A stretch of 51,844 bases of DNA from Prolixibacteraceae bacterium (lineage in GTDB: Bacteria > Bacteroidota > Bacteroidia > Bacteroidales > Prolixibacteraceae). A model generated the notes under the pieces. It was not told the DNA's origin, searched no databases, and saw nothing but the letters and a program-made list of their open reading frames with translations. The position numbers and the translations under genes are program-made. Below are positions 1-51,844 of this stretch, piece after piece. The stretch covers positions 1 to 51,844 of the forward strand of contig JAIBEY010000024.1 in the NCBI GenBank assembly GCA_019459525.1, written 5' to 3'. Within the stretch, counting starts at the first letter, position 1. Each line of letters starts with the position of its first letter.

Positions 1-708
1 ATTCTGGGCTTCGTCGAGTATCACAAAAGCATTACTTAAGGTCCGCCCGCGCATAAAAGCGAGTGGTGCAATCTGTATGGTTCCGTCTTTCATGAATTCG
101 TCCAGTTTTTTTGCCGGAATCATATCCAAAAGAGCATCATATAACGGTTGAAGATAAGGGTCAATTTTCTCTTTTAGATCGCCGGGCAGAAACCCCAGAC
201 GTTCGCCCGCTTCAACGGCTGGGCGACTCAAAATGATACGTTTTATCTCCCGGTTTTTTAAAGCTCTTACAGCCAGGGCAATGGCTGTGTATGTTTTCCC
301 GGTACCGGCAGGACCCATAGCGAATATCAAATCCGAATTTTTGCAGGCATCAACCAAAACCCGTTGATTTGGTGTCCTTGCCCGGATGGCTTTCCCGTTT
401 ATGCCAAAAAGCAATACATCTTTATCTTCTTCCTGATTTTCAGCAATACCCTCCGATTCATTCATAAAAACCTGATTGATAACATCATCAGGTAAAACGT
501 TGAACTGATTGTAATGATCAGTTATCAGGTGAAACTTCGATTCGAAGCGTAATATTTCTTCATCATCACCCTTGATGATTACATCGTCGCCCCGGTAAAC
601 TATGATTAGTTTGGGAAAAAAGGATTTAATCAGGTTCATTTTGGCATTGTTCACACCGAAAAATTCCAACGGATCAATTCCTTCCAAATGAATTAGCTTT
701 TCAAACAT
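1..708 (-). CDS. phoH: PhoH-family ATPase, N-terminal 236 residues (cut by window edge)
   Basis: The gene runs off the left edge; 236 codons are visible. PhoH-like proteins are cytoplasmic P-loop NTPases linked to RNA metabolism. Residues 132-139 form the Walker A motif GPAGTGKT, and the visible part ends in the Walker B region (DEAQN, 232-236). In between lies the typical PhoH sequence ILSRPAVEAGERLGFLPGDL. Residues 1-100 form the usual N-terminal domain of Bacteroidota PhoH proteins. The ATG at 708 is preceded by a -7 box at 736-743. It is transcribed divergently from the B12 riboswitch operon and probably unrelated to it. Family assignment is secure; the C-terminus is not visible. Confidence 0.93.
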   Translation of the reverse strand, partial: MFEKLIHLEGIDPLEFFGVNNAKMNLIKSFFPKLIIVYRGDDVIIKGDDEEILRFESKFHLITDHYNQFNVLPDDVINQVFMNESEGIAENQEEDKDVLLFGINGKAIRARTPNQRVLVDACKNSDLIFAMGPAGTGKTYTAIALAVRALKNREIKRIILSRPAVEAGERLGFLPGDLKEKIDPYLQPLYDALLDMIPAKKLDEFMKDGTIQIAPLAFMRGRTLSNAFVILDEAQN

Positions 709-735
709 AGATGGTTGCAGCTTTTTAATGCCTTG

Positions 736-743
736 CAAAAATA
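736..743 (-). promoter_or_regulatory. Putative -7 box for phoH
   Basis: On the minus strand this reads TATTTTTG, an exact match to the Bacteroidota -7 consensus TAnnTTTG. It lies 28 bases upstream of the phoH start codon. No clear -33 TTTG was seen. Confidence 0.5.
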
Positions 744-821
744 AGTACTTTTAGCAGATTCCGCAGGTAAATTGCGGGATAAGATATCAAGAATTGTCAA
801 CAATCGTTAAATTCTTTTATA

Positions 822-829
822 TACCTTTG
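822..829 (+). promoter_or_regulatory. Putative -7 box for the B12 riboswitch transcript
   Basis: TACCTTTG matches TAnnTTTG exactly and would start transcription at about 836, just before the first conserved riboswitch segment. A convincing -33 element was not found. Confidence 0.6.
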
Positions 830-835
830 CAGCCG

Positions 836-1010
836 CATAGGTTCCTATTTTAGGATTAAAAGGGAAACAGGTGAACCGGCTAGCAACCGGCATTCCTGCA
901 CAGTTCCCGCTGCTGTAATTCCTTTACAACTTTGTAACAATGAACCACTGTGCTGATTTAATCGGCGCGGGAAGGCGTTACAGAGAGGATAAGTCAGAAG
1001 ACCTGCCTGT
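836..1010 (+). promoter_or_regulatory. Cobalamin (B12) riboswitch
   Basis: The conserved blocks appear in the right order: GGTTCC near 840, an AAAAGGGAAACAGGTG block near 858-873, the core CAGTTCCCGCTGCTGTAA at about 901-918, a GGGAAGG block near 969, and the B12 box AAGTCAGAAGACCTGCC at 991-1007. It lies about 110 bases upstream of a corrinoid uptake operon. By family knowledge, adenosylcobalamin or a related corrinoid binding would lower expression of the operon. The segment 1010-1120 would hold the expression platform. It contains short complementary runs (TTTCG/CGAAA near 1031-1048) but no textbook terminator. Confidence 0.93.
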
Positions 1011-1120
1011 TCAACCCCGGATTTTGAAGCTTTCGGCGAAAAAGCGAAAACCGTGTATCCTTTTCATCTTCATTTCTGAAAAGCTGCAAAATCCAACTCA
1101 TTTTTAAGATTTTACAGCAA

Positions 1121-3535
1121 ATGTTTCACATTAAAGGTACATTCAAATTACTCGTTACTACTCTTCTGCTGGCATTGTTTCACCCCGCGGAAGCTCAGTT
1201 TATTTCTAAAATTATTGATTATTCACCTGCCCCGGGGCAATTCACTAATGCTGATTTCATTGGTACGCCAGCCGCAGCACAGTCGCTTGTGGGAACAAAC
1301 AAAGGGATGGTTAGTTTGGGTGCTTTTGGCGGTTCTGTAACCGTTTATTTTTCATCGGGAATACAAAATGATCCGGCTAATCCGTATGGGGTCGATTTCA
1401 CTATTTACGGAAATTCGTCATCAGCATGGTCGGAGCCCGGAATTATCCAGGTTATGAAAGATGAAAACAAAAACGGCATTCCAGATGAAACCTGGTACGA
1501 AATTGCCGGAAGCGACCATTACTGGAATTCTACCAATTTTTCTTACGAAGTTACTTACCTAAACAATAACCTGAATCAAGCCAGCAATATCGAATGGGTT
1601 GATAATCTGGGTAAAACAGGCATTGTTCCCGAAAACAGTTTTCATCAGCAACCCTATTACCCCAAAGCTGATTTATTTCCTCAAATCCCGGCCGATAAAC
1701 AAACGTTGAAAGGAATCCGGATTGCAGGAGTGATTGATTTGTCGAATCCGGGTGTGGTCAACTCGTACCGGCGGGCTTTTGGATATGCCGATAATACACC
1801 CGTTTTATCGACTACCGAAAAACTACCTGACAATCCCTATACCTCCGCAATTGAAGGGAGTGGGGGCGATGCTATTGATATTGGATGGGCCGTAGATAAG
1901 AGCTTAAAACCTGTTCTTCTGGATGAAATTCATTTTATCCGGATTTATACCGGCATGAATGACATTGCCGGTTGGTTAGGCGAAGTATCCACGGAAATTA
2001 CCGGAATACGCGATGTTGAACCGGCGACCATCAGCGGCCCCATATCTTGCTTGGTTATGCAGGACTTACCCATGAAAATTATACTTGGCGGTTCTTTATC
2101 TTTAACAGCCAATGTTTTCGAAAACGGTATCCGGCAAGAGAGTACTGCCATTAACTGGACCGTCAGTAATACAGATTTAGCTGTCGTCGAAAACGGGCAG
2201 CTAAAATCAAAAAAATCGGGCAGCTTACTTTTGCGAGCTACATCAGCAGCCAATCCGGCCATTTATACCGAAAAAGAAATTGGAATAATTGAAGCAGGAA
2301 AGGCCGTAATTACCAACACCACAACTGGTTTGAAAGTGAACGACAAACTGGAGCTTTCCGGAAAACTGACTGACCAAAGTGGAAATATCCTGACTGGAAT
2401 TTCACCCAAATGGAGATCAGGCAATGAGTCTGTAGCCGAAATTATTTCGTACGACGGAAAGTATTACCTGAGAGGCAAACTGGCCGGTAAAACCTGGCTG
2501 TATCTTGAAGCTGCTGAAATCAAACTGCTTCCGGATTCGTTGCTCATGGAAGTCCTTCCTGAATCGGCGCTAAAAAAAGTGTTTTTCTCTGTCAAAACCA
2601 ATGAAAATACCATTATTCCGCGGCAATCGGTTTGGGTCGATCAGTTCGATCTGACTCCGAAAGTGGATCATGCTCAAAAAAAATACGGATTGCAGGAAAT
2701 TAATTTTGTGTCACTGGCTCACGCTATTGCATCGGCATTTAAAAATACAGACTTAACCAATGAGTGGGCGTTCCGGGATGATGCTGAGGGTGGATTGAAG
2801 TTGTATTTATGGAAAGTTCCAGAAAAGGACGAAGGCTCAATTGTTTATACGTTTGGGTACGGTGGTTCGCAAACCTCTCAATCAACCCGAAAAACCTGGG
2901 TAGTCATGCTCAACCAGCAGCAGATTGTTAACGGATTTGATCAAATCAAAGTAAACAACAACGACGAAATACTGATTTATCACCTTGCTGACAACAGCCT
3001 CCCCTGGACAGTTTCCCATCTGACTTCAGGAACTGATTCCGCAAAAAGAAATCAACCGATTGAAATACAGCTTAAACAGTATTCGTGTGCCATGGACGCC
3101 AGCAGGAATGTCGCTGTCAATTCTTCGGAAGCTGTTGCCAATCAGAAGGTTCAGTTTGAAGCAAAGGATCAGCCAATTGTCAGCCTTTCTACCGATGAAT
3201 TTGGGAAAGCCACTTTTACCACCACCAAATCAGGAGATTATTTGATTACTTCAGGAATTGACGCCGCACGACTATGGGTAGAACCGATAACCGGAGTCCA
3301 CACTTTCATAAAAAATCAGCTATCCTGCAAGGTTTACCCCAATCCGGTTACTGAATTTATTCGCATTGATTCTCCTTTTCCGATCCAATCTGTTGAGATT
3401 TTTAATACGAAAGGAGTGCTTGTTTGTGTTTCGGAGCAGGCAAACATTGATCTGTCTGCGATTCCTTCGGGAGTTTATGCCATTAGAGTCAATACGAACC
3501 ACCAGATTTTTCAGCAGAAAATCGTAAAAAAGTAG
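1121..3535 (+). CDS. B12-regulated T9SS-sorted cell-surface protein with Ig-like and transcobalamin-like (DUF4430-type) regions
   Basis: An 804-residue secreted protein, first gene after the B12 riboswitch. A signal peptide ends near residue 25 (PAEAQ). Residues 30-300 resemble the 'cell surface protein' family found in Bacteroidota B12 loci (motifs YGVDFTIYGN, ENKNGIPDETWYEIAGSDH). Residues about 310-390 look like a bacterial Ig-like domain. Residues about 486-650, with a TWVVMLNQQ...NGFDQIKVNNNDEI pattern, recall DUF4430/transcobalamin C-terminal domains. Residues from about 737 form a T9SS type A sorting domain (VYPNP to IVKK). It is likely a surface corrinoid-capture protein feeding the receptor encoded 4 bases downstream. 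Secretion and regulation are well supported; corrinoid binding is inferred. Confidence 0.8.
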   Translation: MFHIKGTFKLLVTTLLLALFHPAEAQFISKIIDYSPAPGQFTNADFIGTPAAAQSLVGTNKGMVSLGAFGGSVTVYFSSGIQNDPANPYGVDFTIYGNSSSAWSEPGIIQVMKDENKNGIPDETWYEIAGSDHYWNSTNFSYEVTYLNNNLNQASNIEWVDNLGKTGIVPENSFHQQPYYPKADLFPQIPADKQTLKGIRIAGVIDLSNPGVVNSYRRAFGYADNTPVLSTTEKLPDNPYTSAIEGSGGDAIDIGWAVDKSLKPVLLDEIHFIRIYTGMNDIAGWLGEVSTEITGIRDVEPATISGPISCLVMQDLPMKIILGGSLSLTANVFENGIRQESTAINWTVSNTDLAVVENGQLKSKKSGSLLLRATSAANPAIYTEKEIGIIEAGKAVITNTTTGLKVNDKLELSGKLTDQSGNILTGISPKWRSGNESVAEIISYDGKYYLRGKLAGKTWLYLEAAEIKLLPDSLLMEVLPESALKKVFFSVKTNENTIIPRQSVWVDQFDLTPKVDHAQKKYGLQEINFVSLAHAIASAFKNTDLTNEWAFRDDAEGGLKLYLWKVPEKDEGSIVYTFGYGGSQTSQSTRKTWVVMLNQQQIVNGFDQIKVNNNDEILIYHLADNSLPWTVSHLTSGTDSAKRNQPIEIQLKQYSCAMDASRNVAVNSSEAVANQKVQFEAKDQPIVSLSTDEFGKATFTTTKSGDYLITSGIDAARLWVEPITGVHTFIKNQLSCKVYPNPVTEFIRIDSPFPIQSVEIFNTKGVLVCVSEQANIDLSAIPSGVYAIRVNTNHQIFQQKIVKK

Positions 3536-3539
3536 TCAG

Positions 3540-5531
3540 GTGAAATCAAAAAGCAAAATCCTGACAACGACTCACTTCAAGGCAATTCTTTGTTGCCTGA
3601 TGGTTTTATTTTATGCCGAAGACATTGTTGCTCAAAAACTTAATGATACAATTTCTATTCAGGAAGTCCAGGTTTTTGGTAAAAAGAAAATTGAAGAATC
3701 GGGCTTACTGATTACGCATATTGATACCATGCAATTACAAATGATGAAAACGTTGACCGTTTCGGAATTGCTTTCATCCTACTCCCCAATTTTTATCAAA
3801 TCCTATGGGCGGGGCTCAACAGCTTCCGCTTCGTTTCGGGGAACAGCGCCTTCTCACACCCAGGTTTACTGGAATGGCATAAAGATCAACTCACCAATGC
3901 GCGGAGATGTTGATTTTTCGCTTTTCCCGGTTTATTTCATTGACGACATTAGCCTTCAGCATGGCGGAAGTTCTTTGCAATCGGGCTCCGGTGCTTTAGG
4001 CGGAAGCGTTCTTATCAACAATAAACCAGACTGGACAGATCGGTTGAGCATCAGGTATGTACAAACCATAGAAAGTTATGCTACAGCCAAAGAATACCTG
4101 AATGTTGGATTCGGAAATGGTAAATTCCAATTTAAAACCCGTGTATTTTCTGATCGAAGCAAAAACAATTTCCCGTATTTTAATTACGGAGTTTTACCGA
4201 TGCGCGAAACCACGCAGACAAATGCCGGTTACTCCAAAATGGGACTGTTGCAGGAAGTTTACACAAGATTGGCAAAGCACACGTTTTCGGCCAAACTGTG
4301 GGCACACCAAAGCAACCGCGACTTGCCGCAGTTAATGTCATTCGAAGGCGATACCCGTGTAGAAACTCAGGATGATCAAAACATCCGCGGAATAATTAAC
4401 TGGAAATACATTACCGAAAAAAGTAAGCTCGAATGGGTTGGGGGAGTGAATCTGAATGAACTGAACTACTTCAGATCAAGTACCGAAGCCAGTTTTGTGA
4501 ATTTTGACAGCCGGAGCAAAGAAAAAAGCTTCAGCAACCAAATCAATTTTGACTGGAAACCCAGGGAGACTTTAAGCCTTAACTGGTCGTTCAATACATC
4601 TTACCATCAGGTTTCTGTTTTTGATCGTGCCCAGCAATTGGGGTACGATCAGGATCGGATTGAATTATCGCTTCTTAATTCAATTCATTGGCAGCCCAAA
4701 CCTCAAGTATCGCTTTCATTTTTGTTTCGAAGTGAGTTGTATGACAGTCAATTAATAGAATTTATTCCATCAATTGGAATGGAATATTTTACAGATAAAA
4801 AGCAGCAAAGTTCGCTCAAACTCAATTTGGCGCGTAATTATCATCAACCGGGATTAAATGATTTATATTGGATTCCGGGAGGAAATCCGGACCTGAAGCC
4901 TGAAGATGGATATTCCGGAGATTTGGCTTTTGCATTTTCGAAAAAGAACAAAAAAATGACATTTTCTGGTCAATTAACCGGCTTTGCCTCGCTAATTGAG
5001 AACTGGATTGTATGGCAACCATCGGCAGGCGGGGCGTATTACTGGGAAGCCAATAATCTGCGCAAAGTATTTGCACGCGGCGTTGAAATTCAGACTTCAG
5101 TACATACAACGATTGCGAATGCAGTGTCTTTTGATTTGAGGGGCAATTATTCGCACGCGGCAACTTCAAACATTGACGCCGTTCCATCAGTCGATGAATC
5201 GAGAGGTAAACAATTGATATACATACCGAAACACAAAGCAAACCTGTTTGCCGAAGCCGCATTTAAAAACTATTATCTGAAAATAAATGCACCATTCACC
5301 GGGAAACGATATACTTCAAGCAATAATGTGGAATCGGACTATGAAAAAGTGCTGAACCCTTACTGGTTGTTTAATTTAACCGGTGGAAGAAGATTCGAGT
5401 TTAAGCCTTTTCGGGTTGATGCTTCCCTGAGTATTGAAAATTTAGCCAATACCGATTATATGGCTATTTTGTGGCGCCCTATGCCTGGCCGCTATTATTC
5501 TTTAACCTTTCAATTCAGTTACAAAAAGTGA
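3540..5531 (+). CDS. btuB: BtuB-type TonB-dependent outer membrane receptor (corrinoid)
   Basis: A 663-residue receptor starting with GTG at 3540, four bases after the preceding stop codon. A signal peptide ends near residue 31 (IVAQ). The plug domain spans about residues 35-160 (IQEVQVFGKK, SASFRGTAPSHTQVYWNG, LQSGSGALGGSVLI). The rest is a 22-strand-type barrel with the terminal strand YYSLTFQFSYKK. There is no N-terminal carboxypeptidase-like domain, unlike the SusC-type receptor at 17673. The B12 riboswitch upstream and the BtuG-like lipoprotein overlapping its stop codon make cobalamin or another corrinoid the likely cargo. Receptor identity is secure; the substrate is inferred from context. 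Confidence 0.88.
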   Translation: MKSKSKILTTTHFKAILCCLMVLFYAEDIVAQKLNDTISIQEVQVFGKKKIEESGLLITHIDTMQLQMMKTLTVSELLSSYSPIFIKSYGRGSTASASFRGTAPSHTQVYWNGIKINSPMRGDVDFSLFPVYFIDDISLQHGGSSLQSGSGALGGSVLINNKPDWTDRLSIRYVQTIESYATAKEYLNVGFGNGKFQFKTRVFSDRSKNNFPYFNYGVLPMRETTQTNAGYSKMGLLQEVYTRLAKHTFSAKLWAHQSNRDLPQLMSFEGDTRVETQDDQNIRGIINWKYITEKSKLEWVGGVNLNELNYFRSSTEASFVNFDSRSKEKSFSNQINFDWKPRETLSLNWSFNTSYHQVSVFDRAQQLGYDQDRIELSLLNSIHWQPKPQVSLSFLFRSELYDSQLIEFIPSIGMEYFTDKKQQSSLKLNLARNYHQPGLNDLYWIPGGNPDLKPEDGYSGDLAFAFSKKNKKMTFSGQLTGFASLIENWIVWQPSAGGAYYWEANNLRKVFARGVEIQTSVHTTIANAVSFDLRGNYSHAATSNIDAVPSVDESRGKQLIYIPKHKANLFAEAAFKNYYLKINAPFTGKRYTSSNNVESDYEKVLNPYWLFNLTGGRRFEFKPFRVDASLSIENLANTDYMAILWRPMPGRYYSLTFQFSYKK

Positions 5532-6607
5532 AAGTATTCCTTACTATACTCATCTGCCTGATCATATTTTCGGCATGCAAGGAAAATCCTGTTGATACCG
5601 TTTTCTTTGACTTTTCAGGAAACAGGGGTGTTTACATCGTAAACGAAGGAAATTTCATGTACGGCAATTCATCGTTATCCTTTTACGATACCGATTCGAA
5701 ACGGGTCTATAATCAGGTATTTCAGGCCAGAAATGGGGCACCGCTTGGCGATGTGGCTCAATCCATAGCCATCTGGAATAATCTGGGATTTGTAGTTGTA
5801 AACAATTCAGGCAAAATATATGTGATCGACAGCCGTACAGCCGAATTTAAAGGCACAATTTCGGGTTTAAGTTCTCCCCGTCACATCCATTTCGTCCATT
5901 CGCAAAAAGCGTATGTTACCGATCTTTACGCCAGAAAGATTACCATTTTCGATCCGCAAACGTTGCAGATTACAGGTAAAATACCTGTTGGCAATTCAAA
6001 ATCAGAATTTAATCAGCATTCCACCGAACAACTGATTTCGTATAAAAATCTGGTTTTCATCAACTGTTGGTCGTATGACAATAAGATTTTGGTAATTAAC
6101 TCTGATACAGATCAGCTGATTGATTCAATTGAAGTATTTAAACAACCAAACAGCATGGTTCTCGACAAGGAAAATAAGCTGTGGGTTTTAACTGACGGAG
6201 GTTTCGAGGGTAATCCTTACGGCTACGAACAGCCCGGATTGCTGAAAATTGATGCAGAAACCCGAGAGGTTGAGCGGTCGTTTCGTTTTGCAAGAGGAGA
6301 ACACCCGTTGAATCTTTGTATCAATCCGACCAGGGATACCTTGTATTTTTTGAACCGGCATGTCTGGAAAATGGCTACAGGCGAAAAACGAATTCCGGAG
6401 CAACCATTTATCGAATCCAAATACACCAGTTCGTACGGCGGGTTTTATAGCTTGGCTATCGATCCGGAAACCTCTGAAATCTATCTTGGCGATGCTATTG
6501 ACCATCGACAAAACGGACTGGTATATCGTTACAGCCGCAATGGAAAATTAATCGACGAATTTAAAGTCGGCATTTCTCCGGGCGATTTTGCCTTTAAAAA
6601 AGACTAA
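5528..6607 (+). CDS. btuG: BtuG-like surface lipoprotein, DUF5074/YncE-type beta-propeller
   Basis: A 359-residue lipoprotein. I chose the GTG at 5528, which overlaps the receptor's TGA (GTGA), because it yields a clean lipoprotein signal (MKVFLTILICLIIFSAC). An ATG at 5471 would place 19 extra residues before it. The mature part consists of repeated propeller blades (VYIVNEGNF, SPRHIHF, QPNSMVLD, EHPLNLCINP, GFYSLAIDP), typical of DUF5074 proteins. In Bacteroides, BtuG of this family sits on BtuB and binds B12 with extreme affinity at the cell surface. Co-transcription with a BtuB-type receptor under a B12 riboswitch supports the same role here. Confidence 0.82.
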   Translation: MKVFLTILICLIIFSACKENPVDTVFFDFSGNRGVYIVNEGNFMYGNSSLSFYDTDSKRVYNQVFQARNGAPLGDVAQSIAIWNNLGFVVVNNSGKIYVIDSRTAEFKGTISGLSSPRHIHFVHSQKAYVTDLYARKITIFDPQTLQITGKIPVGNSKSEFNQHSTEQLISYKNLVFINCWSYDNKILVINSDTDQLIDSIEVFKQPNSMVLDKENKLWVLTDGGFEGNPYGYEQPGLLKIDAETREVERSFRFARGEHPLNLCINPTRDTLYFLNRHVWKMATGEKRIPEQPFIESKYTSSYGGFYSLAIDPETSEIYLGDAIDHRQNGLVYRYSRNGKLIDEFKVGISPGDFAFKKD

Positions 6608-6616
6608 TCCGGTAAA

Positions 6617-7081
6617 CTAAAAGATCGGAACTTCGCGCTTAAAGGTCTCGTCGAGCGAAATAAAAGTTTCGGTACTGGCAACTCCGCCTATTTTCTGGAT
6701 CTTATCGCTTAAAATATCGCGCAAATGCTCATTATCTTTGGCATAAACCTTAACAAAAATGGCATATTGCCCTGTAGTGTAGTGGCATTCAACAATTTCA
6801 GGAATTTCTTTTAGCTTTTCGGCTACGGTCGAATATAAGCTTCCCTTTTCGAGAAATACTCCGATGTAGGTGCAGGTCTTGAAATCAATTTTTTTCGGAT
6901 CAATGTGGTAACCCGAACCAACAATTACATTCAGGTCAATCATCCGGTTTACCCGTTGATGAACAGCGGCTCTTGAAACTCCAACTTCCGAAGCAACATC
7001 CTTAAACGGAATTCGGGCATTTTTCGAAATGATATCCAATATTTTTAAGTCAATGTCGTCCAGTTGATTTCTTAAAGTCAT
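6617..7081 (-). CDS. Lrp/AsnC-family transcriptional regulator (copy 1)
   Basis: A 154-residue protein. The N-terminal winged helix-turn-helix spans about residues 5-60 (DLKILDIISKNARIPFKDVASEVGVSR). The C-terminal RAM/AsnC ligand domain covers about 65-150 (VECHYTTGQYAIFVKVYAKD). Family members are octamer-forming regulators responding to amino acids. It closely resembles the gene immediately upstream (7256-7735), so the pair is a tandem duplication. It ends 9 bases from the convergent btuG-like gene. A -7 box lies at 7116-7123. The effector is unknown. Confidence 0.9.
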   Translation of the reverse strand: MTLRNQLDDIDLKILDIISKNARIPFKDVASEVGVSRAAVHQRVNRMIDLNVIVGSGYHIDPKKIDFKTCTYIGVFLEKGSLYSTVAEKLKEIPEIVECHYTTGQYAIFVKVYAKDNEHLRDILSDKIQKIGGVASTETFISLDETFKREVPIF

Positions 7082-7115
7082 AGCACTTATTTGAGTGAAT
7101 AAAATTATAATGATT

Positions 7116-7123
7116 CAAAACTA
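7116..7123 (-). promoter_or_regulatory. Putative -7 box for Lrp/AsnC copy 1
   Basis: On the minus strand this reads TAGTTTTG, matching TAnnTTTG, 35 bases upstream of the start at 7081. This suggests copy 1 is transcribed on its own rather than by read-through from copy 2. Confidence 0.45.
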
Positions 7124-7197
7124 GCTAAAAATCGATGATTTTGATAAAAAATTGAGCCTTTTAATTCATGTTGTATAAATTTCACACCACAGTCTGC

Positions 7198-7230
7198 AAA
7201 AAATAAAGGGTACCATTCCAAATGATACCC
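7198..7230 (-). terminator. Rho-independent terminator after Lrp/AsnC copy 2
   Basis: On the minus strand GGGTATCAT and ATGGTACCC (7208-7230) pair with one mismatch around a five-base loop, followed by TTTATTTTTT. It lies 26 bases past the stop codon of the 7256-7735 gene. Confidence 0.7.
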
Positions 7231-7255
7231 TTTACGCTATATTGCCTTGTATGTA

Positions 7256-7735
7256 TTATTTAATTGGTACCTGACGTTTAAATTCCATTTCAAGTGAAAT
7301 AAACGTCTCCGTCCGGGCGATGCCTTCAATTTCCTGAAGATCTTCATCGATGAGTTTTTTCAGGTGTTTGTTGGTCTTTGTCTGAACCTTGATGAAAATA
7401 GCATACGAACCGGTTGTGTAATGACATTCTACAATTTCAGGAATTTTTATCAGCTCTTCAACCACTTGTTTGTGGTATTTCGCTTTTTCAAGGTAAATGC
7501 CCATGTAAGCACAGGTAAAATAGCCAAGTTTTTGAGGATTCACAATAAATTCGCTTCCTGATACCACACCCAAATTGAGTAACCGTTGAACCCGCTGATG
7601 AATGGCAGCTCCGGAAACACCGCACTCACGTGCAACTTCCAAAAATGGGATTCTGGCATTCTTTGTAATCAGTTTCAGGATCTTCTCGTCCAGTTCGTCT
7701 ATATTTGGAAGTGGTTCAATATGTAGGTCATTCAT
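7256..7735 (-). CDS. Lrp/AsnC-family transcriptional regulator (copy 2)
   Basis: A 159-residue paralogue of the downstream regulator with the same layout. The winged helix is at about residues 12-65 (ELDEKILKLITKNARIPFLEVARECGVSGAAIHQR), with the RAM domain beyond it (VECHYTTGSYAIFIKVQTK). The recognition-helix region differs (VSGAAIHQ against VSRAAVHQ), so the operators may differ. It has its own -7 box (7774-7781) and its own terminator (7198-7230), so it is probably monocistronic. The effector is unknown. Confidence 0.9.
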   Translation of the reverse strand: MNDLHIEPLPNIDELDEKILKLITKNARIPFLEVARECGVSGAAIHQRVQRLLNLGVVSGSEFIVNPQKLGYFTCAYMGIYLEKAKYHKQVVEELIKIPEIVECHYTTGSYAIFIKVQTKTNKHLKKLIDEDLQEIEGIARTETFISLEMEFKRQVPIK

Positions 7736-7773
7736 AATGTATAATTATAACGGTAGTTTATAAATTTGAAACC

Positions 7774-7781
7774 CAAAAGTA
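7774..7781 (-). promoter_or_regulatory. Putative -7 box for Lrp/AsnC copy 2
   Basis: On the minus strand this reads TACTTTTG, matching TAnnTTTG, about 39 bases upstream of the start codon at 7735. Confidence 0.45.
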
Positions 7782-7932
7782 TAAAAAAATGATAAATTTT
7801 AAATATTCTTGTTGAAAAACATCTTGTTTGTAATGATCTGAAAGCAAAAATGAAAAAAGCGCTCTTCTGGCTCTTTCTGTTGCGCCGGCAAATATACCTG
7901 ATTTACCCTAAATCCGATCTTATTGCAAGGTT

Positions 7933-9207
7933 TTAATTCCGACCTGTTCCGCTGGATAGCTTTTCAGAAAGATCGATGATGTCATTTCCTGAAGGCGCCT
8001 GAAATACGCGCAATTCAAATTCAGGAATTATAGCCAATACATGGTCGAAAATATCAGCCTGAATACTTTCATACTCATTCAACTCCTTCACTTTACTGAA
8101 CACGTATATTTCAATAGGCAAACCTGATTCGGCTGGTTGTAAATGCCTGACCAAAAGCGACATGTCCTGGTTAATTTTGGGGTTATTTTTTAAATATTCT
8201 TCCAGATACTTTCTGAAAATCCCCAGGTTGGTTTGCCTGCGCCCATTGGGAATCAGATCATTTTCAATTCCCAGGTTTTTATTGTATTCTGAAATCTCTT
8301 TTTGTTTTTCAACTACGTAATTGCTTATTAACCTGAACTTTTTAAATTTATCGAGCATTTCCGCATCGCAAAAACGTACACTCTTCATGTCGATGTTTAT
8401 CGAGCGTTTAATTCGTCGCCCGTCGGACTCTTCCATGCCTGACCAGTTCAGAAACGAATCGGCAACCAGCGAATAAGTCGGAATGGTGGAAATGGTTTTG
8501 TCGCCATTCTGAACTTTTACCGTAGTCAGCGAAATATCAATAACACTACCGTTGGCATTGTGCTTGGGAACTTCGATCCAATCTCCGGGTTTAAGCATAT
8601 TGTTGGCCGAAAGCTGGATACTGGCGACTAATCCGAGGATGGTATCTTTAAAGACCAATAAAAGTACTGCAGCAAATGCGGTGAGCCCGGTGAGCAATAC
8701 CAGCGGCGATTTTTTAAATACAAAGGCAATAATAAAAATGATGGCTATAAAATAGACCATTATCATAACCAACTGAATATAGCCCTTTATCGAACGGCTT
8801 GCAGAATAGGGAGTAGTAAGGTAAATATCGTTGGCAGCCTTTAGTGCTCCTGAAATCACTTTAACAAATATGATCACAAAATAAATGTTCGTAAGTGTTC
8901 CCAGGAAGCTGGTGACCTCAAGAATTTCAGAAAAATTGGTCGAATAGTAAAAGACCAAAGCTGATGCCAAATGCGACATCGACTGAAATACTTTATGCTT
9001 CAATAAATAATCGTCCCAATCGGTTTTTGTATTTTCAACCAGCCGGTGAATGACTTTTATGGTTATTTTCTTCGTTATCCAATGAACAATGATTGCAACT
9101 AACAGAATAGCCAGAAAAGTTAATAAAACAGCCACCAGCCTGGCATACATTTCCAAAAAATTTAATTTCAGAAAGGTTTCATTTAAAAGTAAATAGAGTG
9201 ATCTCAT
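7933..9207 (-). CDS. MscS-family mechanosensitive channel, YbdG-like
   Basis: A 424-residue inner membrane protein close to the length of E. coli YbdG. There are hydrophobic helices at about residues 20-45, 65-90, 100-120 and 140-195. The MscS core follows: a pore-lining TM3 region near 170-200 (LTGLTAFAAVLLLVFKDTIL) and a beta domain with LKPGDWIEVPKHNANGSVIDI. The C-terminal cytoplasmic extension carries features shared with YbdG, including an RRQTNLGIFRKYLEEYL segment. Such channels open on hypo-osmotic stress. A -7 box lies at 9249-9256. No neighbouring gene suggests a specialised role. Confidence 0.9.
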   Translation of the reverse strand: MRSLYLLLNETFLKLNFLEMYARLVAVLLTFLAILLVAIIVHWITKKITIKVIHRLVENTKTDWDDYLLKHKVFQSMSHLASALVFYYSTNFSEILEVTSFLGTLTNIYFVIIFVKVISGALKAANDIYLTTPYSASRSIKGYIQLVMIMVYFIAIIFIIAFVFKKSPLVLLTGLTAFAAVLLLVFKDTILGLVASIQLSANNMLKPGDWIEVPKHNANGSVIDISLTTVKVQNGDKTISTIPTYSLVADSFLNWSGMEESDGRRIKRSINIDMKSVRFCDAEMLDKFKKFRLISNYVVEKQKEISEYNKNLGIENDLIPNGRRQTNLGIFRKYLEEYLKNNPKINQDMSLLVRHLQPAESGLPIEIYVFSKVKELNEYESIQADIFDHVLAIIPEFELRVFQAPSGNDIIDLSEKLSSGTGRN

Positions 9208-9248
9208 ACAGAAAATATCATGTTTAGCAATTTCTACAATGGTGTGGG

Positions 9249-9256
9249 CAAAAATA
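9249..9256 (-). promoter_or_regulatory. Putative -7 box for the MscS-type channel gene
   Basis: On the minus strand this reads TATTTTTG, matching TAnnTTTG, 42 bases upstream of the start codon. Confidence 0.45.
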
Positions 9257-9359
9257 CGAAAAGCTTCAAATTTTACAGCTTAAATAAGCCGGGGAAAGAA
9301 AAGATTCACCATGAATTATTAACAAAATTCGGAATAGACATTCTTGATTTGTTTCGGGT

Positions 9360-9776
9360 TTAATCGTCTATTTTCTGCCGGTTCTGCTTAATCTCGGCTT
9401 TGATTCGTTTTCCGGTTAACCTTTTTTCAACCGAACTTCGGGTTGGCCGGGTATTTTTTCGTGGTTTAACGGGTTTCAGCGCCCTGAAAATTAGCTGGTA
9501 GAACTTGGCCACAGCATCTTCTTTATTCGAAAGCTGAGAACGATCGCGCTGAGAAACAATACATAAAAGGCCCTCTGAAGTAATTTTTGTTGCCAGCTTA
9601 TCCAATAACACTTCCTTCTGCTCATCGGTTAATAGGACGGAATTCTGAATATCGAAACGAAGTTCAACTTTCGAGTTTACTTTATTCACATTTTGCCCTC
9701 CGGGGCCACTGCTTCTGGAAGTAATAAACTGAAATTCAGTTGATAAATCAGGAATATGTATAACGATATCTGTCAT
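9360..9776 (-). CDS. arfB: Peptidyl-tRNA hydrolase ArfB (ribosome rescue)
   Basis: A 138-residue protein with the class I release-factor catalytic domain. The GGQ motif at 26-28 lies within SSGPGGQNVNKVNSKVELRF. A basic C-terminal tail (KPRKNTRPTRSSVEKRLTGKR and on to residue 138) is the part that probes the empty mRNA channel of stalled ribosomes. It lacks the codon-recognition domain of RF1/RF2, which identifies ArfB/YaeJ. Its ATG overlaps the TAA of the upstream YkgJ-type gene by one base (TAATG), so the two are translationally coupled. Confidence 0.93.
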   Translation of the reverse strand: MTDIVIHIPDLSTEFQFITSRSSGPGGQNVNKVNSKVELRFDIQNSVLLTDEQKEVLLDKLATKITSEGLLCIVSQRDRSQLSNKEDAVAKFYQLIFRALKPVKPRKNTRPTRSSVEKRLTGKRIKAEIKQNRQKIDD

Positions 9777-10393
9777 TACTCGTCTTTTTCCTCCTGTGGG
9801 TTCGCTTTGGCTTTTACTTTTTTGGCCGGTTTACAGGCATAATAGTAAGCCACTTTTTCAATGGCCTTGCGGATACTTACATTTATCGGGTTATAATCGT
9901 TGGCCATCGAGCTGTCGATAAAGTAAATCTGGTAATAAAAATCGGCAACAATCGGGATATTCATCCCCGAGTTGATTCGCTCCATAGCTAGTTTGTATTC
10001 GGCCGGAAATTCATTTTTCATGTGCGAGCAGGTATATACGGCCAGTTTCGCATTTTTATCGCGCACAGCCGAAAACCCAAAAAGCCGGCAAATCAGTCCG
10101 CGGTGATCGTATATCGAACATCCGGCAGTTTGGCCGGGGACCTGGGTTTTAGCCAGATTGATACAATGCTCTGGGTTGGTGTCAAGCAAATCTAACGCAG
10201 CTTCGTGAAGGTTGTTTTTAACCAAATAATTAGCCAATGGCAGAAATTCAAGAACATTCGCTTCAAGTCCTTTTTTAAAGCAGCATAAGTTGCAATTGGT
10301 CAGACACCTGAGCTTGGATTCTTTACCAAACTTCTCCGTTTCCTTATCCAATTGTTTAAAAACCCGTTCAACTTTCCTGATCTTGTCCAACAT
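9776..10393 (-). CDS. YkgJ-family cysteine-cluster protein
   Basis: A 205-residue protein with the YkgJ-type cysteine pattern: CLTNCNLCC near residue 30, then single cysteines in HCINLAKTQ, AGCSIYDHRGLICRLFG and YTCSHMK. Proteins of this family are thought to bind zinc or an Fe-S cluster; no activity is firmly established. A basic tail (KPAKKVKAKANPQEEKDE) ends it. It is co-transcribed with arfB through a TAATG junction. A -7 box is at 10419-10426. Confidence 0.82.
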   Translation of the reverse strand: MLDKIRKVERVFKQLDKETEKFGKESKLRCLTNCNLCCFKKGLEANVLEFLPLANYLVKNNLHEAALDLLDTNPEHCINLAKTQVPGQTAGCSIYDHRGLICRLFGFSAVRDKNAKLAVYTCSHMKNEFPAEYKLAMERINSGMNIPIVADFYYQIYFIDSSMANDYNPINVSIRKAIEKVAYYYACKPAKKVKAKANPQEEKDE

Positions 10394-10418
10394 AAATGTA
10401 ACTCGTGTAAAAGTGTGC

Positions 10419-10426
10419 CAAAATTA
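10419..10426 (-). promoter_or_regulatory. Putative -7 box for the YkgJ-type/arfB operon
   Basis: On the minus strand this reads TAATTTTG, matching TAnnTTTG, 26 bases upstream of the start at 10393. Confidence 0.45.
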
Positions 10427-10542
10427 GCTGAAATGTTGAATAATTGTCTGGGTTTTTGAAAAGATTACCATCATTCCTGAATATTCTTAATCAGCTGTTG
10501 TTGCCTGTATTCCGGCCACTAGAAATGAAAAGATCAGTTGCT

Positions 10543-11085
10543 TTACGGCATCCAGGGCTCCGATCGGTTCGAAATACTTACCCGTCCTTCCACTTTGAAG
10601 CTTTTGGAGACCTTATACTGTAGAAACATGGACGCACCCTTGGTATTCATATCCTGAATGGTAGGGTTTAAACGGGGTTGCTCGAAAATTGACTGCGCGC
10701 CAAAACTATTTCCACCTACCGACAATCGGTTGTTCAGCTGGTAGATTGACTGGTTATAAATAATTCCTGACGAATAAAAAGGGGAAATTCCCGGGTATGT
10801 GATTGAGTGCGACATGGTGGAATTACGAGAATTATTCAGGTATTTCAGGAAGTCGAGATTTTTATTGTATCCGGGGAAAAGCGGTTGGTTAAACAGCGAT
10901 TGATCAAATAAATTTAATCCTTCCGTATTAAATGAATCATCAAAAATTAATGGCTTTTCGATGTGGAGCTGCGGAAGGGCAACTTCGTTCTGAAATTTTG
11001 GAATCGTATCTAAAACAATTTCCTCTTGTGCAAAAGCGAATAACATTGCACAAGAGGAAATGATTGTTAAAATAAACCGTTTCAT
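10543..11085 (-). CDS. Secreted or outer membrane protein of unknown function
   Basis: A 180-residue protein not matched to a known family. A signal peptide is clear (MKRFILTIISSCAMLFAFAQ). The mature part is rich in Asn, Ser, Phe and Tyr, with no cysteines. It ends in alternating polar/hydrophobic segments (ASMFLQYKVSKSFKVEGRVSI) that could be beta strands. It starts 13 bases after the upstream beta-barrel gene stops, so the two probably form an operon and both act in the envelope. The abrupt terminus SEPWMP could be natural or could reflect a shortened C-terminus. Confidence 0.7.
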   Translation of the reverse strand: MKRFILTIISSCAMLFAFAQEEIVLDTIPKFQNEVALPQLHIEKPLIFDDSFNTEGLNLFDQSLFNQPLFPGYNKNLDFLKYLNNSRNSTMSHSITYPGISPFYSSGIIYNQSIYQLNNRLSVGGNSFGAQSIFEQPRLNPTIQDMNTKGASMFLQYKVSKSFKVEGRVSISNRSEPWMP

Positions 11086-11098
11086 ACGGTAATTGGTA

Positions 11099-11680
11099 TT
11101 AGAATAATTTTAAACCCAAACTGACTACAAAAGTACCATTCTTTGTATCAAAATCCGGAGCATCATACAAGTCATTGCTGTAAGATTCCATCCGGGCATC
11201 CAAAGTCAGGAAAAGAAAATCGACTCCGGCGCCATACTGCCATCCGAAGAAATTATTTTTTAATCCGGATTCAGTAAAGGCCTGACCCTTAAGGCTCTTA
11301 TCGGTTACGAAAGAAAATACAGGACCAGCAAGTACCCGCAGGTTAAATGCCTTCTGTTCAATCAGTTTAATACCAAGCAGAGCCGGAACATCAACCGTTT
11401 TATAATCAAACGAATTGACGGCATCCATGTTTACGTGATCGATTACCTCACCGCCCTTGGAGTTGTAATAAGCCTCTGGCTGAATGTAGAACCGACCAAT
11501 ATTGATTCGGGCAAATGCGCCAAACGAATAATTGTTGATCGATTGTGGAGTATAATCACTCATATCAGTCGAAATTTTCGAGGTATTGAGCCCTGCCTTG
11601 ATACCTCCGTCGAAAAATTCCTGCGCATTGGCCTCCCAGGCAAATACGGCTAAAACGATAAGGATTGTAAGCTTTTTCAT
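11099..11680 (-). CDS. PorT-type outer membrane beta-barrel protein
   Basis: A 193-residue protein with a signal peptide (MKKLTILIVLAVFAWEANAQ) and a small barrel: FDGGIKAGLNTSKIS, YSFGAFARINIGRFYIQPEAYY, FNLRVLAGPVFSFVTD, WQYGAGVDFLFLTLDARMES and a final strand GTFVVSLGLKLF ending in Phe. This is the pattern of the PorT/OMP_b-brl_2 family, which is widespread in Bacteroidota. It is the first gene of a probable two-gene unit. Its specific role is unknown; being named PorT-like does not imply a part in T9SS. Confidence 0.82.
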   Translation of the reverse strand: MKKLTILIVLAVFAWEANAQEFFDGGIKAGLNTSKISTDMSDYTPQSINNYSFGAFARINIGRFYIQPEAYYNSKGGEVIDHVNMDAVNSFDYKTVDVPALLGIKLIEQKAFNLRVLAGPVFSFVTDKSLKGQAFTESGLKNNFFGWQYGAGVDFLFLTLDARMESYSNDLYDAPDFDTKNGTFVVSLGLKLF

Positions 11681-11843
11681 GTGTTAAAAGTTTTAAGATC
11701 AAAAGGAACTTGTCCAAAAAGTATGACTTTAGTGTTTGGATGATTCATTCTGACGTTTGTTTCACAGTTATCTGTTACAGATAGAACGTATAATTTCAGG
11801 ATTCTATTGCTGTACTGTCAAAACTGCCCCTCAAATTTTCCAT

Positions 11844-11871
11844 TCTGAAAATACATTTCCAAGTATTTTCA
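11844..11871 (-). terminator. Possible terminator hairpin after ttcA
   Basis: CTGAAAATAC and GTATTTTCAG form a perfect 10-bp stem with an eight-base loop, 20 bases past the ttcA stop codon. The stem is AT-rich and no strong T-run follows on the minus strand, so termination activity is uncertain. Confidence 0.4.
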
Positions 11872-11891
11872 GGTAATTCGGTACAAATTAA

Positions 11892-12641
11892 CTAATATTT
11901 TTCTGCGGGCAGATATTCCGACTGGATATTCGTCATCGAGGCAAAAATATTCGAACGGATTTGCGGATTTAGTTCGGCCAACTGCGCGATCAGCTTTTTG
12001 ATATCCTTTCGCTTCGAATCTTTTTCGAAAGTACAAAGTTTAATTTCCTTTTTGAAGTTTCTGATCGTGGCAAACTGTTTTACCTCGTCTTCCGGTAGCA
12101 AAATTAATGGCCTGATAATTTTTAACTCGCCCCCGAACATCGGCAATTGCGGCGGCATAGCACTGATGCTCGACTGAAAGGCCATATTCATTAGCAGGGT
12201 TTCAATGGCATCGTCCATGTGATGCCCAAGCGCCAGTTTGTTGTAGCCCAATTGTCTGGCTGCTTCAAACAGAGCTTTCCTTCTGTTCCACGAACAAACA
12301 AAGCAAGGATTGTTATTTCCTTCGTTAAACAAATCCACATCAATAATCCGATGAATAAACGGAACCCTTAGTTTTTCGGCAAACGAGGCCATGTAATCCA
12401 GATCAATAGTGTAGGGTTGAGTTTTTAAGCTGATGTGGATAGCAGCCAACTCATATTTTACCGGATTAAATTTCAGCCGTCCGGCAAGGGTTTCGAGCAA
12501 AACCATCGAATCTTTTCCACCTGATAAACCTACCAGAATGCGGTCACCTTCTTCAATGAGCCCGTATTTCTGAATAGCTTTACCGACTTTTTGATTGACC
12601 TTCTTAATAACGACCGATTCCTGATGATTTGGTTTGCTCAT
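11892..12641 (-). CDS. ttcA: tRNA 2-thiocytidine(32) synthetase TtcA family
   Basis: A 249-residue cytoplasmic enzyme of the ATP pyrophosphatase class. The PP-loop SGGKDS is at 40-45. Cysteines 113 and 116 (PCFVCSWNRR) plus Cys203 (KLCTFEK) match the [4Fe-4S]-binding set of TtcA, and LGHHMDDAIETLL is the conserved substrate-binding stretch. TtcA activates C32 of certain tRNAs for thiolation. The protein is somewhat shorter than the E. coli enzyme. It starts 36 bases after the GntR regulator gene stops; there may be read-through, but no functional link is evident. Confidence 0.88.
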   Translation of the reverse strand: MSKPNHQESVVIKKVNQKVGKAIQKYGLIEEGDRILVGLSGGKDSMVLLETLAGRLKFNPVKYELAAIHISLKTQPYTIDLDYMASFAEKLRVPFIHRIIDVDLFNEGNNNPCFVCSWNRRKALFEAARQLGYNKLALGHHMDDAIETLLMNMAFQSSISAMPPQLPMFGGELKIIRPLILLPEDEVKQFATIRNFKKEIKLCTFEKDSKRKDIKKLIAQLAELNPQIRSNIFASMTNIQSEYLPAEKY

Positions 12642-12677
12642 GGATAGGTATTACAGATTGCAGCAACGAATATATTG

Positions 12678-13673
12678 TTACAATGATCCCCTGATTATCA
12701 GCTGGGTTGGTATGACCTCCGAAATCCGCTCCCTGGATAAAATAAAATGGGCACAGGCTTTTCCCATCCGGATAAAGTCGGTTGAAATCACCGTGATTCC
12801 GGCACCAACAATTTCTTTCATCGGGGTGTCGTTGTACGAAACAATACCTACCTCCGAACCTATTTTATAACCGTTCTTTTTACAATCCCTGACAATTTTA
12901 ACCAAATCGGAATCTTTAATTACCAGGTAAGCCTGCCCGGGCTGCACCTCCCGGTTAACAATGTTATCGAGCACGGTATGCTTCAACTGATTGTCGTTGC
13001 AGAAACGATCAAAGGCTCCAATGGTTTCCACCGGGTGCGGGGTATTTTGCGGAAATACCAATATAAATTCTTCGTATTTCCGGATTAGTTCGAGACCTGA
13101 ACTGAGACAATCGTAAACGGCCTGATTAAAATCCTGCGTTAAACTGGAAACTTCGTTTCGCGGATCGTTCCCCATATCCAGAATCAGCAGTTTCTTCGGG
13201 TCAATTTTCCTGACGACATCTTCCAGATTTTTATTGTCGATATTCATGACCACATACGTGCTGTAACGTCCGAGACTATTTTGTATCAACTGGCTAAATA
13301 CTTCAGGATTGTAGTGATGAAACAAGAGGTCAACCGAATAATTATCCGGAAGATTGGCACGAAACGACTTATAAAGCTGCTCCTTAAAAGCGCTGAAATC
13401 GTCGAGCAAAACAAATACACGATACGATTCGGAGGCCACAAAATAACCCTTCGTAGGCGTTGATGAAATAATACTCCGCTGTTTTAAAATCGAATAAGCC
13501 TTAAAAATGGTATCGCGCGAAATGCCACTATCTTTATTGAGCTGATTCACCGATGGCAGAAAATCGCCTTCTTTCAGTATCCCAAGATTTATGGCTTCAC
13601 TTACAGCATGAATGAGTTGCTGCAACTTGGTTTGTGAGGAACTTTCATCGAATTTAAATGCAAACTTTTCCAT
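12678..13673 (-). CDS. GntR-family regulator with LacI-type sensor domain (FucR-like)
   Basis: A 331-residue regulator. The N-terminal GntR winged helix covers residues 1-75 (LKEGDFLPSVNQLNKDSGISRDTIFKAYSILKQ). The rest resembles a periplasmic-binding-protein-like sensor (ILDMGNDPRNEV, VGIVSYNDTPMKEIVGAGITVI). This is the layout of Bacteroides FucR, which controls fucose use. The L-fucose isomerase gene directly upstream on the same strand supports a fucose-related effector. A 15-bp-arm inverted repeat lies just before its start. FucR identity is inferred from context and architecture. Confidence 0.82.
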   Translation of the reverse strand: MEKFAFKFDESSSQTKLQQLIHAVSEAINLGILKEGDFLPSVNQLNKDSGISRDTIFKAYSILKQRSIISSTPTKGYFVASESYRVFVLLDDFSAFKEQLYKSFRANLPDNYSVDLLFHHYNPEVFSQLIQNSLGRYSTYVVMNIDNKNLEDVVRKIDPKKLLILDMGNDPRNEVSSLTQDFNQAVYDCLSSGLELIRKYEEFILVFPQNTPHPVETIGAFDRFCNDNQLKHTVLDNIVNREVQPGQAYLVIKDSDLVKIVRDCKKNGYKIGSEVGIVSYNDTPMKEIVGAGITVISTDFIRMGKACAHFILSRERISEVIPTQLIIRGSL

Positions 13674-13689
13674 CGCGCTGTTTTTGTAA

Positions 13690-13721
13690 AAAGCCTGAAT
13701 TGTATGTACAATTCAGGCTTT
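13690..13721 (-). terminator. 32-bp perfect inverted repeat between fucI and gntR: terminator and/or operator
   Basis: Arms 13690-13704 and 13707-13721 are perfectly complementary over 15 bases (AAAGCCTGAATTGTA). On the minus strand the hairpin is followed by a T-run (CTTTTTAC), as expected for a terminator of fucI. It also lies 17 bases before the regulator's start codon and its core GAATTGTA-TG-TACAATTC is a dyad of operator size, so autoregulation is possible. Confidence 0.65.
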
Positions 13722-13796
13722 AAATTCCATTTATGTTGCGAAGTTAGCAAAATTTAAACTTAAGGTACTCCCAACTTTAGTTCATATAAATCACTT

Positions 13797-15584
13797 TTAT
13801 TTATATAACGGACCATAAGTTGTACAGGCACGGTAATCTGCGCCTTCTTTATCGCTTCCGAAAGCCGACCATGCACTTGGCCTGAAGATCTGATCGTCGC
13901 TAACATTGTGCATGTTTACCGGAATCCGGAGAATTGAAGCCAGGGTAATCAGGTCGGCACCAATATGTCCGTATGAAATAGCTCCGTGATTGGCGCCCCA
14001 GTTTGCCATAACGCTGTACACATCTTTAAAGGCATCGGTATCAGCCAGACGTGGCACAAACCAGGTTGTTGGCCAGGTTGGGTCGGTACGTTTATCCAGG
14101 ATTTCGTGAATATCCTCCGGAAGTTCAACGGTCCATCCTTCAGCAATTTGCAGGACTGGCCCAATACCTTTTACCAGATTGATGCGCGACATGGTAACCG
14201 GCATTTCGCCTGCGGTTTTAAACAGCGAAGAGTAGCCACCGCCCCTGAAATAACCTTTATTCGCCGGCGGCCATTGGGTATTCTCCAGACAGGCATTCAT
14301 ATCATTAGCTGTAATATCCCAGAATGGTTTCATAACCGGGTTGCCAGCCGCATCTTTTTGTTGCGCCGTGGCATCCAGTGTGGTCGAACCGGAATTGATC
14401 AGGTGAATGATTCCGCCACTGGCTTTCCCGCTCAGTTCTTTACCTGTTACGCGTTTCACCGCATCCGGACTCCAGTAAGTACGGACATCTGAAAAAATCT
14501 GGGCGGTATTCGTCAGTAAATGTCCGAATAACATCGAAACACCATTCAAACTATCGTTTTCGGTAGCAAAAACATAGGCTTCACGAATGCCATTCCAATC
14601 GAACGAAGAATTCAGTATGGCTTCAGTAAAATCGGCATTCGGGTAATAATCGGTCCACTGACGTTGTCCCTGGAAACCGCCAAGAATGGCATTCCGGCCT
14701 TTTGCTTCTTCGCCAAAACCCAATGCTTTGAGTTTTGGGTTTCCAACCATTAAATCACGGGCAATCAAGGTCATTTTTACTACAATTTCCCATTCCCAAT
14801 CTTTTCTGGTACGGTCCGACTGGTGTTCCGGAGCATTTAAATCGGCTCCTTCTTTACAGTTGGCTTTGGTCCAGCTCATGGCTTTAGCGTATTCTTCCTT
14901 ATCGTAAATACCCTGTTCCATGCGTCGGATAAACTCAACCGACTCTACAAATTCAGTGCGGATTCCCAGATATTCCTGAAAGAAATCCGGATCGACCATA
15001 GAACCGGCAATACCCATCGACGAATAGCCAATTGATAAATATGATTTTCCTTTCATTTGTGCAACAGCCAAAGCCGCTTTCACAAAACGAAGGATTTTTT
15101 CCTGCACATCCTGCGGAATGCTGGTGTCGCCAGCGTCCTGCACATCACGTCCATAAATTCCAAAAGCAGGGAGTCCTTTCTGCGAATATCCGGCTAAAGA
15201 GGCAGCCAGGTAAACAGCTCCCGGACGTTCGGTTCCATTGAAACCCCATACCGCTTTTGGCAAGAGGGGCGTGGTATCCATAACCTCGGTTCCGTAGCAC
15301 CAGCATGGTGTAACTGTAAGCGATACGCCAACGCCTTCTTTTTCAAATTTATAGGCACACATAGCCGCATCGGCAACACCACCAATGGTTGTGTCGGCAA
15401 TTACACATTCTACCTTTTGGCCGCCTGGAAAACGAAGATTATCTTCGATGAACCGGGCAGCAGCTTTAGCCATATTCATGGTCTGTACTTCGAGCGATTC
15501 GCGAACGCCCATTTCTCTTCCGTCAATCACAGGCCGGATACCCACTTTAGGCAAACGACCGATCAATCTTGTGTTCTGATTCAT
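13797..15584 (-). CDS. fucI: L-fucose isomerase
   Basis: A 595-residue enzyme, close to the 591 of E. coli FucI. It interconverts L-fucose and L-fuculose (also D-arabinose and D-ribulose) using Mn2+. Conserved stretches include [14 protein letters not shown] at the N-terminus, the [17 protein letters not shown] segment, and [34 protein letters not shown] and [19 protein letters not shown] in the catalytic and C-terminal parts. The start follows [21 protein letters not shown]. No fuculokinase, aldolase or fucose permease gene is adjacent; only the GntR regulator follows. Confidence 0.96.
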
Positions 15585-15729
15585 GTAACTGGTTATTTTT
15601 AAGTATGATTAGCTTATTTACAGTTGAATTTATTGTTGTCCTGTACTGTGCTGCTAAGTAAACACTTTTTTTCAGAAATTGAAATGTTATGGAATACATT
15701 TAAGGATTAAAAAGGGGAAAATAATCCCT

Positions 15730-15752
15730 GTCTTTCGGGATAGGTGAAAGAC
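15730..15752 (-). terminator. Weak hairpin after the acyl-CoA synthetase gene
   Basis: GTCTTTC and GAAAGAC form a 7-bp stem with a nine-base loop; an overlapping ATCCC/GGGAT pair is an alternative fold. The following minus-strand sequence is T-rich (TTATTTTCCCCTTTTT). It is plausible as a terminator but not strong. Confidence 0.3.
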
Positions 15753-15840
15753 TGCAATCGTTTAAAGCAGCTCAATAAATTAGTTAGGGCCGCAAAATTT
15801 GCACGAATCGGAAATGGCTTGTGCCTGAATTTCCTGTCCG

Positions 15841-17484
15841 CTAATTGTATAAAAACCGCTTGATTTTTTGCGTGGCAGTCTTTTCGAATGGTTCGGGCTG
15901 TACGAGAACCGCCTGCACCTGCGAAAATTTATTGACATTCTGATTGATGTAATGCTGCAATTCTTTCAGCACTTCGTTCAGCTTTTGTTCGGCTTGTTGA
16001 GATCCGTTTTCAATCAGTTCTGAATATTTCGATTGCAACTCTTCCATGTTTAAATGTACGAGCGCCACCAGGCGACCTTTCTGGTGCACTACAAGCGATT
16101 CCAGCACATCGGGGTAATTGTTGATTACCGACTCAATCTCTTCGGGATAAATGTTTTCGCCACTGGCGCCAATAATAATATTCTTTAGGCGTCCGCGGAT
16201 ATACAAATAATTATCCTTGCCAAAAGCGCCCAGATCGCCAGTTTTAAACCAGCCTTCCGGAGTAATTACCTCTGAGGTTATTTCTGGTTCTTTGTAGTAG
16301 CCTTTCATTACGTTTGCTCCACGGGCCCATATTTCGCCTTCTCCCGTTTTCGGGTCCGGATTGTTTATTTTCAGTTCTACCCCGGTAATAGCCGGACCAG
16401 TGGATTGCAGCCGCGACTCGAATACTTTCATTCCGGCCAAAAGAGGGGCTGTTTCTGTCAATCCGTAGCCAATACTGTATGGGAACTTCGCTTCAATCAG
16501 GAATTGTTCCACCTTTTTATCGAGCTTAGCGCCGCCAATTCCGAAGAAATTGATTTCATCTCCAAACGTTTGCATCAGTTTTTTACCTGCCATACGGTTG
16601 AGTTTCTTCCGGATAAACGGTACTTTGTAAAGTTGGCGAACTGGCCATTTTTTTGTGAAGGCAGGCAATATTTTATTGCGGTAAATTTTCTCAATAATCA
16701 ACGGAACGGCAAACATCATGGTGGGTTTTACTTCGAGTAATGCGGGAAGTAAAACCGATGGGGTAGGCTGTTTGCCCAGGTAATAAACGCAGGTTCCTTT
16801 GGTGAGCGGCATCACAAAACCCAGAGTGTTTTCGTAAGTGTGCGACATAGGCAAAATCGAGAGGAAGCGATCTTTTTCATGAACATTCCGTACGCATTGT
16901 GCATTTTCAGCAGTAAAACAAATGTTTTTGTGGCTCAACATAACACCCTTCGAATTTCCGGTAGTGCCGGAAGTATAAATGATGGCCGCCAGGTCGTCTT
17001 CTTCAACCTGATAGGTCTTGGTGCAAACGGAACCGGCATCATAAACAGGCCCTTCATCAAGTTCCGAAACCAGGCTAAAATCCTCCACTTTAATCAGGTA
17101 CTTCAGCGAAGTAACTTCAATATCTTTAATTTTCGGGTTTAATTTTTCTGAAATAAACAAAGCTTTTGCTTCCGAGTGATTCAAAATATTTTCGATTTCG
17201 GAAGGTAAAAAGTCGGGGAGAAGCGGAACAGCAACAGCTCCCATAAATGTAGTGGCAAAATAGGCAATTCCCCAATTCGGCAGGTTGGCGCTCAGGATAG
17301 CTACTTTATCGCCCGGCAGAATCCCCAGATCCTCAAGAAAACGCATCAGCCCATTAATCTGGCGGTTCACTTCGGTATAAGTCAGCGGCTTTTCGCCCAC
17401 CAAAGCCATAGCATTGTAACTACCAAATTTTCCGACTGCCCGGCCGAATAAAGCCGGTAAAGTAAGTTGATAAACCTGTTCCAT
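15841..17484 (-). CDS. Long-chain fatty acid-CoA ligase (AMP-forming)
   Basis: A 547-residue adenylate-forming enzyme activating fatty acids to acyl-CoA. The P-loop-like A3 motif YTSGTTGNSKG is at 170-180. MLSHKNI follows it, then YGLTETAPLLAG, the A7 TGDLGAF motif and the hinge region RGRLKNIIIGASGENIYPEEIE. The C-terminal lysine motif is KTATQKIKRFLYN. It is shorter than FadD-type enzymes with long linkers but complete. Upstream is its own -7 box (17504-17511). Acyl chain-length preference cannot be told from the sequence. Confidence 0.92.
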   Translation of the reverse strand: MEQVYQLTLPALFGRAVGKFGSYNAMALVGEKPLTYTEVNRQINGLMRFLEDLGILPGDKVAILSANLPNWGIAYFATTFMGAVAVPLLPDFLPSEIENILNHSEAKALFISEKLNPKIKDIEVTSLKYLIKVEDFSLVSELDEGPVYDAGSVCTKTYQVEEDDLAAIIYTSGTTGNSKGVMLSHKNICFTAENAQCVRNVHEKDRFLSILPMSHTYENTLGFVMPLTKGTCVYYLGKQPTPSVLLPALLEVKPTMMFAVPLIIEKIYRNKILPAFTKKWPVRQLYKVPFIRKKLNRMAGKKLMQTFGDEINFFGIGGAKLDKKVEQFLIEAKFPYSIGYGLTETAPLLAGMKVFESRLQSTGPAITGVELKINNPDPKTGEGEIWARGANVMKGYYKEPEITSEVITPEGWFKTGDLGAFGKDNYLYIRGRLKNIIIGASGENIYPEEIESVINNYPDVLESLVVHQKGRLVALVHLNMEELQSKYSELIENGSQQAEQKLNEVLKELQHYINQNVNKFSQVQAVLVQPEPFEKTATQKIKRFLYN

Positions 17485-17503
17485 ATTTGTTCATATTTCA
17501 TCC

Positions 17504-17511
17504 CAAAAATA
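17504..17511 (-). promoter_or_regulatory. Putative -7 box for the acyl-CoA ligase gene
   Basis: On the minus strand this reads TATTTTTG, matching TAnnTTTG, 20 bases upstream of the start codon at 17484. Confidence 0.45.
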
Positions 17512-17672
17512 CAATTATTATCGAGCCAAGCTAATGGAACTTATTTATACGTATCAACAACTGTATCCAACACAATAAAACCGTTAAAAAAATAAAATAA
17601 TGCTGAAAACACGGGTAGGGCTGTTTCAATCACGATTGAATAAACCTACTTTAGCGCAATAATTGAAGCAGC

Positions 17673-19997
17673 ATGGTTTGGGTCCGGCTTTTAGGTACGT
17701 TTATTCTTTGGAGTATGCTTTCAGGAGCATTTGCCCAGTCCAAATATACCTTGAGCGGAACAATATCGGATGTTTCGAGTGGTGAAGACCTGACCGGAGC
17801 GGTTCTTTCGGTTCAAAATACCAACTACTCCACGATTTGCAATTCGTACGGCTTTTATTCCATTACGATCCCTGAAGGAGATTACCACATTTCCGTACGG
17901 CTTATCGGTTACGAAAACCAATTGGTACCCGTTCAGCTTCGCGCCAACCAGCTTATTAATTTCAAGATGAAAGAAATCAGCTACGAACTGGATAATATTG
18001 AGGTTCGGGGAGAAAGGGCTGACCAGAATATTACTTCGCTTGAAATGGGTAGCGTAAAAATTAACCCGAAACAGATCGAAAGTATTCCCGTATTTTTTGG
18101 CGAACGCGACCTGATTAAAACCATGCAGTTGATGCCCGGCGTAAAGCAGGCCGGTGAAGGAAACGCTGGTTTTTATGTACGAGGCGGTGGTTTGGATCAA
18201 AACCTGATTTTGCTCGATGAAGCGCCGGTTTATAACGCCTCCCACCTGCTGGGTTTTTTCTCGGTCTTTAATTCGGAGGCTATTCGCGACGCCAACCTGA
18301 TGAAAGGATCGATTCCGGCGGAATATGGCGGTCGCGCTTCCTCTGTTTTGGACATCCGCATGAAAGAAGGAAACCTGAAAGATTACCAGACAACTGGCAA
18401 TGTGGGTTTGATTTCGTCGAACCTGAGCCTGGAGGGGCCGATAAAAGAAGACGTGAGTTCGTTTATGCTGAGCGGGCGCCGAACTTATGCCGATTTATTT
18501 CTGCAACTGGCTCCTGATAAGGATTTACGCGATGCCCAGCTTTATTTTTACGATCTTAACCTAAAAACCAATTTTAAGCTGAATGAAACGAACAGGTTAT
18601 TTGTTTCGGGTTATTTAGGGCACGATAAATTTCGAATGCAGGATCAGTTCGGCTTCGATTGGGGGAGCAAAACGGCTACCATCAGGCTAAACCACACGTT
18701 TAACGAAAAATTGTTTTCGAACAGTTCTTTTATTTATAGCGACTATTCGTACCAAATTGATATTGAAGGGAATAATGATGTAATACTGGGTTCGCGCATT
18801 CAGGATTTTAACCTGAAGCAGGATTTTAGCTGGTACTTAAATGCCCGGAATACGTTAAAATTCGGAGGAAACCTGATCTTTCATAAAATTGTTCCCGGCG
18901 AAATTGAGGCGGCTCCCGAAAGCGTTTACAGTTCGCTGGCAGTGCGGCCACGGCGGGCTTTTGAGAGTTCGCTGTATGTATCAAACAGCCAGCAGGTTTC
19001 CAAACGGTTTCAGGTTTATTACGGCCTGAGGCTTGCCCTGTTTTCGAATGTTGGTCCGGGTGATTTCCACCAGTTCGACGAAGATGGTAATTGGGTAGAA
19101 ACCATTAGCTACGACTATTTCAAGTGGGTAAAAACGCAGGGTGGCCCCGAACCCCGTTTGGCCCTGAACTACCAGTTTAACACACAATCCTCGGTAAAAG
19201 CTTCGTACAACCGCATTTACCAGTTCATTCATTTGTTATCCAATTCAACGTCTTCAACTCCAACTGATGTTTGGCTTCCAAGCAGCGACTACGTGAAACC
19301 ACAGCTTTCCGATCAGTGGTCGCTGGGTTATTTCAGGAACAGTAAAAAGAATCTGATTGAAACTTCGGTAGAAATTTATTATAAAAACCTGCAAAACCAG
19401 ATTGATTACAAAAATGGAGCCGACCTCATTTTTAATTCGACAGTTGAAGCCGAACTGGTTTTTGGGCGTGGCTGGGCCTACGGAACCGAATTTCTGATAA
19501 AAAAGAACTACGGCAAACTAACCGGCTGGCTGGGTTATACCTGGTCAAAAACCATGCGCCAGTTTGAACAGATCAACGAGGGCAAAGCCTTTCCGGCTCG
19601 ACAAGACCGTCGGCACGATGTGTCGGTAGTTGCCATGTATGATTTGAGCCGTAAGTTAAAAATATCGGCAGCCTGGGTGTATAATACCGGAAATGCTGTA
19701 ACTTTCCCGAATGGCAAATATGTGATTGACGGAAAAGTAATTGGTTATTATACGCAGCGTAATGGTTACCGGATGCCCGACTACCACCGGCTTGATCTGG
19801 GCTTGACCTGGATACGCAAACAAACGGCTAAATTTGAGTCGAGCTGGAATTTTTCGGTTTATAATGCCTACGGAAGGGAAAATGCTTATTTTATTTCTTT
19901 CAGGCAAAGTGAAAAAGACCCGGAACAAACTGAAGCGGTACAAATCTCGTTATTTAAGCTCATTCCGTCAGTTAGTTATAAATTTAAATTTAAGTAA
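17673..19997 (+). CDS. TonB-dependent receptor with N-terminal carboxypeptidase-regulatory-like domain
   Basis: A 774-residue outer membrane receptor. A signal peptide ends near residue 22 (GAFAQ). Residues about 25-105 form the carboxypeptidase D regulatory-like domain (YTLSGTISDVSSGEDLTGAV). The plug domain follows at about 110-230 (MQLMPGVKQAGEGNAGFYVRGGGLDQNLILLDE, written here as conserved landmarks) and then the barrel, with a terminal strand LIPSVSYKFKFK. A DUF4249 lipoprotein gene follows after 3 bases, the usual partner in place of SusD. A near-consensus -7 box (TACTTTAG, 17647-17654) lies upstream. Substrate unknown. Confidence 0.92.
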   Translation: MVWVRLLGTFILWSMLSGAFAQSKYTLSGTISDVSSGEDLTGAVLSVQNTNYSTICNSYGFYSITIPEGDYHISVRLIGYENQLVPVQLRANQLINFKMKEISYELDNIEVRGERADQNITSLEMGSVKINPKQIESIPVFFGERDLIKTMQLMPGVKQAGEGNAGFYVRGGGLDQNLILLDEAPVYNASHLLGFFSVFNSEAIRDANLMKGSIPAEYGGRASSVLDIRMKEGNLKDYQTTGNVGLISSNLSLEGPIKEDVSSFMLSGRRTYADLFLQLAPDKDLRDAQLYFYDLNLKTNFKLNETNRLFVSGYLGHDKFRMQDQFGFDWGSKTATIRLNHTFNEKLFSNSSFIYSDYSYQIDIEGNNDVILGSRIQDFNLKQDFSWYLNARNTLKFGGNLIFHKIVPGEIEAAPESVYSSLAVRPRRAFESSLYVSNSQQVSKRFQVYYGLRLALFSNVGPGDFHQFDEDGNWVETISYDYFKWVKTQGGPEPRLALNYQFNTQSSVKASYNRIYQFIHLLSNSTSSTPTDVWLPSSDYVKPQLSDQWSLGYFRNSKKNLIETSVEIYYKNLQNQIDYKNGADLIFNSTVEAELVFGRGWAYGTEFLIKKNYGKLTGWLGYTWSKTMRQFEQINEGKAFPARQDRRHDVSVVAMYDLSRKLKISAAWVYNTGNAVTFPNGKYVIDGKVIGYYTQRNGYRMPDYHRLDLGLTWIRKQTAKFESSWNFSVYNAYGRENAYFISFRQSEKDPEQTEAVQISLFKLIPSVSYKFKFK

Positions 19998-20000
19998 ACG

Positions 20001-20816
20001 TTGAAACTTAAGCTCTGCATAACCATTCTTTCAATAGCATTTTTTGTGCTGAATTCGTGCGAAAAGGTTATTGAATTTGACTTGTCGGAAGCCAAAGAAG
20101 CCCTTGTTATTGAAGCCAATATCACCAACAACAAGGCTCCGTTTACGGTACTTATTTCTAAAACATCGCCCTATTTTGGAGATCAAACCGACAATCAGGT
20201 TTCGGGAGCCAAAGTAAGTATCTACTCCGATCATGGTACTCCCAGATATTTTACCGAAGTATCAGCTGGTGTGTATAAACTGGAAAAAACCAATGCAGTT
20301 GACGGATATTGGTACAACATTGATGTGGAATATGAAGGAGTTACCTATTCTGCACGTTCGTTTATGAATGAACCGGTTCCGATTGTAGATATGGGCATTT
20401 CGTATTTCGATGGGTTTGGGTTTTTCGATAGCGGATACAAGCTCAACTGTTACATTCGGGATCCGGCCAATAAAGAAAACTTCTACCGGCTGAAATACTA
20501 TGTAAATGGTAAACTTAACGATAGCGAAATTTCACTTTATACCGATAAACTTTTTGATGGAATGGTAATCGGACTGGGACAAAGATCCATGGTTTTTCAG
20601 GAAACGGATACGCTCATTGTTGAAATACAGTCGATCGACGAAGCTGTTTATGATTATTTCTCGACTCTGGAAACCATTTCAGGCAATGTAATGGAACAAA
20701 CAGCATCGCCCGCCAATCCAATCAGCAATTTCAACAATGGCGCTCTTGGATATTTTTCGGCATATTCGTTCGACCGGAGAACGGTGGTTATCAAAGATTT
20801 TTTAAGCGGGAAATAA
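20001..20816 (+). CDS. DUF4249 surface-type lipoprotein paired with the TonB receptor
   Basis: A 271-residue lipoprotein starting at TTG (20001), 3 bases after the receptor's stop codon. The lipobox is FVLNSC, cleaved before Cys19. Typical DUF4249 features are CEKVIEFDL right after the lipid anchor, ALVIEANITNNKAPFTVLISKT, and a late NPISNFNNGALGYFSAYS motif. Such proteins commonly follow receptors of this class and presumably help capture or gate the substrate at the surface. No downstream enzyme reveals the substrate. Confidence 0.88.
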   Translation: MKLKLCITILSIAFFVLNSCEKVIEFDLSEAKEALVIEANITNNKAPFTVLISKTSPYFGDQTDNQVSGAKVSIYSDHGTPRYFTEVSAGVYKLEKTNAVDGYWYNIDVEYEGVTYSARSFMNEPVPIVDMGISYFDGFGFFDSGYKLNCYIRDPANKENFYRLKYYVNGKLNDSEISLYTDKLFDGMVIGLGQRSMVFQETDTLIVEIQSIDEAVYDYFSTLETISGNVMEQTASPANPISNFNNGALGYFSAYSFDRRTVVIKDFLSGK

Positions 20817-20881
20817 AGCTTCAGTATTTTGAGATTCAGAAAAAATAATTTTTACGGCAGTTTATTCAGAGTGTCTGTCTC

Positions 20882-20917
20882 AAAAAAAGAAAGCAACTTG
20901 AAATTCAAATTGCTTTC
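20882..20917 (-). terminator. Rho-independent terminator of the modular T9SS gene
   Basis: On the minus strand a 14-bp stem (20889-20917; GAAAGCAATTTGAA against TTCAAGTTGCTTTC, with one wobble) is followed directly by seven T (20882-20888). It lies about 30 bases beyond the stop codon of the gene ending at 20947. Confidence 0.85.
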
Positions 20918-20946
20918 CGGACGATAAAATGAAATGTGACACTTAT

Positions 20947-22617
20947 TTAATTGATGATTAGCTTCTGGATGATAATCTCGGCCCCCAATGTTGATTTAAC
21001 CAAATAGGTACCAGGCGATTGCTTCCCAATAGTAAATTCTTCAGAGATACGATCAATTTTCCGGCCGGCAATTTTTCTTCCGGCAATATCTGTTATTTCA
21101 ATCATACTGCCATCTTCGGGCAATTGCTGAAAACGAACTGTAAATCTGGTACTGGCAGGGTTTGGAAACACTTCTACTTCAACTGATGTTCGGATGTCTT
21201 TTGCTGAAGTTGTTAATTTATTTGCTTTTAATAAAACACTTGCATATTCTTCATACCTCAATTCACCTTCATGTATTTCCGGCAAAACAGCCAACTGATC
21301 ACCAGTGAGTGCATTCCACCGGTAAATCTGAATCGGATTTCCTGTTATAAAACCGATATCATTCATTTCATCTGCTGATGTGACGATGAGACTGGCTAAG
21401 TCTTTCGAAAAATGGTCAGCAGTTAATTTTAAACTACCCACACACTTGTTTCCGTCAAAGGCAGCCAGTTCGTCGCCTACCGAAAATCCGGATTCTGCAA
21501 GCCAGGCCCAATTGATATTCATATGATCAGAACCATTTCCGGTATAATTGCTGCCGAAAAATTGCGTTTTCGCTGGTTCTGCAACTGAAACAGCCGATTT
21601 AATGTAGCTTTTCTGTATGGTCAGAACTGCATCGGCACTCATACTTATCTTATAGCCTTTACCCGGAATAAAATTGCCAATACTATTTTTCCATACCCCT
21701 TTAACCTTCTCAATGGTATATCCTTTTTCATCCTGAACTTTAAGCAGTTTTTTCTGATCAATCAATACCTGAACTACGCTCATCGCATTTACAACGTCCG
21801 TTCTCGGATAAGAAATAAAATTCCATCCTTTCTTTAAGGGAATATCAAGAGGAAGTACAACGGGTTTTCCGGTAATTTGGAATTGCGTATTTGCATTTAC
21901 ACTGATGCTGTAACCTTCTGTTTGTGCTATTGATCCAATTTTGTTGATCCATGCACCATTCAGATATTCAAAAGAGTTTCCAGCTTCATCCAGCACTTTA
22001 ACCAATGCACCCTGATCACAAAGCGATTTTAAAACGATGCCCATATTAGGGTTCGAAGGAACCACATTGGCAGAAAAAAAGTTAGTCCCTTTCAGGAGTT
22101 GTATCGTTTGGGTGTATTCGGTATAACTTACAATTTCAACAACGGCAGTTGCCCCCGTAGCAAATTTTCCATCTGTTAACCAAGACGACAAATCGTTTCG
22201 GTATTTAACCGCTTTTGCCAACAACTCTTTTTGGTTTTTACTATCCCAAATTTTAAACAAGATGGTATCATTCACGATAAATCCGTTGTTCGAACCATCA
22301 CTTTCAGAAGCCTTAATACTAACAAAAGTTGAACTGACAGAAGTGTTAATCGCTTGTTGCAGTGTAGAAGCACCCACGCAAAACGGTCCGTTGAAGACAG
22401 CAATTTCGTCTCCCACTCCAAGAGGAAGACCGTCAAGAATAGCCGAGATTACAACAAAATTCATATGATTCTGTCCGTTTTCGCCTTCCCAAACCGTAGT
22501 GAAATGTTCCGCCGTTGTAGATTGAGCATTTACTGCTGCAAAACCAAATAACATAAAAATGAATAGAAGAAAAAGTTGTCTGATTGAACTTGCCGATTTT
22601 CTGTAAAATCTTTTCAT
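20947..22617 (-). CDS. T9SS-sorted secreted protein built of two duplicated modules (A-B-B'-A')
   Basis: A 556-residue secreted protein. A signal peptide ends near residue 31 (AAVNAQ). Module A (about 35-135: QNHMNFVV, VGDEIAVFNGPFCVGAS) returns as A' (about 348-450: SDHMNINW, VGDELAAFDGNKCVGSL). Module B (about 190-255: LVKVLDEAGNSFEYLNGAW, IGSIAQTEGYSISVNA) returns as B' (about 275-332: LLKVQDEKGYTIEKVKGVW, IGNFIPGKGYKISMSA). A T9SS type A sorting domain ends it (VEVFPNPASTRFTVRF onward). No enzymatic motif is visible; a structural or binding role outside the cell is likely. Confidence 0.85.
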   Translation of the reverse strand: MKRFYRKSASSIRQLFLLFIFMLFGFAAVNAQSTTAEHFTTVWEGENGQNHMNFVVISAILDGLPLGVGDEIAVFNGPFCVGASTLQQAINTSVSSTFVSIKASESDGSNNGFIVNDTILFKIWDSKNQKELLAKAVKYRNDLSSWLTDGKFATGATAVVEIVSYTEYTQTIQLLKGTNFFSANVVPSNPNMGIVLKSLCDQGALVKVLDEAGNSFEYLNGAWINKIGSIAQTEGYSISVNANTQFQITGKPVVLPLDIPLKKGWNFISYPRTDVVNAMSVVQVLIDQKKLLKVQDEKGYTIEKVKGVWKNSIGNFIPGKGYKISMSADAVLTIQKSYIKSAVSVAEPAKTQFFGSNYTGNGSDHMNINWAWLAESGFSVGDELAAFDGNKCVGSLKLTADHFSKDLASLIVTSADEMNDIGFITGNPIQIYRWNALTGDQLAVLPEIHEGELRYEEYASVLLKANKLTTSAKDIRTSVEVEVFPNPASTRFTVRFQQLPEDGSMIEITDIAGRKIAGRKIDRISEEFTIGKQSPGTYLVKSTLGAEIIIQKLIIN

Positions 22618-22957
22618 TCGGGTTTTATTTTAATTAATAATCAGTGAATAATTGTATCCCTTACTAAAATCTCCACCAAACTTATTCTCCGAATTATTTA
22701 TTCTCCAATTACTTGCCAGCAATCAGAAACAACAATTATTCTTCGATGAGAATAAAAAAAATCCATTTCAAACGGAATACCAATATTCAATTACTTTTCA
22801 AAATAAAACCAAATTCGACATTAACACACTAATAATGAGTTATTTATTTCAGATATAAATTTCGATACTAAAATCCGGATAATTCTGGCAGCATCGCTTA
22901 GGATGTTTTCAATAGTCAAAATCACACACTTGTGCTACTTTTCAGGTCTGGTTGCAA
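22618..22957. other. AT-rich intergenic stretch with no recognisable feature
   Basis: This 340-base gap separates the end of the AraC-type gene from the start of the T9SS gene, both minus strand. A 68-codon open frame on the plus strand (22652-22858) has no start context and a low-complexity, AT-driven composition, so I do not call it. No exact TAnnTTTG box or strong hairpin was found. Confidence 0.5.
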
Positions 22958-23827
22958 TCAATTTTTGCCAACAACTCTTTTTCGGTAATTCCGGGGAGAT
23001 AAACCTATTTTTTTCTGAAAGTCTTTCGAAAAATAATACGGGTCGGAATAACCCATCATAAACGATATTTCCTTGATCTTAAATTTACTGAAGTCGAGAT
23101 ACTCGCACGATTTGCTAATTTTGAGGTGCGAGAAATAGCTCAAAGGGCTATATCCGGTCTTCTTCCTGAAAATAGTGGTCAGGTATGAAGGTGAATAACC
23201 GGCTTCATCGGCAATTTCATTCAGGTTCAGTTTTTTATCCAGGTTTTGTTCCATAAATTGAATGGCGCGGGTAATTCCAGGATTTTGTTCTTCCATAAAA
23301 TCGTCACTCGTTTTACTGGCATAAATAAAAGTTGCCAATAAATGCCCGAAAGTCAGGTTGATGTATTTGTAGTTGGCATTATAAAAACCTTTGGTCAGGT
23401 TATTAAAAAGTTCGTCGAAAAGCATAATCCGGTTCGCTACCATATTGTTGGCAGAGGGAATAATATCCCGCACCACCGTAAAGTCCTTTTCCATGATTTT
23501 ACTTTTCTCTCCATTGAATTTACAGGTGTAAAAAACAGATGGGTCGGTTTCATTGGTTTGAACCTTAAATACAAATCCCTCAGGAATAATAAAATACTGG
23601 TTTTGCCTGAACGGAACCATATCGTTGGCAATCTGCAAAATACCTCCTCCTTTGGTACAAAAAATCAATAAATGGTCGTCCAACCTGATGTTTTCCGACC
23701 AAAGCGTTTCCTTTTTAATCAAAATTTCAGCTAACTCACACAAATACAAATCTTTGGTTAAGGGGTTGCTTTGCTGCTCTGCAACAATGTATGGAGGGAC
23801 TTTGAAAAATCGCTTTTTAATAATCAT
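22958..23827 (-). CDS. AraC-family transcriptional regulator
   Basis: A 289-residue regulator. Residues 1-165 form a cupin-like AraC ligand domain (ILQIANDMVPFRQNQYFIIPEGF). Residues about 188-289 carry the double helix-turn-helix (LNLNEIADEAGYSPSYLTTIFRKKTGYSP and, in the second half, EISFMMGYSDPYYFSKDFQKK). It is divergent from the corrinoid methyltransferase operon with only 122 bases between, so it is the obvious candidate regulator. The ligand could be the methyl donor. An intact sensor domain and divergent layout are seen; the regulatory link is inferred. Confidence 0.9.
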   Translation of the reverse strand: MIIKKRFFKVPPYIVAEQQSNPLTKDLYLCELAEILIKKETLWSENIRLDDHLLIFCTKGGGILQIANDMVPFRQNQYFIIPEGFVFKVQTNETDPSVFYTCKFNGEKSKIMEKDFTVVRDIIPSANNMVANRIMLFDELFNNLTKGFYNANYKYINLTFGHLLATFIYASKTSDDFMEEQNPGITRAIQFMEQNLDKKLNLNEIADEAGYSPSYLTTIFRKKTGYSPLSYFSHLKISKSCEYLDFSKFKIKEISFMMGYSDPYYFSKDFQKKIGLSPRNYRKRVVGKN

Positions 23828-23949
23828 AGCAAAAGGAATTGGTGCATCAAAAAAAGTAATATTTTACATCTTTATCAAAGAAAATACTATTTTTTACTGC
23901 CAGGTTAGCCTATACATTTACCTACTCAAATTCCTTAAACGATTAACCC

Positions 23950-24618
23950 ATGAACGAATTATTAACTAAACTTTCTGAATGTATTGAATTTGGAAAGATT
24001 AATATGGCTTCACCATACCCGCCTAATATGAAAGGACAGGAAGGTGCCGATGAAATTACCCGCAAAGCCTTGGAAGAAGGTGTAAATCCGCAAGATATTC
24101 TGTCCCTCGGATTAATGCCGGGAATGGAACGGATTGGTGTTAAATTCCGCGAAAATAAAGTTTTTGTTCCCCAGGTTTTAATGTCGGCTAAAGCCATGAG
24201 CACTGCCATGTTGCACCTGAAACCGCATTTTTTATCAGGAGCTGCCAAACAAAAAGGGACATTCATCATTGGTACCGTATTGGGCGACTTGCACGATATT
24301 GGCAAAAACCTGGTGGGAATGATGGTTGAAGGAAACGGCTACAAAGTAATCGACCTTGGAACCGATGTAAATTCCGAAAAGTTTATTGACGCCGCCAAAG
24401 AAAATCCCGATGCAGTTATTGGATTGTCGGCCTTGCTTACAACCACCATGGTGAATATGGAAAAAATTGCCAGGGACATCAAGGAGGCAGTTCCGGGAAC
24501 GTTGGTTACTATCGGGGGCGCTCCGGTAAATAATGATTTCTGTGCCAGAATTGGTGCCGACCATTATTCTCCCGACCCGCAAGGTGTGGTTGAATTCCTG
24601 AATACCAAATTTGCCTAA
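23950..24618 (+). CDS. Methyltransferase cognate corrinoid protein (MtaC/MtbC/MetH-cobalamin-domain type)
   Basis: A 222-residue corrinoid carrier. The N-terminal helical cap domain spans about residues 1-95 (PQDILSLGLMPGMERIGVKF, PQVLMSAKAM). The B12-binding Rossmann domain follows, with the base-off/His-on signature D113-x-H115-x-x-G118 (GDLHDIGKN), S160-x-L162 and G189-G190. It would shuttle a methyl group between two methyltransferases via Co(I)/methyl-Co(III). It is the first gene of the operon, followed by a UroD-type methyltransferase, a homocysteine methyltransferase-like protein and a MetH-type activation domain, which together make a complete corrinoid cycle. Confidence 0.95.
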   Translation: MNELLTKLSECIEFGKINMASPYPPNMKGQEGADEITRKALEEGVNPQDILSLGLMPGMERIGVKFRENKVFVPQVLMSAKAMSTAMLHLKPHFLSGAAKQKGTFIIGTVLGDLHDIGKNLVGMMVEGNGYKVIDLGTDVNSEKFIDAAKENPDAVIGLSALLTTTMVNMEKIARDIKEAVPGTLVTIGGAPVNNDFCARIGADHYSPDPQGVVEFLNTKFA

Positions 24619-24652
24619 GCCATTTTCTGGCCTGAATTTATACGATAACATT

Positions 24653-26272
24653 ATGAACGGACTTTCATTAATTAAACAGGCCATCCGGCTCGAACCCGTT
24701 GAGCGCGTTCCATGGGTGCCATTTGTGGGTGTTCATGGCGGATATTTAATTGGGGTTGATGCCGAGCAGTACCTGAAATCGGCACCCAACATGATTGCAG
24801 GACTGACCAAGGCCATTGAGTTGTATAAACCTGACGGCATTCCGGTTAGTTTCGATTTACAGCTCGAAGCCGAAATATTGGGCTGTAAACTCAATTGGGC
24901 CAAAGAAAATCCACCTGCTGTTGTTACACATCCGTTGTTGGAAGGAGTTTTGCTCAGTTCGTTAAAAGTGCCAACAGCCAACGATGGCCGAATTCCAATT
25001 GTTTTAGAAACCACACGGACTCTGCGTACTCAGAATCCCGAAATTGCCTTATACGGACTGATAACCGGTCCGTTTACGCTGGCATTGCACTTGTTGGGTA
25101 CCGAAATTTTCATGAAACTGTTCGAAGACCCGGAATATGTAATGGAAGTCATGGACTTCTGCACCAAAGTTGCCATCAGCTATTCGGAAATGCTGCTGGA
25201 TGCCGGATGCGATGTAATTGCCGTGGTTGACCCAATGACCAGCCAGATTGACCCGGCTTCGTTCGAAACGTATGTAACTCCTTACGTTTCACAAATTTTC
25301 GATTTCATCAGGCAAAAAGAAAAACTGAGTTCATTCTTTGTTTGCGGGCACGCACAGCAAAACATCGAAGCCATGTGCGATTGCCATCCGGATAACATCT
25401 CGATTGACGAAAATATACCGCTCGATTTTGTAAAAGAAATAGCCCTTTCGAAGAAAATAAGCTTCGGCGGAAACCTGAAACTAACCGTAGTTTTACTCAT
25501 GGGCGATCCTGATGATTGCAAACATGACGCGCTTTCGTGCCTCGATTTGGGCGGAAATAGGGGCTTTATTTTAGCTCCCGGCTGCGATTTACCCATGCAA
25601 ACACCGGTTGAAAATATTCAGGCCGTTTCGGAGTTGGTTTTTAGTCGGTATCTTCAGGATATTGCCCGAAACCTGGATAAAAAGGAGAGTAAGCTGGATA
25701 TCCTGAACATGAAAGATTATGGCCAATCAGACAAAGTTATCGTTGATATTATTACGCTCGATTCCGAATCCTGCGCCCCTTGCCAGTACATGGTTGAAGC
25801 GGTAAAACGGGTAGCTCCGCATTTTGAAGGTGTGGTGGAATGGCGCGAACACCCGATCAAAAAGATGGAAGCAGTTTCCTTCATGTCATCGCTGATGGTG
25901 AAGAATATCCCGACCATTTGCATTGATGGAAAAATCGTATTTGTTTCTCAGATTCCGCCGCAAAACCTGCTGATAGAAGCTATCCAGAAACGGATCAACG
26001 AAAAACTGAAACTGAAAATCAAGTCGAAACGCAGTGAAGTGCTGATTTTTGGAGAAACCGAGCAGGAATGTAAAGAAGTAACCAAACGTGTAAAACGGGC
26101 TGTTGCCGAATTGGGCAAATCAACCTCTATATCTGTAATTACCGATAAAGCGCAGATGGCTTCTTTCGGCATTAAAAAAGGACCGGCGGTTGTTCTGGTC
26201 AATTATAAGCTGAAGTCAGAAGTACATGTTCCGTCACTCGATGTGATCAAGGAATGGATAAAAGAAATCTAA
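24653..26272 (+). CDS. UroD/MtaA-family methyltransferase fused to two thioredoxin-like domains
   Basis: A 539-residue protein; I chose the ATG at 24653 (MNGLSLIKQAIRLEPVERVP) over an upstream in-frame start lacking family similarity. Residues 1-345 form the uroporphyrinogen decarboxylase-type barrel used by MtaA, MtbA and CmuA. The Zn-ligand region is altered: MtaA has HxC, here it reads FVCGH, keeping Cys231 with a His at 233. The C-terminal Cys311 sits in ILAPGCDLPMQTPVENI. Residues about 360-445 form a thioredoxin-like fold with CAPC at 374-377, and about 455-539 a second thioredoxin-like domain without CxxC. The fusion suggests redox or thiol handling alongside methyl transfer. Confidence 0.88.
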   Translation: MNGLSLIKQAIRLEPVERVPWVPFVGVHGGYLIGVDAEQYLKSAPNMIAGLTKAIELYKPDGIPVSFDLQLEAEILGCKLNWAKENPPAVVTHPLLEGVLLSSLKVPTANDGRIPIVLETTRTLRTQNPEIALYGLITGPFTLALHLLGTEIFMKLFEDPEYVMEVMDFCTKVAISYSEMLLDAGCDVIAVVDPMTSQIDPASFETYVTPYVSQIFDFIRQKEKLSSFFVCGHAQQNIEAMCDCHPDNISIDENIPLDFVKEIALSKKISFGGNLKLTVVLLMGDPDDCKHDALSCLDLGGNRGFILAPGCDLPMQTPVENIQAVSELVFSRYLQDIARNLDKKESKLDILNMKDYGQSDKVIVDIITLDSESCAPCQYMVEAVKRVAPHFEGVVEWREHPIKKMEAVSFMSSLMVKNIPTICIDGKIVFVSQIPPQNLLIEAIQKRINEKLKLKIKSKRSEVLIFGETEQECKEVTKRVKRAVAELGKSTSISVITDKAQMASFGIKKGPAVVLVNYKLKSEVHVPSLDVIKEWIKEI

Positions 26273-26296
26273 AAGTTCGAAGTGAACTAAAGTGTG

Positions 26297-26343
26297 GAGT
26301 GCCTAAAGTTTGTATTATATAAAACGATTAACTTTAGGCACTC
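26297..26343 (+). other. Perfect 14-bp inverted repeat within the methyltransferase operon
   Basis: GAGTGCCTAAAGTT (26297-26310) pairs perfectly with AACTTTAGGCACTC (26330-26343) across a 19-base AT-rich loop. The stem may extend outward through AAAGT/ACTTT with a three-base bulge. It begins 25 bases past the stop of the UroD-fusion gene and ends 17 bases before the next start codon. There is no long T-run, so a role in mRNA processing, stability or partial termination is more likely than full termination. Confidence 0.75.
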
Positions 26344-26360
26344 ACTTTAACACATTTATC

Positions 26361-27248
26361 ATGCGCAAAATCATTCACGAAATACAAAAGGGCAGGGTAT
26401 TGGTTTCTGACGGAGCCTGGGGAACTTTTCTTCAGAAAAAAGGATTGCTACCCGGCGAATGCCCAGAACAATGGAATGTGACCCGTTCCGAAGATATTTT
26501 CGATATTGCCAAAAGCTACATCCGTGCCGGTGCCGATATGATTGAAACCAACAGCTTTGGTGGTAACTATTTTAAGTTGAAAGGATACGGACTGGAAAAT
26601 CAGGTTTACGAGTTGAATAAGGCTGCCGCTGCAATTAGCCGGAGGGCCGCTGGTTCTGACCATTTTGTATTGGGATCTGTTGGCCCGACCGGAAAACTGT
26701 TGATGATGGAAGAAGTCACAGAAGCAGAGCTTTACGAGGCGTTTAAAGCACAATCGTTTGCTTTGGAAGCAGGTGGCGCCGATGCCATTGTGATTGAAAC
26801 CATGACCGATCTGGAAGAAGCACGGATAGCAGTAAAAGCCGCCAAAGAAAATACAGCCTGCGAGGTAATTTGTACCATGACGTTTGATAAAATCCTGAGC
26901 GGCGAATACCGTACCATGATGGGAATTTCGCCTGCTGAAATGACAGAAACGCTTGTGGAAGCCGGGGCGACCATTATTGGGGCCAACTGCGGAAACGGCA
27001 TTGCCGACATGATTGGTATCGTAAAGGAAATCAGGCAGGTAAATGCACAGATCCCGATTCTGATCCATGCCAATGCCGGAATGCCACAGTATTGCGATGG
27101 CGAAACCACTTTCCCGGAATCGCCTGCTGATATGGCCAGTCGGGTAAAAGAAATCATCGAAGCTGGGGCAAATATTATTGGCGGCTGTTGCGGTACAACT
27201 CCCGATCATATTTGCGAGGTTCATCATGTAGTAAAAAGCGTCAAATAA
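26361..27248 (+). CDS. Homocysteine S-methyltransferase family protein (BHMT/MetH N-domain type)
   Basis: A 295-residue Zn-dependent barrel. The ATG at 26361 gives MRKIIHEIQKGRVLVSDGAWGT, the family's N-terminus; a start at 26310 would lie inside the upstream hairpin. Zn-binding Cys210 (GANCGNG) and Cys276-Cys277 (GGCCGTTPDHI) are all present, as are ETNSFGGN and GSVGPTG. In MetH this domain passes the methyl group from methylcobalamin to homocysteine. Here it is a free-standing subunit beside a corrinoid protein. It could make methionine or, run in reverse, take methyl from a thioether donor. Confidence 0.92.
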   Translation: MRKIIHEIQKGRVLVSDGAWGTFLQKKGLLPGECPEQWNVTRSEDIFDIAKSYIRAGADMIETNSFGGNYFKLKGYGLENQVYELNKAAAAISRRAAGSDHFVLGSVGPTGKLLMMEEVTEAELYEAFKAQSFALEAGGADAIVIETMTDLEEARIAVKAAKENTACEVICTMTFDKILSGEYRTMMGISPAEMTETLVEAGATIIGANCGNGIADMIGIVKEIRQVNAQIPILIHANAGMPQYCDGETTFPESPADMASRVKEIIEAGANIIGGCCGTTPDHICEVHHVVKSVK

Positions 27249-28154
27249 ATGCCTGCCATTCCGATGCAACTGGTAACCGGTTTTTTAGGAAGTGGGAAAA
27301 CTACTTTCCTGAAAAATTACCTGGACGAATTTTCCGGTTCCCGAAAGATTGGAATTATTCAAAATGAATTCTCGGAAGTGAATATCGATACCCTTGAAAT
27401 TCAGCAAAATAAACCGGGGTTTGAAATTCTGGAAGTTAATAACGGCTCGGTTTTTTGCGTTTGCCTGTTGGGTAGTTTTGTCGATTCATTGGCTGCTTTT
27501 ATTGATCAGATTCAGCCCAACGAACTGATTTTGGAAGCTTCAGGAATGTCTGATCCGCTGAGTATTGGCCAGATTTTGCAATCACCCGCATTAAAACACA
27601 AAATTTACTTAGATCATGTCTGGTGCCTGGTTGATGCCCTCAATTTCCGAAAAATATCTGGACTGCAAACCCGGGTCAATCATCAGATTCGCATTGCTGA
27701 CACCATAGTTATAAACAAATCAGATCTTGCTGAAATTAAGGATGATGAACTATTTCAGTTAATCCGGAAATTGAATCCATTTGCTGATATTCAAACAACC
27801 TCATTTTCGAGGATTTCGTTTGAATCAAAGAAGGTAAATATGAAATTTATTCCACCCGGAGAAAACGCCGAAAATGGCAGACCGGACCTGGAATCACAGG
27901 TTATAAAAAGCACGCGACTGATTTCGCCGGAGAAGTTGAATGAATTTTTAGCATTCATACGGGAAGTTTGCATCCGGGGCAAAGGATACATCAATCTAAC
28001 CTCCGGAACAAGAATTCTCTTGCAAATCAGCTTTAATCAGATCACCATTCAGGAAGTTGAAAAAATAGCGGCTCCCTCTGAATTTGTTGTGCTGGGAAAT
28101 TTCCCGGACAAACCATCATTCCAAAAACTTTTTGATTATTATTGCCAATCATGA
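27249..28154 (+). CDS. COG0523 (CobW/P47K) G3E-family GTPase
   Basis: A 301-residue putative metallochaperone GTPase whose ATG follows the previous stop codon directly. The P-loop is GFLGSGKTT (11-19); an NKSD guanine-specificity motif lies at VINKSDLAEI. The usual metal-binding CxCC motif is reduced to Cys70-V-Cys72-L (VFCVCLLG). The C-terminal CobW domain is present but short. COG0523 members deliver or guard Zn, Co or other metals. Its place between two Zn-type methyltransferases and a corrinoid reactivation domain suggests metal loading for these enzymes; this is inference. Confidence 0.9.
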   Translation: MPAIPMQLVTGFLGSGKTTFLKNYLDEFSGSRKIGIIQNEFSEVNIDTLEIQQNKPGFEILEVNNGSVFCVCLLGSFVDSLAAFIDQIQPNELILEASGMSDPLSIGQILQSPALKHKIYLDHVWCLVDALNFRKISGLQTRVNHQIRIADTIVINKSDLAEIKDDELFQLIRKLNPFADIQTTSFSRISFESKKVNMKFIPPGENAENGRPDLESQVIKSTRLISPEKLNEFLAFIREVCIRGKGYINLTSGTRILLQISFNQITIQEVEKIAAPSEFVVLGNFPDKPSFQKLFDYYCQS

Positions 28155-28849
28155 TACGTCCAATCACTTATTCGTTTAGTGAACTCACTATTGATAAAGT
28201 TCACCTCTCGGCAATGCTTGGTTTTCCGGAGGGAAATCTCCCGGAGCCATTCGATTTGTATGTTGCTGAAGCATTTCAGGAAGCCGAAATGATCTGTGAC
28301 ATTCAGGGGGCATATTGTTTCACAAAAACGATTGAGTTTGGTGCTGGAAACGGCCAGTTGATTGTTGACGGACTCGAATTCGAAATTGGCAAAACAATAG
28401 CAAAAGAGCTTCGGCATTCAGAAAACCTGGCTTTGTTTATTTGTACTGCAGGTAGCAGAATCAGTCAACTGTCGCAGGAATTACTCACTGGAGAAAACCC
28501 TGTTTTAGGCTATATTTATGATGTTTTAGGTTCCATGATTGCCGAAGCAGCAACGGATAAACTGCAACTGGAAATCCAGAAAATTGCCAACGAACAGGGG
28601 TCAGCTATCACCAACCGGTATAGTCCGGGTTATTGCAAATGGAGCGTAGCCGACCAACACAAGCTGTTTTCCTTTTTTCCGGAAAATTGCTGCAAAATAA
28701 GCCTGTCCGAATCGGCATTAATGTATCCGATTAAATCCGTCAGCGGAATTATTGGGGTAGGAGCCAATGTTAAATTTAGGGAATATACCTGCGATTTATG
28801 CAACCAAAACGAGTGTTTTCAACGGTCGCACCGCAGAATTAAAGCATAA
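28151..28849 (+). CDS. Free-standing MetH-type reductive activation domain protein
   Basis: A 232-residue protein. The ATG at 28151 overlaps the GTPase stop (ATGA); a TTG at 28142 adds only three residues. It matches the vitamin B12-dependent methionine synthase activation domain: RYSPGYCKW (156-164) and MYPIKSVSGIIGVG (191-204) in the SAM-binding region. In MetH this domain uses SAM and a reductant to rescue oxidised Co(II) cobalamin. Unlike MetH, it ends in a cysteine cluster (Cys214, Cys217, Cys222) that could hold an Fe-S centre or Zn. Stand-alone versions are known beside truncated MetH in Thermotoga. Confidence 0.9.
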   Translation: MIRPITYSFSELTIDKVHLSAMLGFPEGNLPEPFDLYVAEAFQEAEMICDIQGAYCFTKTIEFGAGNGQLIVDGLEFEIGKTIAKELRHSENLALFICTAGSRISQLSQELLTGENPVLGYIYDVLGSMIAEAATDKLQLEIQKIANEQGSAITNRYSPGYCKWSVADQHKLFSFFPENCCKISLSESALMYPIKSVSGIIGVGANVKFREYTCDLCNQNECFQRSHRRIKA

Positions 28850-28854
28850 AAAGT

Positions 28855-29811
28855 ATGAAAATAGTTGTATTGGATGGATATGCCCTGAATCCGGGAGACT
28901 TATCGTGGGAAAATCTGCAAAAATTAGGTGATTGCCAGATTTTTGACCGTACCAAGCCTGATGATATTTTAGTGCGGATTGGTAATGCCGACGTAATTAT
29001 CACCAATAAGGTATTGGTTGACAGACATTTAATTGAACAACTTCCGTTACTGAAATACATCGGTGTGACAGCCACCGGGTATAATGTAGTTGATGTTTTA
29101 GCTGCCTCTGAAAAAAATATCGTTGTAACCAATATTCCGGCTTACAGTACCGATTCTGTTGCCCAATTGGTATTTTCGCATATACTGAATGTAACTAACC
29201 GGATCGATCTTCATTCCGGATCTGTTAAGGCAGGTTATTGGGCCAAAAATCAGGATTTTGCGTATTGGAAAACACCACAGGTTGAATTGACCGGAAAAAC
29301 ACTCGGCATTGTAGGCTTTGGCCGGATTGGAAGAAAAGTTGCAGAAATAGCGCAGGCATTTGGCATGAACGTTATATTTCAGAACCGCTCAATAAAAACG
29401 GATATTCCTCCCGGAATGATTCAGAAAAGTCTTGAAGTCGTTTTTACCGAAAGCGATTTTATAAGTCTGAATTGCCCGTTAACTGCCGAAAACAGCATGT
29501 TTGTAAATAAAAATATGATCCGGATTATGAAGCCAACAGCAGTGCTGATTAATACCGGAAGGGGAGGGCTGATCAACGAAGCTGATCTGGCTGAAGCACT
29601 GAATTCGGGGCAAATAGGAGCTGCCTGCCTTGATGTATTGTCAACAGAGCCACCAGCGCCCCAGAACCCGCTCATTGCAGCAAAAAACTGTTTTATCACC
29701 CCCCATATGGCCTGGGCAACAATTGAGGCCCGTCAACGTTTAATGAATATTACTGTTGATAATTTAACTGGTTACCTTTCTGGAAACCCCAAAAATGTAG
29801 TTCTACCTTAA
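28855..29811 (+). CDS. D-2-hydroxyacid dehydrogenase (NAD-dependent)
   Basis: A 318-residue cytoplasmic dehydrogenase beginning 5 bases after the activation-domain gene. The Rossmann motif is GIVGFGRIGRKVAEIA. Catalytic residues are in the usual places: Arg in INTGRGGLIN, Glu in LDVLSTEPP and His in ITPHMAWAT. The sequence ATGYNVVDVLAASEKNIVVTN is typical of the glycerate/hydroxypyruvate reductase branch. It reduces a 2-keto acid to the D-hydroxy acid or the reverse. Its place as the last gene of the methyltransferase operon may mean that it handles the demethylated product. Confidence 0.9.
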   Translation: MKIVVLDGYALNPGDLSWENLQKLGDCQIFDRTKPDDILVRIGNADVIITNKVLVDRHLIEQLPLLKYIGVTATGYNVVDVLAASEKNIVVTNIPAYSTDSVAQLVFSHILNVTNRIDLHSGSVKAGYWAKNQDFAYWKTPQVELTGKTLGIVGFGRIGRKVAEIAQAFGMNVIFQNRSIKTDIPPGMIQKSLEVVFTESDFISLNCPLTAENSMFVNKNMIRIMKPTAVLINTGRGGLINEADLAEALNSGQIGAACLDVLSTEPPAPQNPLIAAKNCFITPHMAWATIEARQRLMNITVDNLTGYLSGNPKNVVLP

Positions 29812-29882
29812 ATTGCTCCGGATTTTGGCAACACGTTGAATTTGATTACCGTAAGCAGAATTATTCGATAAAACATGGCAAA

Positions 29883-30383
29883 ATGAAAACGATAAGCTTA
29901 CTTGTTTTGCTGGACTTGTTTCTTGGATTTTCGGGTTTTCAGGAAATCGATAAAAAAGAAAGAAAAGCCAAACAGCGTATGGAAATGGCTCAGCTCATTG
30001 AAAACGGACGGTTCCGATTTGTTGCCCGTTCAGCCAACTCCGATTTGGGTCACTTCAATCAGCTCACATCTACTTATGATCTGGTTTTTGACAGCCTTCA
30101 GCTTAAAGCTTTTTTACCATATTACGGAAGAGCTTATTCTGCCCCCTATGGTGGAAGCGGAGGTGTTAAGTTTGATTTGATGGCCGGAAAAATTGATAAA
30201 AGTTGGAACGAAAGGAAGAAACTATATACCATAACTGCCGATGTAGCCAATTCGGATGATTCCTATTCTATTTTTCTTACAGCCGGGCTCGATGGCTATG
30301 CTGAGCTGAAAATTAATTTCAGAAACCGACGATGGATTAGCTATAGCGGAATCATCGAAAAGATTGAATCTGCCCCTAAATAA
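29883..30383 (+). CDS. DUF4251 protein
   Basis: A 166-residue protein with a hydrophobic N-terminal segment (ISLLVLLDLFLGFSGF) that is probably a signal peptide. The conserved DUF4251 pattern is clear: RFRFVARSAN, TYDLVFDSLQLKAFLPYYGRAYSAPYGGSGGVKFDL. The family has no assigned function and is common as exported proteins in Bacteroidota. It is 71 bases past the dehydrogenase gene and followed directly by a strong bidirectional terminator. It could be the last gene of the methyltransferase transcript, but function gives no support for that. Confidence 0.88.
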   Translation: MKTISLLVLLDLFLGFSGFQEIDKKERKAKQRMEMAQLIENGRFRFVARSANSDLGHFNQLTSTYDLVFDSLQLKAFLPYYGRAYSAPYGGSGGVKFDLMAGKIDKSWNERKKLYTITADVANSDDSYSIFLTAGLDGYAELKINFRNRRWISYSGIIEKIESAPK

Positions 30384-30428
30384 CATACCATAAAAAAGAC
30401 CAGAAATTCTGGTCTTTTTTATGGTATG
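30384..30428. terminator. Strong bidirectional terminator
   Basis: A 22-bp perfect stem (30384-30405 with 30407-30428) around GACCAGAA-A-TTCTGGTC, flanked by six A on one side and six T on the other. It begins at the base after the DUF4251 stop codon and also serves the convergent small gene ending at 30481. Confidence 0.92.
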
Positions 30429-30480
30429 TCTTAAATGTCAGCCCCTGGGGAAGCACTTAATTTTGTATCATTGTTATACT

Positions 30481-30678
30481 CTATTCTTCATCAAATTGAT
30501 CGTCTCTATAATTAAAGTCAAGTTCGTTAAGATTTTCATCTGCAAAATCGTCGTAAATAGATAATCTTCTTTTTGCGCTCTTATCTTTATGCAATTTGGC
30601 ACTTTTAATTGCATCGCCATCTGTTTTTAAGGGATCGCTACCTTTTTTTGTGATTTTCAGATTCTTGTTTGTTTTCAT
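30481..30678 (-). CDS. Small charged protein of unknown function
   Basis: A 65-residue open frame with a basic, Lys-rich first half (MKTNKNLKITKKGSDPLKTD) and an acidic C-terminus (DFADENLNELDFNYRDDQFDEE, shortened here to its Asp/Glu-rich character). There are no cysteines or membrane segments. The ATG is well placed and the frame ends 53 bases before a strong terminator. It occupies an otherwise empty interval, and the composition is not that of a shadow frame. Likely a real small cytoplasmic protein, possibly binding nucleic acid or protein through charge, but nothing proves it. Confidence 0.55.
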   Translation of the reverse strand: MKTNKNLKITKKGSDPLKTDGDAIKSAKLHKDKSAKRRLSIYDDFADENLNELDFNYRDDQFDEE

Positions 30679-30946
30679 TTCGAAAAATCTAAAAGTTTGA
30701 TAATTAAATTTTTAAAAGTTAATAAATACAATTTATATTCGTTTGTTAAACTATGAAAAAAAATATAAATATTCCTACTTTCTGTTATAAAATATGTTTC
30801 GGTGTTTTTTTTGAATTGCTGATTATCTGAATATTATGAACGACAACAGAAAAATTGAATGGAATACGTGCGAGCGAATTAAAAAGTTCCACATCTGTTC
30901 CATATATTTAAATAAGTCTTAAATTCGTGCTTATTATAATGAAGCG

Positions 30947-32884
30947 ATGAAAAAAAACATAGCCTTTCTCCTTCTATTTTTATGCCAGTTGTCCTTTTCC
31001 CAGAGTTTTTACTCTGAAGATAAAAAGGCAATGAAACTGTTTGATCAGGCACGGCATGCTTACGAAAACAACTTGTTTGACAAATCGCTTGATTTCCTCA
31101 ATAGTGCAATAGCACTGGATGCTGGCTTTTTAGAGGCATATCTGTTAAAATCGGATATTTATGAGGAGTTGGATTCCGTTCTTCTGCAAATAAATGCTTT
31201 GGAAACAGCGCTAAAAATTAATCCGGATAAATATCCAAAATCATATTTTGTTCTGGGGAATGCCTATTATCGTTCCGGAGACTATCAAAAAGCAAAAGAA
31301 TCCTACAACACTTATATCCAGCGGGTTGATAATAAAGCTGCATTTTTTGCACGTACCCTGAAAAACATCGAAAAATGTAACGATGCCGCCAACCTGGTTA
31401 AACATCCGGTAAATTTCGAATCGGAGAACCTCGGAAAGAACATAAACTCTGATGATGATGAATACTGGCCAAGCATTACCGTTGATGGAAAAACAATTAT
31501 TTTCACACGGCTTGTAGGAGCCCGGTTAAAATCAAATCAACAAATTCCAACAGCTCAGGAAGACTTTTATACTTCGGTGCTGATTAATAATGCCTGGGCA
31601 CCCTGCGAGCCGATTGTAGATATTAATACCAACTATAACGAAGGAGCCCAAACCATTTCAACCGATGGCAGACTGCTTTTCTTTACAGCTTGTACGCGCA
31701 ACGACGGGCGGGGTAGTTGCGACATTTATTTCTCCCGGAATAATTGTGGTGTATGGTCGGTTGCCCAAAACGCCGGAGAACCTGTAAATTCGCCATCATG
31801 GGAATCTCAGCCTTCGATCTCTGCCAATGGCGAAGAACTCTATTTTGTAAGTAACCGAAAAGGCGGAAAAGGTGGGATGGATATCTGGAAATGTGTCCTT
31901 AAAGGTTTTTCAGAATATGGAACACCGAAATGGGGAATCCCGGTTAACCTGGGCGATTCGATCAATACCTCTGGAAATGAAATGTCGCCATTTATCCATT
32001 CGGATGGTAAAACGCTCTATTTTGCGTCTGATTATTGGCCCGGTTTAGGTGGGTATGATATTTACTACAGTCGCCGGAAGAACGATACCATCTGGACTAA
32101 ACCTAAAAATATCGGCTATCCGATTAATTCGCACAAAGATGAGCAGGGATTGGTGGTTGATGCCTCCGGAAAAAACGCCTATTATTCTTCTGACAGGCCC
32201 GGCTCTCAAGGACAGGATATCTATTCGTTCAAATTGTATAAAGAGGCCAGGCCTTCAACTGTTTCGTACATCAAAGGAAAAATAATTGATGCGGAAACCG
32301 GATTACCGATTTACGCCAATGTAGAACTGATTGATCTGGACAATTCGACCCAGGTAATTAAGGGCGAGGCTTGTGCAGATATAGGTGAATTTTTAATGTG
32401 TTTACCCTTGGGAAAAGAATATGCGTTCAATGTTTCGAGAGAAGGGTATCTGTTTTATTCTGAGAACTTTAAATTAAAAGAGGTTTCAGACATTATCGAT
32501 CCGTATATCCTTGAAATTAAGATGCAAAAGATTAAAGTTGGAGGGTCGGTTGTGCTGCGGAATGTCTTTTTCGATACGGCTTCGCACGAACTTCTGAATA
32601 CGTCGCGGGTAGAGCTTCAAAAACTGATCGAATTTTTAACTGACAATCCTTCACTGATCATCGAAATTGGTGGACATACAGATAATGTTGGCACACAAGA
32701 TTATAACCAGAAATTGTCGTTCCGGAGAGCTGAAGAAGTATATCATTATCTGGCTGAAAATGGAATTGTAAAAACCAGAATGAGCTACAGCGGGTATGGA
32801 TTTTCGCAACCTGTAATATCGAATGATACGCCCGAAGGCAGGGCGCTGAATCGCAGAACAGAGTTTAAAATTATTAAGAAATAA
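30947..32884 (+). CDS. TPR-PD40-OmpA multidomain protein, PorE-like
   Basis: A 645-residue envelope protein with a type I signal peptide (LCQLSFSQ). Residues about 25-135 form TPR repeats. About 150-430 is a PD40/WD40-like propeller with repeated DGKTIIFTR, DGRLLFFTA, NGEELYFVSN, DGKTLYFASD and KNAYYSSDRPG blades. About 440-525 is a carboxypeptidase-regulatory-like domain (IKGKIIDAETGLPIYANV). About 530-645 is the OmpA peptidoglycan-binding domain (VFFDTASHELL, GGHTDNVG, NRRTEF). The order matches PorE of the T9SS, which fits the T9SS cargo in this window. Many paralogues with this layout exist, so the T9SS role is tentative. Confidence 0.85.
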   Translation: MKKNIAFLLLFLCQLSFSQSFYSEDKKAMKLFDQARHAYENNLFDKSLDFLNSAIALDAGFLEAYLLKSDIYEELDSVLLQINALETALKINPDKYPKSYFVLGNAYYRSGDYQKAKESYNTYIQRVDNKAAFFARTLKNIEKCNDAANLVKHPVNFESENLGKNINSDDDEYWPSITVDGKTIIFTRLVGARLKSNQQIPTAQEDFYTSVLINNAWAPCEPIVDINTNYNEGAQTISTDGRLLFFTACTRNDGRGSCDIYFSRNNCGVWSVAQNAGEPVNSPSWESQPSISANGEELYFVSNRKGGKGGMDIWKCVLKGFSEYGTPKWGIPVNLGDSINTSGNEMSPFIHSDGKTLYFASDYWPGLGGYDIYYSRRKNDTIWTKPKNIGYPINSHKDEQGLVVDASGKNAYYSSDRPGSQGQDIYSFKLYKEARPSTVSYIKGKIIDAETGLPIYANVELIDLDNSTQVIKGEACADIGEFLMCLPLGKEYAFNVSREGYLFYSENFKLKEVSDIIDPYILEIKMQKIKVGGSVVLRNVFFDTASHELLNTSRVELQKLIEFLTDNPSLIIEIGGHTDNVGTQDYNQKLSFRRAEEVYHYLAENGIVKTRMSYSGYGFSQPVISNDTPEGRALNRRTEFKIIKK

Positions 32885-32929
32885 ATCTCACGAGTTTACC
32901 ATAAGTCGTATTTGTCAGCACAAATCTAA

Positions 32930-33856
32930 TCAAATATCAAAGCACAAATTATCCAGATTAAACGGAGTTTCCTGATAAACGTAATAATTCAGCCAATTGG
33001 AAATCAGCAAATTGGCATGACCACGCCATCGCATCAATGGTTCTTTTTCCGGGTCATTATCCGGGTAATAATTGGCCGGAATTTCGATCGGAAGTTTTTT
33101 CTTTACATCCCGCTTGTATTCGGTGTCCAGTGTATATCTGGAATATTCGGAATGACCGGTAACAAAAAATTGCCGGCCATCAGGAGTCATTACCATATTC
33201 ACGCCAGACTCAGCCGATTTTGAAACAATATTCAATTCCGAAATTTTACGGATATCTTCCTCCAAAACCTCAGTATGACGGGAGTGCGGTACAAAATATT
33301 CATCGTCGAAACCTCTGAAAATAGGTAAAGTGTCATTCAGGTTTTGGTGTTTGAAAACGCCAAACATTTTTTTACTGAGCAGGTATTTCGGAACGCCATA
33401 AAAATGATACAACCCGGCCTGCGCAGCCCAACAGATAAAAAGCGAAGAGGTTACATGCTGTTTCGACCAGTCGAAAATTTCCGTAAGCTCTTTCCAGTAG
33501 GTAACTTCCTCAAAAGGAAGCATTTCTACAGGTGCTCCGGTAAAAATCATTCCATCGTAGTTTCTCGATTTCAGTTGATCGAATGTCTTGTAGAATGCCG
33601 TCATATGTTCGTCAGAAGTATTTTTCGACTCGTGACCTTTCATTCTCAAAAAATCAATCTCTACCTGAAGTGGCGAATTCGAAAGCAATCGGATTAAATC
33701 AGTTTCCGTAGTAATTTTTATAGGCATCAAATTGACAATGATGATCTTTAGCGGACGAATATCCTGGTGCGAAGCACGTGATTCGTCCATAATAAATATA
33801 TTTTCTTTTTGCAGCAATTCGATAGCTGGCAACTGATCCGGAACATTAATTGGCAT
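32930..33856 (-). CDS. metA: Homoserine O-acetyltransferase (MetA type)
   Basis: A 308-residue class I glutamine-amidotransferase-like enzyme. The catalytic Cys is at 142 (ICWAAQAGL). Position 111 is Glu (GAPVEML), which in characterised MetA enzymes selects acetyl-CoA, whereas Gly selects succinyl-CoA. It therefore very likely makes O-acetylhomoserine, the substrate of MetY encoded just upstream in the same operon. Further family landmarks are [32 protein letters not shown] and [15 protein letters not shown]. It is the last gene of the AK-metY-metA unit, 69 bases after metY. Confidence 0.96.
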
Positions 33857-33925
33857 GATTTCAATTTTTAATTAAAATCCGGAATTCCAGTGTAACCTGA
33901 AATTCCGGAATATCGATTTGTAAAA

Positions 33926-35236
<1,311 letters not shown>

Positions 35237-35256
35237 TTATTTTTAGGGATTAAAAT

Positions 35257-36600
35257 CTAATTGAAAAATATTCGATGTATTTCGGTTATGGCTTTTCGGG
35301 TGTCATTCTGATCAACAATAAGGTAACTAACCAAATCTGAAGCGCCCGAACCGCTCAGTAAAACGTTAATTTTGTGCTGGGCAACTGCTGTAAACAATTT
35401 CGCTGAAACACCGTGATGTTGCTGCATTCCATGACCAACAACTGCAATGAGTGAAACCCGGTCTTCAATGATTATTTCGCTAACCGAACTCAGAGGTAAT
35501 TGTTTGCAGATTTGTCTCGCCTGTTCAATTTCATTTTTATTCAGGATGATATTAATGCTTACCTGTGAGGTAATTACAGAACGAATGTTAATACCGGAAC
35601 GATGAAATGCAGTAGTTACTTTCGCCAGAATACCGGGTTTAAATCCAACTCCGGGACCGTTAAGCTTTAAGATGGCAATATCATTGGTATGAACCACACT
35701 TTTAACCACATTGGGCGAAACGAACGATTCGGAATTAATTATAGTCGTGAGCTCTTTCCCTTTGTTTTTCAGGCGGAAAACATGAATGGGAATGTGATTA
35801 CTGATTAAGGGCTCAACGATGCGCGGATGGATAGAAAGCTCGCTAAAATAAGACAACTCGGATGCTTCGGCATAAGTTAGCCGTGGAATAAGCTTTGATT
35901 CATTAATAAACTCGGAATCGGATGTGCGGAATTCTTTGTCTAGCTCCCACAGTTGAAGTGTTTCTACTCCGGTAAGGCGCGTGATTGCTGCTGCCGAATA
36001 ATCAGCGGAACGTGTCCCAAGCCGTGCAATTTTTCCTCCTGAAGTTATGCCGTACGAGCCGGGTATCAGATTAATTCCTTCCGGAAGAAGATTTTTCAAC
36101 GGTTTCGATTCATCGGGCAAGAAAGTTGCATTTCCAAATTCTTCTGTCACACAAAAATTAATGTTTTCAGGGAAAACCAGTTTCGATTTAACCAGATTTC
36201 CGGACAGAAATACATACAGGATACTTGCAGTAATCCGCTCCGAGAAACTGATTACCTGATCTTTAAGAGCCAACGAAAAATCGCCGGTAAACTCAATACC
36301 CTTTAGCAAATTTTGTAGGTTATCCCGCTCGCTCTTCAGTATTTCGTTCCATTCAGACTGTTGAAATACGAGCAGTTTCTGTGTTATGATTTCATTTACT
36401 TTGCTGATAATCAGATCAGAAGTAGCAGTGTTACTAATCAGCAGATCAATACCTTGTTCTATGGTTTGTTGCAATTCTGGAATGGCAGAAACGACTACGG
36501 TTGTGTTATTTCCTGATTCGGACAAAAGGCTAGCAAAAGCTTCGAGTACAGGAGATTTAGACAAACTGTTTCCGCCAAATCGTACGACACAATTTGACAT
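35257..36600 (-). CDS. Aspartate kinase homologue with divergent active-site motifs
   Basis: A 447-residue aspartokinase-family protein without a homoserine dehydrogenase domain. Kinase fold about 1-275; two C-terminal ACT domains about 300-447 (IAILKLNGPGVGFKPGILAKVTTAFHRSGINI...). Several signatures are changed: the usual KFGGTS is RFGGNS with Arg7 in place of the catalytic Lys, GRGGSDYTA is GTRSADYSA, and WTDVDG is WELDKE. VVSA and YAEASELSYF persist. It may be a low-activity, re-specialised or regulatory aspartate kinase. It is first in the methionine operon behind a Met-rich leader. Confidence 0.82.
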   Translation of the reverse strand: MSNCVVRFGGNSLSKSPVLEAFASLLSESGNNTTVVVSAIPELQQTIEQGIDLLISNTATSDLIISKVNEIITQKLLVFQQSEWNEILKSERDNLQNLLKGIEFTGDFSLALKDQVISFSERITASILYVFLSGNLVKSKLVFPENINFCVTEEFGNATFLPDESKPLKNLLPEGINLIPGSYGITSGGKIARLGTRSADYSAAAITRLTGVETLQLWELDKEFRTSDSEFINESKLIPRLTYAEASELSYFSELSIHPRIVEPLISNHIPIHVFRLKNKGKELTTIINSESFVSPNVVKSVVHTNDIAILKLNGPGVGFKPGILAKVTTAFHRSGINIRSVITSQVSINIILNKNEIEQARQICKQLPLSSVSEIIIEDRVSLIAVVGHGMQQHHGVSAKLFTAVAQHKINVLLSGSGASDLVSYLIVDQNDTRKAITEIHRIFFN

Positions 36601-36646
36601 GATAAAAGTTTAAAAAGTTAATTTGGAAATAAAACAGAATTGGGTT

Positions 36647-36700
36647 TAGCCTTCAAAACAACATGATAATCACACCGCCTGAAGGCTAGCGCATTATCAT
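36647..36700 (-). promoter_or_regulatory. Two interleaved stems in the methionine operon leader (attenuator or pseudoknot)
   Basis: In transcript order: stem A is ATGATAAT (36700-36693) with ATTATCAT (36670-36663), 8 bp; stem B is TAGCCTTCA (36688-36680) with TGAAGGCTA (36655-36647), 9 bp. The arms alternate A-B-A-B, so they are mutually exclusive or form an H-type pseudoknot. The 5' arm of A is the Met-coding end of the leader ORF and the 5' arm of B starts at its stop codon, so ribosome position would decide the fold. No strong T-run follows B. Confidence 0.7.
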
Positions 36701-36778
36701 ATACATGGACATCATAGAATCATTGCATCCCATGAGATGGGAGGTAGAAGGAGTGCTATTTTTTTCTGAATGATTCAT
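36686..36778 (-). CDS. Methionine-rich leader peptide (30 codons)
   Basis: An uninterrupted 30-codon ORF: ATG at 36778, TAG at 36688-36686. Met occurs at positions 1, 16, 22, 23, 25, 27 and 29, ending MMSMYMIMR. It starts about 23 bases downstream of the predicted transcription start and stops 85 bases before the aspartate kinase start codon. Its Met codons overlap a leader stem. The genes that follow make homocysteine and its precursors. This is the classical layout of a leader peptide sensing charged tRNA-Met. It has not been checked against other genomes. Confidence 0.75.
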   Translation of the reverse strand: MNHSEKNSTPSTSHLMGCNDSMMSMYMIMR

Positions 36779-36804
36779 TGTATATAAACTGATGCAATTG
36801 AGTG

Positions 36805-36835
36805 CAAACATAAATAGTTTTTCAAAATAGACAAA
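36805..36835 (-). promoter_or_regulatory. Promoter of the methionine operon leader
   Basis: On the minus strand a -33 TTTG (36835-36832) is followed after 19 bases by a -7 box TATGTTTG (36812-36805). Both elements and spacing fit the Bacteroidota housekeeping promoter. Transcription would start at about 36800, just ahead of the leader peptide. A second -7 match (TAGCTTTG, 36839-36832) overlaps the -33 element. Confidence 0.7.
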
Positions 36836-36957
36836 GCTATACCCGATTTGTTTAGATAAAATAAGGTTAAATAATTGTTAAGCGCGAGAAAATTAGCTTG
36901 TAGTATATTCATTTACTGCATGTTGGCAGTGACTGATTTAGTGAATATTTGTTGCAA

Positions 36958-37674
36958 CTATTTTTGCAATAAACCACGAATGACCACAGATGCACAAAAA
37001 CATCCGAAAATAGGAGGCATGTAAGATATCGTTCCTACGGTGGATGCCTTATTTTTTCCCTTAACCGATATGACTTTTTCAATGTCAACCAACTCCGATG
37101 AAAAAACAACTTTAAACCCTTTACTTATTCCCATCCGGGTCAAACGTTTCCTGAGTTTTTTAGCCAGTTTGCAGTTATACGTTTTTGCAATATCGGTCAC
37201 TTCCACTTTTGATGGATCAAATTTTCCGCCTGCCCCGAGCGAAGAAACCAACGGATAACCAAATTCAAGTGTTTTTACGATTAAAAACGTTTTGGGCGAC
37301 AGGGTATCGATGGCATCAACAACAAAATCGTATGTATTAGCTTCCAGTAGATTGGTTATTTCATCATGTTCGAGATAGTGGTTGAAAACGTGAAGTAGTA
37401 TATCCGGATTAATATCGCGGAACCGATCGGCAAGAATCTCAGCTTTTGGCCGTCCTTCATTACTTTTTAATGCCGGAAGCTGCCTGTTTCGGTTGGTTTC
37501 CTCCACCACATCGCCGTCAACAATTGTCATTGTACCAACTCCGGCCCTACAGATTTGCTCGGCAGCATACGCGCCAACTCCGCCCAATCCGACAACCAGC
37601 ACGTGCGCATTTTTAAGCGTTTTTACGCCCTCTTCTCCAATTAATAACTCAGTTCGTTGTAACCAATTTGCCAT
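36958..37674 (-). CDS. tcdA: tRNA threonylcarbamoyladenosine dehydratase (TcdA/CsdL, E1-like)
   Basis: A 238-residue ThiF/MoeB-family ATP-dependent enzyme. The nucleotide motif VVGLGGVGAYAAEQICRAGVG, the DGDVVEETNRNRQ segment and DAIDTLSPK are all typical of TcdA. It cyclises t6A37 of ANN-decoding tRNAs to ct6A. The conserved TcdA C-terminal part (VGTISYMPPIFGCFCASVVI) separates it from ThiF and MoeB. Its start lies 26 bases inside the TatD-type gene upstream, so the two are probably translationally coupled. Confidence 0.92.
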   Translation of the reverse strand: MANWLQRTELLIGEEGVKTLKNAHVLVVGLGGVGAYAAEQICRAGVGTMTIVDGDVVEETNRNRQLPALKSNEGRPKAEILADRFRDINPDILLHVFNHYLEHDEITNLLEANTYDFVVDAIDTLSPKTFLIVKTLEFGYPLVSSLGAGGKFDPSKVEVTDIAKTYNCKLAKKLRKRLTRMGISKGFKVVFSSELVDIEKVISVKGKNKASTVGTISYMPPIFGCFCASVVIRGLLQK

Positions 37675-38320
37675 TTCTGAATATAGTTTTGAAATTATTG
37701 AAGATTGCTTCAGTCAGCAAATCTTCGCTGGTCTTTAATATTTCTGCTGCAAATAAATAAATTTTTTGAATGGAAATCTCGCTGTCATCGGTCTCAAAAA
37801 ACAAATGGTCAAATGGAATTTCGTGGAATGATTCGCGTTTTCTTTCATCGGTCAGGAACGATTCGCCTACCGAAAAATAGAAATCGTGACTGTTCAGACT
37901 TTTTGTAGTCTCCAAATTTCCATTGTAGCCATGAATAATCCATGGAATATCTGATTTTAACTCTTTTTTCATTCTTATCAGATCAGGATAAGCGCGTACA
38001 CAATGTATTATCAGCGGTTTATGGTATTTTTCAGCTATTTCAATTTGCCTTTTAAAGTATAATTCCTGAATTGCGAATATCTCATTAATCGATCTATCCA
38101 GGCCACATTCGCCAATTGCAAGCAGATTCTCATGAACAGTTGCCTTCTCAATTGCCAGCAAACAATCGTCCGGATTAACCTTCCCGATGTGCCAGGGGTG
38201 CAATCCTGCGGAAAAAAGTTGATCAGCTATTGAAAATGGTAAATTCTGTGCAAAAACGTTCAAAATCTGAATATTCGTACCCAAATTAATTTGATGCGTA
38301 TGAAGGTTTATTTGTTGCAT
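37649..38320 (-). CDS. TatD-family metal-dependent hydrolase
   Basis: A 223-residue amidohydrolase-fold protein. Metal-site motifs are LHTHQ (HxH), SAGLHPW, AIGECGLD (Glu), IIHCVRAY (His), IIHGYNGN and FETDDS (Asp). TatD proteins are 3'-5' exonucleases or DNases on damaged DNA or RNA. It is a little shorter than the usual 255-265 residues because of a compact N-terminus. It overlaps tcdA by 26 bases. A -7 box lies at 38383-38390. Confidence 0.9.
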   Translation of the reverse strand: MQQINLHTHQINLGTNIQILNVFAQNLPFSIADQLFSAGLHPWHIGKVNPDDCLLAIEKATVHENLLAIGECGLDRSINEIFAIQELYFKRQIEIAEKYHKPLIIHCVRAYPDLIRMKKELKSDIPWIIHGYNGNLETTKSLNSHDFYFSVGESFLTDERKRESFHEIPFDHLFFETDDSEISIQKIYLFAAEILKTSEDLLTEAIFNNFKTIFRNGKLVTTN

Positions 38321-38382
38321 GACTGTCAGAATGGTTTAACGAACATTTTCTCTGGGTTCAATGTTCGTATGGCATAATCATC

Positions 38383-38390
38383 CAAAGTTA
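38383..38390 (-). promoter_or_regulatory. Putative -7 box for the TatD-type/tcdA operon
   Basis: On the minus strand this reads TAACTTTG, matching TAnnTTTG, 63 bases upstream of the start at 38320. Confidence 0.45.
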
Positions 38391-38432
38391 ATTGCTTTTA
38401 AGCGAAAATGGATTTGATCAAATATTTTATCT

Positions 38433-38440
38433 TAATTTTG
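38433..38440 (+). promoter_or_regulatory. Putative -7 box for the secreted protease gene
   Basis: TAATTTTG matches TAnnTTTG. Transcription would begin near 38447, which favours the ATG at 38460 over the one at 38448 (leaving no leader). A TTTG at 38413-38416 is a little close for a -33 element. Confidence 0.45.
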
Positions 38441-38459
38441 ATTTTCAATGATACTTAAT

Positions 38460-40658
38460 ATGAGCATTCATTCATTCTGCAAAATAGTACTCCTTTTAAG
38501 CATTTCATTACCGCTGGTTGCTGTCGGACAGATTTCCAGAGGAGGTATTCCCATTCAAATAGAGAAACTTAAGTCTGCTTTGCCAAACTCCGATCTGATC
38601 GTTTTGCCGACCGTCAACAATCAGGAAATGAGCCTAAAATACAACAGAAAGGGAGAAAATTTATTGAAGCCTTTTCGTTTTGCACATCCGTTTGAAGTAT
38701 CGCTTACCCCTGAAAACTCTGGAAAATGGTACACTACCGAAAAAGTGAATGTCTGGCAATTGCGAATTCGTTCGGTTGATGCCTATTCGTTGAACCTGAT
38801 TCTGGATCAGTATCATTTACCTGAAAATGCACGGTTATTCCTGATTGGCGCTGAAACTGGCGAAATAAAAGGCGCTTATACGTCCGACAATAATTCTGAA
38901 AAACAAATTCTGGCCATCGAACCGGTTGATGGTGATGAACTGACGATCCAATACGAAGAACCTGTACAGGTTACCTTCCCCGGAAAATTCAGGATTTCGC
39001 AGGTTGCCCATGATTTTGTTGGAGTAACCACCAAAGGCTCGCATCGCCCGCTGGGTATTTCAGGAGCCTGCAACGTTAATATCAATTGCGATTTGGTTAA
39101 TGGAACGGAATCGATACGCGATGCCGTTTGCCGGATAATTATTGAAGGCTCAGAAATTTGCACCGGAACAATGGTAAACAATACCGCGCTAGACGGGGCT
39201 CCCTATGTCCTGACAGCCAACCATTGCATAAGTACCGAAAATAAAGCGCAGTCAACAGTCTTCCTGTTTAATTACGAATCGCCTTACTGCTCATCAGTTG
39301 ATGGAGATGTGAGCCGATCGCTGGCTGGCAGTTCATTGAAAGCTTCGTTTGATAGCCTTGATTTTGCATTGGTTCGACTGAACACCGTTCCGCCATACCA
39401 TTACCGTACTTATCTGGCGGGTTGGAACCGGAAGAATACAGCAGCCACATCTACCACCTGTATTCATCATCCGCTGGGCGACATTAAAAAGGTGGCCGTT
39501 GATAAGAACGCCCCAACAACTGCCAATTTTAGCAGCAGCGGATTTATTTACTCTAAATCAGGTTTCTGGAATGTTCTGAGGTGGGATAACGGCGTTACAG
39601 AACAGGGATCTTCTGGCGGTCCATTATTCGATCAGAATAAACAATTGGTTGGTACGCTTACCGGAGGAGCTGCAACCTGTACGTTGCCGACCAACGATTA
39701 TTTCGAAAAATTTGCTTTGGCATGGAATCATAGAAGTGAATCTGCGAAACAGTTGAAAGCATGGCTCGATCCACTGAATTCGAACGTTGAAAAGCTGAAC
39801 GGAATGGCTATGAATTCGGGTAAGACACTTTGCAGTCCGACTACAAACTTTAAGGATAACGATGCCCATGCTGCCTTACAAATAACCAGTGGCTCAGTTA
39901 AAAAGGGATATTGGAGCGGAACGAATTCGGCTGGGTTTACCGATTTTGCTGAAAAATATAATTTCTCTAAAAATTGTGAAATACATGGAGTTACACTCGG
40001 TATTGCAAAAGTAAAAACGAACCCGCTGTATGCCAATGCTTACGTTGACATTCGGGTGTATGAGGGAAATGAAGTGCCTGAGACGCTGTTGTATTCGGAG
40101 AAATTTGATATAAATAAGTTTTGGATTGATGGGATGAATTATTTGCCATTTAAAAGTACGGTAAAAACGGTTGGTAATTTTTTCGTTTCCTACAACCTTT
40201 CGCAAATGCACGACGGCGATACGCTGGCTGTATATATGGCTAACCGCACTGCTGATGTAACCAATAGTTTCTACCTGAGAAATACATCAGGCTGGTCGCC
40301 TTATAACCAATTGAACCCAACCGGAGCCGGTTCTGCTTTACTTACCGAATTGATTGCCTGTAATATTGATGATCCGACAGGTATCGACGATTATCAAACA
40401 GATTTGGCCGATGCCCGTTTCTTCCCTAATCCACTATCAGGCAGTTCACTTTTAACTGTTCAAACGGTTAATCCGATTGATTGCCCGGAGGAAATAGCCG
40501 TTTTTGATTTGTTGGGAAAGCGCTCCGGTGTGACTGTAACGCAAATAGGGCAAAATAGCCTGAATCTGAATTTTTCAGGAAAAAGGCCGGGAATCTACCT
40601 GATTCACCTCGAATCGGGTGGCCGTACCATAGTCGGAAAAATAGCTTATATGCCTTAA
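38460..40658 (+). CDS. Secreted trypsin-like serine protease (lysyl endopeptidase-like) with T9SS sorting domain
   Basis: A 732-residue secreted protease; an in-frame ATG at 38448 would add four residues. A signal peptide ends at VAVGQ. A propeptide spans about 25-195. The chymotrypsin-fold domain follows, with His in YVLTANHC, Asp in SLDFALVRLN and Ser in EQGSSGGPLF, and several cysteines (CNVNINC, AVC, EIC, CIHH) that resemble lysyl endopeptidase. A non-catalytic region (about 465-640) and a T9SS type A sorting domain (ARFFPNPLSGSSLLTV to the end) follow. Probably a nutrient-scavenging exoprotease; its cleavage specificity cannot be read with certainty. Confidence 0.9.
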   Translation: MSIHSFCKIVLLLSISLPLVAVGQISRGGIPIQIEKLKSALPNSDLIVLPTVNNQEMSLKYNRKGENLLKPFRFAHPFEVSLTPENSGKWYTTEKVNVWQLRIRSVDAYSLNLILDQYHLPENARLFLIGAETGEIKGAYTSDNNSEKQILAIEPVDGDELTIQYEEPVQVTFPGKFRISQVAHDFVGVTTKGSHRPLGISGACNVNINCDLVNGTESIRDAVCRIIIEGSEICTGTMVNNTALDGAPYVLTANHCISTENKAQSTVFLFNYESPYCSSVDGDVSRSLAGSSLKASFDSLDFALVRLNTVPPYHYRTYLAGWNRKNTAATSTTCIHHPLGDIKKVAVDKNAPTTANFSSSGFIYSKSGFWNVLRWDNGVTEQGSSGGPLFDQNKQLVGTLTGGAATCTLPTNDYFEKFALAWNHRSESAKQLKAWLDPLNSNVEKLNGMAMNSGKTLCSPTTNFKDNDAHAALQITSGSVKKGYWSGTNSAGFTDFAEKYNFSKNCEIHGVTLGIAKVKTNPLYANAYVDIRVYEGNEVPETLLYSEKFDINKFWIDGMNYLPFKSTVKTVGNFFVSYNLSQMHDGDTLAVYMANRTADVTNSFYLRNTSGWSPYNQLNPTGAGSALLTELIACNIDDPTGIDDYQTDLADARFFPNPLSGSSLLTVQTVNPIDCPEEIAVFDLLGKRSGVTVTQIGQNSLNLNFSGKRPGIYLIHLESGGRTIVGKIAYMP

Positions 40659-40659
40659 A

Positions 40660-41457
40660 CTATTTGCCAGGTTCAAAGTACCCAGCCATCCGCGTAGCTT
40701 CAGTGGTATTTACAAAATCGGCTTTCGAGCTCCGGATCAGATCCACCACCGTTTTGTGAGACGGACAGTTGGTTATACTGATTTTTTTCTTTTGAGCATG
40801 AACTTTACCAACAAGGGCTTTTATTGCAGTAAAATCTTCAAAAGGAATATTCCCCGTTCCTTTCCATTTTGTTATTTCAGTAAAATCAACCTCAATGAGT
40901 GGCATTTTCTCCGAATCTAAATTTTTATCAACGTCGCTCAGGCTGCCAACTAAACCTAAAAAGCTGGACTTAATGCTGTTTATCTTTTCGAGCTGATCCT
41001 TGTCTTTAATTAAAATCCGAAGCTTTCCCTGATGCGCAGTTCCTTCTGATTTATAAGTAAGCATATCCGAGAAAGGCCGCATTTCGGCAGCAAGCTGTTT
41101 GTAAATCTGAACGGGCTGAGCGGTTAAATTCAGTATCAGAAATACATCGCCGGAATAGCCCGGAAGAATCTCGCCGTTATTCTTTTTAAATTGATTGAAA
41201 AGAGGGTAGAGGTAGGCTTCTGTAAGAGTTGGTAATTGATGTTTGGCGCTATCGGGCATTTGCGGGGTTACATAAAGCTTCCCGTAGATATACATAACGT
41301 CAGCCTGATAATTAACTACTCCGTGCCCGATCGCCTCCCATAATTCCGATGGATTGGTAAAATTACGTGACGAAATTATCGGTTTAAAGTTTTTTTGAGC
41401 ATCAGCCAACTGAGCCATCAACAGGATAAAAATACCAATGAGTAAAGCCTTTTTCAT
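40660..41457 (-). CDS. Secreted PLC-like phosphodiesterase-fold protein, probably inactive
   Basis: A 265-residue protein with a signal peptide (LLMAQLADAQ). The layout recalls the Bacteroidota PI-PLC/glycerophosphodiesterase-like family: ELWEAIGHGVVNYQADVMYIYGKLYV, then LPTLTEAYLYPLF and GDVFLILNL. The N-terminal catalytic HSHNDY-type motif is replaced by SSRNFTNP, and the downstream Glu/Asp/His set is not evident. It may bind a ligand without hydrolysing it. It ends one base from the convergent protease gene. Family assignment is moderate. Confidence 0.7.
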   Translation of the reverse strand: MKKALLIGIFILLMAQLADAQKNFKPIISSRNFTNPSELWEAIGHGVVNYQADVMYIYGKLYVTPQMPDSAKHQLPTLTEAYLYPLFNQFKKNNGEILPGYSGDVFLILNLTAQPVQIYKQLAAEMRPFSDMLTYKSEGTAHQGKLRILIKDKDQLEKINSIKSSFLGLVGSLSDVDKNLDSEKMPLIEVDFTEITKWKGTGNIPFEDFTAIKALVGKVHAQKKKISITNCPSHKTVVDLIRSSKADFVNTTEATRMAGYFEPGK

Positions 41458-41487
41458 GTGTTATAATTCGTTTTTAGAAGTACCAGT

Positions 41488-41670
41488 TTAAATACATCCA
41501 CATACAAAACCTTCAGCCATACTTTCCAAATGGTCGTCAATTGCTTTTTTCTCCCGTTCGGTTCCTTTGCAATTATCACAAACCGGAAGATTGAGCTGTT
41601 TATTGAGTTCTGTCGTCTCCGGATCAATTTCCTTTCCGCACACAAAACACTGATTTGAAAAATCGGTCAT
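41488..41670 (-). CDS. Small zinc-ribbon-like protein
   Basis: A 60-residue protein with two CxxC knuckles: CFVCGKE near residue 8 and CDNCKG near residue 31, spaced as in a treble-clef or zinc ribbon, plus a C-terminal CGC. The -7 box TACATTTG at 41699-41706 supports this frame over the overlapping frame at 41454-41645. It lies 31 bases upstream of the PLC-like gene on the same strand. A cytoplasmic zinc-binding protein of unknown role. Confidence 0.72.
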   Translation of the reverse strand: MTDFSNQCFVCGKEIDPETTELNKQLNLPVCDNCKGTEREKKAIDDHLESMAEGFVCGCI

Positions 41671-41698
41671 TGGTCGTTATTTTTTTACTATTCCTGCT

Positions 41699-41706
41699 CA
41701 AATGTA
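41699..41706 (-). promoter_or_regulatory. Putative -7 box for the zinc-ribbon gene
   Basis: On the minus strand this reads TACATTTG, matching TAnnTTTG, 29 bases upstream of the start at 41670. Confidence 0.5.
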
Positions 41707-41894
41707 AAGTAATAATTCAGGATTTGAAAACGCTTAGTTGTCCGTATTTGTCATTTTATAAAACACCTGATATTGTTTTTTACTGATTTATTGGCAGTTA
41801 TTTCAACGAAAAACGCAATTCTGACCGATCTTTCGTCAATTCTCCGGATGGCATGATAATCGTAAAAACCAATTCAGATTTTAAACATTATAAC

Positions 41895-41902
41895 TACATT
41901 TG
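41895..41902 (+). promoter_or_regulatory. Putative -7 box for secA
   Basis: TACATTTG matches TAnnTTTG and would give a 5' leader of roughly 28 bases before the ATG at 41937. Confidence 0.5.
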
Positions 41903-41936
41903 TGACTTTCATTTTTGATCAATTAAAACCCAGATA

Positions 41937-44900
41937 ATGGCATTTATAAACAAAATTCTCGGCAAATTTCTCGGCTCAAAAGCCGACAAAGATATGGCAG
42001 AAATAGCGCCACTTCTTGAACAAATTAAAAAAGAATATGAGCGTGTTAAATTACTATCGAACGATGAGCTAAGAGCCGAATCTGCCCGGTTAAAAGCTAT
42101 CATTCAGGAGCGGATAAAACCCGAAGAAGATCGTATAGCAGAACTCAAGGAACAGGTTGAAACCGTTGATATTCAGGAAAGTGAAAAGATCTATCAGGAA
42201 ATAGACAAACTGGAAGAAAAGATTGACGATAAACTAGAAGCTGTTCTGAATGAAATCCTTCCTATAGCATTTTCGGTAGTAAAGGCAACCGCCAAATTGT
42301 TTACCGAAAACGAACGGGTGGTGGTTAAAGCAAGCGATTTTGACCGCGATCTGGCTGCTCTGCGAAACAGCATCGTGATTGAGGGTGAAAATGCCGTTTG
42401 GATGAACAAATGGATTGCGGGTGGAAGTCAGATTACCTGGGAGATGGTTCATTACGATGTTCAGCTAATCGGAGGTATCGTATTACATCAGGGTAAAGTT
42501 GCTGAAATGGGTACCGGTGAAGGAAAAACTCTGGTTGCAACATTGGCAGTTTTCCTGAATGCCCTTACCGGACGTGGCGTACATTTGGTTACGGTAAACG
42601 ACTACCTGTCGAAACGTGACTCGGAATGGATGGGACCAATCTTCGAATTTCATGGTTTGAGCGTTGATTGTATCGACAAACATCAGCCCAACTCGGATGG
42701 CCGCCGCAAAGCCTATCTGGCCGATATCACTTACGGAACCAACAACGAATTCGGGTTCGATTACCTGCGCGACAATATGGCTATCAGCCCGCGCGACCTG
42801 GTACAACGAAAACACCATTATTCGATTGTTGACGAGGTTGACTCGGTATTGATCGACGATGCCCGTACTCCGCTGATTATTTCAGGCCCCATTCCAAAAG
42901 GCGAAATCCAGAAATTTGAAGAGCTGAAACCTAAAGTTGAAAAACTGAATGCTGCCCAGCGCAATCTGGTTAACCAGTGTTTATCGGATGCCAAACGTAT
43001 CTTGAATAATCCAAACGCTACTAAGGAAGAAAAAGAAGCCGGTTCGATTTTGTTGTTGCGGGCACACAAAGGATTACCAAAAAATAAGGCACTTATTAAA
43101 TTCCTGAGTGAAGAGGGAATTAAAGCCATGATGACCAAAACAGAGAATTACCATATGCAGGATAACAACAAACTCATGCATATTATTACTGATCCTCTGT
43201 TCTTTGTGATCGAAGAAAAGCAAAATTCTGTAGAATTGACTGATAAAGGTATTGATTTGATTTCAAGTGATTTGGAAGATTCGTTGTTCTTTGTTTTACC
43301 TGATGTAGGTTCCGAGATTGCCGAAATTGAAAACAATAAATCGCTTACCAAAGAGCAGGTTCTGGAGAAAAAAGACGACTTGCTGACCAATTATGCCATA
43401 AAATCGGAACGTGTTCATACCATTAATCAATTGCTGAAAGCGTATGCCATGTTCGAAAAAGATGTGGAATATGTGGTTATTGATAATAAAGTGAAGATTG
43501 TTGATGAACAAACCGGCCGTATTATGGAAGGCCGCCGGTATTCCGATGGTTTGCACCAGGCAATTGAGGCTAAAGAAAACGTGAAAGTTGAAGCGGCTAC
43601 GCAAACTTTTGCAACCATTACCCTTCAGAATTATTTCAGGATGTACCACAAACTGGCAGGTATGACCGGTACTGCCGAAACTGAAGCTGGTGAATTGTGG
43701 GACATCTACAAACTGGATGTGGTGGTTATCCCCACTAACCGGAAGGTAATTCGCGATGACCGTGAGGATTTGGTTTATAAAACCAAACGCGAAAAATACA
43801 ATGCTGTTGTTGAAGATATCGTGGCATTAAATAAAATAGGGCGGCCAGTTTTGGTGGGTACAACTTCGGTTGAAATCTCGGAACTGTTAAGCCGTTACCT
43901 CAAAATGCGAGGTATTAAACACAACGTACTGAATGCTAAACTACACGCCCGTGAAGCCGAGATTGTTGCCGATGCCGGTATGAATGGTATGGTAACCATA
44001 GCTACCAACATGGCTGGTCGTGGTACCGACATCAAACTGACTCCGGAAGTAAAAGCACTTGGCGGTTTGGCCATTATTGGTACCGAACGTCACGAATCAC
44101 GTCGTGTTGACCGTCAGTTACGCGGACGTTCAGGACGTCAGGGAGACCCGGGTTCTTCACAGTTTTTCGTTTCGCTGGAAGACGATTTGATGCGTCTGTT
44201 TGGTTCTGACCGGATTACCGGAATCATGGATAAAATCGGATTGAAAGAGGGCGAAATGATTCAGCACTCGATGATTACCAAATCCATCGAACGTGCGCAA
44301 AAGAAAGTTGAAGAAAATAACTTTGGAATTCGTAAACGTTTGCTCGAATACGATGATGTAATGAACTCGCAGCGTGAGGTGATCTATAAAAAACGTCGTC
44401 ATGCTTTGTTTGGCGACCGTTTGGAAGTTGATATTCTGAATACGATGTACGACATGATTGAGAACCTGGTAGCAGAATATCAGGCTAACGGGATGTTTGA
44501 AGAATTCAACCTGGAATTGATTCGGCTAATGTCGATGGAATCGCCGGTTTCGGAACAAGATTTCTCCCGAATGAATCCTGACGATTTGGTGGAAAAAATC
44601 TACCACGAAATGGTCGAAACCTATACGCGACGGACTGAAATCATTGCCAAGCAAGCCTACCCGGTTATTCGTGATGTATATGAACAAAAATCACATCTGT
44701 ACACCAATATTGTAGTGCCTATTTCTGACGGAAAACACGTCTTCCAGATTGTAACAAACCTGGAGAAAGCCTATAAAAATCAAGGTAAAGAATTAGTAAA
44801 ATCTTACCAAAAACAAACCGTACTATCAACCATTGACGAAGCATGGAAAGAACAACTTCGGGAAATGGATGATCTGAAACAGTCGGTGCAAAATGCTACT

Positions 44901-45251
44901 TATGAGCAGAAAGACCCGCTTCTGATTTACAAATTCGAGTCGTTCAATCTGTTCAAAATCATGATTAGCAAGGTGAACAAGCAGATTGTTTCCATTCTTG
45001 CAAAAGGGCATATTCCGATCAGCGAACCCGAACAAGTGCGGGAAGGTCATGAGCGCAGAGGACTTGATATGAGTAAGTTATCGACCTCAAAATCTGAAGT
45101 ATCCAGCAGTTCAAGTCGTCCGGATGCACCTCAGGAACCCAAACAAATTCAACCGGTTAGGGTAGAAAAGAGGGTAGGGCGAAACGATCCTTGCCCATGC
45201 GGAAGCGGGAAAAAATTCAAATCATGCCACGGTAAAGATTTGGCTGAATAA
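41937..45251 (+). CDS. secA: Protein translocase ATPase SecA
   Basis: A 1104-residue SecA; Bacteroidota versions are longer than the 901 of E. coli because of inserts in the N-terminal helical region and the motor. It drives preprotein export through SecYEG. Walker A is MGTGEGKTL, the DEAD-like motif is [18 protein letters not shown], and the second motor domain has [12 protein letters not shown] and [21 protein letters not shown]. The C-terminus carries the zinc-binding SecB/ribosome tail [18 protein letters not shown]. The only secA in the window. It is followed by a terminator hairpin and lgt. Confidence 0.98.
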
Positions 45252-45263
45252 TAAAATTTATTG

Positions 45264-45300
45264 AAGCCTGTCAGCGTTTAAAATGCTGGCAGGCTTTAGC
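45264..45300 (+). terminator. Terminator hairpin after secA
   Basis: AAGCCTGTCAGC (45264-45275) and GCTGGCAGGCTT (45285-45296) form a 12-bp stem with one G-U pair and a nine-base loop, followed by a T-rich tail (TTTAGCTTTT). It ends 32 bases before the lgt start codon. Confidence 0.8.
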
Positions 45301-45331
45301 TTTTATAAAAACAACACCAACAAACGATAAT

Positions 45332-46162
45332 ATGGACATTCTGACATTTATACACTGGGACGTTAGCCCTGAAATCTTTTCATTGGGACCATTGCACGTT
45401 CGCTGGTACGGACTAATGTTTGCAGTAGGATTTCTTTTTGGCTACAGTCATGTTGAGAAGATGTTTAAACATGAAAATGATAATCCGAAATGGCTCGAAA
45501 GTTTATTTATTTACCTGATTGTGGCCACTATTGTCGGTGCCCGTTTAGGGCATGTCCTGTTTTACGGTTGGGATTATTATTCGCAACATCCTATTGAAAT
45601 TCTGTACATCTGGCAAGGTGGGTTAGCCAGTCACGGCGGAGTTCTCGGAATTTTAATTGCCATGGTCATTTGGAGCAAAAAAGTTTCAAAACGCTCTATT
45701 CTTTGGGTTTTAGACCGGATTGTAGTTCCGAGCATTTTAGTAGGTGCTTTAATCCGATTTGGAAACCTGATGAATTCAGAAATTTATGGTATGCCAACTA
45801 CGCTGCCCTGGGGATTTATTTTTGAACGGAATGATGAAACCGTAGCCAAACATCCGACACAAATTTATGAATCGCTTAGTTATCTGATCACTTTTGGTGT
45901 TTTGCTTTACATGTATTGGAAAACAAAGGCCAAAGATTACCAGGGTCTATTGGCAGGAGTATTTTTCATCATGGTGTTTACAGCCAGGTTCTTCGTCGAA
46001 TTTATTAAGGAAGATCAGGAAGCGTTTGAAAAAGGAATGATGCTGAACATGGGACAATGGTTGAGTATTCCATTTGTATTAACAGGCATTGCTTTAGTTA
46101 TTCTGGCCATCAGGAGAGGGCCGGTTTACTACCAAAACCAGATCAATCCTGCAAAAAAATAA
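45332..46162 (+). CDS. lgt: Prolipoprotein diacylglyceryl transferase
   Basis: A 276-residue inner membrane enzyme with about seven hydrophobic helices. It moves diacylglycerol from phosphatidylglycerol to the lipobox cysteine of prolipoproteins. Conserved Lgt motifs are IRWYGLMFAVGF near the N-terminus (here VRWYGLMFAVGFLFGY), ATIVGARLGHVLFY, GGLASHGGVLG (the HGG motif), IRFGNLMNSEIYG (the signature) and HPTQIYESL. The window encodes at least five lipoproteins that would be its substrates. A 24-bp-stem terminator follows 10 bases after the stop codon. Confidence 0.97.
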   Translation: MDILTFIHWDVSPEIFSLGPLHVRWYGLMFAVGFLFGYSHVEKMFKHENDNPKWLESLFIYLIVATIVGARLGHVLFYGWDYYSQHPIEILYIWQGGLASHGGVLGILIAMVIWSKKVSKRSILWVLDRIVVPSILVGALIRFGNLMNSEIYGMPTTLPWGFIFERNDETVAKHPTQIYESLSYLITFGVLLYMYWKTKAKDYQGLLAGVFFIMVFTARFFVEFIKEDQEAFEKGMMLNMGQWLSIPFVLTGIALVILAIRRGPVYYQNQINPAKK

Positions 46163-46172
46163 GACGGGATTG

Positions 46173-46229
46173 CCAATAAAAGACCTGAAAACAGGAGCAA
46201 AATGTTCCTGTTTTCAGGTCTTTTATTGG
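46173..46229. terminator. Very long bidirectional terminator between lgt and the lipoprotein operon
   Basis: A perfect 24-bp stem (46173-46196 with 46206-46229) with a nine-base loop separates two convergent units. The core is AAAAGACCTGAAAACAGGA, giving T-rich tails on both strands. Confidence 0.93.
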
Positions 46230-46236
46230 TGTAAAT

Positions 46237-47238
46237 TCACTCTTCCCTGATCTGTTTACCCAATCGTTCAATTTCTTTTTTTCTGATAGCCAGCACGTTA
46301 ATATACCTTTGACAATTGGCTTTATGCTCGCTGTTATTTGCGGGCAAAGCTGAATACGATTTGACCAGCCAGTCGATGGAAACATCATGTTTTCCTTCCA
46401 TCTCGGCAGCTACTGCCATATTGAAGCAAGCCTTGGCAACAATCTTCGGATTTTTATTTTTTGTTTCCCGGTTCCAGATTTCGGCGGCTTTCATCCACTC
46501 ATTTTGAAGGGCATATTTTTCGGCTTTTAACATATCTGGATTACTCGATTTGTAGTACATCCGCTCCACAGATATCCAATTGGGAATTAGCTTTAAACCT
46601 AACGATTTTCCAAGGTATTCTGATGCGTTTTCCAGAATAGATCGGTGTCTGCCACGCCGCGAATTAAAGCTGTTAAATTCATCACCTTCATAAACTAATG
46701 TATCGATCTGATTATAGATATAGGAAGCTGTATCATTTTTTAATCCAATATTCCACACAAGGTAAGGCGTCGTGCTAACATAGTCGATAGAGCGGCTTAT
46801 CATGGTATTGTTAAAAGTTAAAAAATCGAGAAAAATAAAAATGTCCGCCTGCGTTTTATTAAGTAATTCCTCCGAAGAATGTAACACGGAATCTTTTCGC
46901 CAAAAGTAATTCAGACTATCCTTATAATTTTTTACTTCTGCGAAGTATTTTTCTTCTTTTAAAAATCCGGTCAATGCATCAACACAGTGATTTGACAAGC
47001 TTTTATAGCTAATGGTAGTATCTACCTTAATCGTATTGTCATCGTAATAACTAAAAAGACAAGTGTCTGACTGGAATAAATCCCGGTTAAAAATGGCAAC
47101 CCTATTGAAATCCTCCGGAAATATAAATACACCAGGTTTCATAACTTCAACCTGTACAACCCGAACCTGATCAGTTATTGCACAAGAAGTTAGGACCAGA
47201 ATAGCGAGGAATAAAAATATATTTCGAGCAAAGATCAT
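46237..47238 (-). CDS. DUF6340-type lipoprotein, paralogue 3
   Basis: A 333-residue lipoprotein (lipobox VLTSC). The family N-terminus VEVMKPGVFIFPEDFNRVAIFNRDLF is shared with the next gene upstream (MEVFKPGERSFPENMHKIALVARN). The middle resembles a curli-assembly/TolB-N-like alpha-beta domain (ADIFIFLDFLTF). The C-terminal 90 residues look like TPR helices (WMKAAEIWNRETKNKNPKIVAKACFNMAVAAEMEGK). It overlaps the gene upstream by 4 bases (ATGA). Last of four genes in the operon. Function unknown. Confidence 0.82.
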   Translation of the reverse strand: MIFARNIFLFLAILVLTSCAITDQVRVVQVEVMKPGVFIFPEDFNRVAIFNRDLFQSDTCLFSYYDDNTIKVDTTISYKSLSNHCVDALTGFLKEEKYFAEVKNYKDSLNYFWRKDSVLHSSEELLNKTQADIFIFLDFLTFNNTMISRSIDYVSTTPYLVWNIGLKNDTASYIYNQIDTLVYEGDEFNSFNSRRGRHRSILENASEYLGKSLGLKLIPNWISVERMYYKSSNPDMLKAEKYALQNEWMKAAEIWNRETKNKNPKIVAKACFNMAVAAEMEGKHDVSIDWLVKSYSALPANNSEHKANCQRYINVLAIRKKEIERLGKQIREE

Positions 47239-48245
47239 TGCTGTGCATTTAACTTTTTAATTTCATTTTTTCGCCGTTCAAGAACAACAGCATATTTTCT
47301 GATCAATTCATTTTCGGCTGAACGAAAAGCTCCTGAACTTAGCAGTGCCGATTCAGCAATCAACTCCAGTGCCTGATCAACATTTCCGTTCATTTCGCTG
47401 GCAAGTGCCAAGTTGTATTTTGCAATCAATTGGTTGCGTTTACCCGATGTGTTTGCATACTTATTCCATATTACCGAAGCTTCGTCCCATTTATTTTTTC
47501 CGGCCAGATCGGCAGCTATTTTTAAATCGGGATTACTGCAAGTCATGATATCCCGGTAAACCGTTGTCCATGCCGGTAAAAAACGTTTGGAATAGTTTTC
47601 ACCAATTACACCGGCAGCCATTGCAACAGCCGATTTCTTATCCGGGATCTTGTATTTTTTATACGATCCATCAGCATCCGATTGATCCCAGTACAGGGTG
47701 TCAATTTGGGTATAACGGTCTATTATTTCGCTCCGGTTGTTATAGACCGACCAAATATTGGAAGTCACCACATTGGCACTCATATTGTCATGAGTTACGC
47801 TGTAAAAACAGGAGAACATGTCGAGTACGATTAAGCCGTCGGCTCCGGTTTGGGCAGCCAACTTTTTGTACCATTCGGTTTTGGCTGGTCTTATTTCGTT
47901 AACGCGGGTAACCGGAAAGGTATGAAAAGGCAAAACCAGCACACTATCGAATTGTGGCTGCTGCAATAACCTGGCCTCCAAAGTATCCATACACGTAGAA
48001 ATTGCCAGGCTATCACCATTAAATCTTGATCTGTCTTTAATTAGCCTATAATTTTTAGCCTGATAGTTTTGCAACGTATCAGCCTTGTATTTCAGGTTCC
48101 GGGCAACCAGGGCAATTTTATGCATGTTTTCCGGGAAACTCCGCTCACCAGGTTTAAAAACTTCCATCGAATATTTTTCATAACTCACGCATGAGCTTAA
48201 ACTCAGTAACAGAACAATCCAGAGCAATCTAGTCTTTGGTGACAT
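47235..48245 (-). CDS. DUF6340-type lipoprotein, paralogue 2
   Basis: A 336-residue lipoprotein (lipobox LSLSSC). Same three-part layout: a VFKPGERSFPENMHKIALVARN start, a central alpha-beta region with ADGLIVLDMFSCFYSV, and a TPR-like end (WDEASVIWNKYANTSGKRNQLIAKYNLALASEMNGNVD, in outline). It starts one base after paralogue 1 stops and overlaps paralogue 3 by 4 bases, so the three are tightly coupled. Confidence 0.82.
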   Translation of the reverse strand: MSPKTRLLWIVLLLSLSSCVSYEKYSMEVFKPGERSFPENMHKIALVARNLKYKADTLQNYQAKNYRLIKDRSRFNGDSLAISTCMDTLEARLLQQPQFDSVLVLPFHTFPVTRVNEIRPAKTEWYKKLAAQTGADGLIVLDMFSCFYSVTHDNMSANVVTSNIWSVYNNRSEIIDRYTQIDTLYWDQSDADGSYKKYKIPDKKSAVAMAAGVIGENYSKRFLPAWTTVYRDIMTCSNPDLKIAADLAGKNKWDEASVIWNKYANTSGKRNQLIAKYNLALASEMNGNVDQALELIAESALLSSGAFRSAENELIRKYAVVLERRKNEIKKLNAQQ

Positions 48246-48246
48246 G

Positions 48247-49302
48247 TTATTTAGTTTTTTGTATAGCCTCTTTCCGTACTTTAAGCTTCTTCAGATACAT
48301 TTCGGTTTGATACCTGTAATAGGAGTAAAAAGATTTTAATCCCCATTCCATTGCCCCATCAATATCCCCATTCAATTCGCTAACCAATGCAAGGTTATAT
48401 TCTGCCTTACTTCTTATTTTCTTATTTTTCGATTGTGCTAATTCCGACCAGTATTCGCGGGCCTCGTCATATTTATTCTCATTGATTAGTTGTTGTCCAC
48501 GATCATTTTTAGGATTGAAAAGAAAATAGCCTCTTTTTTCTGAAGTCCAGGTAGGTGATAGTTTTTCATCAACTTCAAGGGCCACTTTTATTCCGGCGCT
48601 AATTACTGCCTGTTTGATGGATGGCAATTTGCTGAAAAGCTTAAATTGAGTATTGTCAATGCTTTCCCAATAAATGGTATCCGTAAGCGCAATTTCTTTA
48701 ACAGGTAGTTTTTCTCCCGGTTTATAAATCCGAAAAAAAGCACCGTACTTTACATCGAGCGAAGCATAGTGTGAATGTTCAATACCCGTAGCCGGATTTT
48801 GATACTTTTCCGACGAATAATCGGTCATCACTTTAGTCGAGAATCTTTCCAGAACAATCAAGGCATCAGTATTATAATCACGGCATATTTGACTGACCTG
48901 TTTCTGGCTTAAAGTATCCGGAAGAATTTCATAAGGCAACTCCCGCGGAAAATTACGGTCAACCGGAACCACCACATCATACCGACCCGATTCATAAAGC
49001 AGCTCTGCCAGCCCTTTTACAATGGTGTCAGACGAAACACTATCTAAAACAATTTGTGAAAGCTGAAACCCTTTCCGGTAAAAATACAATTGCAAAGAAT
49101 CTTCCTGGTAATTATCGAATTGCTTGTTCATGCTTCGGTTCATCAGGGTAATACTTTGGATATCAGCCGATAGTTCGTCGGTTGCCGGACGGGCGTTTTC
49201 AATAGTAAGCAATGCAAAATTACCTTTGCACGATACCAATAAAATACCGATTAGAAAAATAGTTATGGACTTGCTTGATATGATTTTCTTTAGTAACCGC
49301 AT
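48247..49302 (-). CDS. DUF6340-type lipoprotein, paralogue 1
   Basis: A 351-residue lipoprotein (lipobox LLVSC). It shares with its two neighbours the 'NRS/NRD' strand after the N-terminus (IQSITLMNRSMNKQFDN), the central DALIVLERFSTKV element and the C-terminal TPR-like block (YDEAREYWSELAQSKNKKIRSKAEYNLALVSELNGDIDGAM in outline). The N-terminus (IENARPATDELSAD) has drifted from the KPG.FP pattern, making it the most divergent copy. It begins 12 bases after the VWA gene. Confidence 0.82.
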   Translation of the reverse strand: MRLLKKIISSKSITIFLIGILLVSCKGNFALLTIENARPATDELSADIQSITLMNRSMNKQFDNYQEDSLQLYFYRKGFQLSQIVLDSVSSDTIVKGLAELLYESGRYDVVVPVDRNFPRELPYEILPDTLSQKQVSQICRDYNTDALIVLERFSTKVMTDYSSEKYQNPATGIEHSHYASLDVKYGAFFRIYKPGEKLPVKEIALTDTIYWESIDNTQFKLFSKLPSIKQAVISAGIKVALEVDEKLSPTWTSEKRGYFLFNPKNDRGQQLINENKYDEAREYWSELAQSKNKKIRSKAEYNLALVSELNGDIDGAMEWGLKSFYSYYRYQTEMYLKKLKVRKEAIQKTK

Positions 49303-49314
49303 CTGTTAATTTTG

Positions 49315-51384
49315 TTAGTAAATGCCCCAGTATTTTCTGAAAAACCATTCGATGCTAAACAAAACAAGAAGTATAAAAAACAGCAATTTCAGATTAATCC
49401 ATTCATTCTGGATAATTTGCTGATGCTGCTGAACTGCAATTTGTTTGTTTTGGCTTATGTCATCAAGTAATGTGCCATAATTTTTGAATGTATAAAACTG
49501 ACCACCTGTCTGTAAAGACAACTGATATAAAACACTAAAATCGGCCTGAGTATTTTGTATTTCAAGGTCATTCTTTACAATACTAAAGTTCCCTTTTTCG
49601 GTAAACTGCTGGTTACCCAATTGAGTCTTAGCTTCAAAAGAGTAATCTCCGGGTCTGAGATTACCAGCATTCAAACGGTAAAAATCGCTTGTGCGGTCGA
49701 ACTGGTAATTGAATTCACGAAGACTATCGTTCTTTATCGTGATACTGACTTCCGGAGTATTAATAAGCTCGTAGCTATCCGTATATAATTCGGCAGTCAG
49801 CTCAATATCGTCAGTTTCCTGATAAAGAGCCGGATGATAAACATTGAAGTTATCTTCGTTTTCTCTTAGTGCAAGATATTGGATCATTTTCTGTGTCAAT
49901 TCGTTAAAAGCATCGTGATTTCCATTAGCCATGTAATTATGCAAACGCCAGCGCCAAATTCCTTCCCCAACAATGAACCCAATTTTCCTGCCTTTGTCAG
50001 CTCCAAATGCCATCAATGTTTTATTCGTTGGAATGTTTCGGATACTTTGATGTGCCAGATTTTGTATGGCAGGCATCAATTCTGTATTTCCAAACGGGGC
50101 GACCAAAGGAGGTGCTGTTTCAAATAAATCTTTAGTTCCTTCAGAGAGCATAAAAAGCGAAAAATTTTTATCAACTAAAGCCTGAACTTCTTCGGTATTT
50201 TTACTGGCCGAAATTTTCAGTCCCAAATCAAGTGTATTCAATTGTTCGAGTAAAGAATTGGGGCCAACAAGAAATAAAACGGGAATTCTACTATCTTTTA
50301 TGCGGGCAAGTAACTTGCTGGCTACATTTTTTACCGAGGGCAATTGGTTTAAAATAATTAAACTGTAGTTCGTCAGGCTGTCGGGAACTTCATTGCCTGT
50401 AAATAGCTTAATTTCATAATTTTGCAGTTCCAAAATACTATTGCGAATGGCACCCAAATCTGGATGCGGGCCATCACTGAGCATCAAAAATTTTTGTTTA
50501 TCCTCCGCTACCTGAATGACAAATTCGTATTCATTGTTCTTATGGTTAACTTCACCGTCAAAGGGCCGAATCCGGATTTTATAATGTTGTAGCCCAGCCG
50601 CTGTAGCTTCCAGATTAACGAATTCGAGTTTAAAATCATCATCAGAAGTTATAGCTAAAGTACTCGAATAAACCGATCTGCCATTATTTTCAATATCAAT
50701 ATAGGCCATTTTCGATTTTAGCTTCGAAAACTTCATTTCAATCTCAACCGGAAACTTATTTTTGAGAAAAGTAAGCTTGTTTGTTTTTACATTGCGGATT
50801 AAAGCATCGGTTTTACGAGTTGTATCGCCAACGCCAACCGAATAAATTGGAAATCTCAGGCCGGACACCAAATTCTCAGGATTCTGTCCCTGGTTGTATA
50901 TACCATCGCCAATAATCAACATGGCTCCAATGTTCTTATTGATGTAATTGTTTTTAAGAGACTTAACAACCTGACCATAGTCAGACCTCCGATCGGTTCC
51001 GCTAAAAACATCAGTATTAGTTACTTTTTCGCCAAACGACCAGAATTCCAACTGATAGTCATCGGCAAACCGATCTTTTACAGTTTGCTGGAACTGACCG
51101 AGGGATGTGGCAAAAGACTGAACTGATTGCGAGTTATCAAATGCCACAGCCAAAATGGGTAATTCTTTTATTTTCTTTTTTCGCTCAATCAGCGGTGAAA
51201 GCAAGAATAAAAACATCAGGAAAATGGATAAAAAGCGAAGAGAAACCAGAAAAATCTTCTGGAATGTAGTTAAGCCAGAATTGGCTGGATTCCTGAAATA
51301 CAACAAGTAGCTGATACCTATAGCTAAAAGAATGGACAATACAACAAAGAGTCCGGCAAAACGATGATCGAAACTAATTTCCAA
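49315..51384 (-). CDS. VWA-domain membrane protein
   Basis: A 689-residue inner membrane protein starting with TTG at 51384. Two transmembrane helices lie at about 10-30 and 42-65. A von Willebrand A-type domain follows at about 75-270 (AVAFDNSQSVQSF, matching the MIDAS DxSxS, and MLIIGDGIYNQGQNPE). A large periplasmic region with glutamine-amidotransferase-like and Ig-like parts leads to a C-terminal helix (LKLLFFILLVLFSIEWFF). The layout resembles large BatA-like or 'VWA/glutamine amidotransferase' proteins of Bacteroidota. First gene of the operon with three lipoproteins. Confidence 0.85.
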   Translation of the reverse strand: MEISFDHRFAGLFVVLSILLAIGISYLLYFRNPANSGLTTFQKIFLVSLRFLSIFLMFLFLLSPLIERKKKIKELPILAVAFDNSQSVQSFATSLGQFQQTVKDRFADDYQLEFWSFGEKVTNTDVFSGTDRRSDYGQVVKSLKNNYINKNIGAMLIIGDGIYNQGQNPENLVSGLRFPIYSVGVGDTTRKTDALIRNVKTNKLTFLKNKFPVEIEMKFSKLKSKMAYIDIENNGRSVYSSTLAITSDDDFKLEFVNLEATAAGLQHYKIRIRPFDGEVNHKNNEYEFVIQVAEDKQKFLMLSDGPHPDLGAIRNSILELQNYEIKLFTGNEVPDSLTNYSLIILNQLPSVKNVASKLLARIKDSRIPVLFLVGPNSLLEQLNTLDLGLKISASKNTEEVQALVDKNFSLFMLSEGTKDLFETAPPLVAPFGNTELMPAIQNLAHQSIRNIPTNKTLMAFGADKGRKIGFIVGEGIWRWRLHNYMANGNHDAFNELTQKMIQYLALRENEDNFNVYHPALYQETDDIELTAELYTDSYELINTPEVSITIKNDSLREFNYQFDRTSDFYRLNAGNLRPGDYSFEAKTQLGNQQFTEKGNFSIVKNDLEIQNTQADFSVLYQLSLQTGGQFYTFKNYGTLLDDISQNKQIAVQQHQQIIQNEWINLKLLFFILLVLFSIEWFFRKYWGIY

Positions 51385-51583
51385 AATATACTGAATTTAA
51401 GAAAGAGTCAAAATTAACAAACTTGAGCTAATAGGGCATTTCAAAAGGGAACTTTCTGTTTATTAAATCGAAGTATGCTGGATAAAATAAATTCATTAGT
51501 TTTAAATCTTCGCTTTAACCTGATAAGCAACTATAGCAGGGTAGTGGTAAATGTAAAATCGGGAAAATTCTTAAAATTCGGAA

Positions 51584-51844
51584 ATGAAGAACATACTAGT
51601 TTTAATTCTATTGGTCAATTTACAAATATCTTTTGCGAAGGCGCAGTATTTTCAAACCGGACAGGACCCTTCGCAAATTCAATGGAGGCAAATCAACACA
51701 TCGAATTTTCAGGTTATTTATCCGGAAGAGTTTGAAAAACAGGCACAAAGAATAACGTTTGTGCTTGAGAAAGTTTACAATTATGGCACAAAATCGCTTG
51801 ATTTCAGACCCAGGAAAATTTCAGTAGTTCTGCATACACGAACA
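51584..51844 (+). CDS. Secreted TolB-like/propeller protein, N-terminal 87 residues (cut by window edge)
   Basis: Eighty-seven codons from the ATG at 51584 are open to the right edge. A signal peptide (MKNILVLILLVNLQISFAKAQ) is followed by YFQTGQDPSQIQWRQIN and NFQVIYPEEFEKQAQR, then KISVVLHTRT. This pattern begins a large Bacteroidota family of secreted proteins with a peptidase-MA-like region and a later TolB-type propeller. Those later parts are outside the window. Divergent from the VWA operon with 199 bases between. The overlapping frame at 51475-51735 is not a gene. Confidence 0.75.
   Translation, partial: MKNILVLILLVNLQISFAKAQYFQTGQDPSQIQWRQINTSNFQVIYPEEFEKQAQRITFVLEKVYNYGTKSLDFRPRKISVVLHTRT

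Follow-up and report, generated by a model that had tools for sequence, protein, structure and literature searches.

What feeds methyl groups into a gene cluster that resembles methionine synthase (MetH) in parts but has a UroD-type enzyme and no folate module, and where do those methyl groups go? The cluster lies in the window, a stretch of 51,844 nucleotides from a Prolixibacteraceae bacterium. Its features are listed in Table 1. All six ORFs are on the forward strand, between positions 23,950 and 29,811, and Pfam domains agree with the six genes of the initial annotation. The UroD/MtaA-type class assigned there is borne out, but a fusion was overlooked: the C-terminal part of this protein consists of thioredoxin domains (Pfam Thioredoxin_3, PF13192). 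Hence, we refer to it as UroD-Trx. Its ORF opens at TTG 24611, and ATG 24653 is the likelier start. The homocysteine S-methyltransferase barrel (HMT) and activation protein likely start at ATG 26361 and 28151, respectively. The activation protein scores 35.0 bits against the Met_synt_B12 profile (Pfam cut-off 25). A divergent AraC gene, left out previously, belongs to the unit.

Table 1. Features of the corrinoid methyltransferase locus (window positions)
Feature	Position	Strand	Domain or conservation
Stand-alone corrinoid (B12) carrier protein	23950..24618	+	PF02310 (B12-binding) and PF02607 (its cap)
UroD-Trx, MtaA-like UroD methyltransferase with C-terminal thioredoxin domains	24653..26272	+	PF01208, PF13192
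CAPC motif, first thioredoxin domain of UroD-Trx	25772..25783	+	both Cys in 83/83 sequences
Stand-alone HMT, probable acceptor enzyme	26361..27248	+	PF02574 (S-methyl_trans)
COG0523/CobW-type GTPase, probable metal chaperone	27249..28154	+	PF02492 (cobW) and CobW_C
Stand-alone MetH-type activation protein, probable SAM-dependent corrinoid reactivator	28151..28849	+	PF02965 (Met_synt_B12)
D-2-hydroxyacid dehydrogenase, peripheral operon member	28855..29811	+	PF02826 (2-Hacid_dh)
Divergent AraC-family regulator, probably specific to the operon	22958..23827	-	HTH_AraC
Conserved 43-bp site, probable AraC operator	23853..23895	+	kept in AraC-bearing loci

The gene order was compared across 80 kept UroD-Trx loci, 78 with a recognised anchor. 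Note that counts are raw, and that several loci are close kin. Within 6 kb of UroD-Trx, we found CobW in 62 loci, the corrinoid protein in 52, HMT in 44 and the activation protein in 21. A five-gene core recurs as a conserved corrinoid methyltransferase operon. The sixth gene of the operon first described is not core: the D-hydroxyacid dehydrogenase was matched only in L089, L094, L096 and L154. We therefore set it aside as a clue to the donor. Homocysteine-supply neighbours, present only in L096 and L154 (many loci end earlier), were likewise rejected as part of the system. In Draconibacterium-type loci, a 226-aa gene after CobW was considered as a substitute activator and discarded; it has no Pfam match and is followed by succinate dehydrogenase subunit-like genes. 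A RACo domain protein adjoins the operon of one relative, at locus L074.

The regulator gene and its probable operator recur together. An orthologous AraC gene occurs in 22 of the 80 loci, always antiparallel to UroD-Trx (22/22). All 22 carry the 43-bp site, with 0-6 mismatches, and the site had no match in 2.5 Mb of mononucleotide-shuffled sequence. It ends 54 bp upstream of the operon's first start codon. AraC would turn the operon on via this site, with the donor, or something related to it, as the presumed signal.

The cluster had been described as MetH taken apart. MetH holds four modules in one chain, and its homocysteine, B12 and activation functions are all present in the operon, as separate genes with no folate module. 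That part of the description stands. Derivation from the MetH of the lineage is not supported. When a tree is drawn for each part shared with MetH, one side of a branch holds the stand-alone proteins and MetH lies apart (support 100/99, 100/98 and 100/100), although rows were sampled, the root is not known and long branches were flagged. Stand-alone and MetH rows numbered 28 and 18 for HMT, 36 and 18 for the corrinoid protein, and 30 and 17 for the activation protein. Recent fission of MetH gains no support from these separate clades; the stand-alone parts may still stem from an ancient split. Full-length MetH is also encoded in the same genome, and a MetH-type match occurs in 46 of 50 UroD-Trx genomes (counted by hand). 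Hence, methionine is probably made mainly by another enzyme than the operon's, and we reject the operon as the sole methionine synthase.

Pterin-binding matches are absent from all six ORFs (Pfam). In the whole genome, PF00809 matches only full-length MetH and one 292-aa protein, a dihydropteroate synthase by its PDB relatives. This upholds the claim of a missing folate domain, and counts for a folate-independent reading. Both matches are on other contigs (C45 and C74; the operon is on C100), so no tetrahydrofolate methylase lies within 20 kb. No further pterin methyltransferase partner, which the initial annotation had named as counter-evidence, was found in the genome by PF00809. These data bear on whether the operon is a split MetH that takes methyl-tetrahydrofolate from a pterin-binding protein whose gene lies in another part of the genome. 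Such arrangements are known from Phaeobacter and Ruegeria, where the pterin module is unlinked (PMC5764234, PMC12478193). However, with PF00809 so limited, MetH already in the genome, and the operon linked to UroD genes and an AraC site, we regard this as very improbable. As a variant, the pterin domain of the genome's own MetH may be the methyl source.

Corrinoid systems of this general kind are already known. The Ruegeria/Phaeobacter MtgBCDE/split methionine synthase (PMC12478193, PMC5764234) has a pterin module (MtgD), a donor enzyme (MtgB) and RamA/DUF1638 activators. It resembles the operon in its stand-alone corrinoid protein and HMT, and in a carrier shared by demethylation and methionine synthesis. 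The operon, in contrast, lacks a pterin module, its proposed donor-side enzymes are of the UroD type, and its activator resembles that of MetH. Consistent with this, no MtgD-type pterin protein was found among the genome's PF00809 matches, and MtgB (pfam06253) is absent from the six ORFs. Folate-independent core methionine synthases (Mes; PMC7857596) use a MetE-type catalytic domain; the acceptor candidate here has PF02574 instead. COG0523 subfamily 13 (Haas 2009, PMC2770081) comprises COG0523 genes beside corrinoid methyltransferase genes. The operon shows the same co-localisation with UroD-Trx as partner, a likeness of gene position alone. A literature search, mostly below full-text level, brought up no operon with this set of genes, no corrinoid methyltransferase in which UroD is joined to thioredoxin, no description of such an active site and no corrinoid O-demethylation of sugars.

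Are the stand-alone proteins equipped for catalysis? The His of GDLHDIG in the corrinoid protein is conserved in 74/74 relatives. Three zinc-type Cys of HMT, which aligns with PDB 1q7m, occur in 57, 56 and 56 of 58 relatives, the remainder being gaps. The activation protein matches PDB 1j6r and keeps SPG in 47/47 relatives, with the next Tyr in 44/47. Hence, residues assigned to the homocysteine, B12 and activation modules of MetH, which we take to be the catalytic ones, are retained.

We lean towards an inducible, folate-independent corrinoid system. UroD-type enzymes would demethylate a methyl donor; UroD-Trx would do so here, and one carrier may also serve the genome's other UroD enzymes. 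The corrinoid protein would bear the methyl group in the form of methyl-Co(III) until HMT passed it to zinc-bound homocysteine, giving methionine. Carrier that had slipped to Co(II) by accident would be repaired by the MetH-type activation protein, which would draw on SAM and an electron donor; the COG0523 GTPase would deliver metal, and AraC would be the switch. Gene content, linkage, co-occurrence, retained active-site residues and the pairing of regulator and site are observed, whereas the reactions, the direction in which UroD-Trx works, the regulation and the donor are inferred. That HMT, the carrier and the activation protein keep their catalytic residues counts for a system ending at homocysteine. 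Against it, in many loci outside the Bacteroidota, CobW is the sole operon partner beside UroD-Trx. Furthermore, some genomes appear incomplete. Among 25 of the 28 genomes with no corrinoid gene in the UroD-Trx locus, 23 encode a stand-alone corrinoid protein elsewhere, which counts for the reading, and two do not. A clear stand-alone HMT is missing from five of 33 genomes examined, out of 36 with none in the locus. In 50 genomes from the 80 loci, also those surveyed for MetH, the activation protein is present in 33, leaving 17 without it at the search sensitivity used, including Mariniphaga anaerophila. Overall, the interpretation given in the initial annotation is partly supported; what holds is that the corrinoid system is modular, has an acceptor of the homocysteine type and lacks a folate module.

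The donor module may be interchangeable. Among 296 sampled genomes of the phylum, 21 encode the activation protein, and 20 of these have no UroD-Trx ortholog. In 12 of these 20 stretches, the corrinoid protein and HMT are alongside. Another UroD-family ORF is present in 13 of the 20 (one a fragment, and sometimes on the opposite strand), which fits such an arrangement.

UroD-Trx itself is unusual. The family is conserved in records from about eight phylum-level groups. Its predicted structure (pLDDT 87.5) best matches PDB 4ay8 and 4ay7; the first match, 4ay8, is an MtaA-type UroD barrel (TM 0.89 by target length). UroD-Trx thus shares the barrel fold, and both Cys ligands, with MtaA/MtbA methylcobamide:CoM methyltransferases. 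However, it scores below the curated values for these families (TIGR01463, 172.9 versus 235.4; PRK06252, 187.2 versus 244) and has fused thioredoxin domains. Furthermore, the zinc-His position is Phe in 83/83 aligned relatives, with both zinc-ligand Cys kept in all 83, giving a Phe-Cys-Cys site. Both cysteines of CAPC are also invariant (83/83). Among 82 other UroD-family ORFs, the His is retained in 79, and Phe occurs in none. Hence, the standard UroD mechanism cannot be assumed.

One of the closest known systems points to a possible alternative donor. Type 1 mlp clusters pair a Ram/RACE activase with at least two Mlps, which belong to the MtaA group and nearly always have His-Cys-Cys as their zinc site (Kountz and Balskus, PMC10418091). 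Like the operon, they combine MtaA-like UroD enzymes with one corrinoid protein and no folate methylase. If the operon were a relative, the donor would be methyl-S or methyl-Se (methanethiol, dimethyl sulfide or selenide, methylthioadenosine), with salvage of methyl and S/Se. The MtaA-like fold and sequence of UroD-Trx, its retained Cys ligands and a thioredoxin domain suited to sulfur or selenium chemistry all favour this. However, the operon has a single UroD with Phe in place of His, its activation protein is of the MetH type rather than Ram/RACE, and it also encodes HMT and CobW; a RACo (Ram/RACE activase) domain is absent from the six ORFs (Pfam). In addition, no neighbour cluster present in at least 6 of the 80 loci is sulfur-specific. 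We consider this relationship unlikely.

UroD-Trx could instead act on the acceptor side, moving the corrinoid methyl to sulfur held on, or reduced by, the CAPC thioredoxin, with other UroD enzymes as donors. MtaA-type enzymes methylate thiols, CAPC is invariant, and the other UroD-family ORFs mostly keep the His. Moreover, some loci but not others have, next to UroD-Trx, another UroD that carries His-x-Cys. Since the operon already has an acceptor enzyme in HMT, and no thiol product is known, we think this improbable.

With UroD-Trx placed on the donor side, as we prefer, our best guess for the donor class is an O-methylated compound from glycan breakdown. Plant and algal polysaccharides commonly carry O-methyl groups, and an anaerobic enzyme that takes these off sugars is not known to us. 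The operon itself has neither a glycan gene nor a UroD of the 417-aa family considered below. In related loci, about 60 neighbours picked by hand from 167 non-core directon ORFs and others, including some UroD genes, were scanned. They include GH120, GH43/32-like, melibiase, GH31, RhaT, sugar kinases, a sugar transporter and Gfo/Idh/MocA, but many are not glycan genes and the signal is modest. In the genome itself, where the operon's corrinoid protein is the only stand-alone PF02607 protein besides a MerR-type regulator, four of six other UroD matches were examined; these are beside GH38, GH78, NPCBM, GH29 or NamZ genes.

Co-occurrence points the same way. Among 149 genomes of the order, the corrinoid protein is present in 10/11 with the 417-aa UroD family and 10/138 without. 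For UroD-Trx, the counts are 8/8 and 12/141, which bears on the corrinoid system as a whole. Note that these sets were compiled by hand, and a Fisher test on them ignores kinship. The 417-aa set retains 11 of 16 genomes, five weak or partial matches being dropped (all 16 would give 12 with the corrinoid protein). The corrinoid set retains 20 of 30 genomes, with a best match of at least 59%; ten with 36-48% or fused frames were dropped. The UroD-Trx set is eight of 21 genomes, the rest being other UroD genes. Together, UroD genes in glycan loci and co-occurrence of the 417-aa UroD with the corrinoid protein make O-methyl sugars the leading, unproven, candidate.

If so, one corrinoid protein would act as a hub, collecting methyls from UroD enzymes across glycan loci for methionine. 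This would also give a function to UroD-like genes named after a heme-synthesis enzyme. More speculatively, and we think it unlikely, UroD-Trx would be a new corrinoid methyltransferase class, with thioredoxin Cys catalytic in place of the zinc-His logic. As resident partner of the hub, it would give Bacteroidota, Planctomycetota and other glycan degraders a direct, folate-free route to methionine from the O-methyl groups of sugars (e.g. O-methyl-fucose, rhamnose or glucuronate).

A fucosidase was rejected as a direct UroD-Trx partner (GH29 in 0/80 UroD-Trx loci). Beside the 417-aa UroD, GH29 accounts for five of 71 neighbours, from three of 12 loci, compared to at most one of 60 control proteins and none of seven control stretches. 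No 417-aa UroD was recovered at locus L213, which therefore contributed no neighbours. The cluster of a GntP permease, a candidate donor transporter, is present in 10 of the 80 UroD-Trx loci.

The six ORFs of the operon lie on one strand and belong to the families named in the initial annotation: corrinoid protein, UroD-type methyltransferase, stand-alone homocysteine methyltransferase (HMT), CobW (a COG0523 GTPase), activation protein and D-hydroxyacid dehydrogenase. The window, a contig of 51,844 bases, comes from a 5.54-Mb genome (completeness 99.99). One label needed amending. The UroD/MtaA-type enzyme does have an MtaA-like barrel, but not a barrel alone; it is fused to two thioredoxin-like domains, and we refer to it as UroD-Trx. 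An AlphaFold model (pLDDT 87.5, pTM 0.75) best matched Methanosarcina mazei MtaA (4ay8; TM 0.89 by target). The nearest relative among the matches listed is a Prolixibacteraceae MAG (L154), with a UroD protein 94-95% identical. Coordinates are collected in the table.

Positions of features in the window, in UroD-Trx and in compared loci
Feature	Position	Detail
Operon, six ORFs	window 23950-29811, + strand	
AT-rich 43-bp site	window 23853-23895	
UroD-Trx, MtaA-like barrel	residues 20-343	
UroD-Trx, first thioredoxin-like domain, with CAPC	residues ~383-460	NCBIfam HUIPC-type match, under its cut-off
UroD-Trx, second thioredoxin-like domain	residues 477-551	Thioredoxin_3; TIGR00412 under its cut-off
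Hairpin between UroD-Trx and HMT	window 26290-26357	-28.8 kcal/mol, z -5.45
CobW motif CVC	window 27456-27464	
Cobalamin riboswitch and following genes	window 822-6607	riboswitch 91.7 bits
Homoserine O-succinyltransferase, Cys/Met PLP enzyme, aspartate-kinase-type gene	window 32930-36600, opposite strand	3.1 kb from operon
GntP permease	L112 5644-6999	strand opposite to operon
RACo/ASKHA corrinoid activase gene	L074 11894-13390	
B12-cap protein with MerR-like N-terminus	L173 1165-2097 (G000:C4)	window's own genome

The operon had been read as MetH taken apart, with a UroD-type enzyme replacing the folate domain. The phylogeny speaks against this. In unrooted maximum-likelihood trees, with long branches flagged and MetH rows drawn only from the window's own genome and UroD-Trx genomes, the stand-alone proteins branch apart from MetH (support 100/99 for HMT, 28 rows vs 18 MetH; 100/98 for the corrinoid protein, 36 vs 18; 100/100 for the activation protein, 30 vs 17). 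Because MetH sampling was narrow, long branches were flagged and no root was placed, an ancient split of the operon parts from MetH may still be conceivable. The window's genome also encodes full-length MetH, in an open frame of 1228 aa. Looking for MetH in genomes with related genes, as had been proposed, we found a MetH-type match in 46 of 50 UroD-Trx genomes (hand count), with some of the frames truncated at contig ends. The stand-alone activation protein occurs in 33 of the 50 (hand count) and in 21 of 296 genomes of the phylum. Therefore, the operon is an additional, modular and separately inherited system beside MetH.

Scanning a UroD-Trx alignment against a genome contig collection gave 399 relatives, and the best 80 were used as loci. 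As labelled, these include Bacteroidota (Prolixibacteraceae, Draconibacterium, Mariniphaga, Cyclobacteriaceae and others), Planctomycetes, KSB1, Calditrichota, Chitinivibrionales, SAR324, BRC1/Sumerlaeota and Raymondbacteria. At a distance of up to 6 kb from UroD-Trx, the counts were 62/80 loci for CobW, 52 for the corrinoid protein, 44 for HMT and 21 for the activation protein; note that these are raw counts and several loci are close kin. Equivalent figures for the 42 loci that extend 4 kb or more on each side are 37, 32, 24 and 12. In many non-Bacteroidota loci, UroD-Trx and CobW are the sole adjacent pair. Parts absent from a locus are often encoded elsewhere. Of 25 genomes covered (from 28 whose locus lacks a corrinoid gene), 23 have a stand-alone one, 42-72% identical; the exceptions are G501 and, with its corrinoid protein in a 919-aa frame, G496. 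Similarly, a stand-alone HMT-type protein was present in 28 of 33 genomes covered (from 36 whose locus lacks HMT; hand count), and was at least 54% identical in 12 of the 28. The D-hydroxyacid dehydrogenase, included in the operon by the initial annotation, proved local to close relatives (4/80 loci).

Active-site residues are well kept. The three zinc-type Cys of HMT occur in 57, 56 and 56 of 58 relatives, the remainder being gaps, and the cobalt-ligand-type His of the corrinoid protein in 74/74. The activation protein retains SPG (47/47), the next Tyr (44/47) and Arg (43/47). CobW has its P-loop Lys and two Cys in 70/70 relatives; these Cys form a CVC motif, and COG0523 proteins usually have CxCC. 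UroD-Trx is distinctive. Where 4ay7 has the His of LHICGN, which we take to be a zinc ligand, all 83 aligned UroD-Trx sequences have Phe. At this position, 82 other UroD-family ORFs of the compared loci have His (79), Gly (1) or Phe (0), with 2 unalignable. All 83 UroD-Trx sequences retain the two Cys positions and the two CAPC cysteines. Since five order-level relatives lack the second thioredoxin domain, and the single Cys of that domain occurs in 53/83 sequences, only the first looks essential. The CAPC motif may keep the Cys ligands reduced, handle a sulfur or selenium substrate, or act directly in catalysis. S-methyltransferases have a His-Cys-Cys site (PMC10418091), and CdmB is a UroD methyltransferase able to work without zinc (PMC13222342).

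Most likely, a methyl group would pass from a donor, via the UroD enzyme, to the Co(I) corrinoid protein, from which HMT would transfer it to homocysteine. The activation protein would provide SAM-dependent repair and CobW would deliver metal. Conserved residues and linkage point to the acceptor half; we infer the donor half. The logic resembles that of type 1 mlp clusters (PMC10418091) and MtgBCDE (PMC12478193, PMC5764234), but the operon lacks some defining features of each. COG0523 genes beside corrinoid methyltransferases are already known (PMC2770081). In the literature searched, which also included PMC7857596, we found no description of UroD-Trx or of the operon.

Of the 21 genomes in the phylum sample that have the activation protein, the window's own is the only one with UroD-Trx; 19 of the other 20 have UroD relatives at 29% identity or less and one has no match. 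The activation protein is grouped with the corrinoid protein and HMT in 12/20 stretches examined, and another UroD-family ORF occurs in 13/20. The core thus has no need of UroD-Trx, and UroD enzymes behave like plug-in donor modules. A 417-aa UroD family, which by alignment has His-x-Cys and a His in third place, is found near UroD-Trx operons and also in loci apart from them. Across 149 genomes of the order, the operon-type corrinoid protein occurs in 10/11 genomes with the 417-aa UroD vs 10/138 without (Fisher p 1.7e-9), and in 8/8 with UroD-Trx vs 12/141 without, statistics that ignore kinship. In L074, which holds a related operon, the corrinoid activase gene immediately follows that of the activation protein, and so two kinds of activator adjoin.

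The divergent AraC gene is part of the operon's unit. Upstream of the operon, the 43-bp site is found in 22/22 loci with orthologous AraC (>45% identity), with 0-6 mismatches. It starts 64-215 bp upstream of the corrinoid gene, usually ~96, where that gene was detected. TAnnTTTG, a Bacteroidota promoter motif, follows the site in 8 of the nine sequences compared; in the window itself it differs by one letter. Sites without AraC in the sequenced stretch occur in L091 (contig end), L101 and L112 (weak, 12 mismatches). The remaining matches among the compared loci (L044, L066, L172) were all copies of the window stretch itself. There were 0 matches in 2.5 Mb of mononucleotide-shuffled sequence, a control that ignores shared descent, but the flanks of the sequences compared differ. 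The site's retention with orthologous AraC, and TAnnTTTG after it, point to an activator site and an operon induced by a ligand. The GntP permease, whose cluster is in 10/80 loci, may carry inducer or donor.

Hand-picked neighbours include GH120, GH43/32-like, melibiase, GH31, GH10, sulfatase and RhaT genes, GHMP and ROK kinases, a sugar transporter and Gfo/Idh/MocA proteins. They also include peptidases, an ABC permease, PhyH, a PFL-like enzyme with its radical-SAM partner, ThiF and others. Of six other UroD matches in the window's genome, the four examined adjoin GH38, GH78, NPCBM, GH29 or NamZ genes. Those in L078 (G000:C90), L080 (G000:C103) and L081 (G000:C18), beside glycan or cell-wall degradation genes, are probably not heme enzymes. 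GH29 fucosidases make up 5/71 neighbour proteins of the 417-aa UroD, from 3/12 loci, vs at most 1/60 control proteins (25 of 97 families listed) and 0/7 control stretches. Three observations speak against a donor from glycan breakdown: GH29 is absent from all 80 UroD-Trx loci, no glycan gene lies within the window's operon, and G366, from the same family as the window's genome, has UroD-Trx and no 417-aa UroD.

The gap between UroD-Trx and HMT varies widely among relatives. Its strong hairpin may be a repeat element or expression control, and GTGCCTAAAGTT from this region also lies just after UroD-Trx in L089, L092 and L095. The cobalamin riboswitch precedes genes for three proteins (sorting-tail, TonB plug and DUF5074) and marks a probable B12 uptake operon. 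The B12-cap protein reads, from its sequence, as a putative CarH-like regulator. Genes similar to the homoserine O-succinyltransferase group also lie near the operon in L096 and L154.
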